From positions 51,160-115,159 of the forward strand of contig PEAN01000004.1 in the NCBI GenBank assembly GCA_002753735.1: DNA of 64,000 bases. The letters run 5' to 3'. Shown here piece by piece: positions 1 through 64,000 of the stretch (the first letter of the stretch is position 1; each line of letters starts with the position of its first letter). The DNA is from Magnetococcales bacterium DCbin4 (lineage in GTDB: Bacteria > Pseudomonadota > Magnetococcia > Magnetococcales > UBA8363). Under the pieces are notes generated by a model that was not told the DNA's origin, searched no databases, and saw nothing but the letters and a program-made list of their open reading frames with translations. Both the position numbers and the translations under genes were made by a program.

Positions 1-1
1 G

Positions 2-385
2 ATCCGGCATGCCCTGCCCAGGGGCGGCTCGGAATGGATTCCGGGCGAAACCCTCCTTCTGGAAGCGGGTGGCTTGGAATTGAACGCCGTCAGTTTCCAA
101 AAAGGGTGTTATGTCGGTCAGGAAACCACCGCCCGCACCCATCATCGGGGTACGTTGAAACGACGCTTGTTTCATGTCACCATCAATGGCCAGGAAACCG
201 TACCGCCGATGACCCCGGTGTTGTTGTCTTCCGGTAAGGAGGCGGGGGTCGTTACCAGTGCCGTGGCCAATGATGACGGTTGTCAGGGGCTGGCAGTCCT
301 GCGTTTGAGCGATGTCGCTTCCACCTTGACCGCCCTGGGGCGTCCCGTCACTGCCAAACGACCCGAATGGGCCTCCTGGGAATAA
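2..385 (+). CDS. ygfZ: YgfZ/GcvT-like folate-binding protein, C-terminal part (5' end outside window)
   Basis: Frame 2 is open from the window edge; contains the YgfZ signature KGCYVGQE (FQKGCYVGQETTARTHHRG). Confidence 0.85.
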   Translation: MRHALPRGGSEWIPGETLLLEAGGLELNAVSFQKGCYVGQETTARTHHRGTLKRRLFHVTINGQETVPPMTPVLLSSGKEAGVVTSAVANDDGCQGLAVLRLSDVASTLTALGRPVTAKRPEWASWE

Positions 386-543
386 TCAATGATCAAAAAA
401 GGGGGGTGGGGTCAATCCCACGCCATTTTTTCGATGGTGAGACCCCCTTTTGTTTTCTCTGTCATTTTCTTTAATTTCCGCCCAAGGGGCATCCGAGACC
501 CCGGGGTTGGCACCCGCGCTTCTTTTCTGTAGAATAGAACCGC

Positions 544-1713
544 ATGGACCATCCGGCCATTGACCATGGCCGCAGTCATCACTCTTTCTGGAATCAATCA
601 TCATTCATGGACGCTTCTATCGATGGGGTCAAACCCCTTCCGCCGTTGCAGATCGGCGATTATACCATTCCGGTTCCCATCATCCAGGGAGGGATGGGGA
701 TTCGCGTGTCGGCCAATGGTCTGGCCTCCGCCGTCGCCAATGAGGGGGGGGCGGGCATCATTGCCACCGTGGCCCTTTCCCTCGCTTCCCAATACTATCA
801 AAAGGGAAAAGATTATTTCCGCGCCAACATCAAGGCGCTCATCGATGAACTGGCCTTGACCCGGGAAAAAAGCCCAAAAGGGATCATCGGTACCAATTGC
901 ATGGTCGCCATCAAGGATTATGAGGCGATGGTGCGTACTTCGGTCGAACATGGGGCGCAATTGATCATCTCGGGGGCGGGATTGCCCTTGCGCCTGCCCG
1001 AGTTCGCCCAGTCCAATCCCAGGGCCGCCTTGATCCCCATCGTCTCTTCCCTGCGTGCCGCATCATTGCTGGCCAAACGCTGGCTCAAACAGTACAAACG
1101 AATCCCCGATGCCTTCGTCTTCGAAGATCCCAATGTGGCGGGTGGCCATCTGGGGGTCAACCGCAAACAATTGTTCGATGCCCAGCACGGATCCGATGTC
1201 GTGGTTCCGGAACTGGCCGAATGGTCACGGAAGGAATATGGGGATGAAATCCCCATCGTAACCGCCGGCGGGGTCTGGGATCGCAAGGACATCGACCATG
1301 CCCTTTCCCTCGGGGCCAAAGGGGTTCAGATGGCCAGCCGCTTTCTGTGTACCTATGAATGCGATGCCCATCCCAACTTCAAACAGGCGTTCATCGATGC
1401 CAAGGAGGGGGATGTGGTGATCGTCGATTCACCCGCAGGGCTTCCCGGGCGTGCCATCAATACCGAATTCACCCGTACCTTGTTTCGCGGGGGTGAGGTC
1501 GCCGATCATTGTTTTGCCACCTGTCTGGAATACTGCCTCTGCCGTGAGCAGAAAGAGGCATTTTGCGTGGCCGCCGCTTTGCACCATGCCCAACAAGGCA
1601 ATATGACCCATGGGCTCGTATTTACCGGTACCAATGCGGTTCGTCATAATAAAATTGTGCATGTCAGTGATATCTTCGATGAAATCCGTGCCGGTCGCCC
1701 CGCCCCTTCCTGA
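544..1713 (+). CDS. Nitronate monooxygenase / 2-nitropropane dioxygenase-like flavoprotein (start may be 607)
   Basis: IPVPIIQGGMGIRVSANGLASAVANEGGAGIIA and IPIVTAGGVWDRKDIDHALSLGAKGVQMASRFL are typical of the NMO TIM-barrel family. Confidence 0.85.
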   Translation: MDHPAIDHGRSHHSFWNQSSFMDASIDGVKPLPPLQIGDYTIPVPIIQGGMGIRVSANGLASAVANEGGAGIIATVALSLASQYYQKGKDYFRANIKALIDELALTREKSPKGIIGTNCMVAIKDYEAMVRTSVEHGAQLIISGAGLPLRLPEFAQSNPRAALIPIVSSLRAASLLAKRWLKQYKRIPDAFVFEDPNVAGGHLGVNRKQLFDAQHGSDVVVPELAEWSRKEYGDEIPIVTAGGVWDRKDIDHALSLGAKGVQMASRFLCTYECDAHPNFKQAFIDAKEGDVVIVDSPAGLPGRAINTEFTRTLFRGGEVADHCFATCLEYCLCREQKEAFCVAAALHHAQQGNMTHGLVFTGTNAVRHNKIVHVSDIFDEIRAGRPAPS

Positions 1714-1770
1714 GGGATCGAAGGTTTTGATCGACGCACCCCTTTCCGCCGTCTTGATGGAGTTCAAACC

Positions 1771-2832
1771 GTGAATCCTGGTCCCCGTTCTCAGGAACGG
1801 TTTTTTCGCGCCCTGCCGACATTTCTTCCGGTGGCACAACTGACCCATGTCCATCTGGTCCATCAGGATCCGGATCATCCGTCCCCTTTGGGCGCTTTGA
1901 GGAGTCACGGTTTCACAGGCTGTGTCGTTGCCGCCCGGGCCTCCATCACCCGTAATTTTTCATCCCATCCCAAATTGAACTGGGTTTTGCATGACCATCC
2001 CACGGCCCTGCAAAAGGCGGATCATGTGTTGTTGGAGTTGCCCCAGGGACGGGAGGCGATTCGTCTGGCGATCCAACAATCGTTTGACAGCATGCCTCCT
2101 TCGGGGCGGCTGTGGGTCTATGGCATTCGCGAACATGGGATCCGTTCCCTGGGAAAACATTATGCCTCGGCCGAGGTTGCCCTGATCAAAGGGCATATGC
2201 GTCTGCTCGCCATCGATGGCAGCAAGGAAGGGGTGCCGCAACCTTTGGTCGCGGTTCCGTTTCACCGGTTGACGCATGACGGTTTGACCCTGGCTTCGCT
2301 TCCAGGGGTGTTTTCCTGGCGGGAGGTGGACGAAGGTTCGTTGTTGCTGTTGGAAGCCATGGCGGATCGGGATCCGGGTGAAAAAGTATTGGATTGGGGG
2401 TGTGGTTATGGCTTGTTGGGCGTGGCTTTGGCCCGACGTTGGCCACAGGCGAACGTCGTGCTGGCCGATGACCAGGTGGCGGCGGTGCGTGCCGCACGGG
2501 AAACGGTGCGTTGCAATGATTTGGAAGGGCGGGTGGCGGTGGTATTGGAGGATGGCATTGGACATGGGTTGTCCCGGTCTTCATTTTCTACCATCGTGAC
2601 CAATCCTCCCTTTCATCGCGGTGCCCGCAAGGAACATGGCCCGACGTTGGCCTTTTTCAAACAGGTGGCCACCATCCTCCGACCGGGCGGCAGTCTTTGG
2701 TTTGTCGTCAACCATTTTTTAGAACATGGCCGCATCTTGCACCAATGTGGGTTCGAGGTCGAAAAGGTGATTGTAAACAATCGATTTGCCGTATGTCGGG
2801 CCTGGAAGGGAAGGCGGTCACTGGGGGAGTGA
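1771..2832 (+). CDS. RsmC/RlmG-like class I SAM methyltransferase (GTG start)
   Basis: VLDWGCGYGLLGVALA SAM motif and TNPPFHRG catalytic motif of rRNA guanine-N2 methyltransferases. Confidence 0.8.
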   Translation: MNPGPRSQERFFRALPTFLPVAQLTHVHLVHQDPDHPSPLGALRSHGFTGCVVAARASITRNFSSHPKLNWVLHDHPTALQKADHVLLELPQGREAIRLAIQQSFDSMPPSGRLWVYGIREHGIRSLGKHYASAEVALIKGHMRLLAIDGSKEGVPQPLVAVPFHRLTHDGLTLASLPGVFSWREVDEGSLLLLEAMADRDPGEKVLDWGCGYGLLGVALARRWPQANVVLADDQVAAVRAARETVRCNDLEGRVAVVLEDGIGHGLSRSSFSTIVTNPPFHRGARKEHGPTLAFFKQVATILRPGGSLWFVVNHFLEHGRILHQCGFEVEKVIVNNRFAVCRAWKGRRSLGE

Positions 2833-2847
2833 CGGTGCAGGAGGGGC

Positions 2848-3060
2848 GTTGATCAAATTATTGAAAGAAAAAAGGGGTCTGGGGGATTGCCCCCAGGGTT
2901 TTGACTATGTTTTTGAATTGAAACAAAAAGGTTTCCATGCCCCGCTTTTGACTTATTTTTAAAATAAAAACAAAAGATTTAGTCTTTTGATTCAAAGTCA
3001 AAATCCTGGGGCAATCCCTTAAGCCCACTTTTTTCTTTCAATAATTTAATGAATGTCAAC
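2848..3060. repeat. MITE-like inverted-repeat element, copy A
   Basis: Left end attattgaaagaaaaaaggggtctgggggattgcccccagggttttgact; reverse complement of right end is aattattgaaagaaaaaagtgggcttaagggattgccccaggattttgact. Confidence 0.8.
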
Positions 3061-3069
3061 AGGCACTGA

Positions 3070-3927
3070 ATGAAGCAGAACATTTTGATCGCAACCGACC
3101 TTGACCGGACCTTGATCGCCAACGGTCCGCAGCCCGAATCGCCCAGGGCGCGTCCCCTGTTTGATCGCATTGTGGCTCGGCCCGAAGTGCATCTGGCTTA
3201 TGTGACCGGTCGCGACCTGCAACTGGTTCGGGAAGCGATGAAAACCTTTTCTCTTCCCAAACCCGATTATATCGTTTCCGATGTCGGGACCGCCATCTGG
3301 TGTTGGCAGGGCAGTGATTGGCAACGGATTTCCAAGTGGGATGTTCTGATCGCCCCCGGTTGGATGGGATTTGATGGGCCAGCCCTGGCCGATTGGTTGC
3401 GGGGGGTCCGTGGTATTGAAATTCAAGAACCCGTGCGCCAGGGTCGCTTCAAACTGAGTTATTATCGGGATGACACCGTTGCACCCCGTCAGATCGTCGG
3501 AGAGATTACCGCCATCCTTCAAGCGCGTGGTTTGCATGTTCAGGTGATCTACAGTGAGGATGAAACGACCGGGGATCGATTCCTGGATGTTTTGCCTGGA
3601 AAGGCTGGCAAACTGGGGGCGGTTCGATTCCTCATGGAATGGGGTCGGTTTGCCCCGGAACGGGTGATGTTTTCCGGAGACTCCGGCAATGATCTCGATG
3701 TCCTGGGATCTCCCATTCAATCGGTCCTGGTCGCCAATGCCATCGATCAGGTGCGCCAGGATGCCGTTGCGTTGAGCCGGGACAATGGTTGTCCTTCAGC
3801 CTTGTATCTGGCCAGGGGAAAATACGGAATGAATGGATGTTACGCCGCTGGAATCCTGGAAGGATTGGCCAACTTCATCCCTGATGCGGAACTTCTCGCG
3901 ATGATTGAGGAGAAAGGTGGGCGCTGA
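3070..3927 (+). CDS. HAD-IIB family hydrolase, sucrose-phosphate phosphatase-like
   Basis: IATDLDRTLI motif I, YVTGRD motif II, FSGDSGNDLDVL motif IV. Confidence 0.75.
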   Translation: MKQNILIATDLDRTLIANGPQPESPRARPLFDRIVARPEVHLAYVTGRDLQLVREAMKTFSLPKPDYIVSDVGTAIWCWQGSDWQRISKWDVLIAPGWMGFDGPALADWLRGVRGIEIQEPVRQGRFKLSYYRDDTVAPRQIVGEITAILQARGLHVQVIYSEDETTGDRFLDVLPGKAGKLGAVRFLMEWGRFAPERVMFSGDSGNDLDVLGSPIQSVLVANAIDQVRQDAVALSRDNGCPSALYLARGKYGMNGCYAAGILEGLANFIPDAELLAMIEEKGGR

Positions 3928-4026
3928 AAGGGGAGGAATCAGTCTGGAAGGGTGTACCCGGGATGATGGTTTCATGGATGCGTTCATCCACCGGGGTCCA
4001 TGGATTGTTTGATGATCTTCTTACGC

Positions 4027-4052
4027 GGGCATGGGGATCGCTCCCCATGCCC
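4027..4052. terminator. Hairpin between convergent genes
   Basis: GGGCATGGGG-ATCGCT-CCCCATGCCC, perfect 10-bp stem between converging CDS ends (3927+ and 4061-); no poly-T tract. Confidence 0.45.
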
Positions 4053-4060
4053 GGCGTTGT

Positions 4061-4801
4061 TCATGGGGTCGCCTTGACGGGATGAACTTCCAACAGTTCC
4101 ACCTCGAAAATCAGGGTCGTCTCAGGACCAATCGCCCCACCCGAACCTGTTTTGCCATAGGCCAGTTGCGGCGGAACGAACAATTTGAATTTTGCTCCCG
4201 GTTGCATCAATTGCAATCCTTCCGTCCAGCCCGCAATGACCTTGTCCAAAGGAAAGGTGGTCGGCTGGCCACGCTTGTACGAACTGTCGAATTCGGTACC
4301 ATCCAGCAATGTCCCGGCATAGTGGACCGTCACATGATCGCTCGCTTTGGGCTTTTCCCCTTTTCCTTCACGGACCACCTGATATTGCAATCCACTGGCG
4401 GTTGTCGTGATCCCGGGTTTCTTACCATTTTCCGCCATGAAGGCGGCGCCCTCAGCGCGGTTCTTCTCGCCAATCGATTCCATCTGCCGGGATTTCTCCT
4501 TTTGAAAGGTCTCCATCATCTCGGTGCGAACCTTGTCCATCTCTTCCTTGCTGAACTTGGATTCACGCCCCGCCAACCGATCCTGGATCGCCTGCATCAA
4601 TGATTGTGGATCCAGTTTCATGGGAAAGGTTTCCAGTTCCGCAGCCATGCGCCATCCCAGAAGGTAGCTGAATTTGGCCAACTGGTCCGCCGATGGTTGT
4701 TCCTTTCCCTTCTCGACCGGATCCTGGGACCATGCCGCAGTGGGAAGTGCCAACAGGGCCATCAAAGCGATAACCGGAATCCTTCGTTTCAAGACGCGCA
4801 T
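4061..4801 (-). CDS. FKBP-type peptidyl-prolyl isomerase (FkpA/Mip-like, exported)
   Basis: Signal peptide, N-terminal dimerisation-like helices, VTVHYAGTLLDGTEFDSSYKRGQPTTFPLDKVIAGWTEGLQLM. Confidence 0.9.
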   Translation of the reverse strand: MRVLKRRIPVIALMALLALPTAAWSQDPVEKGKEQPSADQLAKFSYLLGWRMAAELETFPMKLDPQSLMQAIQDRLAGRESKFSKEEMDKVRTEMMETFQKEKSRQMESIGEKNRAEGAAFMAENGKKPGITTTASGLQYQVVREGKGEKPKASDHVTVHYAGTLLDGTEFDSSYKRGQPTTFPLDKVIAGWTEGLQLMQPGAKFKLFVPPQLAYGKTGSGGAIGPETTLIFEVELLEVHPVKATP

Positions 4802-5529
4802 CCTGCATCCTCCTGGCGTTGCTTTATTAAAATTTCGGCCAGTAAAAAATCGGCCATGGAATCAACATTGACCGCCTTCTCCGGCGAAAGATACCAGGGG
4901 CGGCTGTTGGCTGAGCCATAACGGCAGTTCTCAATCATCAAATGGTCGCGCCGCATGGCGTAGATGGCACCACTGCGGATGTAGGCTTTGGGCGTCAGGT
5001 CTTGACGCCGGGCGTTGGGCGGTTCGGGAATGCAAAAATCACAAATGCGATCATCGATGATCTTCTTGATCCGCATCGGATGATGATCTTGCAATTCATG
5101 CACGGCAATCACCGAATCAGCCCCGGTGGCAATCAGTTTTTCCAGGCAACCGTCGATGTCTTCGACCGTCTTCATGGGGTTGGTGGCCATCAACTCGATG
5201 ATGTAATCATACGGTTGTCCCTCGCGGGTTTCCATCCAGGTGACGGCGTGTTGCATGGGATCGCGTGAATTGGCCGTATCGGTCGCCAGGTGGGCGGGGC
5301 GCAAAAAAGGGGCTTGCGCACCATGTGCAATGGCAACCCTTTGGATTTCCTCATCGTCGGTCGAAACGACATAATGGGTGATCAGGGAACTTTTCTTGGC
5401 TTCGCGAATGGTATAGGCCAATAGCGGAAGGCCCAGAATCGGGCGGATGTTCTTCCGAGGAACACTTTTGGATCCTCCCCGGGCCAGGGTCATGCCCAGG
5501 ATGCGTGGCGGTTTGGGTGTGGTTGTCAT
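4789..5529 (-). CDS. Acylneuraminate cytidylyltransferase (NeuA/PseF-like)
   Basis: LARGGSKSVPRKNIRPILGLPLLAYTIREAKKS nucleotide-binding motif of CMP-sugar synthetases. Confidence 0.85.
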   Translation of the reverse strand: MTTTPKPPRILGMTLARGGSKSVPRKNIRPILGLPLLAYTIREAKKSSLITHYVVSTDDEEIQRVAIAHGAQAPFLRPAHLATDTANSRDPMQHAVTWMETREGQPYDYIIELMATNPMKTVEDIDGCLEKLIATGADSVIAVHELQDHHPMRIKKIIDDRICDFCIPEPPNARRQDLTPKAYIRSGAIYAMRRDHLMIENCRYGSANSRPWYLSPEKAVNVDSMADFLLAEILIKQRQEDAGCAS

Positions 5530-5735
5530 CGAAGGGTTCCCGCGATTCCTTGAATTGCCCGATGGTTTCTTTCATTAGTGATGGGTTTAAGTAACTTAAA
5601 ATGGGCGCTTTGGCAACAAACTTCCGTCACACGGGTGCAATGCATCCATGTTCATTCGAAGTTCCCAGGGCTATAATTGAACGATTAAAAGAAGAAAAAC
5701 AGGGGCAGTCCCGTGATCTCCCATTATTCTTGATC

Positions 5736-6362
5736 ATGAATGCCCTGCGACCCAGGAAAGACATCAGCCGCATGATCACACCCACACGACGCCCCGCCCT
5801 GTTCCTTGATCGCGACGGGGTCATCAACAAAGAGGTCCACTATCTTCACCGGATCAAGGATTTCGTATTCATCCCCGGTGTATTCGATACCTGCCGCATG
5901 TTCCAAAACGCAGGCTTCGCTCTGATTGTCGTCACCAATCAGTCGGGAATCGCCCGGGGATATTATTCCGAAGAAGAATACCACATCCTGACCCGGTGGA
6001 TGATCGAACGGTTCGATGAGCAGGGAATCACTCTGACCGACGTGATGTATTGTCCCCACCATCCCAAGGGTGCCGTTCCACAATATCGGGTCCAATGTTC
6101 CTGCCGTAAACCCAAACCAGGGATGATCGTCGGTGCCTGCGCGCGACACGGCATCGATCCGGCCGCCTCAATCATGGTGGGAGATAAATTCAGCGATATC
6201 CAGGCAGGGCGCAGTGCCGGTATCGGTCGGTTGGTTCTGGTCCACAGCGATTACGAAATCAACCTGGAAGAGGCACAACAAGCGCACCATGTCGCCGAAA
6301 GTATCGGCCATTCCTCGTTTCAACGGTGGGTGTTCCAGGACGATATCGCTGTCGCCAGGTGA
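5736..6362 (+). CDS. gmhB: D-glycero-D-manno-heptose bisphosphate phosphatase-like HAD protein (ORF open from 5601; start 5736 or 5772)
   Basis: LFLDRDGVINKE, VTNQSGIARGYYSEE, CPHHP...CSCRKPKPGM zinc-loop, MVGDKFSDIQAG. Confidence 0.85.
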   Translation: MNALRPRKDISRMITPTRRPALFLDRDGVINKEVHYLHRIKDFVFIPGVFDTCRMFQNAGFALIVVTNQSGIARGYYSEEEYHILTRWMIERFDEQGITLTDVMYCPHHPKGAVPQYRVQCSCRKPKPGMIVGACARHGIDPAASIMVGDKFSDIQAGRSAGIGRLVLVHSDYEINLEEAQQAHHVAESIGHSSFQRWVFQDDIAVAR

Positions 6363-6431
6363 ATTGAACCGCTCCATGATCGGAACAGGGGTTCCGGTCT
6401 GGAGCGGTGCTGTGGGATTCATCGCGCGGGA

Positions 6432-8423
6432 TTATTCGGTCAAGACCTTTTGTTCCGTGGCCATGTTCGAGTCGGCCTTGAGCATCAATGGGGCATTCGA
6501 GTTCTTGGTGACCTCTCCCATGGCGGGCTTGGATTCCTTGGCGCGTTGGGCTGCACGCTGCTGCTTTTTATTGGCTGCCGCCAAGCGCTTCTGCTTGGAC
6601 TTGTTACCCTTGTCCGCCACTTCCTTGTTCTTGTGATCCTTGCCCTTTGGCGGGGGCAGGTGCCAGATGGGTTTTTGAATCCCGCTCGAAGAGGATATCG
6701 TCTCCCTGGCAGCGGTGCCCGCCGGTGTCTGCGTTTCCTTTTTCGATTCCTTGGGGGCTTCCTTGGACCCAACCGGTTTTTGATCGGTGGTCAATTCCTT
6801 GGGCTCAGGGGAAGCCCGGGGATCGCCGGGGTGACTCTCGAAGGAATCATGTCCCGGAATGAACGGGCTTTTCTGTGGCACCGGTGCATCGACCGCCCGC
6901 CGCTTCTGTTCCAGCCAATGTTCCATCGCCGGCCAATGGTCGATCACCTTGTCGGAATCATGAAACAAGGATTGCACCGACTTGAAAAAATCAACCGTCA
7001 TGGGATCGGCGCTGGTGGGAATCTCGATGCTCAAGGTACGTAACAGTTGTCCCATGTTGGACAACACCCGATGCCGCGCCGCAAGTTCCTGATAATGCTC
7101 AACGACCAGATTGTTCCGGGCACTGAACAGCTCGTTTTCCACATCCAGCAGATCCAGCAGGGTTCGTTGACCGATCCGATATTGCTTGAAAAAGGCGTTG
7201 CGCACCTTTTCGTTTTCCTTGACCTGGGTGGAAAACAGTTCACGCCTCGATTTGGCCGCATTCAAGGCGGCATAGCTGTTGGCCAGGTTTTCGGTGATGT
7301 CAAGCAACGCCTTGTCCAACAGGCTTTGTGATTGGGCCATGTTGAACGTCGCCTCCCGCTTGGCATGCATGTCCCGATACCCGGAAAAGGCATTGATCGT
7401 CATTTCGACGACGGCGCTCATCGATTCACTGCGACCCGGTGACCCCGACAGATGGGCGTCGTTGTTGGCGTTCAACAACAGGTTCACCGCAGGCGCAAAG
7501 GGACTGTTCTGCGACAGCGCCTGTTCCTTGCTCGCAAAATATGCCTCCTGGGCCGCAAAAATCGCGGGATGAATGCCCAGGGCCAGCTTCAGCGCCTCCT
7601 TGCGTTCCTTGGGGACCAGATCTTCCGGAAGTACGGGTTCCTCAAGATCCCCGGGCGGATAACCGAAGATCGCCTCAAAAGTGGCAGCGGCCACTTCCTC
7701 GGTCGATTGGATCTGAGCCAAAACCGCTTCGGCCTGTTTCACCCGCGCCTGGGATTGATTGACATCCGCCTTGGTCCCGGCACCCGTTTCGGCCCGGCGT
7801 TGAACCAGTTCCAGCAATGCCTTGTGCGAGTCAACACTTTCCTTGGCCGCCTGGGTCTGTCCCCGGTTTTTCAGCACGTTCATGTAGCTGTCCACCGCAC
7901 GCATGGCCATCGATTCCGAAACTTCCAGCACCTTCCACGCCGCCGAACGGGCATTGGCCTGGCTGCTCAATACCTGATGCGTCGTTCCAAACCCCCGGTA
8001 CAGGTTTTGGGTGACGGTGATGCCGCGTTGTTTGGGATTGAGCCACAGGCTTTGAACCCCGGTGGCCTGGGTGGTCGGATTGTCGCTTTCTTCCCGACCG
8101 TTGGCGGCGCGTAAATTGATGCTGGGCAAATAGTCCGCCATCGAGCTTCCCACCCGCTCACGCGCTGCAGCAGTGGCATAAATGGCCTGGCTGACTTCCG
8201 GCCGGTTGTTGAGCGCCTGGGCAACGGCAGCCGATAACTCAAGGGAATGACCGGGAATTGCCGAAATCATGGATCCCAGGCCAATGGCCATCCCCAGGGC
8301 AATCAGTGTCGAACGGTGTTTTCTCATCAAAGTCTCTCTTTCTCCACCAATCGTTGCTTTCGATTGGACCGGAGTTGCCGACGGGTCCGTGTTCACCTGA
8401 AAATCGACGGGGACGGTACTCAT
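6432..8423 (-). CDS. TolC-family outer membrane efflux/secretion protein with ~200-aa Lys/Pro-rich C-terminal extension
   Basis: Signal peptide at internal Met (8327), TolC-type repeats (QAEAVLAQIQSTEEVAAATFEAIFGYPPG; RIGQRTLLDLLDVENELFSARNNLV); ATGA overlap with upstream gene. Confidence 0.8.
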   Translation of the reverse strand: MSTVPVDFQVNTDPSATPVQSKATIGGERETLMRKHRSTLIALGMAIGLGSMISAIPGHSLELSAAVAQALNNRPEVSQAIYATAAARERVGSSMADYLPSINLRAANGREESDNPTTQATGVQSLWLNPKQRGITVTQNLYRGFGTTHQVLSSQANARSAAWKVLEVSESMAMRAVDSYMNVLKNRGQTQAAKESVDSHKALLELVQRRAETGAGTKADVNQSQARVKQAEAVLAQIQSTEEVAAATFEAIFGYPPGDLEEPVLPEDLVPKERKEALKLALGIHPAIFAAQEAYFASKEQALSQNSPFAPAVNLLLNANNDAHLSGSPGRSESMSAVVEMTINAFSGYRDMHAKREATFNMAQSQSLLDKALLDITENLANSYAALNAAKSRRELFSTQVKENEKVRNAFFKQYRIGQRTLLDLLDVENELFSARNNLVVEHYQELAARHRVLSNMGQLLRTLSIEIPTSADPMTVDFFKSVQSLFHDSDKVIDHWPAMEHWLEQKRRAVDAPVPQKSPFIPGHDSFESHPGDPRASPEPKELTTDQKPVGSKEAPKESKKETQTPAGTAARETISSSSGIQKPIWHLPPPKGKDHKNKEVADKGNKSKQKRLAAANKKQQRAAQRAKESKPAMGEVTKNSNAPLMLKADSNMATEQKVLTE

Positions 8424-9733
8424 AACAGGCTGTCCTTGTCGGTCTTGTCGTCCGATTTCTGTTCCGGAAGCGGCTGTTGCTTGACCGGCCTCATCTTGAA
8501 ATCGGGTACCTTCAGGCGGGAGATGTAATCCATGACGGCGGTGATCTCATCCGGGGTATAAGCCTCGACCTGAATCACCATCAGTGGATGTCCGTTGCGG
8601 CGCTTTTCTTCCTTGATCATCTGGAATTGACGGACCAGATAATTGTAATGCTGTCCATACATGAGTTCGAACAACCGGGTGCTGTCACCCTCACCCTTGG
8701 AACCATGGCAACTGGCGCAATCCCGATCAAACAATTTTTTGCCCAGTTCCAGATGGGTTCCCGGACCCTTGCCGTTCTGGTCGGTCATCGCCATGGTTTC
8801 GATGAAGGCGGCAACATCGGCGACGTTTTGGACACCACCAATTTCACTGGCCAGGGAGAACCGGTACATTTCCGGATTGTCCCGGTTCTTGGAGCGAATA
8901 TCGGCCAATTGTTTGATGATGACATCCTTGTATTGTCCGGCAACCTGGGGATACTTCCCTTCCTTGTCACCCCACCCGTTGGGTTGGTGACATTTTTCCG
9001 AACAAAAATCCATGTAAACCTTCCGTCCATGGACCGGGTCGCCCTTGAGCGCCATGGCTTCGTCCTTCTCCTGGTTGCGTCCATTCCATTCGCCCAGGAT
9101 GATATCCAGGATCTTCTTGTTCTTGCCGGTGCGCAGATTGGGATCGGAGGCTTTCAGCAATGCCTGGGGATTGGCCAGAATCGCCTTGCGATACATCTTG
9201 CGCGCCATTTCCGGTTTGTTCAGCTTTTCGTACACCACCCCCATGTTGGTGAGCGCTGCCACATTCTTGGGATTGAGCTTCAGGGCATCCTCGAGGACTT
9301 TTTCCGCCTGGGGATACTCCTTGGCCTGGATCAGCTTGAAGGCTTCCCGGTTCATCTCCCGGCTTTGGGCAATCTTTTTCCCTTCGGGGCTGGTGGGATC
9401 GACAGCGGGTTCGGCAGTGTCCCCTTCGCCGGTATTCCCACCCGCAGGGGGGGCCTTGACATCGGCTGGAGCAGCATTCCCCTCTTTGGGCAAGTCGACC
9501 GTGCTGGAGGCATCGGCGGTTTCGGTCTCGGCGTCCAACGAATCATCCTGCTTGCCCAACCATGGGGCCTTGGCAAACTGGGCAAAGGGTGGTGTCGCTT
9601 CCTTGGCCTTCTCCGTCGCTTTGGGCATGGACAGAAAGGCGCGATCCACTTTGGGGACATCGGGCCGCCAACCCAGGCATCCCGATAATGTCAGCCCCAG
9701 CGCCAACGTGGAAACCCAATACCGTCGCATCAT
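8420..9733 (-). CDS. Lipoprotein with TPR region and two c-type heme motifs
   Basis: LTLSGCLG lipobox; TPR-like KVLEDALKLNPKNVAALTNMGVVYEKLNKPEMARKMYRKAI; heme motifs CSEKCH (CX3CH) and CASCH. Confidence 0.8.
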   Translation of the reverse strand: MMRRYWVSTLALGLTLSGCLGWRPDVPKVDRAFLSMPKATEKAKEATPPFAQFAKAPWLGKQDDSLDAETETADASSTVDLPKEGNAAPADVKAPPAGGNTGEGDTAEPAVDPTSPEGKKIAQSREMNREAFKLIQAKEYPQAEKVLEDALKLNPKNVAALTNMGVVYEKLNKPEMARKMYRKAILANPQALLKASDPNLRTGKNKKILDIILGEWNGRNQEKDEAMALKGDPVHGRKVYMDFCSEKCHQPNGWGDKEGKYPQVAGQYKDVIIKQLADIRSKNRDNPEMYRFSLASEIGGVQNVADVAAFIETMAMTDQNGKGPGTHLELGKKLFDRDCASCHGSKGEGDSTRLFELMYGQHYNYLVRQFQMIKEEKRRNGHPLMVIQVEAYTPDEITAVMDYISRLKVPDFKMRPVKQQPLPEQKSDDKTDKDSLL

Positions 9734-10031
9734 AGAATACCTTCATCCGTCAAAAAGACATCCGGGTTCAAGATGAATCTCCCAACGTCCTGATCTTAAC
9801 CGACCTGGAATCGTCTGAACTGCATGAGAAGCAAAAACCAGGCCATCCATGCCATGCCCGTTGGGCTTTCCTTGTTATCGTTATATTTTCTGTTGGGAAT
9901 CGGGCACAAGAATTCCACAAGTTCCAATAATGGAACAAGGTAGAATTTTTTTGCGCTCAGTTCAATGGCCAACCTTTACCCTGGAATCAAAAAAAATCCC
10001 AGGATTAACAATTTCGAGCCGCAAAATATGA

Positions 10032-13000
10032 TCAAACGTTCATATCGGATGGCGACCCCAGCAGAAGATCGGCGCCTCCCTGGAACATCGGGGAATCCAC
10101 GGGCCAGGAAACCTCACCCAGAGGATCCATCGTCAACCCGCCAGGGGAATTCTGGGTGTGAAGGAGTGCCAGATCATTGGTTTCATGGAATGAAGAGCCA
10201 CTCGCGGAGGGATCACCAAAGATCTGTTGGGCCGCAAGGAAGGTTCCATAGGGATCCATGCCACTTTCGTTTGCAAGGGGTGTACGATCGGTCGCTGCAT
10301 GGGTTTCCATGAGTTCCATGAATTTCTGGTCAAACATAGTTTCATTCATGGCCCGGGGTTCAACAGGGGAAGGGTTCAAGGCATCAGAATCGGTGTTGCC
10401 TGGCGCAGGTGTGGTGACATGCAGGGCCAACTCCGAAAAACTTCCTTGGCGTCCGTCATCATAATTGAATGATCCCGAGGACAGGATTCTGGCACCCTCC
10501 ACGGGGGTTCCCAGGGGGGTGGTGGATAAATCAATATTGCTGATTCCCCAATGTGCCAGGTTTTGCAATTCTCCTTCATCGGTCAAGGCATCAGCATTGG
10601 CATCCCGCCAGATGGCAAGGTGGGAAAAGCTGGAATCCCGGGCATCGATCCGCCCGTCCCGGTTGTCATCAAGGGTTGCCAGGGCACCCAGACCAGTGGT
10701 TGGTTCCTCCTGGAAATATTCGGAAAACATTTCGGTGACATCATCGACCTGACCGTTGCCATTCCGGTCCAACACCAGAAAACCATCACCCGTATCGATC
10801 CACCCATCGGCCACCTGGGTTCCCCCCGCAGGTGACATGGCAAAGGGGTGTCCCAGGGTGGGAAAATCGGTGGCATGAACACCATCGCCATCAAGATCAA
10901 ACACCAGGGGATCGACCAGTCGGGGTAGATAATAGGAATAGACGGCACCCGTATTGGAAATCTTGCTTCCAGATCCGTTGTCGACATCGGCGTAGGAAGC
11001 GCCTATTGCAGCATAATCGCCATGAACCGCGACTGCGCCACCAAACTGGTCGCCATTAGCGACATCACTGCCCTTCAGTTGGGACGTTCGGCTCCAGACG
11101 CCATCAGAACCTTCTTTGAAAACATAAGCGGTTCCACCCCAATTGGTGGTACTCAGTTGGGCGTATTGATCACCTGCGACGATGGTATGACCGTCGATGG
11201 CGACTGAGGTACCAAAGCCGCTGCTGCCTTCACCACCGTCGGCGGTCAGGGTTCCCGTCAGTTTGGCCGCATGGGTCCAGGTGCCATCGCTCTGGCGCTG
11301 ATACACCAGGATGGCTCCCGAATCATAATAGGTCTGAGTTGAAGTGACATTATCCTCCCCGGGCATGCCGATGACGAGGGTGTCTCCGGAAACCGCCAAC
11401 GATAAGCCAAAACGATCATAGTTTCCAAGCTCGGGTGCGGACAGGATTTGGACCTGATTCCAATTGCCGTCGGCTTGTCGTTCATAGACATGGACCACGC
11501 CGGAATCATAATAGCCGGAATGATCGTAAAAAGGAGAACTGACCAGGGCGATGTTGCCATCGATGGCCACGGAATAACCGAAATCGTCATACCAGTTTTG
11601 GCTTGATCCCAATAATTTTGACTGTTGGGTCCAGACGCCATCGACTTTATGGAATAGATAGGCCGATCCGGTATCGTAGATGCCGGGATTGGCATCGTTG
11701 TCATCAAAAGGGGCACCGATGATGGCGTAGTCTCCCGAGATGGCAACGGAATGGCCAAAAGTGTCGTAGATTGCGGCGTCATTGGCGCCCAGGCGGGTGG
11801 TCTCGGCCCAGGTCCCATCTCCTTGACGGGTGTACAGATAAGCGGCACCGCCATCAGTTATGCCGGAATTGTCGGTTTGGGGTGCGCCGATGATAATCGT
11901 GTTGCCATCGACATCCACATCGGTACCGAAACGATCATCAACGTTGATCAAGTTGGACGTCAGCCGGGTCGTCTGCGACCATTGACCGTTTGCCTGAAGC
12001 GAAAACAGATAGGCGGCACCGTAATCGTAACTTTGGTATTGACCATCAACGTAATGGTCCGCATACGGGGCACCCGCCACCATGATTCCCTGATCCATGG
12101 CGACGCTGTAACCCAGGCGGTCGGACGACATGCGATCATCGACGACGATCTTTTGTTCCGAGGAGACGACGTCAACGGTGATGGTGACCGAATCGGAACC
12201 GCCGTGGCCATCCGAGATCTCATAGGCAAAGGTCATGGATCCCACCGTCAGTTGCGTATTGGCGATGGCCTGGATCTGGGAAAGATTCGATACGGGCAGG
12301 GAATCGCCGACATGCAGCGGTTCTCCGTGGTAGCGCAACGAAACCAGATTGGATTCGGGCAATTGGGTGAATGTGAATGTCAGGTCATCGTTGTTGGGAT
12401 CGGTGGGGGTCACAAGATTGAATGATTTCACCCGGAGGGAACCGGTCGATCCATGGGCGTAGGTCAGGCCGCGGTTGAGGACGTCGATCCAGCCGCCATC
12501 AAGCGTACCCAGGGGGGCCGCTTGATTCCAATCCCATCCCAGATGCAGGACATGTCCCCCGCCATGGGGAATGATGCTGACGGTGCTCAAGTTTTGCGGC
12601 GTGGCATCCGAGGTGCTGAAATCATAGACGCTGAGGGCGTTCTGTGGCAGGGAAGCGGTCTGCAAGCCGATGGTTTGTGCATTCGGGGGCAGTCCCGTGG
12701 CGGCTTCGGAAAAGCTGGTTGAACTGGCCGCGCTGGTCTGCATGCTGATGGCATCGGCATCGTTGAACTCGCTGCGGGTGGTGCCGAAATCGGTGGCCCC
12801 GGTTAACGGGTTGATACTGGTATGCAACGTGTAGGTCCGGTTGCCGAACGTGCTGTCGTAGCTGTTCTGGGTTCCCGTGGACATGGGATCGTGATAATAG
12901 ACCGATACCGCGACGTAATAATCTCCCGTCGTGGGTACTGAATAATCGAGGTAGGAATCGAAGCTGTGAACGCTGCCGGTGCCGCCGTAGGAGGTGCTTG

Positions 13001-16000
13001 CGTCATCGCTGTAGGTCATCTGGTTGCCGGCGGAATCATAGATCCAGACCATGGTATCGACATCACCGGGGAGTCCTTCTCCGGTGCCATGGTCGATGTC
13101 CAGGACCAACCGTTCCCCCCCCAGCAGCGAAAATTTGTAAAAATCCAGATCGACGGCGCTGGTCAGCAGTCCCTGGATCTTGACGGAAGGAAGCGCAGTG
13201 TTTCCCAATTCCGGATCATTCGCATAGCCGAACTGGCTTCGCCCAATGACCTGTGCATTGGGCATGTTGTTGTCCGTGACCAGGTTGCTGGATTGCACGG
13301 GAACCAGATTCCAATTGAAAATAGTGTTCAGATAGGCGGAATCGTACATCGATACCAGCACACCGCCTCTGGCGACAAAATTTTGGATGACGGTCTGAGC
13401 TTCGTTGGTCAGGGTGATCGGGGTTTCCAGGTGGGGAATGACCAGTGCATCCCGCCCTGTCAGCGCCGTTTCCAAGTCACTGGCGCTCAATCCGGTGAAG
13501 GTGAAAACCTGGTGGTTCAGTTGTGTCAGTGATGCCTGGAGCGTATCCGATTCGGCGCTGGCGGTCCCGTTGGTATCGACATGGTTCGGATCATCGAATA
13601 CCGCCACGTTCAGGTTGGAATTTCCCGACAGCAGGCGATACAGGTCCACAGTGATGGTTTGATCGGGACCGCCATCGGGGGGGCTGTTGGCCGGAATGTT
13701 CACGGTCAAGGTTGCAGCGGTGGACGAAAAATCACTGTGGTCGCCGACCTTGAAGCCAAAGGAAGCGTAACCATCCCCGAAGCCGTTGGTGGCGGGGGTG
13801 AAGATCAGTCTGCCCGCAGTGATGTCCGCAATCGAGACATCCCGGGTCGTGGTGATGGGGGTACCATTCAGGGCCAGTGTGCCACCGCCGGGGGATGGGG
13901 AGACCCGTACCCAAAGCGCCGCATCATTTTCGGGATCGCTGTAATTGAAATCGCTGGCATGGAATACATAGGATGCGTTGATTGGGCTGGATACGGTCTG
14001 ACTGAAGGCAACCGGGGCGTCATTGACCGCCTGGACATTCAAGGTCAATCGGTATTCCGTGGACGAAAAAGAGGTCGAGTCCCCTACCGTGAATCCAAAG
14101 ATCGCATGGGAATTCCCGTTGGCATTGGGGGCAGGGGTGTAGACCAGACTGCCCGCATTCATGGCCGCAGCGGAAACCACTTGGGTGCCGCTGATCTCCG
14201 TTCCGTTCAATCGCAGATGACCCGCACCTGAAGTCGGGTCGAGGGTGATGGAGACCAGTTCATCGCCGTCGATGATCGACAGGCCGAAATGGGTACTGTT
14301 GAAGGTGAATGCCGTGTCTTCGAGGGTGGAAATGGTGCCACTGGCCCCCGTCGGGGTATCGTTCACCGGGGAGACATTCAAGCGCAGTGCATGGGGGGTC
14401 GATGAAAAGGAGGTCGGGTCGCCGACGGTGAAATCAAACGTGGCATAACCATCGCCATGGGCATTGGCCGCCGGGGTGTAGGTCAGGGAACCCGCCTGGA
14501 TGGCGGCGGCGGTGAGGGTACGGGTCCCCGTCCATTCCTCGCCGTTGAGGCGCAAATGACCTGAACGGGAGCTGGCGTTGACGCCGACGGAGATCAATTC
14601 ATCGCCATCCACGATGGCAACCCCGAAATCCTGTAACCGGAACACATAGGGGGTGTCTTCGGCCGTGCTGATGGTGCCACTGCTCCCGGTCGGAGTGTCG
14701 TTGATGGCACGAACGTTCAGGGTCAGGGTGTTGGAGGTTGTGGAAAAGGTGTGGCCGTCACCGACATGGAATTGAAAACGGGTCAGGTCATCGCCATTGG
14801 CATTGGTTGGCGGAATGAAACGCAGTTGTCCCGCAGCAATGGCGCTGGCGGATACCTCTTGCAGCGAAGAGATGAGGGTGTCATTGACCATCAGCGAACC
14901 GCCAGGACCGCCCGTCTGGGTGATCCGGACTGAAGCGAAGGAATCGCCATCAAGATCGGAGAAACCAAAATCATTGAGTGCAAAGACATAGGCGGTGTCT
15001 TCGTCGGTGGTGATGGTTTTGCCGGCCCCTGTCGGAGCATCGTTGACGGCGGCGATATTCATCGTCAACGTGTTGCCCGTCAACGCATAATCACTGCCAT
15101 CATTGACTTGGAATTGCAGTGTAACCTGACTGTTGGCGTTGCTTGCCGGGGTATAACTCAAGGCGTGTGCCGCCATGTCGGCAACGGTGATCACCTGACC
15201 GGCGCTGACCGTCTCCCTGTTCAGGGTCAGTAGACCCGTGGTGGGCAGCGTGGTGATCCGAACCGATTCCAGATCATCGCCATCCAGATCGTAAAAGCCA
15301 AAGTCTGAAGCCACCAGGGTCAACGGCGTATCTTCATTCAATGAGACGGTCTGGTCCAATCCCTCGGGCAGATCGTTTTTCGGAAGGACATCCAGCCAGA
15401 CCGAAAACTGTGTCTCCTGGTAGTTGAGTTCATTAATGACCAGAACCTGGTAACCAAAATGATCGTAATCTTCACCATTGTGGTTCACATCTGGCGCATA
15501 AGCCAATAATCCCGCCTCGATGTCATCCAGGGTGATTTCCTGACCGACCTCAATGGTTTCACCCTCCAGCAACAGATCTCCCGAGGCAACCCCTTGGGAA
15601 ATCTTGATGCTGGCCAGGGTCAGGAGATCTTCGTCATCCAGCCCCAGTTCATCGGTGGAAAAGACATGGGTCGAATCCTCATCCATGGACACGTCCCAAC
15701 GGGTCGTGCTGGGGGGGATGAAGACGAAAGGAGGTGGGGTTGGTGGTTCCGGGATGGGTTCCGGGATGGGTTCCGGGATGGGTTCCGGGATGGGTTCCGG
15801 GATGGGTTCCGGGATGGGTTCCTGAACGGGCTCCCGAACGGGTTCCTGAATGGGTTCCTGAACGGGTTCCGGGGTTGGTTCCGGTTCGGGCGTGGGAGTG
15901 GGTTCGGGTAACGGCTCCGGCTCGATCTGGGGTTCCAGCAGGGATTGAATGTCGTTTTGTACCGGGGTCGGAGTGACCAGGAACAGGTTCGGTGTCACCC

Positions 16001-17459
16001 CTGGCGTGGCGGTAAACTCAGTATTCCCGATCAGCTCGGCCAAAGTAATGGGTTCGGGAGCAGGGGTCGTGGGGAGTTGCTGGCCGACGGATTCGACCAC
16101 CACATCGCCCTTTTCAAATGCCCCACCCGTCCCGATCAGGTCGGCCAGGCTGCCAATATTGGCGCCCGTGCCAGCCGCGGCAGCCAGGGGGGAACTCTCG
16201 CCTCGTCCCGGATTCGTCGTTTCAGGAGTTTGCCCCTGGCCCGGGTCGGGGGACTCATCGACACCATCAGGTTTGGCCGTGTCATTGGCTTCGGCGTCCG
16301 CCTTTTCGGTGGGATCCTCGTCGATTCCTTCTTCCTTCTGGGCGGCTGCATCAGTTGCCTGAGCTTCTTTATTGTTACTGGCTTCCTCTGCCTTGGCCTG
16401 GGGTTTGTCACCCTGTTGGGGCGTATCGTTGCCCTGATTGTTCTGGTTGTCCTGATTGTTTTCCTTGACTTTTTCTTCCTTGGCCTTTTCGATGTCCAAC
16501 TGGCCGTTCAAACGATTGATGAACGTGTCGGGTGCCTTGAAGACCGGTGCAGGGGCACCGGCACCGAAAACGACCTGGGTGGCGGTGTTGGGTTCGATCA
16601 GGGTGACCGTTCCCTGTCCCTTGGCATCGGAAATGTCGAGAATGCCCGAAGTATGCACCACGGTGGTCGAACCATCGTCGGTGACCTCGCCTGAAAGTTC
16701 GCTGCCACGGATGCCGATGACCGCCGTGGGGGTCTTGATGGTGGAATGGCGTCCCGCATTCAAACCGGAGATGGCTCCGCTTTGAAAACTGAAGATTCCC
16801 TTGGTGACGGTTGCCTCGAATCCCCCCTGTTTGGCCTCGGGGTTGTAGATGAACTTGTCCAGGACCGCCTGCGCCCCTTCGCCCAGTTGAAAGCTGGTAC
16901 CATCGGGAAATGCCAGTTTGACCAATCCCCCTTTTTTGGTATACAGCACATCCCCTTTGTAGACGGCATCGCCCTCCTTGAGGGGGCGTTCCACGCCGTC
17001 CACCCCCTTGGCCATGACCTCGCCCATCAATTGTCCCACCTTGCCAATGGCAGCATTTGCCGGCGCGGCAGGATTTGCCGGTGGAACGTCCGCTTCCGGA
17101 ACCGCCGCCGGCGCCGTGGCATCATTCTGGGCGACCATGGTGGGTCCGGCGACCAGGGTTCCGGCCCGGGTGGGATCGATGGACAGCAGGGCGTTGATCG
17201 TGTCCGGCATGAGCAGGGCACCGTTGGGTGCTTTGAGGATCGGCTGGATTGCAGCGTCGAAATAACCCTCAATCGTCATTGATTGTCCGTCGGGGGTCGA
17301 GATGACCAGGTCGCCACCATGACGCACGTAGCGTCCATCGAGGAGCAGTTCCACGTTGGGCAGGGTGATTTCCGAATCCAGACCGCTGAGGCTCATTTCG
17401 CCAAGGTCGGCTTCAGGTAACGGAAGTTGCAGATCGGGGGAGGTGGGGTGAATGCTCAT
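10032..17459 (-). CDS. Giant modular surface/secreted protein: FecR-like domain, PEP-repeat linker, tandem cadherin/VCBS-like repeats, PPC-like domain, FG-GAP-like repeats, C-terminal Ca-binding region
   Basis: FecR-like [35 protein letters not shown]...[12 protein letters not shown]; repeated xDTPTGxxGTISTxEDTxYxF units; repeated DxFGxSVAIxGxxxxIGAP units; [11 protein letters not shown] and [15 protein letters not shown]. Confidence 0.85.
15751..15870. repeat. 12-bp coding tandem repeat, 10 units (gggatgggttcc), encoding PEPI/PEPx
   Basis: Six identical units at 15751-15822 followed by four variants to 15870. Confidence 0.95.
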
Positions 17460-17807
17460 GGCCTGTCCTGAGAAGCACTTTTAATTTTATTATTGATCAT
17501 ATATATGCCAGTTCCAATGACTCTGGATGCGTTTCAAGGCGGCATACACGGACTCCGGTCGTTCCACATTCGACAAGAATGAACGCTGAATCGTTCTGCA
17601 AAATTGCAGCCAGAAAGTGCAAAAAAAGAAAATCAATCTTTGATGAGAGGTTCGATCAAGACGACAATCTCCAATTAAAGAATGATTACAAATCATCCAA
17701 TGGGTATTTCACCCATGATGCATTTTGATGAAAATTTAATCAACAACTGCGTTTAGTATAATACAGATCTGAAGATTCATGCAAGGAACGGCTTGTAGAT
17801 GTGTGAT

Positions 17808-20800
17808 TCATTGCATGAAGTTCATTAATTCCGTTTCATGGGATATGACATGATCCGGTTGAGGATCTTCATGCCATGAATGGAATCCATCAAGGATTGC
17901 GTCCGGGGTGATGTCGTCAAACCGGGTTGGCATCCAATCAGTGGTTCCTTGCATGAAGGGATCAAGGGGGGGTGGTGTGCTGCCAACATCCGATCCGACC
18001 GGCCCGTCGGAAAATAATGTCATGGTCTCCATGAACTTTTGGTCAAACGTCGCTGCATCCATTTCACTGGCTTGAGTCGTGGCCTCAGGTGGTGTTCCGG
18101 TGCCCGATTCATGGGCGAAACGAATTTCGGCCATGATGCCGGTCGTGCCGTCAACCTTCTCAAAACCGGCCAGCCCCGTGATGGTGTTACCCGCAAGACC
18201 GGTCCCTTCCGGTGTGGTCGCAGCGTCCAGGATCAGGGCTGAAATATTTTCATGGTCCAAATCGACCAGGTTTCCCTCCGAGGTCCACACCCGGAGTTCG
18301 CCGAATCGGGAATCGTGTTGATCAATCCGATGATCCTTATTTTCGTCCAGGGTTGCCAATGCCTCCAGACTGCCTTGGCTTCCGGGGGAAAAATATTCGG
18401 AGAACAGTTCGCGAATGTCGTCAATGACCCCATTGGCATTACGATCCATGACCAGCAATCCATCGCCGCCGCCGACCCAGCCGGTTCGATCCAGGGTGCC
18501 ATCCGCATTCATGTCGAAGGCGAAGGGGGCGGTCTCCACATTCGTCAGTTCGACGCCATCGCCATCCAGATCCAGTACCAGGGGATCGCCGCCCCACTGG
18601 TTGATGCTGGCCAGGACACTTCCCGCGTCACGATTGTCCAGGCTGGTATAATAGCTGAATGTCGCCGAGGCACCGCTTTCCAGGGAACCCACATCGAAGG
18701 TGATGGAAATTCCCTGATCTGCGGTGTAAACGGTCCCTGCCGCCGGGGCCGACTCATAGACGCCTGGATCATAAAGGTTGATGATTCTGAAACCGTCGTT
18801 GCCATATCCCGCTGTATACGTACCATTATAATAGGAGGGAAACGCCGAGACCTGGGCACGGGCATCATCGGAGTAGAACAGGACTGCGGCCTGGGTTTGC
18901 GTCAGCCCATGATAATAATCTCCGGGCAGGCTGAGGGCCTGGACCATGGAATTGTTGGCTTCCTGGTGGACGATGGTGTTGATCGTGGTGTAGTCCCCTC
19001 CCTGGTATTCGGTATTGTCGGGATCGAAGCTGCGCATGAAGCGGACACTGTCGATGGTGGCATCGCTCACGTTGGTCAGGGTGACAATATTACGGAAGAA
19101 CAGGCTGTTGACACTGAAACAAATGGATTGCTGGATCGCCAATGAACCATTGTAGGTCGCTGCAATCGTGGCGGACAGGGTACTGCCCGATGAAGTATCG
19201 GTGATCGATGAAATCGTGATGTCCGATCCCCCTTCAAGGGCCGAATTGGTGCCGATGTGGGGGGTTCCGGCGCTGTAATAGCCGACGGTCCAACGTTCTT
19301 CAGGGGATCCGGGAAGGAAAAAGTCGATGGCTGAATTGATTCCCTGGTTGAACCCGTCATGATCGAAGCTCATGCCGATGCGACTGTCGTTGGCCGTGCC
19401 ATAAAAGTCCGCCGGTTTGCCGCCCGTTGTCCCGAAGGAACCCAGGTGGGAGATGCCCAGTTCGATGTAATCCCCGCCCAGGAATACTTCGTTTCCGACC
19501 GTGGCGTGGTGAACCCCCGCCAGTGAAAGGGCGGGTTGGATGGTCAGGGAAAAGTTTTCTTCTGCAATGGTGTTGTCACCATCATTGACGGTGAAGGTGA
19601 ATTGATCAAGGGTGCTGCCATCATCTGAATGATTGTACCAAAGGGTTCCGGTATTGATGTCTTCCTGGGTGAAGGTGTCACCTGAAGTCAAAGCCTGGCC
19701 TGCCTTGGTCAGGGTCCCGTGGGTGGGGATGCTGGAAAGGGTATAGACCAGTTCAGGGGGGAGGGTGTCGTCGTCGGTGACGAGCAGGCGGGAGGTGGAG
19801 ATGATGACATTGCCACCATCGAAGAGCGAAGCGCCCACATTGGTGGAGAGGATCGGGGGATGATTGTACGTCAACGCAAAACTTTGTTCACTGAGGGTAT
19901 TGTCACCATCACTCAGGGAAAAGATGAACAGATCGTTGTTGCCCAACGGGTTTTGATCAAGGATGCCGTCGTGGGTGTAGCTCAGGAGGTTGCCATCAAT
20001 TTCCTGTTGGGTGAAGGTGTCCCCCGTGCCGAGGATCGTGCCATTACGATTCAGGGTTCCCAGGGAAGGGGGGGTGACCAGGGTGTAGACCAGTTCCGGG
20101 GCAGGGGTATCGATGTCGGTGGCCATCAGACGGGATGGAGTGATGATGACCTGAGCGCCTTGGGCGAAGGTGGTACCGGTATTGTGGGTGAGTTCAGGGA
20201 TGTCGTTGCTGGCGGCAATCGTGATGTCAAGCGCAGTGGTGCCGGTGCGTTCGCCATCAAAGACCGTGAATGAAAACTGTTCCGTGGTCGCCGTAATCCG
20301 GCTGTTGATGGCCTCCTCGTTGGGGAGGAACACGTAGGCGCCGGTGGTCGAATCCAGGTGGAGGGTTCCGTGGTCACCCGATTTGGACCGGTCGTAGTGC
20401 AGGTCATCAAGGGTCATGGAGGTGCCGCTACTGCCGGAAATATCGTAACTCAGGGGGCTGTTTTCAACGTCCGAGCCGACCAGGGTTCCTGTAGTCGGGG
20501 TGAACGTGTCCCGGATGATGGTGTCCACCAGCGCGATGGGTGCCACGGCGTTGAGTACCGGGGCATGGTTATCCGAGGCGGTGATGTTGACGTTGAGGTT
20601 GGCGGTTCGGGTGAGACCGCCGTCCGAAACGGTGACGATGAAGGATTCCGATGTACTTGAGGCCAGGCCGTTGAAATTGCCGGGAACGTGGAGATATGCC
20701 CCCGTTTCGCTGTTGAGGTACAGAGTCCCATGGAGTCCCGATTGCAACCGGTCATAGGTGACACCATTGATGGTGGTATTGCCGACGCTGCCACCCGCCA

Positions 20801-23800
20801 GGCCATAAATCAGGGTGCTGCCATCGGGATCCGATCCGTTGAGGATCCCCAACGTGTTGGCAAAGGTATCGGGGCCGATGGTATCGATGTACCTGATGAC
20901 CCCGGGGGCGGCCAACAGGGGCATGTCGTTGGTGGCGGTGACGTTGATGCTGAGCTGGGTCGTCGTACTGAAACTGCCATCTGAAGCGGTGAGTGAGAAC
21001 CCTTCCGTCGTATCGCCTGTCAACCGATTGAGGTTGGCGGGTACATGGAGATAGGCACCGGTGGCACTGTTGAGGTACAGGGTACCCAGCGTCCCTTCCT
21101 TGGACATCGTGTAGGTCGCAGTGCCGATGACGGTGTTGCCAAGGGTGCCGCCGGCAATGCCATAACGCAGGGTGCTGCCTTCGGGGTCCGATCCGTTCAG
21201 GATCCCGGTGACTGAAGAAAAAACATCAACGTGAAGCGTATCGATGTATCCGATGGGGGTCGGCGTTTGCAATGTCGGGGGGGTGTCGGTCGGTCGGATA
21301 TCGGCCGCCACGATGGGGTTGGTCGAACTGCTGAGCATTTGTTCGCGGGTGCCGTAGCCATCGGTGTAGGAGACCACGACCCGGATCCCCTGATTCACAT
21401 GATCCCCGGTCAGTGTGAGGGTGTTCGTCGTGGCACCGGTGATGTCGGTGCCGTTGGCCTGCCATTGATAGTGGAGGGGGCCCAATCCATCGGTATCGGC
21501 CAGGGTGCTACTGGCGGTCAGGGTTTTTCCGGCAGTGGTTTCTCCGCTGATGCTGACCGATCCCGTGGGGAGATGGTTGGTATGCTGGATGGAATCGGTG
21601 GGGCCACTGCTCATCCGTTCCACCGTGCCATAACGGTCCGTATAGCCTGCGACGACATGGATGGTCTTGCCGACATGGTGATCGGTCAGGATCAGCGTCT
21701 CACCCGTCGCCCCTTCGATATCGGTTCCGTTGGCCTGCCACTGGTAGTGGATCGTCCCCAATCCATCGGTATCCGCAAGGGTGTTGGCCGCAGTCAGGGT
21801 TGCTCCCGTTCGGGGCGTGCCGGTGATGCTGACCGATCCTGTGGGGGAATGGTTGACATGGGGAATCGTGAAGCTGAGGGTATTGGCCGCTGCCGCCTCG
21901 GCGGTGCCATCGTTGACCACAAACCGAAGGGTGACGGTGATGTCGCTGACCGTCGCGGAATAATGTAATCGCCCCTGCGCGATGTCACTGGCCGCAATCA
22001 CCTGGTTGGCCGATACCACCGTATCCCCGAGCAGCAGAACCCCCGCCTCGGGCAGCGTGTCGATCCGCACGGAAGCCATGGCATCATGATCCACATCAGA
22101 AAAACCGAAATCGCCCGGTTGGAACCGATGTGAACCCGAAACCTCCTGTGTCTTGTCCGTTCCCTGCGGTCTGTCGTTGACTGGAGTCACCTTCAGCCAG
22201 ACTGAAAATTCAGTATCGTCAAAGGCGGCTTCATCCTTGACCCGCACGTTGAAGTCAAACGTATCGTAGTCATCGCCAAAACGGTTCTCGTCAGGGTGAT
22301 AGGATAACAATCCCGCCTCAAGATCTTCCAGGGTGATTTCCTGGTTGATCATGACCATGGCGCCATCGAGCAGCAGGGAACCCCCATCGACACTTTGGAT
22401 GATCCTGATGCTGGCAAGGGTATCGATATCCTGTTCGTCCAGTCCCAGATCCCGGGGGAATAATATTTGAGTGGCATCTTCCGCCATCGTCAGATCCCAT
22501 CGGGTATCGACAGGGGGGATGAATATGGGACGGGGTGGAACAGGCGTTGGGTCCGGCACCGGCGTCGGTGTTGGGACAGGCTCTGGAACAGGCGTTGGCG
22601 TCGGGGTGGGCTCTGGAACAGGCGTCGGCGTCGGGGTGGGCTCTGGCACGGGCGTCGGCGTCGGGGTGGGCTCTGGCACAGGCGTCGGTGCTGGTTCTGG
22701 AGCAGGAGTCGGTGTTGGTTCTGGTGCAGCGGTCGGTGTTGGTTCCGGTTCGATCTGGGGTTCCAGCAAGGATTGCATGGTGTTTTGAACCGGGGTTGGC
22801 GTGACAAGGAACAGGTTCGGAGTCACTCCAGGAGTTGCGGTGAATTCAGCATTCCCCCCCAACAGATTGGCCAAAGTGATGGGTTCGGCGGTGGGGGTTG
22901 TGGTGACTTGTTGGCCGACGGCCTCGACGGTTACATCACCCTGTTCAAATGCGCCACCCGTCCCGATCAGATCGGCCAGGTTGCCAATGAAATCGGCGCC
23001 CGCACCACCGGCGGCCGGCAATGCGGGTTCCGCCCGTCCTGGAGCCGTGGTTTCGGGGGCCTGCCCCTGGCCTGGATTGGGGGCTTCGTCGATTCCTTCA
23101 GGGTCTCTGGCGGCATCCCGGGCTTCGGTGGTGGCTTCTTCGGCGGGGGTCTCGCCGATTCCCTCCTCATTTTGAGTGGTTGCTTCCGCTGCCGGAGCTT
23201 CCTTGTTATTATTGGTTTCTTCCGTCTTGGCCTGGGGTTTGTCGCCCGGTTGGGTCGTGTCGTTGCCTTGATTGTTCTGATTGTCCTGATTGTTTTCCTG
23301 GCCCTTTTCCCCCTTGGCTTTTTCGATGTCCAACTGGCCGTTCAAACGATTGATGAACGTGTCGGGTGCCTTGAAGATGGGTGCAGGGGCACCGGCACCG
23401 AAAACGACCTGGGTGGCGGTATTGGGTTCGATCAGGGTGACCGTTCCCTGTCCCTTGGCATCGGAAATGTCGAGAATGCCCGAGGTGTGGACCACGGTGG
23501 TCGAACCATCATCGGTGACCTCGCCTGAAAGTTCGCTGCCACGGATGCCGATGACCGCCGTGGGGGTCTTGATGGTGGAATGGCGTCCTTCATTCAACCC
23601 GGAGATGGCACCGCTCTGAAAACTGAAGATTCCCTTGGTGATCGTCGCCTCGAATCCCCCCTGTTTGGCCTCGGGGTTGTAGATGAACTTGTCCAGGACC
23701 GCCTGCGCCCCTTCGCCCAGTTGAAAGCTGGTGCCATCGGGAAATGCCAGTTTGACCAATCCCCCTTTTTTGGTGTATAACACGTCGCCCTTATAGACGG

Positions 23801-24263
23801 CATCGTCTTCCTTGAGGGGCCGTTCCACTCCGTCCGCCCCCTTGGCCATGACTTCGCCGATCAATTGTCCCACCTTGCCAATGGGGGGACTTGCCGGGGA
23901 TGGGGGGGCTGAAGGAACGGGGGTGTCGTTCTGGGCGACCATGGTGGGTCCGGCAACCAGGGTTCCGGCCCGGGTGGGATCGATGGTCAGCAGGGCGTTG
24001 ATCGTGTCCGGCATGAGCAGGGCACCATTGGGGGCCTTGAGGACCGGGGGGATTGCGGCGTCAAAATATCCTTCCACCGTCATCGATTGTCCGTCGGGGG
24101 TCGAAATGACCAGGTCACCACCCTGACGCATGTAGCGCCCTCCGAGGAGCATTTCCACATGGGGAAGGGTGATTTCCGAATCCAGATCGGTCAGGCCCGC
24201 ATCGCCAGGATCGGCCTTGGATGAAAGGGGGTGCGGTTCGGGGGGGGTGGGGTGAATGCTCAT
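17808..24263 (-). CDS. Giant modular surface/secreted protein, paralog of 10032-17459: FecR-like domain, PTPTPVPEP linker, Ig-like, VCBS-like and CSPG/cadherin-3-like repeats, C-terminal Ca-binding region
   Basis: N-terminal ~300 aa almost identical to paralog; GTLYLNSATGAYLHVPANLNRL VCBS-like units; TFAQGAQVIITPSRLMATDIDTPAPELVYTLVTPPSLGTLNRNG CSPG-like units; DLDGDGVELTN. Confidence 0.85.
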   Translation of the reverse strand: MSIHPTPPEPHPLSSKADPGDAGLTDLDSEITLPHVEMLLGGRYMRQGGDLVISTPDGQSMTVEGYFDAAIPPVLKAPNGALLMPDTINALLTIDPTRAGTLVAGPTMVAQNDTPVPSAPPSPASPPIGKVGQLIGEVMAKGADGVERPLKEDDAVYKGDVLYTKKGGLVKLAFPDGTSFQLGEGAQAVLDKFIYNPEAKQGGFEATITKGIFSFQSGAISGLNEGRHSTIKTPTAVIGIRGSELSGEVTDDGSTTVVHTSGILDISDAKGQGTVTLIEPNTATQVVFGAGAPAPIFKAPDTFINRLNGQLDIEKAKGEKGQENNQDNQNNQGNDTTQPGDKPQAKTEETNNNKEAPAAEATTQNEEGIGETPAEEATTEARDAARDPEGIDEAPNPGQGQAPETTAPGRAEPALPAAGGAGADFIGNLADLIGTGGAFEQGDVTVEAVGQQVTTTPTAEPITLANLLGGNAEFTATPGVTPNLFLVTPTPVQNTMQSLLEPQIEPEPTPTAAPEPTPTPAPEPAPTPVPEPTPTPTPVPEPTPTPTPVPEPTPTPTPVPEPVPTPTPVPDPTPVPPRPIFIPPVDTRWDLTMAEDATQILFPRDLGLDEQDIDTLASIRIIQSVDGGSLLLDGAMVMINQEITLEDLEAGLLSYHPDENRFGDDYDTFDFNVRVKDEAAFDDTEFSVWLKVTPVNDRPQGTDKTQEVSGSHRFQPGDFGFSDVDHDAMASVRIDTLPEAGVLLLGDTVVSANQVIAASDIAQGRLHYSATVSDITVTLRFVVNDGTAEAAAANTLSFTIPHVNHSPTGSVSITGTPRTGATLTAANTLADTDGLGTIHYQWQANGTDIEGATGETLILTDHHVGKTIHVVAGYTDRYGTVERMSSGPTDSIQHTNHLPTGSVSISGETTAGKTLTASSTLADTDGLGPLHYQWQANGTDITGATTNTLTLTGDHVNQGIRVVVSYTDGYGTREQMLSSSTNPIVAADIRPTDTPPTLQTPTPIGYIDTLHVDVFSSVTGILNGSDPEGSTLRYGIAGGTLGNTVIGTATYTMSKEGTLGTLYLNSATGAYLHVPANLNRLTGDTTEGFSLTASDGSFSTTTQLSINVTATNDMPLLAAPGVIRYIDTIGPDTFANTLGILNGSDPDGSTLIYGLAGGSVGNTTINGVTYDRLQSGLHGTLYLNSETGAYLHVPGNFNGLASSTSESFIVTVSDGGLTRTANLNVNITASDNHAPVLNAVAPIALVDTIIRDTFTPTTGTLVGSDVENSPLSYDISGSSGTSMTLDDLHYDRSKSGDHGTLHLDSTTGAYVFLPNEEAINSRITATTEQFSFTVFDGERTGTTALDITIAASNDIPELTHNTGTTFAQGAQVIITPSRLMATDIDTPAPELVYTLVTPPSLGTLNRNGTILGTGDTFTQQEIDGNLLSYTHDGILDQNPLGNNDLFIFSLSDGDNTLSEQSFALTYNHPPILSTNVGASLFDGGNVIISTSRLLVTDDDTLPPELVYTLSSIPTHGTLTKAGQALTSGDTFTQEDINTGTLWYNHSDDGSTLDQFTFTVNDGDNTIAEENFSLTIQPALSLAGVHHATVGNEVFLGGDYIELGISHLGSFGTTGGKPADFYGTANDSRIGMSFDHDGFNQGINSAIDFFLPGSPEERWTVGYYSAGTPHIGTNSALEGGSDITISSITDTSSGSTLSATIAATYNGSLAIQQSICFSVNSLFFRNIVTLTNVSDATIDSVRFMRSFDPDNTEYQGGDYTTINTIVHQEANNSMVQALSLPGDYYHGLTQTQAAVLFYSDDARAQVSAFPSYYNGTYTAGYGNDGFRIINLYDPGVYESAPAAGTVYTADQGISITFDVGSLESGASATFSYYTSLDNRDAGSVLASINQWGGDPLVLDLDGDGVELTNVETAPFAFDMNADGTLDRTGWVGGGDGLLVMDRNANGVIDDIRELFSEYFSPGSQGSLEALATLDENKDHRIDQHDSRFGELRVWTSEGNLVDLDHENISALILDAATTPEGTGLAGNTITGLAGFEKVDGTTGIMAEIRFAHESGTGTPPEATTQASEMDAATFDQKFMETMTLFSDGPVGSDVGSTPPPLDPFMQGTTDWMPTRFDDITPDAILDGFHSWHEDPQPDHVISHETELMNFMQ
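22561..22680. repeat. 30-bp coding tandem repeat (about 4 units) encoding the PTPTPVPEP-type linker
   Basis: Units of ggcgtcggcgtcggggtgggctctggcaca in register, with degenerate continuation to ~22745. Confidence 0.9.
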
Positions 24264-24536
24264 GGCTTGTTCCCAAAGAAAGGATACGAAATCGAGCGTT
24301 GGATGGGGTATTGCAAAAGCACAGCCATTTCTTCAAGTCGATCCCTCATTGAGTAAGTATAACACATATTTAATGATATTTTCAACGAAGTTTTCCATCG
24401 TGGTCAAACTGCCAGACATGCAATTTTCCCGGTTTTTCCAGAAATGCGACTGTGGTACGCTGCCTGAACTTTCGACGTTCATGGGTTCATGAATTCATCA
24501 TGTTATAGATCATCAAATAGGGTGGGACCGAAGGAC

Positions 24537-25673
24537 ATGACTGTATCAAAGGGACTTTCTGGGGGATTTCCTGGTATTGTGATTGGGTGGTTTCTGCTGT
24601 TTGTTTCCGGAGTGAATGCTGCTGCACCTGCGGATGACAAGGCACCCAGCCTGCTGAAAACGCCATCGGAGGCCTGCCAGTCGTGTCACAAGCTGATCCA
24701 TGAACAGTGGCAGAAATCGGCCCATGGGCAGCCATCCACGGCATCGCTGCTCTACCGGGCATTACTTCGACCGGATGCGGGTTGTGATAAATGTCATGCG
24801 CCATTGGCCAAGGATCAGGAACACTTTGCCAATGATGGTGCCGTTCCTTGCGTCGTCTGCCATACCCTGGAAACCTTCCGGCACGAGGCGAAGGGGGTGG
24901 GGGTGGAACTCTATTCGGTGAATGAACGCGTCGTTCAGGGACCGAACGGGGCATGGTTCGGAGCCAAGGGGGCGGTTCCCCCCGGGAGCGGTGATGAGGA
25001 GTTGGCGAGCAACCCGTTTTTCCACCATGCCAATCCTGAACTCTTCCGGACTCCGGTTGCCTGTCAGGGATGCCATGATCCTCAGAAGAAAGGGGATCCG
25101 AAGGCGTATTCCGTTGCCTGCCAAAACTGTCACATGCCGGTGGCGGGTGGTTTTGCCGATCATGGGACTCCGGCAGGGAAATCGTTACGGATGGTCAAAC
25201 GGGGTCCGATATTGTCGCTTCAGGCGGGTCGGGAAGGGAAGGATTTGAATATCCAGGTCAAACTGACCAATCTGTTGCCGCATCCTTTTCCCAATGGGGG
25301 TCCGTTCGTGGTCGGGGTGATGCGTTTGACGTTGTTGGATGCCCGGGGCGAAGTGTTGTGGGAAAATATCGAGAAGAAGAATATGGATCAGGATCCCAAG
25401 GCATTGTTTGCCTTGACGGTGGCTGATGACCTTGGACATCCGGCACCGCCCAGGGCCGTCACCACCCAACCGCCCAAGGAGAGCCGATTGAAGCCCGGTG
25501 AGACCCGTACTCTGGGATACCGATTGCAACAGCCTTCGGCGGCGCTGGTGCGTGCCGAGGTGATCGTTCTGCCTTTGGCGCCCTGGTGGTTGGACAAGCT
25601 GCCTGAAGGGAACAGGGAATTGCCCAAGGGACTTTTGGCAGCCAGAAGCGAGGTGAAACTGGCTGGACAATGA
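24537..25673 (+). CDS. Exported multiheme c-type cytochrome (5 CXXCH)
   Basis: Signal peptide from MTVSKGL; CQSCH, CDKCH, CVVCH, CQGCH, CQNCH. ORF open from 24489. Confidence 0.85.
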   Translation: MTVSKGLSGGFPGIVIGWFLLFVSGVNAAAPADDKAPSLLKTPSEACQSCHKLIHEQWQKSAHGQPSTASLLYRALLRPDAGCDKCHAPLAKDQEHFANDGAVPCVVCHTLETFRHEAKGVGVELYSVNERVVQGPNGAWFGAKGAVPPGSGDEELASNPFFHHANPELFRTPVACQGCHDPQKKGDPKAYSVACQNCHMPVAGGFADHGTPAGKSLRMVKRGPILSLQAGREGKDLNIQVKLTNLLPHPFPNGGPFVVGVMRLTLLDARGEVLWENIEKKNMDQDPKALFALTVADDLGHPAPPRAVTTQPPKESRLKPGETRTLGYRLQQPSAALVRAEVIVLPLAPWWLDKLPEGNRELPKGLLAARSEVKLAGQ

Positions 25674-25677
25674 TGTT

Positions 25678-26712
25678 ATGTTTTGGTGGGGACACACGAT
25701 GATCAGGACAAAGATCGGAACTGGGGTGAAGTTGTTGTGGGTGGTGATCCTGATGTTGGGGGTGGGCGTTTCGATGGCAGGGGAATATCCTGACCCGGCG
25801 AAATTTTCAGGACCCGATGCCTGTGGCAGCGAATGTCACAAGGGAGAGGTCGCCGTCTGGAAGGAGACCCGGCATGCCTTGACGTTCAAGGAAATGGAAA
25901 CCAGTGAGAAGGGCAAGGAAATTGCGGAGAAGATGGGGGTCAAACGGCCAAAAACCGCCGATGAGTGTGCTTTTTGTCATTTCACCCGGATGGTGGTTGA
26001 CGGCAAGGTTCAGGTGACGGCGGGTCCCACATGCGAATCGTGTCACGGTGCCGGTCGGGATTGGATCAAGATCCACGGTGACTACGGCGGCAAGGATGTC
26101 AAGAAAGAGGACGAAAAGCCCGAACACAAGGCACAACGTCTGGAACAATCGCTCAAGGGGGGATTGATTCCGCCCAAGGATCTTTATTTGTGGGTTCGCA
26201 ATTGTTTCTCCTGCCACCTGGGGCATGATGAAAAGCTGGTCAATGTCGGCGGTCATACCCCGGGCAGCAACATTGAACTGGTCTCCTGGACCCAGGGCAA
26301 GCCGGGGAAGGCGGGGTCCATCCGGCATAACGTATTCTATTCCAAAGATAATGTACCCGCATCCGTCGAGCGGCGGCGTTTGATTTTCGTCGTGGGACTG
26401 ATGACTGAAATTGAATATGGTCTGCGTGCCATTGGCAAGGCGACCCAGAAGGATACCTTTGCCACCAAGATGGCCCGCCGGGTCAAGACCGCCTGGGATA
26501 AACTTCAATTGGTTTCCCAGGCGGTCGAGATCAAGGAAGTCAAGGAATTGCTTGCCGGGACGGCCGCCATTGAAAAGGAACTCAAATTGAACAATTCAGC
26601 TCCGTTGAACCAATTGGCCGATAAAGTTGGCGTGGCGACAAAGACAGTGGCCCAGGGGTATGATGGCAAGGCGTGGGCGGCGGTGGATGGGATGATTCCC
26701 TATACCCCTTGA
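25678..26712 (+). CDS. Exported multiheme cytochrome, c554-like (start possibly 25699)
   Basis: Signal peptide; CGSECH (CX3CH), CAFCH, CESCH, CFSCH. Confidence 0.8.
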   Translation: MFWWGHTMIRTKIGTGVKLLWVVILMLGVGVSMAGEYPDPAKFSGPDACGSECHKGEVAVWKETRHALTFKEMETSEKGKEIAEKMGVKRPKTADECAFCHFTRMVVDGKVQVTAGPTCESCHGAGRDWIKIHGDYGGKDVKKEDEKPEHKAQRLEQSLKGGLIPPKDLYLWVRNCFSCHLGHDEKLVNVGGHTPGSNIELVSWTQGKPGKAGSIRHNVFYSKDNVPASVERRRLIFVVGLMTEIEYGLRAIGKATQKDTFATKMARRVKTAWDKLQLVSQAVEIKEVKELLAGTAAIEKELKLNNSAPLNQLADKVGVATKTVAQGYDGKAWAAVDGMIPYTP

Positions 26713-26799
26713 CGTGTTCCAGGGATTGCAAAAATAACGGTTAGAATATCAGGGGTTTTGCGGGTTTGCCCAAAAGCCCCTTTTTTTCTTGAATCATCA

Positions 26800-28083
26800 A
26801 TGTTCAAGGACCGACCCATGTCGCTGGTGGAACTTTCCGACCCATCACAACTGTTCTGGCTGTCCGGTTTCGTTTTTGTCGTGGTTGTGGCCATCCAGGG
26901 GGTGCTGTCACTGGTCGCTCTGTTTGGACGACAACGGTTGCAATCGCGTCTGGCACGGGAACAGTTGCAGCTCTTGAAAAACCAGGTGACCCAGACGGCG
27001 GCGCTCTACCAAACCCAGATCGACATGAAACGCTCCATCTGGTCGGGATTGCGCAAATTTCGCATCGTCAAGAAACAGTCTGAAGCACGCGACGTCGTCT
27101 CTTTTCACCTCAAGCCGGAGGATGGCGGGGCGTTGCCGGGTTATTATCCGGGTCAATTCTTGACCTTCCAGGTTTGGCCCCACAAGGGGGGTAAATCGGT
27201 GACCCGATGTTATTCCCTTTCCAGTTCGCCCCGGGAAACCGATCATTACCGGGTCACCATCAAGCGCATCGGTGCCGGTGTCGATGGCAAACCAGGGTTG
27301 GTGTCCAATTATTTCATCGATTCCCTCAATGAAGGCGATACGGTGGATGTCCGGTCCCCGGCGGGCCATTTTTTTCTGGATGAATCCCGTCCCGGGCCCG
27401 TTGTGCTGATTGGCGGTGGCGTTGGCATCACCCCCGTTTTCTCCATGCTTTCGGTTTTGGCAACGGCTTCGGTCCCACGGGATACCTGGTTTTTCCATGG
27501 GGTCAAGAATGGTGATCAACACCTGTGGAAGGAATCCCTGACGAACCTGGCCGCGGCTCGGGAACATATCCGTTTGCATGTCTGTTACAGTCAACCCAAT
27601 CCCGATGATCGCGAAGGGATCGATTATCACCATCGGGGCCATGTGGATATCGACTTGTTGAAACAACTGCTCCCCTCCAACAATTTTGATTTTTTCATCT
27701 GTGGTCCCGCGGCCATGATGAATTCGCTCGTCACCAACCTGCTGCAATGGGGGGTACCGGAAGGCCGTATTCATGTTGAGACCTTCAATCCCGCCAGTAC
27801 CCGGCGGGCCGAAGGATCCTCTGCCAGCAAGAGGAAGGTACGTTTCCTGCGTTCGGGCAAGGGGGGGACCTGGCCCGATGATGGTCAAACCTTGTTGTCC
27901 ATCGCTGAAAGCCTCAAGATCCCGATGGATAGCGGATGTCAGGTCGGCCATTGCGGGGCCTGCAAGACCGTCTTGAAGCAGGGCGAGGTGACCTATCAGA
28001 CGGAACCGAGCAGCCCGCCCGAACCGGGAACCGTCCTGGCCTGTATCGCCCTTCCCAAAACCGATCTGGAAGTGGATGCCTGA
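26800..28083 (+). CDS. Membrane-anchored FAD/NAD(P) oxidoreductase with C-terminal plant-type 2Fe-2S domain
   Basis: N-terminal TM; VTRCYSLSSSPRETDHYRVTIKR FAD motif; GPVVLIGGGVGITPVFSML NAD motif; DSGCQVGHCGACKTVL...LAC 2Fe-2S ligands. Confidence 0.9.
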   Translation: MFKDRPMSLVELSDPSQLFWLSGFVFVVVVAIQGVLSLVALFGRQRLQSRLAREQLQLLKNQVTQTAALYQTQIDMKRSIWSGLRKFRIVKKQSEARDVVSFHLKPEDGGALPGYYPGQFLTFQVWPHKGGKSVTRCYSLSSSPRETDHYRVTIKRIGAGVDGKPGLVSNYFIDSLNEGDTVDVRSPAGHFFLDESRPGPVVLIGGGVGITPVFSMLSVLATASVPRDTWFFHGVKNGDQHLWKESLTNLAAAREHIRLHVCYSQPNPDDREGIDYHHRGHVDIDLLKQLLPSNNFDFFICGPAAMMNSLVTNLLQWGVPEGRIHVETFNPASTRRAEGSSASKRKVRFLRSGKGGTWPDDGQTLLSIAESLKIPMDSGCQVGHCGACKTVLKQGEVTYQTEPSSPPEPGTVLACIALPKTDLEVDA

Positions 28084-28085
28084 AG

Positions 28086-29825
28086 ATGGGGATCACCGGC
28101 GCCACCAGACGGGATGGGGAGGAGGTGATGGATGAAGCCTTCGATCCGTTCATGAGCAACGAAACCCTGGAGCGGATTTTGGCACAGGATTTGTTTGCCA
28201 AGATGGACCCCTCTACCTTTCCCCCCTCCAATTCGTTGCGCCAGATCGTGCGTCGTCACACCCGTCTGCGAACTTTTCCCAAAGGGGTATTGGTGGTACG
28301 TGCCGGAGCCTATGGCAATTCCGCCTTCTACACGTTGGCGGGACGATTGCGCATCGTACTGCCGCCAGGGCTGCCAGATGACATCCTCGGGCGCATGACG
28401 ACCCGGCGCAAGGGGGCCTGGGAATTGTTGCGCCTCCTGTGGCAGCGGCATCCCCAATTCCCGGAGGTGCGGCAAATCCGCGATGATACCGACAGGGTGG
28501 GGACCCTGTCGGCCATGGACGACGACGGGGGTATTCACATCCGGCTCCCTTCGCTGGAAGCGGCTTTGCGGGATTACAAGACCATCGAACTGGAACCCCA
28601 TACCCTGTTTGGTGAAATCGGTGCTCTGACCCGTTTTCCAAGGAATGTCAGTGTCTTTACCGAGGAAGATTCGGAACTGGTCGATATTCGTTGGCAGGGA
28701 TTGCGCGATCTGCGCAAGTTCAATGAGGATTTTCGTCAACGGCTGGATACCCTGTTTCGTGAACGTTCCATCAAGGCGTTCATCAAGGATTCCTATCTGT
28801 TCCAACATTTGAGTCCCGAGGCCCAGGACGGCCTGGAACAATGGATCGGTTTTGAAACCTATGGCGACCTTGATTGGCGGGCGGAACATCGCCGGTTGTC
28901 CTTGAGTTCGCCCCGGCAACGGATCGAGGCGGAACCCTTGATTGCCCGGGAACGGGAATCGGCGGATCACCTGATCATGATTGTTTCAGGCTTTGCCCGC
29001 ATCAGTCAACGGCTCAACCATGGCCACAAAACGGTGGGATTTTTGGGACGCAACCGCTATTTCGGGTTGCCCGAGGTGATCGGAACCGGGAAGGAAGGTT
29101 CCAGGGAACGGTATGAATTCTCCCTGCGTGCCCTGGGGTATGTCCATGTCCTCAAGGTGCCCACCGACATCATGAGAACCCTGGTGGTTCCTGGTTTGCC
29201 CGCCCATCTCCGCCCTGCGGTTGGTGGTGCGGGGCCGCGGAAAAAAAAATGGTTCTCTCTGGCCAGACCACAGGGGCGGGACGGGTTGCAGGAGGGGTTG
29301 CTCGAATTTTTCGTGGAACATCGGATCATCAATGGAACCGCGACGATGTTGATTCATCTGGAACGATGTGTCCGCTGTGATGATTGTGTCGCCGTCTGTG
29401 CCAAACTGCACCAGGGAAACCCTCGATTTCTCCGCCATGGCAAACGCCATGGGGCCATCATGGTGGCGATGGCCTGCATGCATTGTCAGGATCCGGTGTG
29501 TATGATTGGATGTCCCACCGGTGCCATTCAGCGTGCCCCGGCCGGGGGACAGGTGGTGGTCAACGAGACCCTTTGTATCGGTTGCGCCTCCTGTGCCCAG
29601 AGCTGCCCCTATGAGGCGATCCGGATGGTGACGGTCCGCCACGGTGATGGTACCGTCATTGCCGATGCAACCACGGGCAATCAGGTCCAGAAGGCGACCA
29701 AGTGTGATTTGTGCCTTGAATATCCCAGCGCCCCAGCGTGTCAGTACTCCTGTCCGCATGATGCCCTGTACCGGGCCGACATGCGGGATACCCGGGGGTT
29801 GCGTCAATGGATGGCCCGCCGATGA
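28086..29825 (+). CDS. Cyclic-nucleotide-binding-like protein fused to a four-cluster 4Fe-4S ferredoxin domain (start 28086 or 28128)
   Basis: Two cNMP-binding-like modules (HTLFGEIGALTRFPRNVSVFTEEDSELV; VGFLGRNRYFGLPEVIGTG); Cys groups CVRCDDCVAVC, CMHCQDPVCMIGC, CIGCASCAQSC, CDLCLEYPSAPACQYSC. Confidence 0.85.
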   Translation: MGITGATRRDGEEVMDEAFDPFMSNETLERILAQDLFAKMDPSTFPPSNSLRQIVRRHTRLRTFPKGVLVVRAGAYGNSAFYTLAGRLRIVLPPGLPDDILGRMTTRRKGAWELLRLLWQRHPQFPEVRQIRDDTDRVGTLSAMDDDGGIHIRLPSLEAALRDYKTIELEPHTLFGEIGALTRFPRNVSVFTEEDSELVDIRWQGLRDLRKFNEDFRQRLDTLFRERSIKAFIKDSYLFQHLSPEAQDGLEQWIGFETYGDLDWRAEHRRLSLSSPRQRIEAEPLIARERESADHLIMIVSGFARISQRLNHGHKTVGFLGRNRYFGLPEVIGTGKEGSRERYEFSLRALGYVHVLKVPTDIMRTLVVPGLPAHLRPAVGGAGPRKKKWFSLARPQGRDGLQEGLLEFFVEHRIINGTATMLIHLERCVRCDDCVAVCAKLHQGNPRFLRHGKRHGAIMVAMACMHCQDPVCMIGCPTGAIQRAPAGGQVVVNETLCIGCASCAQSCPYEAIRMVTVRHGDGTVIADATTGNQVQKATKCDLCLEYPSAPACQYSCPHDALYRADMRDTRGLRQWMARR

Positions 29826-30643
29826 ATCATCGTTTCCTCCTTGGCCTGTCGGCTGTTCTGGTCTTTGCCACCGTGGCTGCGGTCTGGGTGAGCGAACGGC
29901 TGTTTCTTTCGTTTCTGGAAATTCCCGCCTATGTCTCCGGTTGGTTTTTGGTGGTGGCCCTGATGTTGGTGACCATCCTCCCTTTGCGTAAGAACATCGT
30001 CGTCCCATCGTTTGGGTCGGTTGCATTGTGGTATCGGATCCATCTGGTATGTGGGTTGTTGGCGGTGGTCCTGTTTTTTCTGCATCTGCCGTGGCGGCTC
30101 CCTTCGGGTGGATTGGAAACTTTGCTTGCGGTTTTGTTCGGCCTGTTGGCGGTGAGTGGCCTTGTAGGATTTGTCATCATCCAAATTTTTCCACGGCGTC
30201 TGACCCTCAAGGGCGAGGAGGTGTTCCTATCCCGCATTCCCGCACTGCGGGAACAATTGCGGGCGGAGGTGGAACAACGGGTTGTGGAGACCATTCATGA
30301 AACCGGTTCCACGACCTTGGCCGATTATTATACCACCAAACTCCATGATTATTTTGTCCGGACCCGTCACACCTGGACCCATCTGGTCGCTTCGGGTCGG
30401 CCAAGATTTTCAATTTTGACCGAAATGAATGATCTGATCCGCTATCTGGATGATCGGGAACGGGCGACCCTGGAAAAATTGATCAGCCTGGTCAAGAAAA
30501 AGGAAATTCTTGATGTTCATCATGCGTTGCAGGGGGCGTTGCGCCGGTGGTTGTTGTTGCATGCACCGCTGACCTGGGCGTTGTGGATGTTGATTGTGTT
30601 GCATGTGATCATGGCCTATGGCTTTCGCGAAGGGGTGCCATGA
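29822..30643 (+). CDS. Integral membrane b-type cytochrome-like protein
   Basis: Hydrophobic helices; two H-X13-H pairs: HLVCGLLAVVLFFLH and HAPLTWALWMLIVLH. ORF track start is 29807. Confidence 0.7.
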   Translation: MNHRFLLGLSAVLVFATVAAVWVSERLFLSFLEIPAYVSGWFLVVALMLVTILPLRKNIVVPSFGSVALWYRIHLVCGLLAVVLFFLHLPWRLPSGGLETLLAVLFGLLAVSGLVGFVIIQIFPRRLTLKGEEVFLSRIPALREQLRAEVEQRVVETIHETGSTTLADYYTTKLHDYFVRTRHTWTHLVASGRPRFSILTEMNDLIRYLDDRERATLEKLISLVKKKEILDVHHALQGALRRWLLLHAPLTWALWMLIVLHVIMAYGFREGVP

Positions 30644-32907
30644 AATATTCTCTGCAACCGACCGGTTACAAGGAGAGTGATTACGAGCGGCCGACCCCGG
30701 AGTGGGTGTGCGGCAAACAGCGCCAGGGAAAGACCTGCCGCCGTGGGCCCGATGCCGCTGGACAATGCCGTGGGCATGGGGAATGTGATCCGGTGCGGCG
30801 GGGGGATCGTTGGTTTTGCACCCGTCCCGAAACAGCGGGTGGTCCGTGTCGTCAGGGTCCTTTGCCGGATGGGGGGTGTGGACAACCGGTGACGCCGTGT
30901 ATCCCCTGTCGCAGTCATCGGGCCATCGTCAAACGGGTCACCCGGGCGGTCAGTGGACTGGCGATTGCGTTGTTATTGGTTTTCCTTTCAGGTTCGTGGC
31001 GTTTGGATCTGGTGGCGCCAGGCGATTTAAGCCCGCCTCATGCCGCATTGCAATCCTGCGCCCTGTGTCACAGCGCCTTCGAGGGGGGACTGCCCAACTG
31101 GCTGGTAGAGGCATTGGGGCGGGTCGTCCAGGGGCGGGATTCCGATTTGTGTCTCAAATGTCATCCCCGGGTCGCCCAGGCCCGCTGGCCCCACAACCTG
31201 AACCCGGATATTCTGGTCAAGCTCCAGAAGGAATCCGTCCAAAAGCAACACGATCCCCATTCCTTTCCACCCTTGCGTTTCGCCCCTTCCTGTTCGGTCT
31301 GTCATCGTGAACACACCGGTGGCGCCAAGGCCCCGATCATCCGGGATGCCTTGTTGTGCAACAGTTGCCATCGCAAGGCCATCGATGGTTTTTCCGTGGA
31401 CCATCCTGAATTCACCACCCTTTCCACCCCCAAGGGGCCGTTGGCCATCGATTTCGATCATGCCAGCCATTTCAAGCGTCATTTCCAGGGGAAGATGAAA
31501 GAACATGCGCCGACACGGTGTGGTGCCTGTCATCAACTTCAGGCCGATACGGGTCGGATGCTCCATGCCGGGTTCGACACGGCCTGTTCCGCCTGTCATG
31601 TGGATCAGATTCGTGGGGAATCCAGGGCCGGATTCAAGGGTTTCCCTGTGCTGAGCGTGCCGGGATTCGATACCCGCCCGATGCAGGAAAAGGCGATGAA
31701 TACGGGTCAATGGCCGGAGATGGCGGATGGGGAGTTGACGCCATTCATGCGCTGGTTGTTGCGCGACGATCCGAAGTTTGCCGCTGCCTGGAATCGACTC
31801 AAGGATCGGGATTGGTTGGATCTTGGGACATTGACCGGGGATGAAGCGGCGGCAGTCGCTGACATGGTATGGTCGATCAAAGGATTTTTCGGTGAACTGA
31901 ATGCCGGGGGGCATGAGGTTTGGGCCCGGCGATTCCATGGCGAAAAGAAGCTTCCCCCTCCGGGGGATGGTTGGGGTGCGATCAATGGCGGCTTGGAAGT
32001 CGATACCCTGAAGGGGGCGGTCGCGGCGTGGTTTCCCGATCTGGACCAGGAACTGACCCGGCATGGTCAGGGTGGTCCTGTTCCATATCCGGCGGTGCCG
32101 GCCAGGAAGGGGCGGTCATCAGAATCACAGGGGCGGGTTCAGGAGAATCCAGGGGAAAAAGCAACGGCCAAAGCTTCGGGTGCAGATGAGGGCCTGTTGG
32201 ATGATCAAGGCGGAGATGCATTGCTTGACGATGCGCCGAAGATTTCTCCCGTCAAGGTGGAAGAGGGGGTTTTGGACCAGGAACCGGCTGCGGCAGACAG
32301 TCTGTTGGCGGAGACGCCGGCCGCAGGGGATGGCAGTTTGTTGGATGCGGCGCCGGAACAGGGGAAAACCGGGGTCGAGTCTTCACCGCCCGTGCAGGTG
32401 AAGAAAATGGATGCGGAGGAATGGAACCGGGGTGGGGGTTGGTATCGGATGGGGTATGCATTGTATTACCGCCCAGGAGGTCATGGAGATCCATTCTTGC
32501 GTTCCTGGCTGCAACAGATGCGTCAGGAGTCAGGGGCTTCGGTGACGCCGTTGCGTGCGTTGTTGTCGGCGAAGAACGCTCCGGGCGAATGCAACAAGTG
32601 TCACCTCGATCTGTTTGCGCAGTCCAATGCCGAACTTTTGGCGAATCGTTCGTCAGAGGGATTGGAGATTCGGACCCTGACCCGTTTCTCCCACAAACCG
32701 CACCTGAAGGCATTGCATGACAATTGTCAGGAATGTCACACATTGGGAACCCCGCCGGCTGAGGAATCCACGTCGGCGGAAACGGTTGCACCAAGGACAC
32801 GTGGTTTCACGCCCATGCAACGCAAAGCCTGTGCTGACTGCCACACCCGGAACCGGGCGGGGGAGGATTGTTTGCAATGCCACAAATATCATGCGCGCCC
32901 AGAATAG
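30640..32907 (+). CDS. Membrane-anchored decaheme c-type cytochrome with Cys-rich N-terminal segment
   Basis: Ten CXXCH motifs (CALCH, CLKCH, CSVCH, CNSCH, CGACH, CSACH, CNKCH, CQECH, CADCH, CLQCH); nine Cys before a single TM. Start at 30640 overlaps the upstream stop; ORF track start is 30547. Confidence 0.85.
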   Translation: MKYSLQPTGYKESDYERPTPEWVCGKQRQGKTCRRGPDAAGQCRGHGECDPVRRGDRWFCTRPETAGGPCRQGPLPDGGCGQPVTPCIPCRSHRAIVKRVTRAVSGLAIALLLVFLSGSWRLDLVAPGDLSPPHAALQSCALCHSAFEGGLPNWLVEALGRVVQGRDSDLCLKCHPRVAQARWPHNLNPDILVKLQKESVQKQHDPHSFPPLRFAPSCSVCHREHTGGAKAPIIRDALLCNSCHRKAIDGFSVDHPEFTTLSTPKGPLAIDFDHASHFKRHFQGKMKEHAPTRCGACHQLQADTGRMLHAGFDTACSACHVDQIRGESRAGFKGFPVLSVPGFDTRPMQEKAMNTGQWPEMADGELTPFMRWLLRDDPKFAAAWNRLKDRDWLDLGTLTGDEAAAVADMVWSIKGFFGELNAGGHEVWARRFHGEKKLPPPGDGWGAINGGLEVDTLKGAVAAWFPDLDQELTRHGQGGPVPYPAVPARKGRSSESQGRVQENPGEKATAKASGADEGLLDDQGGDALLDDAPKISPVKVEEGVLDQEPAAADSLLAETPAAGDGSLLDAAPEQGKTGVESSPPVQVKKMDAEEWNRGGGWYRMGYALYYRPGGHGDPFLRSWLQQMRQESGASVTPLRALLSAKNAPGECNKCHLDLFAQSNAELLANRSSEGLEIRTLTRFSHKPHLKALHDNCQECHTLGTPPAEESTSAETVAPRTRGFTPMQRKACADCHTRNRAGEDCLQCHKYHARPE

Positions 32908-33025
32908 TTGAAAAATATTAAAAGAAAGAATGGGGCTCAAGGGATTGCCCCCAGGACTTTGATTTTGATTTCACATCCCCTACAGGGGTTCTTGGGGACG
33001 AAGTTTTCCAGGGTTCTTCCCCTTG
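32907..33025. repeat. MITE-like element, copy B (left half plus interior module)
   Basis: gttgaaaaatattaaaagaaagaatggggctcaagggattgcccccagg...acatcccctacaggggttcttggggacgaagttttccagggtt; interior matches copy D; right TIR not recognisable. Confidence 0.7.
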
Positions 33026-33180
33026 AGTTGACTCATTCCCGAAGATCGTCATGGAGGGCTGGATTGCCTTGCTCGACCTCCCTTTGGGCGAAAATTGGAA
33101 AAAACTCTAAAAATTTCAGTGGACTGGAAGATTGAAATCCTGGACAATCCGACTGTGGAAGCGTTGTTTCATCGTGGCTC

Positions 33181-34083
33181 ATGGTCTTTTGGAACCCAGA
33201 CATCGCCTTGATGCCAACAGGAATCATGGAACATCATAAAGAAAAAAGCAGATCCCGGTATGATACCACCCTGAAGGATTTGTTTGAAAAACCGCCGCAA
33301 CGTTTGTTGCAGATTTTGATTGGACGGCAAGCCATAAAACTGCTGCCGGTGGAATTCGCTTCCACCCAGAAGCGTATTCCTGATCTGGTGTTTCTGCTGG
33401 AGGATGATTCGATATTTCATCTGGAACTGCAAAGCAACCCTGAGGGCATGAATTGGCGCATGCTGATGTATTACTCGTTGATCCGTCAGCGTTATTTTGA
33501 CAAGAACCTGGTTCAGAAGGTGCTATACGTCGGGTTGGAACAGTGGAACTCCGGGTCGGCCATCGAAGAGGGGCATTTATCTTTTCGTTACGAGGTCATT
33601 GACATCCGCAGTATCGATTGTCGGACGTTGATGGCCAGCCCATCCATGGAGGAAAACATTCTGGCGATTCTTTGTCGGATCGATAACCAGAAAGAGGTGA
33701 TCCAGGAAATTTTGTATCGAATCAGTGAACTGCCGCTCAAAGCCAGGGCGGATGCCTTGACGAAACTGGTCATCTTATCCAGGTTGCGTCGGTTGGAAAT
33801 GGTCGTCAAAACGGAGGCGCTTGAAATGTCACTGACCTTTAATTTAATGGAAAACGATGTGTTCCGGCCGATGATCATGAAGGTGCAGATGGATAGCGAG
33901 CAGATTGGTGAACAAAAAGGTGAGGCCAAAATTCTATCCCGCCAGTTGCAGCGCCGTTTTGGTGTTGTACCTGCCTGGGCAAATGAAAAAATTGCCAAGG
34001 CGGATTTGTCATCTTTGGAAAATTGGAGCCTTCGCATCTTCGATGCCCAGTCCTTGGACGAGGTTTTCTCGGACAAGGTGTGA
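33181..34083 (+). CDS. Rpn/PD-(D/E)XK nuclease-family (transposase-like) protein with DUF4351-like C-terminus
   Basis: YDTTLKDLFEKPPQRLLQILIG, LVFLLEDDSIFHLELQSNPEGMNWRMLMYYSLIR, C-terminal LQRRFGVVPAWANEKIAKADLSSLENWSLRIFDAQSLDEVF. Confidence 0.75.
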   Translation: MVFWNPDIALMPTGIMEHHKEKSRSRYDTTLKDLFEKPPQRLLQILIGRQAIKLLPVEFASTQKRIPDLVFLLEDDSIFHLELQSNPEGMNWRMLMYYSLIRQRYFDKNLVQKVLYVGLEQWNSGSAIEEGHLSFRYEVIDIRSIDCRTLMASPSMEENILAILCRIDNQKEVIQEILYRISELPLKARADALTKLVILSRLRRLEMVVKTEALEMSLTFNLMENDVFRPMIMKVQMDSEQIGEQKGEAKILSRQLQRRFGVVPAWANEKIAKADLSSLENWSLRIFDAQSLDEVFSDKV

Positions 34084-34113
34084 AGCCATTGTGGTAGTGC
34101 TTGGGAGGTAGAT

Positions 34114-35055
34114 ATGCTTCTATTGGACAATAAATCTCTTCTAGAAGATTGTAAGTTTCATGGTGGGACCAGAGTGATAAACGGCGATTTTCCTGCCGAT
34201 TTGGTCCATAAGATAGACTTGTTGCTGGATGAATTCATCGAACTCATAAGATCAGAGGTCAGCGCAAAACAGCTTAAACCTGCTATTGTGCGATCAATGC
34301 GTTCCTGCAATATTATGATAATATTGGATTCCGAAATGCTTTGGGTCGCAGCACAAAAGCAGACTGGGATGCCTTCTACCGCGATGGCAGATCATCGGCA
34401 ACACAAGCTTTCTACAGAAGATATATTTCAAGCTGCAAAATGGGAACTTGGATTTGACGACCCGTTCATTATTCAATTCCAAAGTTCATTGCTTGATCAA
34501 TCCACCGGCCAAAGAGAACTTGCAATTAAGGCCATCGTAGGGAGCCATATCGGAGCTGAGGTCCAGAGAGTAAATTACGAAATGAATATGATTCAGATCA
34601 ACCCAATATTTGGCCCGGCACAATATAGAGTGGATGGAAGGCTTGCTTTCGTGTTGATGCCGTTCACTGATTTGTTAACGGAGATATACAATACTTGCAT
34701 TAGGCCAACAGTAGAAGAATCCGAGTTCAATCTTGTGTGTAGGAGAGCAGATGATATCAAATCGAACCGTGCAATTATTCAAGACATATGGAAATCTATT
34801 TGTGAAGCAAGGATCATTATTGCAGATATGACTGATTTAAATCCAAACGTAATGTATGAACTTGGTATCGCACACACCGTGGGTAAAGAGACGATTTTGC
34901 TCTACCAACGCCAAAATAATGAGATTTATTTCCCGTTTGACCTAGCCCATATCCGTAGAATTGAATATGACAATACTGCGATGGGCGGAGTTAAATTGAG
35001 AAATGATTTGTCACTCACTCTCAATAACGTCCTCTTGGGAGGTCGTCCAGAGTGA
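34114..35055 (+). CDS. Low-GC protein with C-terminal TIR-like / nucleoside 2-deoxyribosyltransferase-like domain (defence effector candidate)
   Basis: LAFVLMPFTDLLTEIYNTCIRPTVEE...RADDIKSNRAIIQDIWKSICEARIIIADMTDLNPNVMYELGIAHTVGKETILLYQ. Confidence 0.7.
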   Translation: MLLLDNKSLLEDCKFHGGTRVINGDFPADLVHKIDLLLDEFIELIRSEVSAKQLKPAIVRSMRSCNIMIILDSEMLWVAAQKQTGMPSTAMADHRQHKLSTEDIFQAAKWELGFDDPFIIQFQSSLLDQSTGQRELAIKAIVGSHIGAEVQRVNYEMNMIQINPIFGPAQYRVDGRLAFVLMPFTDLLTEIYNTCIRPTVEESEFNLVCRRADDIKSNRAIIQDIWKSICEARIIIADMTDLNPNVMYELGIAHTVGKETILLYQRQNNEIYFPFDLAHIRRIEYDNTAMGGVKLRNDLSLTLNNVLLGGRPE

Positions 35056-35058
35056 ATA

Positions 35059-35256
35059 TTGCTGGATAGTGAGCAAAAAGGCCGCCAGCAAGAGGGTGCG
35101 TCGATATTGACACGCCAGTTGCAACGCCGCTTTGGCACAATACCCGACTGGGCCAGTGAAAAGGTTTCCAAAGCTGATCTGTCTTCGCTTGAAGATTGGA
35201 GCCTTCGCATCTTCGATGCCCAGTCTTTGGATGAGGTTTTCTCGGACAAGGTGTGA
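35059..35256 (+). pseudogene. Orphan C-terminal fragment of a second Rpn-like gene
   Basis: LTRQLQRRFGTIPDWASEKVSKADLSSLEDWSLRIFDAQSLDEVFSDKV, near-identical to the C-terminus of 33181-34083; no N-terminal catalytic region. Confidence 0.75.
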
Positions 35257-35400
35257 CACCCATTTCTGAGAAAAGTTTGCGTCGCATCTCGGCGCCCAAA
35301 GCGAAGGGGGCGGAATTGGACAACCGTATTCGAGAAGGGTTGGGATGATGGGTCTTGCCCGGATGATGCTGCGGGACAATCGGTTATAGTAGAGGGACGT

Positions 35401-35823
35401 GTGGTGGCTGAACTGGAATTGGATCTGTCATCCCTGACCAACGCGGTTGAGCGATTTGCAGAAGGTCTGGAGGTGCTGCGGCGGCAGCCGGACAATACCC
35501 TGATTCGGGATGGGGTGATCCAACGCTTCGAGTTCACCTATGAACTGGCGCATAAGGCGCTTCGACGCTACCTGAAGATGACGGCGGCCAGCCCGACCAC
35601 CATTGATGACATGGTGTTCCAGGATTTGATTCGCACCGGCAATGAGCAGGGGTTGTTGTTGAACGATTGGGAGACGTGGAAAGGGTACCGGCAATCACGG
35701 ACCGACACCAGCCATACCCATCACGAGGAGAAAGCGTTGAAGGTGATTGGCAGGATTCCCTCCTTTTTGGAGGAGACCCGGTTTTTGCTGGAGCAATTGC
35801 GCAAGCGGACGAGACAGCCGTGA
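35401..35823 (+). CDS. HI0074/HEPN-like nucleotidyltransferase-partner protein (GTG start)
   Basis: RDGVIQRFEFTYELAHKALRRYLK...TDTSHTHHEEKA typical of the HI0074 family. Confidence 0.8.
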   Translation: MVAELELDLSSLTNAVERFAEGLEVLRRQPDNTLIRDGVIQRFEFTYELAHKALRRYLKMTAASPTTIDDMVFQDLIRTGNEQGLLLNDWETWKGYRQSRTDTSHTHHEEKALKVIGRIPSFLEETRFLLEQLRKRTRQP

Positions 35824-36131
35824 GCGAACCACCCCGCATCGACATCCGCCAGGATCATTGGGAGATCGTTCGGGCAATCCTCAACACGCACGTCCCCGAC
35901 CGGGAAGTCTGGGCCTTCGGCTCCCGCGCCAAATGGACGGCCAGACCGTACTCCGATCTGGACCTGGCCATTTTGGGGGATGAGTCGCTGGATCCGGGCA
36001 TCCTGGCCGGACTGAAAGAGGCGTTCAGCGAATCGGATTTGCCGTTCAAGGTGGATGTGGTCGATTGGGCGACGACGGCGGAGGGGTTCAGAGGGATCAT
36101 CAAGCGGGATCGGGTGGTCATGAAACGGTAA
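35820..36131 (+). CDS. MNT-type nucleotidyltransferase (GTGA overlap with partner)
   Basis: WAFGSRAKWTARPYSDLDLAIL = GSRAx(8)DLDL nucleotidyltransferase motif. Confidence 0.85.
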   Translation: MSEPPRIDIRQDHWEIVRAILNTHVPDREVWAFGSRAKWTARPYSDLDLAILGDESLDPGILAGLKEAFSESDLPFKVDVVDWATTAEGFRGIIKRDRVVMKR

Positions 36132-36455
36132 TGGAATCCCAAACCTTCGTCCAACTTTACATCCTGCTTTTCCGAAAAAAGGATTCGCGGCGGGATCCGG
36201 GTGAAGGATGTCGAAAAATATTTTCAGGAAATTGTAGAACATATCACGGAGCACGTTGTCCGCCTGTCGGATGCCTTGCAAGTCGAGTTGCCATATCATG
36301 CTTTGTTTCTCGAACCATGGATTGCCCATTCAAACGTCATCTCCATAAATGTGGAATTCCAAAGTATTGATGGATGGCTTCTTCGTTGCGGTTTCGGTCG
36401 TTTTTCTCTAATACTTTTCAGTGTCTTTCAATGTTCGAATATGCGAAGCTGAATC

Positions 36456-38618
36456 ATGGTCACCTTGAAACGGATCCTCATTGGAATCTTGTCGCTGGCG
36501 GCATCGGTTGCCCTGGTGTGGTGGTTGGCCCGTTCCTCAATGCCACCGCCGTCCGATGCCGGGGTGAAGGGGTTTGCGGAGACGAAGATCAGGCTGCGCT
36601 TTGGCCATAATTCCCCCGTGGACAGCGCTTTGCATCTGGCGGCACAGCGGTTTGCCGATGAGATGGCCCAGAAAAGCTTTGGCAGAGTGGAGGTCAGCAT
36701 CCATCCGTTTCAAGAGTTGGGCAACGATGATCAAATGTTGGAGATGGCACGGCAGGGGCGGTTGGATGTGGTATTGATTCCGACGGCCAAAATGAGCGTG
36801 GCGGTCCCTGCCATGCAGTTGGCTGATCTTCCATTCTACTTTCCTTCCCGCGAGGCGCTTTATCGTGTCCTTGATGGTGAGCCGGGACGGGTGTTGCTGG
36901 ACAAACTGCGTCCCATCGGTCTGGAAGGAATTGCCTTCTGGGAGAATGGATTCAAACATTATACCGCAAATCGACCCATTCACACCCCAGACGATTTCAA
37001 AGGGTTGAAGATCCGGACCATGAAGAGCCGGATCATCATGCACCATTTCAAGGAGATGGGCGCAACACCGATCCTGATCGACTTTCATTCAACCCGTCAG
37101 GCGCTGGTGGAAAACGTGGTCGATGGACAGGAAAATCCCCTGGTGGCGATCGTCGGGATGAAAATTCATGAAGTTCAATCCCACCTGACCATCAGTAACC
37201 ATGGTTATCTGGGATATGTCCTTTCTGTCAGTGCAAAAGTGTTTCAAAACCTCCCTTTGGACCTTCGTACCCTGCTCAAGGAAACGGGACGATCCCTGGT
37301 CCCCTTTGAACGGGCCGAGACTCAGCGCCGTGAAGAACAATTGCTTGAAACGATCCGACGAGCCGGGGTGACCATTCATACCCTGACTGAAGCGGAACGC
37401 AAACTCTTTGCTCAATCGGCAGAGCATATCCCCTATCAATTTGAATCTGTCATCAGTCCCGATGTCCTTTCCCGGGCCGAGGAGCTGCTGCGTGGCATGC
37501 GTACCGAACAGGAAAAGAAACATGAGATCGTGGTCGGATTCGACAGCGATCTTTCCACCATCGGAATCAGCAGCAGTCTGGGGATCAAACAGGGTGCCCT
37601 CCTTGCCATGAAGGAGATCAACGCCCGGGGAGGCGTTCTGGGACGGCGGCTGGTCCTGTGGAGCAGGGATGACAAGGCGATGCCTTCTTGTGGAATTGAA
37701 AATTTCAAAGACATGGCGTCAATGCCTGAAGTGGTTGCCATCCTGGGTGGTGTCTTCAGCAATGTGTCGGAATTACAGGCCAGGGAGGCGCAACAAATCG
37801 GAATTCCCTATCTGGTCTCCTTGGCGGCAGCGGCAGAAGTGGTCGAGCATGGGAAAGGACCCAATTATACCTTCAGGGTTTCGGCCAATGATCGTCTGGC
37901 GGGTCCTTTTCTGGTCCAGGAGGCGGTCAAACAGTTTGGCCGGGTCGCCCTGGTATTGGAAAACTCTTTGTGGGGGCGTGGCAATCATGAATCGATGCAA
38001 CGGTTCCTGGAATTGACAGGACGGACTCCAACCCATGTCGCCTGGATCAACCGGGGCGAACATGTGGGACCGTCCATGCTGGAGGAGATCAGAAGGTCGG
38101 GTGCCCAGGGGATTGTCCTGGTTGCCAACACCATGGAAGGGGCTTCTTTGGTACAGGCGATGGCTCGTGACCTGACCTGGGGGAAGAAGCCGCTTCCGAT
38201 CATTTCCCACTGGGGGATCGTCAGTGGCGATTTCTGGTCGTTGGTCCGTCCCCTGCACCCCGGAATCAACCTTCAGGTGTTGCAAACCTTTTCTTTTACT
38301 TTTCATCCCAAGGAAAACTCGGAACGGGTGTTGAACCTGTACCGCACATTTTTCAATGAGACGGGTGGGGTCAACGCCCCGGTCGCCATTGCTCAAGCCT
38401 ACGATTTGATCCACCTGCTGGCTCAGGCCATCATCCAGGCGGGGACGACAGAACGCAAAGCCGTGCGGGACGCCCTGGAATCGTTGGCAGAGTATCCGGG
38501 CCTGATCAAACGGTACAACCCCCCTTTTACGCCGGATCGTCACGATGCCCTGAATGCGGATGATTATTTTCTTGCCCGGTTCAACCAGGATGGTCAACTG
38601 ATCGGAATTGATCGATGA
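36456..38618 (+). CDS. Fusion of TRAP DctP-type and LivK/Peripla_BP-type solute-binding domains
   Basis: DctP: FGHNSPVDSALHLAAQRFADEM...FEWN-like FWENGFKHYTANRPIHTPDDFKGLKIRTM; LivK: GIKQGALLAMKEINARGGVLGRRLVLWSRDDKA. Confidence 0.8.
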   Translation: MVTLKRILIGILSLAASVALVWWLARSSMPPPSDAGVKGFAETKIRLRFGHNSPVDSALHLAAQRFADEMAQKSFGRVEVSIHPFQELGNDDQMLEMARQGRLDVVLIPTAKMSVAVPAMQLADLPFYFPSREALYRVLDGEPGRVLLDKLRPIGLEGIAFWENGFKHYTANRPIHTPDDFKGLKIRTMKSRIIMHHFKEMGATPILIDFHSTRQALVENVVDGQENPLVAIVGMKIHEVQSHLTISNHGYLGYVLSVSAKVFQNLPLDLRTLLKETGRSLVPFERAETQRREEQLLETIRRAGVTIHTLTEAERKLFAQSAEHIPYQFESVISPDVLSRAEELLRGMRTEQEKKHEIVVGFDSDLSTIGISSSLGIKQGALLAMKEINARGGVLGRRLVLWSRDDKAMPSCGIENFKDMASMPEVVAILGGVFSNVSELQAREAQQIGIPYLVSLAAAAEVVEHGKGPNYTFRVSANDRLAGPFLVQEAVKQFGRVALVLENSLWGRGNHESMQRFLELTGRTPTHVAWINRGEHVGPSMLEEIRRSGAQGIVLVANTMEGASLVQAMARDLTWGKKPLPIISHWGIVSGDFWSLVRPLHPGINLQVLQTFSFTFHPKENSERVLNLYRTFFNETGGVNAPVAIAQAYDLIHLLAQAIIQAGTTERKAVRDALESLAEYPGLIKRYNPPFTPDRHDALNADDYFLARFNQDGQLIGIDR

Positions 38619-38634
38619 TCTTCGGCAACGGACA

Positions 38635-41600
38635 ATGACCATGAATCATCAGAGCATCCGCACCAAGCTGATCAAGTACATTGCCGCCCTGGTGGCCATT
38701 TCCGTCGGGCTTTCCACCTTGTTCATCTCGTTGTTGTTGTTTGGTCACATGGAACGCGAACGTCGAGCCAACCTGACCAATCAGGCCAGGCACGAAATGA
38801 TGCGCCTGGAGCAACAGATCGGCATGCTGGTGGAGAATACCCAAAGGTTGACCGAGAACCCTTTTGTGGTCAACGGGTTGATCGATCCCCAGGGACGGGA
38901 GACCTACCTTCCGAAAATCGCCGATAATTTCGCCACCAGTCGGGATGTCGTCTCGTTCGCCCTGGTCGATTTTGACGGCCATCCTTTGTTCGTCAAGGGC
39001 GAAACCCCCGATGCAACCAATGATTCCGGGGCGTTGCGTCTGGCGTTGGGAATGGGTAGTCCGGGGGTGTTTCTGAGCCCGTTCGACCAACGTTTGTTGA
39101 TCGTGGCGCCCATCCATTATTACCAGACCACCCAAGGGGCGGTGGTGATCAAATTTGATCTGGAAACCATCGCCAAACGGGTGCTGGTGGGTGAACCCGG
39201 CATGTTCCAGGCCCTGGTCGTCGAAGGGGAAAATATTTTCGTCTTCAATCATCTTCCCGGAGAAAATTATCTGACCGAGACGGTGTTGGCCCATGATTCC
39301 TCCCCCTTCATGATGCAGCTCCATGCAGGGGTGTTGGTGGGGACGCCGATGAGTGAATTTCATGCTCCCATACGCAAGGCCATCGCTCATTTTGTGATGT
39401 TGGGTGTGTTGTTGGTGATGGGGGCAATGGTGGCTTCCATCTGGTTGGGCAACAGCATTGCCCGCCCCATTCTGGTCTTGAATGACCGGGTCCGGCGTGC
39501 AGGTGCATCGGAAGCGGTTCCCTGTTACCCCCTGGGAAGCAATGATGAACTTGAACTCTTGGCGTTGGCATTCGATGAACGGACCCGTGAACTGGGCAAT
39601 GTCCAGAAAGATCTGGAACGCCGGGTGAAAGAGCGCACCTCGGAACTTCAGCGCAGCAAGGAGACGCTCAACCGTGCCCAAAATGTCGCCCACCTCGGCA
39701 GTTGGCGTCTGGATATGGTGACGGGTCGGCTGACCTGGTCGGACGAAGTATACCGTCTGTTTGGCCTTCCCGTGGGAGCACCCATGGATAATTCCACGCT
39801 CTTCCCAGGTGTTTTCCCGGATGATCAGGAACGGGTGAACCGGGCATGGCAGGCCGCCATGGCTGGAAAAGCCCCCTATGACATCGAACACCGGGTGGTG
39901 GTGAACGAATCGACCCGGTGGATGCGGGAGATTGCGGAATTTGTCCGCAATGAAGAAGGTGAGATTGTCGAAGTCATTGGCACCGTTCAGGATATTACTG
40001 ATCATCATACGGCCCAGGAAAGCATTCGTCTGTTGTCGCAGGCGATGGATCAAAGTTCTTCCGATATCGTGATCACCGATCAAAATGGTTACATCATCTA
40101 TATCAATCCGCGGTGCATCGAATCGACCGGTTATTCCCGCGATGAACTGCTCTTCCACAATCCGTGTCTGATTCAATCGGGAAATACGCCGCTTTCGGTT
40201 TACCAGGAACTTTGGCAGACCATCACCAGTGGTCAAACCTGGAGGGGGGAGCTGCAAAACCGGAAAAAGGATGGAACCCTGTTTTGGGAATATGCGGTGA
40301 TTTCTCCGGTACGGGATCGCAATGGTACCATTACGCATTATCTGGCGATCAAGGATGACATCACAGCGCAAAAAAGATTGGAGGAGGAACGGCAGCAGGC
40401 TTTGGCCAAGGCGGAACAGGCGAGCCGGGCCAAATCGGAATTTCTGGCCAACATGAGCCATGAAATCCGGACGCCCATGAATGCCATCATCGGCTTGAGT
40501 CATTTGTGTCTGAAAACCCGTTTGAACGCCAAACAAAGGGATTACATCCGCAAGGTCCACCATTCCGCCACCTCGCTTTTGCGCATCATTAACGACATCC
40601 TTGATTTTTCCAAAATCGACGCCGGACGGATGGAGATGGAGTCCATCGAGTTCACCCTGGATGAGGTTTTGGGCAATCTTGCTTCCACGATTGCACTGAA
40701 AGCCCATGAGAAGCAGTTGGAATTCATCATGAAGCCCGCGCTGGACATCCCTCCGCTCCTGGTCGGCGATCCATTGCGCCTGGGGCAGATCCTGATCAAC
40801 CTGACGGGTAATGCCATCAAGTTCACCCAGACGGGAGAAGTTTCCGTTGCGATCCATGTGCTCCAGCGGGAAGAAGAATTCGTATGGTTGGAACTCGAGG
40901 TCCGGGATACGGGTATCGGCATGACCCGGGAGCAGATGGATGGTCTGTTTCAGGCGTTCAGCCAGGCGGATACCTCCATTACCCGCCGTTATGGTGGCAC
41001 CGGTTTAGGGTTGGCCATCACCAAACGCCTGATTGAGATGATGGGGGGAAGGATTCAGGTCGAAAGCCAACCGGGTCAGGGGTCTCGTTTTGTCTTCGAT
41101 GTGCGCCTGGGTGTCGGGAAACGAATCGTTCCTTCCCACAGTGGCTTTTCCACACATGACTTGGTCGGAAAAAAAGTTCTGGTGGTCGATGACAACCCAA
41201 GTGCGTGCGAAGTCATGGTGTACCATTTGATGGCGTTGAAGTTCAGGGTCGAGGGTGTTCATGGAGGTCGGAAGGCGCTGACGGCCGTTCGGGAGGCGAA
41301 GAAGGGGGGGGATCCGTTCGAATTGATGCTCATGGATTATCGAATGCCAGATCAGGATGGGATTTCGACCGCCAAGGAATTGCGTGCCATGTCCGAGTTA
41401 CAACCGTTTCCGGTGATCATCATGGCCACCGCCTACGGTGAGGAAGATGTGGTCCGGAGGGCGACTGAGGAGGCTCATGTCGATGGTTTCCTGGTGAAGC
41501 CGGTCAGTCAGAGCCTGTTGTTTGAATCCATCATGGAAGCCTTTGGCAAGGCGGAACAGGGTCATTCCCAGGAGGTCCGGCATCTTGACGAGGATCGGGA

Positions 41601-42672
41601 GTGGATGGCGATGCTTTCGGGTGCCCGGATTTTATTGGCGGAGGATAATGAAATCAATCAGCAGGTGGCGCGGGAATTGTTGGAGCAGGCCAACATGACG
41701 GTGGTCGTCGTGGAACATGGTCAGCAGGCGATTGATCGGGTCCGTGCGGAACATTTCGACGGAGTATTGATGGATGTGCAGATGCCGTTCATGGATGGTT
41801 TGACCGCCACTCGGGAAATTCGCAAAGATCCCAATTTGGCGACGTTGCCGATTTTGGCGATGACGGCCAATGCCATGGCGGGTGACCGGGAGGTATGCAT
41901 CGAAGCGGGGATGCAGGATCATATCGCCAAACCGGTGGATCCCCGGGAGCTGTATGCCACGATGGCGCGTTGGATCAAACCTGCGACCCCTCAACCCATC
42001 GTCCATTCCGGGGAACATGGGGTGAAACCGGAAGACAATGAGGTGACGTTGCCGACCATCGTTGGCCTGAATACCCGGGTGGGGGTGAAATACCTGGGCG
42101 GGAATCGGGAGGGTTATCTTGAATTGTTGGCCCGTTTTCATGCCAACCAGAGGGGGACGGCAGCGGCGATTCAGGAGGCGATGCGTGGTGGTGATGATGC
42201 CACGGCGCAACGGTTGGCGCATTCACTCAAGGGGGTCTGTGCCACCATCGGAGCTGATTCTTTGTCGGAAAAGGCGGCCCGGCTCGAAACTTATTTCAAG
42301 CAGGGGGATCGTTCGGACCAGGTCGTTGAGGTGCTGGCATCGGTGGCGGAAGAACTGGAAACCCTGTGCCTGGATTTGGAGCGGTTTTTCCAGAGCCGTC
42401 ATGTCACTCCCGCGGGTGAAGCGACGGTACAGCCGGAAGATGAACAGACCCTGGAACAAACGCATGCCTTGCTGTTCCAGATTGCCGGGGAACTGGAAGC
42501 GTTCGATTCGGCGGTAGAGGAAACCTTGTCTCGCCTCATGCACTTGCCCCATGTGCCAGAGTTGGCCGAGGGAATCGCACGGATTTCAGACCGGGTTTCC
42601 CAGTACGATTTCGAGGGGGCTGCCGTGGAATTGCGGCAGTGCATGCAGCGGATCGGTTTGGTCGTTCAATGA
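38635..42672 (+). CDS. Hybrid sensor histidine kinase (periplasmic sensor, PAS, HisKA, HATPase, two receiver domains, HPt-like)
   Basis: SEFLANMSHEIRTPMNAIIGLSH H-box; GGTGLGLAITKRLIEMMGG; VLVVDDNP and ILLAEDNEINQQVA receivers; RLAHSLKGVCATIGA HPt. ORF open from 38608. Confidence 0.9.
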   Translation: MTMNHQSIRTKLIKYIAALVAISVGLSTLFISLLLFGHMERERRANLTNQARHEMMRLEQQIGMLVENTQRLTENPFVVNGLIDPQGRETYLPKIADNFATSRDVVSFALVDFDGHPLFVKGETPDATNDSGALRLALGMGSPGVFLSPFDQRLLIVAPIHYYQTTQGAVVIKFDLETIAKRVLVGEPGMFQALVVEGENIFVFNHLPGENYLTETVLAHDSSPFMMQLHAGVLVGTPMSEFHAPIRKAIAHFVMLGVLLVMGAMVASIWLGNSIARPILVLNDRVRRAGASEAVPCYPLGSNDELELLALAFDERTRELGNVQKDLERRVKERTSELQRSKETLNRAQNVAHLGSWRLDMVTGRLTWSDEVYRLFGLPVGAPMDNSTLFPGVFPDDQERVNRAWQAAMAGKAPYDIEHRVVVNESTRWMREIAEFVRNEEGEIVEVIGTVQDITDHHTAQESIRLLSQAMDQSSSDIVITDQNGYIIYINPRCIESTGYSRDELLFHNPCLIQSGNTPLSVYQELWQTITSGQTWRGELQNRKKDGTLFWEYAVISPVRDRNGTITHYLAIKDDITAQKRLEEERQQALAKAEQASRAKSEFLANMSHEIRTPMNAIIGLSHLCLKTRLNAKQRDYIRKVHHSATSLLRIINDILDFSKIDAGRMEMESIEFTLDEVLGNLASTIALKAHEKQLEFIMKPALDIPPLLVGDPLRLGQILINLTGNAIKFTQTGEVSVAIHVLQREEEFVWLELEVRDTGIGMTREQMDGLFQAFSQADTSITRRYGGTGLGLAITKRLIEMMGGRIQVESQPGQGSRFVFDVRLGVGKRIVPSHSGFSTHDLVGKKVLVVDDNPSACEVMVYHLMALKFRVEGVHGGRKALTAVREAKKGGDPFELMLMDYRMPDQDGISTAKELRAMSELQPFPVIIMATAYGEEDVVRRATEEAHVDGFLVKPVSQSLLFESIMEAFGKAEQGHSQEVRHLDEDREWMAMLSGARILLAEDNEINQQVARELLEQANMTVVVVEHGQQAIDRVRAEHFDGVLMDVQMPFMDGLTATREIRKDPNLATLPILAMTANAMAGDREVCIEAGMQDHIAKPVDPRELYATMARWIKPATPQPIVHSGEHGVKPEDNEVTLPTIVGLNTRVGVKYLGGNREGYLELLARFHANQRGTAAAIQEAMRGGDDATAQRLAHSLKGVCATIGADSLSEKAARLETYFKQGDRSDQVVEVLASVAEELETLCLDLERFFQSRHVTPAGEATVQPEDEQTLEQTHALLFQIAGELEAFDSAVEETLSRLMHLPHVPELAEGIARISDRVSQYDFEGAAVELRQCMQRIGLVVQ

Positions 42673-42889
42673 CCAGGGAATCGAATGGGGGTTGCCACAG
42701 GTTGTGTTGACATTCATGATTACCATGAGACAAACAGGGTTCCCGCCTTTGAGGGAATGACGGGGGATTGCCCCCCGGGGGGGGGGGGTTTTTCTGATTC
42801 TGCTTTACGTTGCGATCATGTATTGCATGATCCCCCCTTTTTTCCGGGTCATTTTCTTGACACGATTTCACCGGGTGAGGAGTGAGAAA

Positions 42890-44071
42890 ATGAACAGGGG
42901 CGAGCATACGGAAAAAAATGGCGTGATTCTCCTGGTCGATGACCAGCCTGAAAGTATTCTTGTCGTCAAGGAGGCGTTGAAACGTCATTTCATCATCAAG
43001 ATCGCTACCCGAGGTGAATTGGCGGTCACTCTTGCGGCTTTGGGTGGTATCGACTTGATCCTGCTGGATTTACTCATGCCGGAAATGGATGGTTATGAGG
43101 TGTGTCTGCGCCTGAAGGAGGATCCCCGGACGCGTGACATACCGATTATTTTCATGACTTCCAAGGACAGCCAGGAGGATGAAATTGTTGCCTTGAGGCT
43201 GGGGGCGGTCGATTTCATTCGCAAGCCCAGCAATCCGGCCATCGTGTTGTTGCGCTGTGTCAATATTGTTGCCTATCAGTACGCCAAAAAGGAACTGGAC
43301 CTGAAAAATGAACAGTTGCAACAGGCTTTGAAGGTTCGGGAAAACGTTGAGCGCCTGTTCCAACATGACCTCAAAGGTCCCTTGACCGGAATCATTGGTG
43401 TGCCGCAAATGTTGCTTGAAGCGGACAACCTGACCGATGGGCAGAAAACCATGCTCAAGGTGGTGGAAAAGAGTGGATATGTGATGCTGGATATGATCAA
43501 CCGTTCACTCGATCTGTTCAAGATGGAAAATGGTACCTATGATTTTCAGCCGACGGTATTCGACCTGCTGGAACTATTGGAACGCATCGTCACCGATCTG
43601 AAGCGTTCCGCCGACGCCAAAGGGGTCACCATTCACATTGAGTGTGCCGATGGTGACCTCAATCAAGGGAAATCTTTCGTCGTGATTGGCGAAAAAACAC
43701 CGTGTTATTCGTTGTTTTCCAATCTGATCATGAATGCCATCGAAGCTTCCGAACGGGAGACGGCCATCGCCATTGATCTGTCTTATGGCGAGGCTGAACG
43801 GTTTGTGAAGATCACCAATTCGGGTGAGGTTCCCGAGGCCATTCGTGATCGGTTTTTTGAAAAATATGTCACCAGTGGCAAGAAAAGTGGTACCGGGTTG
43901 GGAACCTATTCCGCCTGGTTGTCGGTCAAGACCCAAAATGGCAGGATTGATCTGGATACCAGTCGGCCCGGGGAGACCTCGGTGACGGTGGTTCTGCCCT
44001 ATTCGGAGGTTTTGGCGGGGTTTCATCCGGCTTGGATCAGAGACCTTCCTGACCTGGATGGAAAGGTCTGA
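42890..44071 (+). CDS. Response regulator fused to a histidine kinase-like ATPase
   Basis: ILLVDDQPESILVVKEALK, DLILLDLLMPEMDGYE, FQHDLKGPLTGIIG, GTGLGTYSA. Confidence 0.85.
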   Translation: MNRGEHTEKNGVILLVDDQPESILVVKEALKRHFIIKIATRGELAVTLAALGGIDLILLDLLMPEMDGYEVCLRLKEDPRTRDIPIIFMTSKDSQEDEIVALRLGAVDFIRKPSNPAIVLLRCVNIVAYQYAKKELDLKNEQLQQALKVRENVERLFQHDLKGPLTGIIGVPQMLLEADNLTDGQKTMLKVVEKSGYVMLDMINRSLDLFKMENGTYDFQPTVFDLLELLERIVTDLKRSADAKGVTIHIECADGDLNQGKSFVVIGEKTPCYSLFSNLIMNAIEASERETAIAIDLSYGEAERFVKITNSGEVPEAIRDRFFEKYVTSGKKSGTGLGTYSAWLSVKTQNGRIDLDTSRPGETSVTVVLPYSEVLAGFHPAWIRDLPDLDGKV

Positions 44072-44132
44072 AGGGTTTCATGCAAGTTTCATTTGCCTTT
44101 TGAATGTTCCAGGTCTATGGTCTGCCGGGGTG

Positions 44133-44340
44133 TGTTGAAGAAAAAATGATCAAGAAAAAAACGGGGACTGGGGATTGCCACCCGGGTTTCGATGTTGATC
44201 CTTCCTGAGCCGAACATGATGTTCTTCGTGGAATAATGATCAAAATCCCGGGGGCTTTGTCACTGAGTTCCCGGTGTGGAAAATCAAAACACCGGGGGCA
44301 ATCCCCCAGACCCCTTTTTTTTCTTAATCATTGGTTTAAC
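44133..44340. repeat. MITE-like inverted-repeat element, copy C
   Basis: Left gttgaagaaaaaatgatcaagaaaaaaacggggactggggattgccacccgggttt; reverse complement of right gttaaaccaatgattaagaaaaaaaaggggtctgggggattgcccccggtgtttt. Confidence 0.75.
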
Positions 44341-44367
44341 CGCTCATGATCAACTGATGAGGGCATC

Positions 44368-45719
44368 ATGCCTTTTATTCCACATACGGATGATGACATT
44401 CGGGAAATGCTTGCGACGATTGGCGTGGATGGAATGGACGCCTTGTTTGATGAAATCGATCCTTCCTTGAGGGCGCAGCCGGTCGAACTCCCAGCGCCGA
44501 TGGCGGAATGGGAAGTCACCCGGCTGATGCGGGAACGGGCGGGCCAGGACACGGGAAGGCTCAATTTTGCCGGGGCGGGGGCCTATGCCCATCACATTCC
44601 CGCGACGGTGTGGCAGTTGGCCTCCCGGGGCGAATTTTATACCGCCTATACCCCCTATCAGGCGGAAGCCAGTCAGGGGACGCTCCAGATTCTCTATGAA
44701 TTTCAGACCATGATGGCCTCGTTGACGGGGATGGAGGTTTCCAACGCCTCGTTGTACGACGGCGCCAGTGCGCTTGCAGAGGCGGTATTGATGGCGGTTC
44801 GTCTACGTGGTCAGGCAAGTCCTCCCCGGGTGTTGGTGCCGCAAACCTTGAATCCGCGTTATCTGGACGCAGTGCGTACCCTGGTGTTCCTCCAGGGGAT
44901 CGAACTGGTTGCCGTCCCCTTCATTCCGGAGGATGGCCATGTCGCTCCCGAAGCCCTGGCGCCCTGGGAAGGGCAAGGTTATGCCGCTCTGGTCATCCCG
45001 CAGCCCAACTTTTTTGGCGTATTGGAGGAGGTGGATGCCCTGACCGACCGGGCGCATGCCTCGGGTGCGTTGGTGATCGGTGTGGTGAACCCTGTCGCCA
45101 TGGGGGTGTTGGCCCCTCCAGGGGAATGGGGCCGGAAGGGGGCTGATATTGCCTGTGGCGAGGGTCAACCTTTGGGGGCACCGCTCTCTTCGGGCGGGCC
45201 GGGATTTGGATTTTTGTGTTGCCGGACGGCCCATGTGCGACAGATGCCCGGGCGTATCGTGGGACGCACCACCGACAAGGAAGGACGGCCCGGATTCGTC
45301 CTCACCCTTCAGGCGCGTGAACAACACATCCGCCGTTCAAGGGCGACTTCCAATATTTGTACCAGTCAGGGATTGATGGCGGTGGCGGCGGCGATCCACC
45401 TGTCGCTTCTGGGTCCGGACGGGTTGCGGCGTACCGCCCTGACGTGTCATGCCCATACGGCGGAACTGTTGGAACTGCTATTGACGTTGCCCGGGGTCAC
45501 CCGGATCTTTTCCCGGCCTTTCTTTCATGAAGTGGCGGTACGTTTGCCGCGACCGGTTCCCGAAGTCTTGGAACGGTTGCAAAGGAAGGGGATCGTGGGG
45601 GGCCATCCCTTGACACGGACGCATGCGGGGATGGATAACGCCCTCCTGGTCTGTGCGACTGAAGTGATCCAGAGGGCTGATATGGAACAGTTTGTCAGTG
45701 CATTGCGGGAGGCCATGGC

Positions 45720-45723
<4 letters not shown>
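44368..45723 (+). CDS. gcvPA: Glycine dehydrogenase (decarboxylating) subunit 1
   Basis: [31 protein letters not shown]-type start; [61 protein letters not shown]. Confidence 0.95.
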
Positions 45724-48525
<2,802 letters not shown>

Positions 48526-48547
48526 TTCATGGTTTGAGTGAAGATCG

Positions 48548-48584
48548 GACCCCCGGGCGTTTTTGGCCCGGGGTTTTTTTTTGG
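48548..48584 (+). terminator. Rho-independent terminator of eno
   Basis: acccccgggcgtttttggcccggggttttttttttg: GC stem plus poly-T. Confidence 0.85.
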
Positions 48585-48999
48585 GTGTGCCCGGCAGGAA
48601 ATTCCGGGCAAATCCTGGGGGCATAATATTGGAATTTCGCACGTAGAGGAGGGACAGTTTCGTATTGTATCCCTTGAATTCCGTTGGGGAACATATGAAG
48701 ATATTTTTAATCCTGTATATGCCGCTATTCATTTTTATGTTGCGGGGCAGTTACAAAGAGGCAAAAGCTGAGTTTGGTATTAAAGATGATGCGAGGTTTT
48801 TGTCTGTGATGTTCTGGCTATTAGGGTGTCTTGTTGGATTAATTCAGTGCTTAGTAGCAGTTTCAGGTAACACAATAACGCTAACACTTTCCCCCTTCTA
48901 AACTGGTGGAGCGAGCTTTTGGTGTGCTGATGATGAACCTGTGCCGCCATGGATGTGGCAGCATTCAAGGAAAGTGAGCACACGATTCCAGGGACATGA

Positions 49000-49287
<288 letters not shown>

Positions 49288-49428
49288 TAATTTACACGAA
49301 TCTGGTGCAGATCAAGATAATAAACGATTATTCATGTTTCAATTCCTGGTATGCTTTCTGCTGTCTTTCTCATAAGGATTGATCGGACAGTGATCCTGTC
49401 ATCAAAGCTTTCATGAGGGAGACGGAAC

Positions 49429-49593
49429 ATGATTCATACGTTGTTTTCTTTGATTCGCAAGTTGGTGATTGGTGCAGTGATGGTGATGTTGACGATGATT
49501 TATGCTGATCGTTTTCTTCCGGATGGAATCCGTTATTTGCATGGAGTTAATGATCGTGCATCGGGTTCGGTCTATGAACAAAAAATTCCATGA
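49429..49593 (+). CDS. Putative 54-aa small membrane protein (not in ORF track)
   Basis: MIHTLFSLIRKLVIGAVMVMLTMIYADRFLPDGIRYLHGVNDRASGSVYEQKIP; purine-rich gagggagacgg just upstream; one hydrophobic helix. Confidence 0.4.
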   Translation: MIHTLFSLIRKLVIGAVMVMLTMIYADRFLPDGIRYLHGVNDRASGSVYEQKIP

Positions 49594-49735
49594 TTGATTT
49601 TTTCGTCGATGATCCCCTTTGTTTGGGTCAAGTGCCAGGGGGGATGTTCGGCGTGGGATTGTTAATGAGTGGGTTCAGGGAATAGAATGGGGACGCAAAG
49701 CTTCCGATGATTTTTTTGATGGGATTGGGAACCCT

Positions 49736-50563
49736 GTGTCCGCATATCGTTTGCTGCATGGTTTGTTGAAGTGCCTGCTGTTCATGCTCTCCTTGGTTGG
49801 GAGCCTGTCCGTTGCATGGACCGGCGCCTTTGGCCAGGAAGGGGAAATCATTCGCCTGTTGACCTATCACAATCACCCCCCGTTCGTGACGGGTCCTGAA
49901 CAGGGGGTGTCGTATGATCTGGCGCGCATGTTGACCCGGTTTTCCGCCGGGCGCTGGAATTTTCAGGTCCGGATCGTCCCGCGTAGCCGCCTGGATCTGG
50001 AACTGGCCCCGTGGATTCAGGGACGGTGTTTCGGGGAGAAACGGGTTGACGATCCCGCCTGTCACGATGATTGGAGTGTGATGTGGGTCAATCCCTCCTG
50101 GGGGTTTGGTGCTGGTACGGGGACGACCTTTCGTTGGGTCAACCTGTTCGAGGATGCCAATGCCATCATTTCCTTGAAGGATGCGGCGGTTGATTATCAA
50201 TCGCCGGAGTCCCTGGTGGGCTTGCGTTTTGGAGGCATGAGGGGTCATCATTATCTGGGGTTGGATCCTTTGATCACCGCTGGTCGGATCCAACGGATCG
50301 ATGGGGATCATGAACGGGAAAATCTTGTCAAACTCTTGATGAAGCGTCTGGATGCCGTGTTGCTTCCTGAGTCGACGACCCGTTATTTCCTGACCCGGGA
50401 TGACCTCCTCAGCAAGTCTGCGGACCGTTTTTTCATCGCACCCGTCCGGCATCAACGGTTTTGGCGACAATTGATGATTCCCCCCACGCGTGATGATCTG
50501 GAAACTTTGTTTCAGCGTTGGTTGGCGACGGGGGCCTTCCCCAAAGAGGTGACGGGTGAATGA
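49736..50563 (+). CDS. Periplasmic solute-binding-like protein (SBP_bac_3-like)
   Basis: Signal peptide (LLKCLLFMLSLVGSLSVAWTGAFGQ) from GTG 49736; IIRLLTYHNHPPFVTGPEQGVSYDLARMLTRFS. ORF track start is 49619 (TTG). Confidence 0.6.
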   Translation: MSAYRLLHGLLKCLLFMLSLVGSLSVAWTGAFGQEGEIIRLLTYHNHPPFVTGPEQGVSYDLARMLTRFSAGRWNFQVRIVPRSRLDLELAPWIQGRCFGEKRVDDPACHDDWSVMWVNPSWGFGAGTGTTFRWVNLFEDANAIISLKDAAVDYQSPESLVGLRFGGMRGHHYLGLDPLITAGRIQRIDGDHERENLVKLLMKRLDAVLLPESTTRYFLTRDDLLSKSADRFFIAPVRHQRFWRQLMIPPTRDDLETLFQRWLATGAFPKEVTGE

Positions 50564-52802
50564 TTCGCAAACAATCGCGGCGAAACCGGTCGCCATCAAA
50601 CATTCCATCAGCATGAAACTGCTGAAAATGGTCTTTGGCACCTACTGCCTGGCGACCATTTTCCTGACGTCAATGCAAATGTGGCGGGAATATTCCCGGG
50701 AAACCGAAAAAATCATCGAATCCCTCACCCATTATCAACCCTTGTTTGAAAAAACCATCGCCAACAATGTCTGGCACGTCGATCTGTCCCAACTGGAGGT
50801 CACCCTGGAAGGGATCATGCGTTTGCCGGAGGTGGTTGGCATCAGCGTTCACGATGCCCAGAGCCGGTATATCGCCCGTAAGGGGATGGTCGATGTCGGG
50901 GAACGGAATCTGCTCCCCATCGACGGCGTTCAGGTCAAGAACGCATCGAGTCTTTTTGCCGTCAATCTGTTTCAGCACCGTTTCGACCTGGTGACACCTC
51001 AGGATTCAGGTCCTGCCGAACGGTTGGGTCAGGTGATCTTCTACTCCAATTCCGACATCGCCGTTGCCCGTGTACATGACCTGTTCTGGTCCATCATCTT
51101 TTTTGCCGCGGTCAAAACATTGTTTCTGTGGGTCGTGTTTTTGTATTTCGGTCGTAAGCTGGTGGGACAACCGCTCCTGGATCTGGTGTCGCAAACGGCC
51201 CGTTTTTCCCTGGATCAGACGGGTAAACCTTTGGAACCCGTCGCGGTGATGGCCGACGAGGTCGAACAACTGAAAACCTCATTTACCTTGATGCAATCGC
51301 GTCTCCGGGAAACCATGGACGATCTGACCCAGGGGTACGCCCGTTTGGATGCGGTGGCAACCATTCTGGAAATTGCATCGAGTTCCAAGCCAATCAAAAT
51401 ATTGCTCCAACAGGTATTGGAAGAATTGGTCAGCAAGGGATGGCTCCCTGTGCAAAAAACCAAAATACAGGGGGCATGCATCTTTCTGTATGATGCCGAG
51501 CGCCAAACGCTGGTGATGGAGGCCCAGGTCAACATGCCTTCCGGATCGTTGGAACAGTGTCAGACGGTCGATGTGGGGGCATGTTTGTGTGGCCGGGCAT
51601 TCTCAGATAAAGAGACCATCTATTCTCACAAACACACTCATGACCAACCGATGTATCATGGCGGCGGCGATTGCAATACCGCCTACTTCGCCATCCCCAT
51701 CTGTTCCAGCACCAAAAAACAGGTGATCGGCGTTTTGACCTGCTATTTTGAATCGGGCCAGGATCAAGGGGCACGCGATATTGATTTTCTCGCGGGTATC
51801 GCCAGTTCTCTGACCAACCTGATCGAACGCAAAATGGCCGAAGATGCCTTGCATACCCATCAGGAATACCTCGAACAACTGGTCGCCACCCGTACCAAGC
51901 AACTGGCACATGCCGAACGGTTGGCCTGCCTTGGAACCTTTTCCGCCGGTATGGCCCATGAAATCAACAACCCCAACTCCTTCATCTCCGGCAACGTCGA
52001 TTTCCTGCGCCAGTTCTGGCAACTTGCTCGGCCAATCATCGAACAAAATCAACACCTCGACCCTTCGGGCCGGGTCGGTGCGTTTCTTCATGAGGTGGAT
52101 GAAACCTTGGATGGGATGCTGGATGGCAGCCGCCGTATCTCCAAAATTGTTGACAGCCTCAAGGCATATTCCCGTGGTGGCATGGAGTCCGACAAGGTGG
52201 AATGCAGATTGTTGGATCCGGTCCAGGATGCGGGATATCTGTTGCGGCATCGGATCAAAAAAGGTTTTTCCCTGAAAATCGAAGTCCCTCCCTCAATCAT
52301 GGTCGTTTGTGACCGTCAACAAATGACACAGGTTTTCGTAAACCTGTTGAACAATGCCATGGATGCCATGGAAGGGATGGAAGACCTGGAAGACAAGCGG
52401 ATGACCATCAAGGCGGAAGTGTTGGAACAACATGTTTGGATACGGGTCAAGGATCGGGGACCCGGCATTTCTCCCGATGCGACGGGAAAAATATTTGATC
52501 CGTTTTATACCACCAAGGGGAAAACCAAGGGGACTGGCCTGGGGCTGTCCATCGTGCAGGGGATCATCCATGACCATGCGGGTCAGATTACCGTCTACTC
52601 TTCGGCGGACTGGGGGAGTGAAACCGAGTTTCTCATCATTCTGCCGGAGCGGACCCATTATCTGACCATCTGGCAAAAGCGGCAGCAACGGGCGGTCGAC
52701 GTGGTGCCGGAAGGGGGGCAGGGGCTTGCCATGAACCGGGAAGGGGCTGGGGTGGTCGGTCAGGATGAAGGGTTGTCCTGTCAGAATTGTGCAGGGAATT
52801 GA
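50556..52802 (+). CDS. Sensor histidine kinase with GAF-like domain
   Basis: N-terminal TM/periplasmic region; [25 protein letters not shown]-like; [26 protein letters not shown]-box; [16 protein letters not shown]. Confidence 0.85.
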
Positions 52803-52804
52803 CG

Positions 52805-54652
52805 GTGCCAGTGGCGACCTGCCAAAGTCCTGATGCCGCCATGGGGGTATTGCGGCGCTACTTCGGCTACGAACATTTTCGTGGTTTTCAACGGGAGGTC
52901 ATCGAACACGTCCTGGGTGGGGGTGATGCCCTGGTCATCATGCCCACGGGCGGGGGCAAGTCGTTGTGTTTTCAGATTCCTTCCTTGTTGCGTCCCGGGG
53001 TCGGGGTGGTGATTTCTCCCCTGATCGCCCTGATGCAGGATCAGGTCGGGGCGCTGCGTCAGAACGGGATCCGGGCGGCGTTCATCAATTCCAGCCTGAG
53101 CGGATGGGAGGTGATGCAGGTCGTCAACGAGGCACAGTCGGGTGCCCTTGACCTGCTTTACATGGCCCCGGAACGAATTCTTCTCGATTCTTCCCTGGAC
53201 CTGCTTTCTCGCATTCCTGTGGTCCTGTTTGCCATCGACGAGGCCCATTGTGTCTCCCAGTGGGGACACGATTTCCGCCCTCATTATCTGGGCTTGAATG
53301 TATTGGCAGAACGGTTTCCCAACGTTCCCCGGCTGGCGTTGACTGCGACGGCCGATCCCCCGACCCGTTCGGAGATCATTGCCCGTCTGAAGCTGGAGGG
53401 GGCACGGCAGTTCATCGCCGGATTCGACCGTCCCAACATTCGTTACCGGGTTACGATCAAGGATAATCCCAAAAAACAGTTGCAAACATTTTTGGAACAG
53501 GAACATCGGGGCGATTCAGGTATCGTCTATTGTCTTTCGCGGGCGCGGGTCGATGAGATGGCCCGGTGGATGGTGGCTCAAGGTTTCCCGGCTTTGCCCT
53601 ATCATGCGGGTCTGGACAATGAAACCCGCCGCCGCCATCAGGAACGGTTCATTTTCGAAAATGGAACGATCATGGTGGCAACGGTCGCCTTCGGCATGGG
53701 GATCGATAAACCCGATGTCCGCTTCGTCGCCCATCTGGATCTGCCGAAAAGTTTGGAAGCCTATTATCAGGAAACCGGGCGGGCGGGACGGGATGGTTTG
53801 CATGCCGATGCTTTCCTGACCTATGGCCTGGAAGATGTGGTTCTATTACGGCAGTTGATCGAAGGCTCCCAGGCTGAAGAACGGATCAAAAAAATCGAAC
53901 ATCGAAAACTGGAATCGATGATCGGATTTTGCGAAACGAGCCATTGCCGCCGCCGGGTATTGCTGGGTTATTTTGGCGACAATCATCCCCATTCCTGTAA
54001 TAATTGCGATACCTGTCTGACGCCAGTGACGACCTGGGATGGATTGGTGGTGGCGCAAAAGGCGTTATCCTGTGTCTTTCGAACGGGACAAAGGTTTGGG
54101 GCGGTCCACCTGATCGATGTGTTGACTGGCAAGGCTAATGAAAAAGTTCTTAAATTCGGGCATGACAAAATCAGCACCTTCGGTATTGGAAAGGAATTGA
54201 CGACCAACGAGTGGCGTTCGGTATTCCGGCAACTCGTGGCGGGGAACTATTTGGAGGTGGATCTGGAAGGACATGGTGGTTTGCGCTTGTGCGAGGCAAG
54301 CCGACCGGTGTTGCGGGGGGAACAACCGGTTTTTTTCCGCACGGATGTCATTCTGCCCAAAAAAGCACGGAAAGGAAGCAAACCGGCCAACACGGAGCGT
54401 GCCAGGTCATTGGCATCCCATACTTCACAACAGGAAGGTTTGTGGGAGGCATTGCGTTCGATGCGCCTTGAGCTTGCAAAAGAACAAAACGTGCCACCTT
54501 ACGTGATTTTTCACGATGCAACCCTGCACGAGATCGTCGCAGCCATGCCGACCACACTGGATGAACTGGGACGAATACATGGTGTGGGGACACGCAAGTT
54601 GAAAAACCATGGTGAACGGGTGTTGCAGATCGTCTCGGCTTATCGATCATGA
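52805..54652 (+). CDS. recQ: ATP-dependent DNA helicase RecQ (ORF open from 52787)
   Basis: [73 protein letters not shown] zinc Cys; HRDC-like C-terminus. Confidence 0.95.
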
Positions 54653-54699
54653 ATCGATCTTGATTCTTGTGGCTCCAATGATGACAGAAAGGTGTACCT

Positions 54700-55686
54700 G
54701 TGAAACCACGTCGGTTGATCAGTTTTGATTGGGCCTTGAAACGGTTGCTGCGCAGCAAAGCCAATTTTGAGATCTTGGAGGGTTTCCTGAGCGAACTGCT
54801 CAAGGATGACATCCATATCCAGGAACTCCTGGAAAGTGAGGGCAACAAGGAGGATCGGTTCGACAAATACAACCGGGTCGATATCAAGGTCAAGAACAAG
54901 CGTGGCGAGTTGATTCTCATCGAATTGCAATATCATCGGGAATTGGATTATTTACAGCGCCTCTTGTACGGAACCTCCAAGGCGGTCACGGAACACCTCA
55001 AGGAAGGGGAAACCTATGCGAATGTTCCCAAGATCATTTCCGTGAGTATCCTTTATTTTGATCTTGGGCAGGGAAACGATTACGTTTACCGGGGAACGAC
55101 GACCTTCAAGGGATTGCATGCGCAGGACGAATTGAATCTGACTGAGGGACAAAAGGCATTGTTTCATCGTGACCAGGTTTCAGAAGTCTTTCCTGAATAT
55201 TACCTGATCAAGGTCAACCGGTTCGATGATATTGCGCGCGATACGTTGGATGAGTGGATCTATTTTTTGAAGAACGCGGAAATTCGAGAAGAGTTTACGG
55301 CACGCGGTCTTGATCGGGCCAAGGAGCAATTGGACGTACTGAAGCTTTCCGGGCCGGAGCGGGCGGCCTATGAATGGTACCGGGAAGATCTTCATTACCA
55401 GGCGAGCATGGTTCAATCGACCTATGGAATTGGAAAGCTGGAGGGGCTGGAGGAAGGTCGAAAAGAAGGTCGAAAAGAAGGTCGCAGGGAAGGTCTGGAG
55501 GAAGGTCGGATGGAAGGGGAGCGGGTTGGCAAGGCGGAAATGTTGCTCCGTCTGTTGCAACATCGCTTTGGCATGATCCCGGAAGCGGTCGGAAAAAGGA
55601 TTGCCGAGGCGGGTCAGTCTTCCTTGGAAGAATGGATGCTTCGGTTTGTCGAGGCGCAATCCTTGGATCAAATCTTTGACAAATAA
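54700..55686 (+). CDS. Rpn/PD-(D/E)XK nuclease-family (transposase-like) protein (GTG start)
   Basis: FDWALKRLLRSKANFEILEGFLSELL...NRVDIKVKNKRGELILIELQYHRELDYLQRLLYGTSK; EGRKEGRKEGRREGLEEG linker; DUF4351-like C-terminus. Confidence 0.85.
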   Translation: MKPRRLISFDWALKRLLRSKANFEILEGFLSELLKDDIHIQELLESEGNKEDRFDKYNRVDIKVKNKRGELILIELQYHRELDYLQRLLYGTSKAVTEHLKEGETYANVPKIISVSILYFDLGQGNDYVYRGTTTFKGLHAQDELNLTEGQKALFHRDQVSEVFPEYYLIKVNRFDDIARDTLDEWIYFLKNAEIREEFTARGLDRAKEQLDVLKLSGPERAAYEWYREDLHYQASMVQSTYGIGKLEGLEEGRKEGRKEGRREGLEEGRMEGERVGKAEMLLRLLQHRFGMIPEAVGKRIAEAGQSSLEEWMLRFVEAQSLDQIFDK

Positions 55687-55764
55687 GAGGTGATTTCGTT
55701 GTCTGGCATTCCCCTTGGGCATCCAGCAATTGGATTCGGTCACGAATAAAGAGGGAAATAGATC

Positions 55765-56727
55765 ATGTTGATTGACTACAAGGATTTTGATTGCGGTATT
55801 ACCCGGATCGATGTCCATTACATTCGCCCGGGGTTGGCGGGTTCCTATCTGGTCGTTGAGAATAATCGGGCGGTATTGATCGAAACGGGTCCGGAATTGG
55901 CGGTTCCCCGTATTCTTGAAGCCCTGACCAGAAAATCCGTTCCCCGGGAAAGCGTTGAAGCGGTCATCGTGACCCATGTGCACCTGGACCATGCGGGTGG
56001 TGCGGGGATGTTGTTGGAAAAATTACCCAACGCGCGTCTTTATGTCCATCCCAAAGGGGTGCGGCATATGATCGATCCTTCCAAACTTTTGTCCAGTGCC
56101 AAAATGGTCTATGGCGAAGCGCGATTTGCGTCCCTGTTGGGGGGGCTGACCCCGGCTCCTGCGGACCGGACGGTGACACCAGCGGATGAGGAACGGTTGC
56201 TCCTGGCGGGTCGGGAATTGGTGTTTATCCATACTCCGGGGCATGCCAATCATCACATGGTCATCTGGGATTCCAAAAGCAGGGGAATCTTTTCCGGTGA
56301 TGCCCTTGGGATTTCCTATCGGGAACTCGACGGACCGGGCGGGCGATTTTTGTTTCCGGCAACCACGCCGGTACAATTGGACCCCAGGGCATGTTTTGCA
56401 AGTATTGACCGTTTGGTTGCTTTGAAACCTGACCGGCTTCACCTGACCCATTTCGATTCCATCGAGTTTGACCTGGCGTTGATGGACGATTTGAAGCGCC
56501 AGTTGGAAGGCTACACCGAACTGGCATGGAGCATCCGTGCCGATACCCTGCCCGATAAGGAAGGGCGTCTCCTCCAGGGGATCCAATCGATGAGTCGGGA
56601 ACGATTGGCATCCATTGGTTGTCCAATGACCCGGGCTGCAAGTTCTGAAGTGTTGGCGATGGATTGGGAGATTAACGTGCAGGGATTGAACAACTGGTTG
56701 GATCGGATTGAAAGTGATCTGGGGTGA
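55765..56727 (+). CDS. MBL-fold metallohydrolase
   Basis: VTHVHLDHAGGAGML; FIHTPGHANHHM; LHLTHFDS. Confidence 0.9.
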   Translation: MLIDYKDFDCGITRIDVHYIRPGLAGSYLVVENNRAVLIETGPELAVPRILEALTRKSVPRESVEAVIVTHVHLDHAGGAGMLLEKLPNARLYVHPKGVRHMIDPSKLLSSAKMVYGEARFASLLGGLTPAPADRTVTPADEERLLLAGRELVFIHTPGHANHHMVIWDSKSRGIFSGDALGISYRELDGPGGRFLFPATTPVQLDPRACFASIDRLVALKPDRLHLTHFDSIEFDLALMDDLKRQLEGYTELAWSIRADTLPDKEGRLLQGIQSMSRERLASIGCPMTRAASSEVLAMDWEINVQGLNNWLDRIESDLG

Positions 56728-58046
56728 TGGAACTGGAACCCCATTCCCGGGTTGCGATCATCGGCGGCGGACCGGCAGGTTCCATGACCGCCTACTTTCT
56801 CATGGACCTGGCGCGGCGCATTGATCTGGAAATCGAGGTGGACCTGTTTGAACCCAGGGATTTTTCCCTGACCGGTCCTCCCGGATGCAACATGTGTGGC
56901 GGGGTCATCTCCGAATCACTGGTGCAGAAACTTGCCATTTCCGGGATCCACCTGCCCAACGATGTCCTGATGGATACCATCGATGCCTATACCCTGCATA
57001 CGGATCAAAGCCATGTCCGCATCCGGGCGGCCAGCGAGGAGATGCGTATCGCCTGTATTTTCCGCGGCGGGGGCCCCAAGGGGGCCGAAACGCAAAAACC
57101 TCTTCCATGGCAGGCGTTTGATCATTACTTGTTGGAATTGGCCCGGCAACATGGAATCAACCGGATCCCAAAACGGGTGAAAAAACTGGATTGGGATGGA
57201 GACCGACCCAGGGTTTCCTGGGGTGAGGGGGAGATGCGAACCTACGATCTCCTGGTGGGGGCGGTTGGCTTGAACGGGTCGGGCATGTCCATGTTTGAGG
57301 AACTGAACTTTGGATATCGACCGCCCAAGTATGCCAAATCCTATATTGCCGAACTCTATTTCGGTTCCCGGGAGGTGGAACAACGGTTGGGAAAGTCGAT
57401 GCATATTTTTCTTTTGAACATTCCCCGTCTGAAATTTCTCGCCCTGACCCCTAAAGGTCCCTATGCCACGCTGGTCGTCCTCGGGGATGAGATTGACAAG
57501 GCCATGTTGGAACAGATCTTTCGTGCACCAGAGATGGTAGGATGCCTGCCCCCGGGTTGGCAAATCCCTGTGCAAACCTGTCAATGTCAGCCCAGAATTC
57601 ATATTGGTCCGCCGCGTCACCCCTTTGCCGACCGCATTGTCATGGTGGGGGATTGCAGTTCTTCGCGTCTGTTCAAGGATGGCATCGGTGCCGCCTATAA
57701 ACTTGCCAAGGCGTGCGCCTATACGGCAGTGGTTCATGGAATTTCCAAGAAGGCGTTCCAACGTTACTTCGCCCCTGCCTGCCGGGAACTCGATTATGAT
57801 AATTTGTTGGGAAGAGTCATGTTTTTCATGGATGATCACATGCGCCCCTTTTCCTCCATCCAGGAAACACTGATTGAGTGTATCCGTCAGGAACAAAACG
57901 ATCCCGCCAGTCCCGGGAAACTCAGCAATGCCATGTGGGATACATTTTCCGGCAGCGCTTCCTACCGTACCATTCTCGCCAACACTGCCAGCCCGCGGGT
58001 GATTCATCATTTTTTAACGACTTTCTTTCGCCGTTTGCTGGCCTGA
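56724..58046 (+). CDS. FAD-dependent oxidoreductase, geranylgeranyl-reductase-like
   Basis: VAIIGGGPAGSMTAYFL; DRIVMVGDCSSSRLFKDGIGAAYKLAKACA. Confidence 0.8.
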   Translation: MMELEPHSRVAIIGGGPAGSMTAYFLMDLARRIDLEIEVDLFEPRDFSLTGPPGCNMCGGVISESLVQKLAISGIHLPNDVLMDTIDAYTLHTDQSHVRIRAASEEMRIACIFRGGGPKGAETQKPLPWQAFDHYLLELARQHGINRIPKRVKKLDWDGDRPRVSWGEGEMRTYDLLVGAVGLNGSGMSMFEELNFGYRPPKYAKSYIAELYFGSREVEQRLGKSMHIFLLNIPRLKFLALTPKGPYATLVVLGDEIDKAMLEQIFRAPEMVGCLPPGWQIPVQTCQCQPRIHIGPPRHPFADRIVMVGDCSSSRLFKDGIGAAYKLAKACAYTAVVHGISKKAFQRYFAPACRELDYDNLLGRVMFFMDDHMRPFSSIQETLIECIRQEQNDPASPGKLSNAMWDTFSGSASYRTILANTASPRVIHHFLTTFFRRLLA

Positions 58047-58102
58047 CGGGCGCTTTTTGAACATATGATTGGACGTACCACTTCTTCGAGGATGGATTTG
58101 GC

Positions 58103-58522
58103 ATGCTGTTCAACAGAAGAAAGACTTCTCTGGGCAAAACGTTTCAGAGTGGTGAAATCATCGTCAAACAATATGATCCTCCCGGTTCCATGTTTATCAT
58201 TCTGGAGGGTCGGGTCGAAATTTGGGTGGATGATGGTGGCAAGGAACCTTTTTTGGTCGCAGTCCTGGAGAAGGATAACGTGTTTGGAGGCATTTCGCTC
58301 TATGACAACTCGCCCCGCATTTCCACGGCGCGTGCCCTGGGCGTGGTGCGGGTGTTGTCGGTGAATAAACGTGGTTTTTTGCAATGGTTGGGTGAAGATC
58401 CAACCTTTGCTTTGAGAATCCTATTGAAAATGTCGGAACGGATCCGCACCTTGATTGCTCAGTTGGTTTCCTTGCGGCGGGAGGTGCGGGAACTGCGACA
58501 GAAGGTGGCTCGAATTCGATGA
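58103..58522 (+). CDS. Stand-alone cyclic-nucleotide-binding-like domain protein
   Basis: GKTFQSGEIIVKQYDPPGSMFIILEGRVEIWVDD...NVFGGISLYDNSPRISTARAL; no HTH visible. Confidence 0.75.
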   Translation: MLFNRRKTSLGKTFQSGEIIVKQYDPPGSMFIILEGRVEIWVDDGGKEPFLVAVLEKDNVFGGISLYDNSPRISTARALGVVRVLSVNKRGFLQWLGEDPTFALRILLKMSERIRTLIAQLVSLRREVRELRQKVARIR

Positions 58523-58613
58523 GGATCATGGTCCGTTTCATGCATTTGCGGTATGATCGGCAGGATGTGGTGATTTCCGGACCCGTGGCGCGGATACGAT
58601 AGGCCGGTTTGAC

Positions 58614-60548
58614 ATGGATACTGAACTTCGTGTTTTGATCGTGGACGACAACCCTGTGGAGCGTAAGCTCTTGGCGGGATTGTTGGGAAAAGTGCGTCCA
58701 TGGCAGATCACTACGACGACCTGTGCGACGGGTCTGGAGGCGGTAACCTGTGTCCATGGCCAGTTGCCGGATGTGGCGTTTGTCGATTTTCGTCTCCAGG
58801 GGGAGTTGGGAACCGACTTGATTCGCAAGCTCAAGGCTTCGGGATGCCGTTCGGGGATGGTGTTGTTCACCGGCCAGGCGGGTGAAACAGCCCTCCTGGA
58901 AGCTTTGCGTGCCGGTGCGGATGATTATTTGAGCAAGGATGACCTCAGCATCGATTCGGTCAGCCGGGTGATTCACAATACCCTGGCCAAGGTCAAGACG
59001 ACGCGTGCCCTGGATCACGCCCTTCAGGAGTTGAGCGAGGCCAGGGACAGCCTGGAAGTTCGGGTTCGCGAGCGAACCATGGAACTCCAGGGTGAACGGG
59101 AAAAACTGAAAACCATCACCTCTACGGCCCACGATCCCATCATCATGATTGATCATGAAGCCCGGATCACCTTTTGGAATCCTGCTGCCGAACGCATCTT
59201 CGGTTATTCGGAGGAGGAGATCATGGGGCGGGAGGTGTTTTGTCTGCTCCCTTCTTCGACCTTCAAACGGGGATTGATCAATACCTTTACCCATTTCAAG
59301 GAGACGGGAACCGGGGCACTGGTCGGCAAGGTCAGTGAGTTCACGGTCAAGAAGAAAGATGGCAAGTGTTTGACCGTGGCCGCTTCCATCGCCCGTTTCC
59401 AGGATCAGGAAGGGTGGAACGCGGTCGTGATTCCGCGGGACATCACCCAATATCGGCGCAATGAATCGATCCTGCGGCGGGCCAAGGAGGAGGCGGAACG
59501 TTCCACCCGGCTCAAGGATCAATTCGTCTCCCTGGTGGCTCATGATCTGCGTGGTCCGTTTACCACCATCCTGGGATTCTTGGAATTGATGGAAAAGGAT
59601 AAGGACAATCCTTTGAGCGACAAGCAAAAGGGATTTGTCCGATGGGTGGTGGACAGTTGTCAAAAAATGTTGCGCATGATCGATGAACTGCTGAACATCA
59701 GCCGTTTGAAGACCGGAAAGATCACTTTGGAGCCCGGCTTCATCAATGTCCGGTTCATGGGCGACAAGGTATTTGCCAATCTGGGGCCGTTGGCGGCGAA
59801 AAAGGGGATCACACTGATCAATCAGGTCGGGGAGACCAAGCGCATTTACGCCGATCCCAATTTGTTGGTGGAGGTGGTCCAGAATCTGGTTTCCAACGCC
59901 ATCAAATTTTCTTCGAGCGGGGATACCATTACCCTGTTCAGCCCGGAAAACCAGCCGACCGCTTTGGCGGTGAAGGATACAGGGGTTGGCATTTCCCGGG
60001 AGCAGATGAAGAATCTGTTCAAACTGGAGGAGAAAACCTCCACCCTCGGTACGGCGGGGGAGTCGGGGACTGGTTTTGGCCTTCCGTTCAGCATGGACAT
60101 TGTCAAGGCCCATGGAGGGTCGTTGACGGTCGAATCGACCCTTGGTGAGGGAAGTGTTTTTTATGTGACCTTGCCCGAGGTGGTTCCGCGTATTCTGGTG
60201 GTGGACGATGATCCCGATTCCAGGGCATTGTTCCGGCATTATCTGAACAAGGAAGGGGTCACGTTGGAGTTGTGTGACAATGGTCCCGAGGGGTTGGCGA
60301 TGCTTAATGCCCACCGTTACCATCTGGTGATCTGTGATATTCAGATGCCGGGGATGAATGGGTTTGAATTCCTTGCCAAGATGCATGCCGATCCCAAGCT
60401 CAAGTCCATCCCTGCCATTTTGATCACTTCGGATGAGAGCATGGCGACCCGGCAGCGGGCGTTCCAGATGGGGGCTTATGATTTCATCACCAAACCGATG
60501 GCGTCCCAGGATTTGGTGCCACGGCTGCGGCGGTTCCTCGGGGTGTAG
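58614..60548 (+). CDS. Receiver-PAS-histidine kinase-receiver protein
   Basis: VLIVDDNPVERKLLAGLL; PAS DPIIMIDHEARITFWNPAAERIFGYSEEE; VSLVAHDLRGPFTTILGFLE; ILVVDDDPDSRALFRHYLN. Confidence 0.9.
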   Translation: MDTELRVLIVDDNPVERKLLAGLLGKVRPWQITTTTCATGLEAVTCVHGQLPDVAFVDFRLQGELGTDLIRKLKASGCRSGMVLFTGQAGETALLEALRAGADDYLSKDDLSIDSVSRVIHNTLAKVKTTRALDHALQELSEARDSLEVRVRERTMELQGEREKLKTITSTAHDPIIMIDHEARITFWNPAAERIFGYSEEEIMGREVFCLLPSSTFKRGLINTFTHFKETGTGALVGKVSEFTVKKKDGKCLTVAASIARFQDQEGWNAVVIPRDITQYRRNESILRRAKEEAERSTRLKDQFVSLVAHDLRGPFTTILGFLELMEKDKDNPLSDKQKGFVRWVVDSCQKMLRMIDELLNISRLKTGKITLEPGFINVRFMGDKVFANLGPLAAKKGITLINQVGETKRIYADPNLLVEVVQNLVSNAIKFSSSGDTITLFSPENQPTALAVKDTGVGISREQMKNLFKLEEKTSTLGTAGESGTGFGLPFSMDIVKAHGGSLTVESTLGEGSVFYVTLPEVVPRILVVDDDPDSRALFRHYLNKEGVTLELCDNGPEGLAMLNAHRYHLVICDIQMPGMNGFEFLAKMHADPKLKSIPAILITSDESMATRQRAFQMGAYDFITKPMASQDLVPRLRRFLGV

Positions 60549-60553
60549 GGGGT

Positions 60554-60770
60554 GTTGACAATAAAAAAATTATTAAGAAAAAAAAGGGGGCTTAAGGGAT
60601 TGCCCCCAGGGTTTTGATTTTACATCCCCCACAGGGGGTCTGGGGGACGAAGTCCTCCAGGGTTTGATTATGATGCGTATCTCCTACCCGGAAGATCATG
60701 TTTGAGCATCAAAATCAATACCCTTTGGGCAATCCATTGAGACTCTTTATTTTCTTGATCAATTTTAAAA
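60554..60770. repeat. MITE-like inverted-repeat element, copy D
   Basis: Left gttgacaataaaaaaattattaagaaaaaaaagggggcttaagggattgcccccagggttttgatttt; reverse complement of right aaaattgatcaagaaaataaagagtctcaatggattgcccaaagggtattgatttt. Confidence 0.75.
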
Positions 60771-61760
60771 TTTCCGGGGTTGGCCAAAGGCGCCGCCCGT
60801 ACGTCTGGAATCGGGTTTTCGGGTCGGTGTTCCAGGTTCCGGTTCCTCGATTTCTTCTTCCTCCTCCATGACGATGGGGGGTGGCAATGGGGTTTCGGGC
60901 CAGAGGGCATCCAGCCGTTCCAACAATCGTTCGATCTGATATTCGGGTGCCCGGCGGGAAATTTTCATCTGACGGGAACCCGTGATGGCTGCCACTTCCC
61001 CTTCGGTCAGGCCCGCTTCGCGCATCGTGGCGATGGCTTCGCTGCGCAGATCATCGAAAGCGATTCGTTTGAGTTTTGCACTGGAAATGACCTTTTTGAA
61101 GACCCGATCCAGGGCGTAGGGCTTGCGGTCGCCAAAACGACTGGGGTCGCCAAAGAAGATCCATTCGGTATCGGGGGGACGGTCCGGTAATTCCAAGGCG
61201 CGGCGAAACAGTTTAACAGCGGTTTTGGTCAAGGGGACAGGACGAGGGGCGTTGAGTTGAATGCGGGGTACCTGACACACCCGGCCCGCAAGATCGATGT
61301 CGGTGCATTTGAGGAGCAGAATCTCTCCCTTGCGCAAACCGGTCTCCAGAACAATGCGGACAACCAGGCCGAGGATGGGATTGGTATAGTGGTCACAGGC
61401 CGCCACCAGCCGCAACCGCTCTCCCGGGGCCATTCGGGTGGTGCGTCCCAAGCTTGAAGCATGTTCCACCAGGGCATTGACGGGATTGCCCGCCAGGGGG
61501 ATATTCCAAAGGGCGATGGCGACGCGGAACAAATCTTTGAGCAGTTCCATGTCTTTGGCAACGGTGGCAACACTTGCTTCCTTCAGGCGCAGGTCGCGAT
61601 AACGGTCAAGAACCAGAGGACTGACCTCGACCAGGGGTTGCGTCGCTTCCATACGATCAAGGATGATGCGGGCAAGTCGAATCTCCCGATCATGACTCTG
61701 GGACGATTTCTTTCCGGATATTTCCTTGATATATCGATCAAGCGCCTCTTGAAGGGTCAT
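60765..61760 (-). CDS. Tyrosine recombinase/integrase-like protein with atypical catalytic motif
   Basis: LVVRIVLETGLRKGEILLLKCTDIDL box I; FDDLRSEAIATMREAGLTEGEVAAITGSRQMKISRRAPEY in place of HxLRHxxA...LGH...Y. Confidence 0.75.
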   Translation of the reverse strand: MTLQEALDRYIKEISGKKSSQSHDREIRLARIILDRMEATQPLVEVSPLVLDRYRDLRLKEASVATVAKDMELLKDLFRVAIALWNIPLAGNPVNALVEHASSLGRTTRMAPGERLRLVAACDHYTNPILGLVVRIVLETGLRKGEILLLKCTDIDLAGRVCQVPRIQLNAPRPVPLTKTAVKLFRRALELPDRPPDTEWIFFGDPSRFGDRKPYALDRVFKKVISSAKLKRIAFDDLRSEAIATMREAGLTEGEVAAITGSRQMKISRRAPEYQIERLLERLDALWPETPLPPPIVMEEEEEIEEPEPGTPTRKPDSRRTGGAFGQPRKF

Positions 61761-61845
61761 GGTGCTTCATCCTGACGGGACAAATGATCCATACTGTTCC
61801 AATATGATGAATCATTGTTTATAGCTCAGTTTTCTGGAAGGTTCC

Positions 61846-62517
61846 ATGAAAAGACCATTTCACCTCGCATATTCCGGATTTACTCTGTTGGAGATGGCGA
61901 TGGTGTTATTGATCCTGGGGCTTTTGATGGGTGGGTTTCTCGGACCGCTCTCTGTGCGCCAGGAGGTGAACAAACGTCAGGAAGCAGAGGTATTGTTGCA
62001 GGACATTCACGATACCCTGATGGGATTTGCCATGACCCACGGCCATCTGCCCTGTCCCGATGCCGATGGTGATGGCCGGGAGGATTGGAAGGGGACGGGG
62101 TGTGGCGTATCCGTGGGCGAATTGCCCCATGTGACGTTGGGGATCGGGCGTCTGGATCCGTGGAACAACCGGTTGACCTATGCCGTCGATCCCCTGTTCG
62201 CCGACCGTGGGCGCAGTCCGCTGCCGAGCTTTGCCAGTGGCGATCAGGGCAACCTCATGGTGATCCATGGCATCGATCATACACCCGCCGTGGTCGTCAG
62301 CCATGGGAGCAATGGTTTGGGGGCCGTCAACATGGCCAACCTGCCACAAGGGGCCGCGGAGAGCGCCTCGGAACGGGAAAACAGCAACCATGACCCCCGG
62401 TTTGTGCTTGATGATTATCGTGAGGTTCCCGACAACGGGTTCGATGATCTGATGATCTGGATTTCACCCCACCTTCTGGCCATGCGCATGATGCAGGCCG
62501 GAAAGCCTTTGCCGTAA
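61846..62517 (+). CDS. Type IV pilin/pseudopilin-like protein
   Basis: YSGFTLLEMAMVLLILGLLMG prepilin motif; CPDADGDGREDWKGTGC. Confidence 0.75.
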   Translation: MKRPFHLAYSGFTLLEMAMVLLILGLLMGGFLGPLSVRQEVNKRQEAEVLLQDIHDTLMGFAMTHGHLPCPDADGDGREDWKGTGCGVSVGELPHVTLGIGRLDPWNNRLTYAVDPLFADRGRSPLPSFASGDQGNLMVIHGIDHTPAVVVSHGSNGLGAVNMANLPQGAAESASERENSNHDPRFVLDDYREVPDNGFDDLMIWISPHLLAMRMMQAGKPLP

Positions 62518-62657
62518 ACCGGAGCAAGGCGTTGATTGGCTGCAAGGTTGGGGCAGCGTTGGGGTGCTGATCATGAGGACCGGTGGTTTGATGTGTCTGG
62601 CGACACGTACGGTCATTTTCCTTGACCGGGCAGAGATCGAAACCTGGATGGATTGCC

Positions 62658-63020
62658 TCATCCACCCGCTCGTTTGACAGTCAGTCCCTGCTGTTGCAGA
62701 TAGCTCATGACCCGGTCGATATGGTTGCCCTGAATTTCAATGGTGCCATCCTTGACGGTTCCGCCGGATCCGCACATCGCTTTGATTTTTTTTCCCATCT
62801 GCTCCAGTGAAGTGGGATCTGGATCAAGTCCTTTGATCAGAGTGACTTCTTTGCCTTTGCGACCTTTGGTTTCGCGGGAAACCCGAATCATGCCCGTCGA
62901 GGCCGGCTGGGAACTTTTCAGTTTGCAGGTACAGCCATCCAGGGGCTGGCCGCACTCGGGGCAAATTCGTCCTATCTCGGTGGAGTAAACGATCCGATCG
63001 CGGGTCGGTTTGTTTTTCAT
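62658..63020 (-). CDS. SUI1/eIF1-type translation factor (YciH-like)
   Basis: KGKEVTLIKGLDPDPTSLEQMGKKIKAMCGSGGTVKDGTIEIQGNHIDRVMSYLQQQG. Confidence 0.9.
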   Translation of the reverse strand: MKNKPTRDRIVYSTEIGRICPECGQPLDGCTCKLKSSQPASTGMIRVSRETKGRKGKEVTLIKGLDPDPTSLEQMGKKIKAMCGSGGTVKDGTIEIQGNHIDRVMSYLQQQGLTVKRAGG

Positions 63021-63103
63021 TTCGAAGCCACACTTTCCAAGAATGATCCGGGGATTCAGAGGGTCAATTCTTCAATGAAATGGTGGTATGGAACGTGGTG
63101 ATG

Positions 63104-63640
63104 TCACCATGATTCTTTTACCAAAGACTGTCGCCGGATTTCTATCACTTTTTCCTCCTCCAGTCCCAGAGAGAACAGAAAGTCACGATGTGCGTGGGGC
63201 GCGCGGAGTTCAAATTCCCGGTGCCACTGGCACATGTCCGCTTCGGTCATGCCGGCGGCCCTCAAGAGGGCGACCCATTGATCCACATCCATCATCCGCT
63301 CTTCGAGGCGTTCACCGTAGTTGGCCAGCATGGTGGCAATTTTTTTTTGTCGGCCGCGTAATGCACCAATCTCCCGATGCAGGGAGTGTAACTGCGCTTC
63401 CAACGCCTGAACCAGCAGATCCTTTCGGTTCTGCGCCATGAGATGGCCAATGGCTTCAAGAGAGAGCCCTACCTCGCGCAAGGCGACGATGCGATCCAGG
63501 CGGGCAATATCTCGTTCATCATAGAGCCGGTAGTTGCCCGAGCTGCGTCCCGAGGGTTTGAGAAGCCCCATGAGATCGTAATTGACCAATGTGCTGCGGG
63601 AAAGCCCGAAGCGTTTGGCCAGACGGGAGATGGTCAACAT
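63104..63640 (-). CDS. MerR-family transcriptional regulator
   Basis: LTISRLAKRFGLSRSTLVNYDLMGLLKPSGRSSGNYRLYDERDIARLDRIVALREVGLSLEAI. Confidence 0.9.
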   Translation of the reverse strand: MLTISRLAKRFGLSRSTLVNYDLMGLLKPSGRSSGNYRLYDERDIARLDRIVALREVGLSLEAIGHLMAQNRKDLLVQALEAQLHSLHREIGALRGRQKKIATMLANYGERLEERMMDVDQWVALLRAAGMTEADMCQWHREFELRAPHAHRDFLFSLGLEEEKVIEIRRQSLVKESW

Positions 63641-63697
63641 GGATGTTTTCCCGATGTCTTGAAGGAGCGTCCCGAAGGACGCTCCCTGAACGTGATG

Positions 63698-63889
63698 TTA
63701 CCGTCCGCTCTGGTCACGGATCAGTTTGATCTCGTCCGAATCAATCCCCAGCCAGGACAAAAACGCCTGATGGCCTTCAGGATAACGCATTTCAAACAGG
63801 GTGTGCCAACGCCGCATCTGATCGTCAGTGAGGCCCAATTCACGGAACAGGCCAACCCAATGTTCCTTGCTCATGATCGTTTTGCTCAT
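63698..63889 (-). CDS. 63-aa protein homologous to the C-terminal domain of the adjacent MerR regulator
   Basis: HWVGLFRELGLTDDQMRRWHTLFEMRYPEGHQAFLSWLGIDSDEIKLIRDQS aligns ungapped with the MerR C-terminus. Confidence 0.75.
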   Translation of the reverse strand: MSKTIMSKEHWVGLFRELGLTDDQMRRWHTLFEMRYPEGHQAFLSWLGIDSDEIKLIRDQSGR

Positions 63890-63944
63890 GGTTTTTCTCC
63901 GATGGACAATAGTTCTACTTTGTCACATTCATTAATCAGGGATT

Positions 63945-64000
63945 GTTGACACTCGAAAAATTATTGAAAGAAAAAAGGGGTCTGGGGGATTGCCCCCAGG
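63945..64000. repeat. MITE-like element, copy E (cut by window edge)
   Basis: gttgacactcgaaaaattattgaaagaaaaaaggggtctgggggattgcccccagg matches copy A left end. Confidence 0.8.

Follow-up and report, generated by a model that had tools for sequence, protein, structure and literature searches.

The window analysed here, a stretch of DNA of 64,000 nucleotides, contains six open reading frames, all on the + strand, that we confirmed at positions 24537-32907 of what is a Magnetococcales-type genome. The domain families of this block, c7-type multiheme domains among them, were confirmed with Pfam and NCBIfam searches. The block opens with an exported pentaheme c-type cytochrome (24537..25673, + strand, five CXXCH motifs) that is an accessory component. 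Its first three-heme region is related to a pentaheme protein of about 650 amino acids that belongs to an extended form of the cluster in other phyla (profile comparison: prob 97.8, E 9.8e-13, 71 columns). It also gives a weak local match to ExtKL NF040886, and its high-scoring relatives are close relatives only. The following gene encodes an exported cytochrome c554-type tetraheme protein (25678..26712, + strand), which matches PF13435 with an E value of 1.4e-10 and a score of 42.4 bits, above the gathering cut-off of 20.8 bits, and which meets the four-heme criterion with three CXXCH motifs and one CX3CH. This family is the most constant exported part of the cluster, being present in 58 of 62 loci.

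Such constancy speaks for a first alternative reading, in which the c554-type or the pentaheme protein is the terminal enzyme of a dissimilatory reductase acting on a small periplasmic substrate, and the other parts supply the electrons. The weak, local similarity of the pentaheme family to nitrite and tetrathionate multiheme families speaks for it too. Against it, no catalytic multiheme family was matched above cut-off, and no known hydroxylamine, nitrite or tetrathionate reductase gene was seen among the recurrent neighbours, the flanks not having been exhaustively annotated. We consider this reading unlikely.

The third gene encodes a membrane-anchored FAD/NAD(P) reductase with a C-terminal plant-type 2Fe-2S domain (26800..28083, + strand; PF00970, PF00175 and PF00111, that is, FAD_binding_6, NAD_binding_1 and Fer2). 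Its start is uncertain, at 26800 or 26818, and the protein carries an N-terminal helix. Structures matching it are those of flavohemoprotein and phthalate dioxygenase reductase. It has the FAD, NAD and 2Fe-2S domains in common with the NqrF, Hcr and PaaE-type reductases, sharing the N-terminal membrane helix with NqrF and the domain order FAD-NAD-2Fe-2S with PaaE and Hcr. None of the NCBIfam equivalog cut-offs for these types was reached.

The reductase gene is followed by that of a cNMP-binding / 4x[4Fe-4S] electron-transfer protein (28086..29825, + strand), matched by PF00027 in two stretches (E 1.8e-19; score 69.9 bits for a cut-off of 27.5) and by Fer4 families. Here again the start is uncertain, being either 28086 or 28128, the latter an in-frame ATG that serves as the start in orthologues. 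The first cNMP-binding domain (28248..28700, + strand) contains an insert and the phosphate-binding cassette FGEIGALTRFPRNVSV, in which G176, E177 and R183 are invariant in 81 of 81 sequences and R186 is found in 80. The window cassette departs from consensus at N187 and V188 but retains the Glu and the Arg, in the absence of any ligand-binding data. The second cNMP-binding-like domain (28917..29183, + strand) has a degenerate cassette, as seen from the Pfam search and from conservation across the 81 loci. Downstream lies a DmsB/HydN-like region (29343..29795, + strand), whose 16 Cys account for four [4Fe-4S] clusters, are arranged in four motifs and are invariant in all 81 sequences. Structures matching this region are HycB3 and NrfC-type proteins, and none of the NCBIfam equivalog cut-offs for DmsB/HydN-type four-cluster ferredoxins was reached.

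Next comes a membrane cytochrome b of five helices with a helical cytoplasmic domain (29822..30643, + strand), as judged by His conservation and an AlphaFold2 model (pLDDT 90.6). Its His residues form two pairs, H74-X13-H88 and H247-X13-H261, located in two different helices, and all four are kept in 75-76 of 77 sequences. Members of the family show weak DUF4405, b561 and ferric-reductase similarity: PF01794 was found in 4 of 48 members (best E 0.0036) and not in the window protein, which matches Ni_hydr_CYTB only below cut-off (E 0.028). A Foldseek search with the model found no relative in the PDB. The last gene encodes a decaheme c-type cytochrome (30640..32907, + strand) with 10 CXXCH motifs and a single transmembrane anchor (TM-like segment at residues 95-128). 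Exactly 10 motifs are present in 65 of 68 relatives. Its N terminus is a Cys-rich domain (30682..30909, + strand) consisting of two C4 units (Cys 24, 33, 43, 49 and Cys 60, 70, 80, 87). For each of these eight Cys, 73-74 sequences extend over the position and 73 or 74 of them retain the residue. A Pfam search with this domain gave no match, and it is likely to be cytoplasmic.

A preliminary description of the block, made from the sequence alone, had listed six same-strand genes with these cofactors, and this held for both the open reading frames and the Pfam/NCBIfam annotation. Its suggestion of translational coupling at 29822 and 30640 rests on an observation that also held: at each of the two positions the ATG overlaps the preceding TGA as ATGA. 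Its two cNMP-binding-like modules held in part, the first being conserved and the second degenerate, and its starts for the reductase and cNMP-FeS genes have been refined with the alternatives given above. Of the two exported multiheme cytochromes it had counted as parts of a wire, the c554-type protein belongs to the core set and the pentaheme protein is accessory. A terminator-like hairpin followed by a T run (about 26762-26789) separates the c554 and reductase genes; the promoter/terminator scan as a whole gave results close to those for shuffled sequence, and such hairpin matches were little commoner than in the latter.

The core of the block recurs well beyond this genome. The five-gene cluster (reductase, c554-type, cNMP-FeS, cytochrome b and decaheme) is complete in 51 of the 56 loci with enough flank and is found in about ten phyla, its carriers including Magnetococcales, Verrucomicrobiota, Planctomycetota, Acidobacteriota, Nitrospinota, SAR324 and others; no plasmid relatives were found. 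The cNMP-FeS gene is followed by cytochrome b and decaheme in 70 of 70 cases. Conversely, in an independent search with cytochrome b, none of 61 relatives had it without also having the cNMP-FeS gene or the fused form of that gene. Recurrence across phyla and this co-occurrence led us to reject the reading that every part is there by chance proximity. The fused form was found in two other Magnetococcales, where a single chain carries a Pyr_redox FAD module, two cNMP domains, 4x[4Fe-4S] and cytochrome b, and its gene is followed by that of a 9-heme cytochrome. The flavin module differs from the window reductase but takes the same position. Since flavin, cNMP, FeS and cytochrome b are joined in one chain, the fusion provides Rosetta-stone support for the wire of the preliminary description. 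The distance matrices of reductase, FeS, cytochrome b and decaheme proteins correlate as well (r 0.82-0.90), a correlation that partly reflects species history. The set of genes, the cofactor motifs, the conservation, the fused form and the co-occurrence are what these data show.

These data bear on a second alternative, in which the system is quinone-linked: cytochrome b would oxidise or reduce menaquinone as in a CbcL- or Qrc/Hmc-type quinol:multiheme complex, and the FAD/FeS arm would be a side branch. In its favour, CymA, CbcL and ImcH, the three recognised inner-membrane partner families of multiheme pathways, are all quinone-pool enzymes, acting as quinol oxidases or quinone reductases (PMC6295460), and the b561 and ferric-reductase similarities of the cytochrome b family, weak as they are, point the same way. 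Against it, cytochrome b is only slightly more tightly conserved than the reductase and cNMP-FeS genes, the single chain of the fused form includes a flavin reductase, and we saw no quinone subunit of the NrfD type among the genes of the cluster. This alternative is possible but rather unlikely, although a quinone site in cytochrome b is not excluded.

We found no characterised counterpart in Pfam, in NCBIfam equivalogs, in the PDB by sequence or fold, or in the open-access PMC literature searched. The closest likenesses are partial. In CbcL, MtoC and MtrH of Geobacter and iron-cycling bacteria, a multiheme c part is joined to a membrane di-heme b part at the inner membrane, as here. Yet CbcL is a single polypeptide with six helices that takes electrons from menaquinol, whereas the window has a five-helix cytochrome b with four invariant His and a decaheme on separate genes (29822-30643 and 30640-32907), and adds the FAD/2Fe-2S and cNMP-4Fe-4S arm. 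The criterion of a HydC/FdnI-like six-helix b module is hence not met. In NADPH oxidases and ferric reductases, NAD(P)H-FAD feeds two b hemes stacked between two paired-His helices. Their His pairs, about 13-14 residues apart in two helices, are matched by H74/H88 and H247/H261, but sequence similarity is weak, an FeS relay replaces direct FAD-heme contact, and the exit is a decaheme. The Hmc/Qrc/Tmc/Dsr-type complexes of sulfate reducers likewise cluster a cytoplasmic-type 4Fe-4S protein, a membrane protein and a periplasmic multiheme. These complexes use NrfD/DsrP or DsrM-type quinone-interacting subunits. No such subunits were seen in the window cluster, and the complexes lack its cNMP domains.

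About 20 relatives carry the extended cluster, which adds the pentaheme protein and an outer-membrane barrel; the barrel is present in 16 related loci and is porin-like by fold. He et al. 2017 (PMC5615132) described porin-multiheme clusters, proposed to serve extracellular electron transfer, in Verrucomicrobia that include Opitutus-like bacteria, with a porin of at least 20 transmembrane motifs and an octaheme periplasmic cytochrome; in the extended form the barrel is smaller and the cytochrome is a pentaheme protein, and the text of that paper does not mention cyclic nucleotides, FeS or cytochrome b. The window locus has no barrel in the cluster and does not meet the criterion for a porin-cytochrome conduit, nor did searches of its own genome find the barrel of the extended cluster. 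That genome does hold an MtrA-MtrB-like outer-membrane locus. Among relatives MtrB-type porins show no association with the cluster (3 of 10 genomes with it, 12 of 51 without).

A third alternative is reverse flow, in which periplasmic donors pass electrons to the decaheme and these travel inwards by way of heme b and FeS to NAD(P)+. The anatomy of the wire is symmetric, multiheme pathways are known in both directions (PMC6295460), and the MtrA-MtrB-like locus could run either way. On the other hand, uphill reduction of NAD(P) would call for an energy-coupling subunit, and none of the Rnf, Nqr or antiporter-like kind was seen in the cluster. We regard reverse flow as unlikely, while the direction of electrons is not fixed by sequence.

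On balance we lean towards reading the block as a protein wire, widely conserved though not yet characterised, that takes electrons from NAD(P)H across the inner membrane to chains of heme proteins outside it, its assembly into a complex, heme placement and direction being inferred. With similar, modest confidence we propose, as the likeliest identity of its product, an NAD(P)H:multiheme-cytochrome-c oxidoreductase of the inner membrane that a cyclic nucleotide may gate; no biochemistry supports it as yet, and the use of NADH or NADPH is inferred. Also counting against it are the two departures of the window cassette from consensus, the missing barrel, the lack of association with MtrB-type porins and the lack of a PDB relative for the cytochrome b model. 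Within the membrane-anchored reductase, electrons would pass from NAD(P)H to FAD and on to the 2Fe-2S centre. The cNMP-binding protein would relay them through its four [4Fe-4S] clusters, and they would cross the membrane through two b hemes, held by H74/H247 on the cytoplasmic side and by H88/H261 on the periplasmic side. They would continue to the membrane-anchored decaheme and to the soluble c554-type tetraheme and pentaheme cytochromes of the periplasm. In some lineages the porin-type barrel suggests further transfer through the outer membrane; the terminal acceptor and the reach to the cell exterior are inferred. The preliminary description, which had offered its NAD(P)H-to-multiheme wiring and direction as inference, proves mostly right and its interpretation is supported: other genomes carry the genes together, and no characterised complex matches them, the opposite outcome on either point being what would have refuted it. 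The direction remains inferred.

The first cNMP domain may hold a signalling nucleotide in its pocket and so gate flow at the FeS step, switching it on or off, a possibility in which nucleotide, binding and gating are all inferred. A bolder version, that cAMP, cGMP or a related molecule at the CNB domain opens or closes NAD(P)H electron export to the multiheme cytochromes, lacks binding data and seems to us clearly more likely to fail than to hold; if it held, the cluster would be an electron export system, conserved in about ten phyla, under the control of a second messenger. Class III cyclase genes lie near the cluster more often than expected (15 in 42 loci for 1.6 expected). This association is only suggestive because the matches concentrate in one verrucomicrobial clade; collapsing clades leaves about 3 for 0.5 expected (p ~0.01), a weak, post hoc signal.

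The cluster gives four uncharacterised families (the cytochrome b, the two-C4 domain, the pentaheme protein and the barrel) a testable context. If the proposal is true, electrons would enter multiheme pathways from NAD(P)H by a conserved route that avoids quinones, and models of electron disposal in mostly uncultured groups would change. An FeS protein that carries electrons and also contains a cyclic-nucleotide pocket would connect signalling directly to respiration.

All six genes that the preliminary description had claimed for the set at 24537-32907 were found, on the plus strand, and the tight start/stop overlap it reported for the last two genes also held: ATGA occurs at 29822 and at 30640, each ATG overlapping the previous TGA. 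The genes encode, in order, an exported pentaheme protein (24537; 378 aa, five CXXCH), an exported cytochrome c554-family protein (25678; PF13435; 344 aa, three CXXCH and one CX3CH), a reductase (26800; 427 aa) that begins with a membrane helix, continues with FAD and NAD domains and ends in a plant-type 2Fe-2S domain, a protein (cNMP-FeS; 28086; 579 aa) that combines two cNMP-binding stretches with four 4Fe-4S motifs, a membrane cytochrome b without a Pfam family above cut-off (29822; 273 aa) and a membrane-anchored decaheme protein (30640; 755 aa, ten hemes). The source genome (4.5 Mb, 96% complete) has Magnetococcales MAGs as its closest named relatives, by homologue scan and tree. Elsewhere in the window, on the minus strand (6432-9733), an outer-membrane efflux protein adjoins a TPR protein that carries a mono-heme cytochrome c domain at its C-terminus; two giant ORFs lie alongside (10032-17459 and 17808-24263, the second adhesin-like). 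On the plus strand (36456-42672), the gene of a 720-aa protein resembling, by eye, a fusion of a TRAP-type binding protein with an ABC-type substrate-binding protein overlaps the start of that of a 1354-aa hybrid histidine kinase.

Orthologues of cNMP-FeS were found in 10 of 61 relatives by protein search, with gene neighbours matching those in the window. A wider scan of 85,462 species genomes yielded 371 relatives. We retained the 80 best loci, with flanks of up to 10 kb, and searched all their reading frames with a profile of each of the six proteins. Cytochrome b and decaheme genes lay downstream of the cNMP-FeS gene in all 70 loci with room, the reductase lay upstream in 52 of 62 (anywhere in the locus in 59), and the c554-type gene was present in 58 of 62. 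The co-occurrence check proposed in the preliminary description hence shows that the genes do recur together, all five of these being present in 51 of 56 complete loci. As loci had been chosen through the cNMP-FeS gene, we also searched the 61 relatives with cytochrome b alone. That search placed it in nine genomes with the cNMP-FeS gene and three with a divergent form, and in no relative lacking both; in the tenth cNMP-FeS genome a contig edge cuts the locus. The 80 loci span Pseudomonadota, Verrucomicrobiota, Planctomycetota, Acidobacteriota, Nitrospinota, Nitrospirota, SAR324, Latescibacterota, Zixiibacteriota, Poribacteria and Kiritimatiellota, phyla being read from MAG titles, and certain bins are plainly mislabelled. 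Titles of loci L092, L114, L091 and L102 (Klebsiella, Akkermansia, Rhizobium) seem wrong, the Klebsiella-titled locus falling inside Verrucomicrobiota in the tree. Distribution is patchy, since an orthologue occurs in 13 of 299 sampled genomes of the window's phylum, and this gene order in 10 of the 13.

Cofactor ligands are strongly conserved. All 16 cluster cysteines of cNMP-FeS are invariant in 81 sequences, as are G176, E177 and R183 of the first cNMP domain (R186 in 80; consensus FGEIAALSRTPRTATI); at two cassette positions that are less strict, the window's protein reads N187 and V188, and no normal cassette is present in the second domain across the 81 sequences. In cytochrome b four histidines, two in each of two helices, are kept in 75-76 of 77 sequences. 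Its AlphaFold2 model (mean pLDDT 90.6) has five long membrane helices, with a helical domain between helices four and five, and found no fold match in the PDB; helix-end charges would place H74/H247 near the cytoplasm and H88/H261 near the periplasm. The decaheme protein has exactly ten heme motifs in 65 of 68 relatives, and in an N-terminal segment eight conserved cysteines, forming two C4 units, precede its membrane helix. This domain (30682-30909; motif YERP..WVCG...) is kept in more than 70 relatives and has no Pfam model. At L011/L126, in one relative's genome (G007), it is broken, with residues 1-33 and 63 onward in different frames.

In two other Magnetococcales (G013 and G045), a single open frame of 1120-1125 residues joins a Pyr_redox-type FAD module, two canonical cNMP domains (scoring 152.8 bits in G013), a set of four 4Fe-4S motifs and, at its C-terminus, cytochrome b. 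The flavin module belongs to another family than the window's reductase, yet occupies the equivalent position. The heme gene that follows codes for a nine-CXXCH protein with an FHA-like domain and a membrane helix. A further relative, G048, keeps this order, but its cytochrome b is a separate gene and its heme protein has 10 hemes. No other evidence speaks as strongly as this fusion for flavin, FeS, heme b and heme c forming one path, though complex formation is inferred. FHA-like multiheme cytochromes (L127:11953-13653, L128:6323-8143, L129:10262-12028), whose cytoplasmic FHA-like domain precedes the membrane helix, adjoin the fused protein or its split form; phospho-dependent control of this sister system is conceivable.

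The gene set, ligands, fusion and co-occurrence of the wire are shown. The NAD(P)H-to-multiheme wire of the preliminary description is kept as the best reading, which we favour with moderate confidence: electrons would pass from NAD(P)H through FAD and 2Fe-2S of the reductase to the four 4Fe-4S clusters of cNMP-FeS, the two b hemes, the decaheme protein and finally the tetraheme c554 and pentaheme proteins. Complex formation, gating, acceptor and direction remain inferred, and reverse electron flow through the same set is a possible rival. So is a quinone-linked role; CymA, CbcL/MtoC/MtrH and ImcH, through which electrons are known to enter multiheme pathways, act either as quinol oxidases or as quinone reductases (PMC6295460). 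CbcL is the closest idea, combining c hemes with a di-heme b as the window's set does, but it is a single chain of six helices without flavin or cNMP part. No description of the flavin/cNMP-FeS/cytochrome b/decaheme combination was found in the open-access literature (subscription journals lay outside the search); within that scope the set, which the preliminary description did not recognise as a named respiratory complex, still matches none. The text on Verrucomicrobia porin clusters (PMC5615132) does not mention these genes.

About 20 loci, spread over several phyla, have a ~650-aa protein with exactly five CXXCH motifs beside the reductase in recurrent order; the 24537 product is related to it by profile comparison. 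In 16 of these extended loci a ~490-aa protein lies there too. This second protein is predicted to be an outer-membrane barrel (mean pLDDT 72.6), with its best hits in the PDB among porins and exporters, MOMP and AlgE for instance (best E 3e-12). A search of the window's own genome found no barrel gene, and MtrB/PioB-family porins are no commoner in relatives with the cluster (3/10) than without (12/51); an electron path to the cell exterior is therefore possible, not implied. A dedicated periplasmic reductase served by the set remains a possible rival. The window's genome holds a separate outer-membrane conduit locus (L133, G000:C42:13000-30797; 6072-12046, minus strand) that encodes a 10-heme, 370-aa MtrA-like protein, a porin of the MtrB/PioB family (831 aa) and a third protein with nine hemes (665 aa).

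Across 42 loci there are 15 class III nucleotide cyclase genes, of CHASE2, GAF, 7TMR-DISM or TM2 architecture, where genome counts would predict 1.6; another lies beside a divergent cNMP-FeS gene of G048 (L131). Since the majority fall in one verrucomicrobial clade, the independent support they lend is small. Together with the conserved cassette, they make cyclic-nucleotide control of the NAD(P)H-to-multiheme wire a reasonable though unproven possibility; a bolder reading would make it a second-messenger-gated wire.
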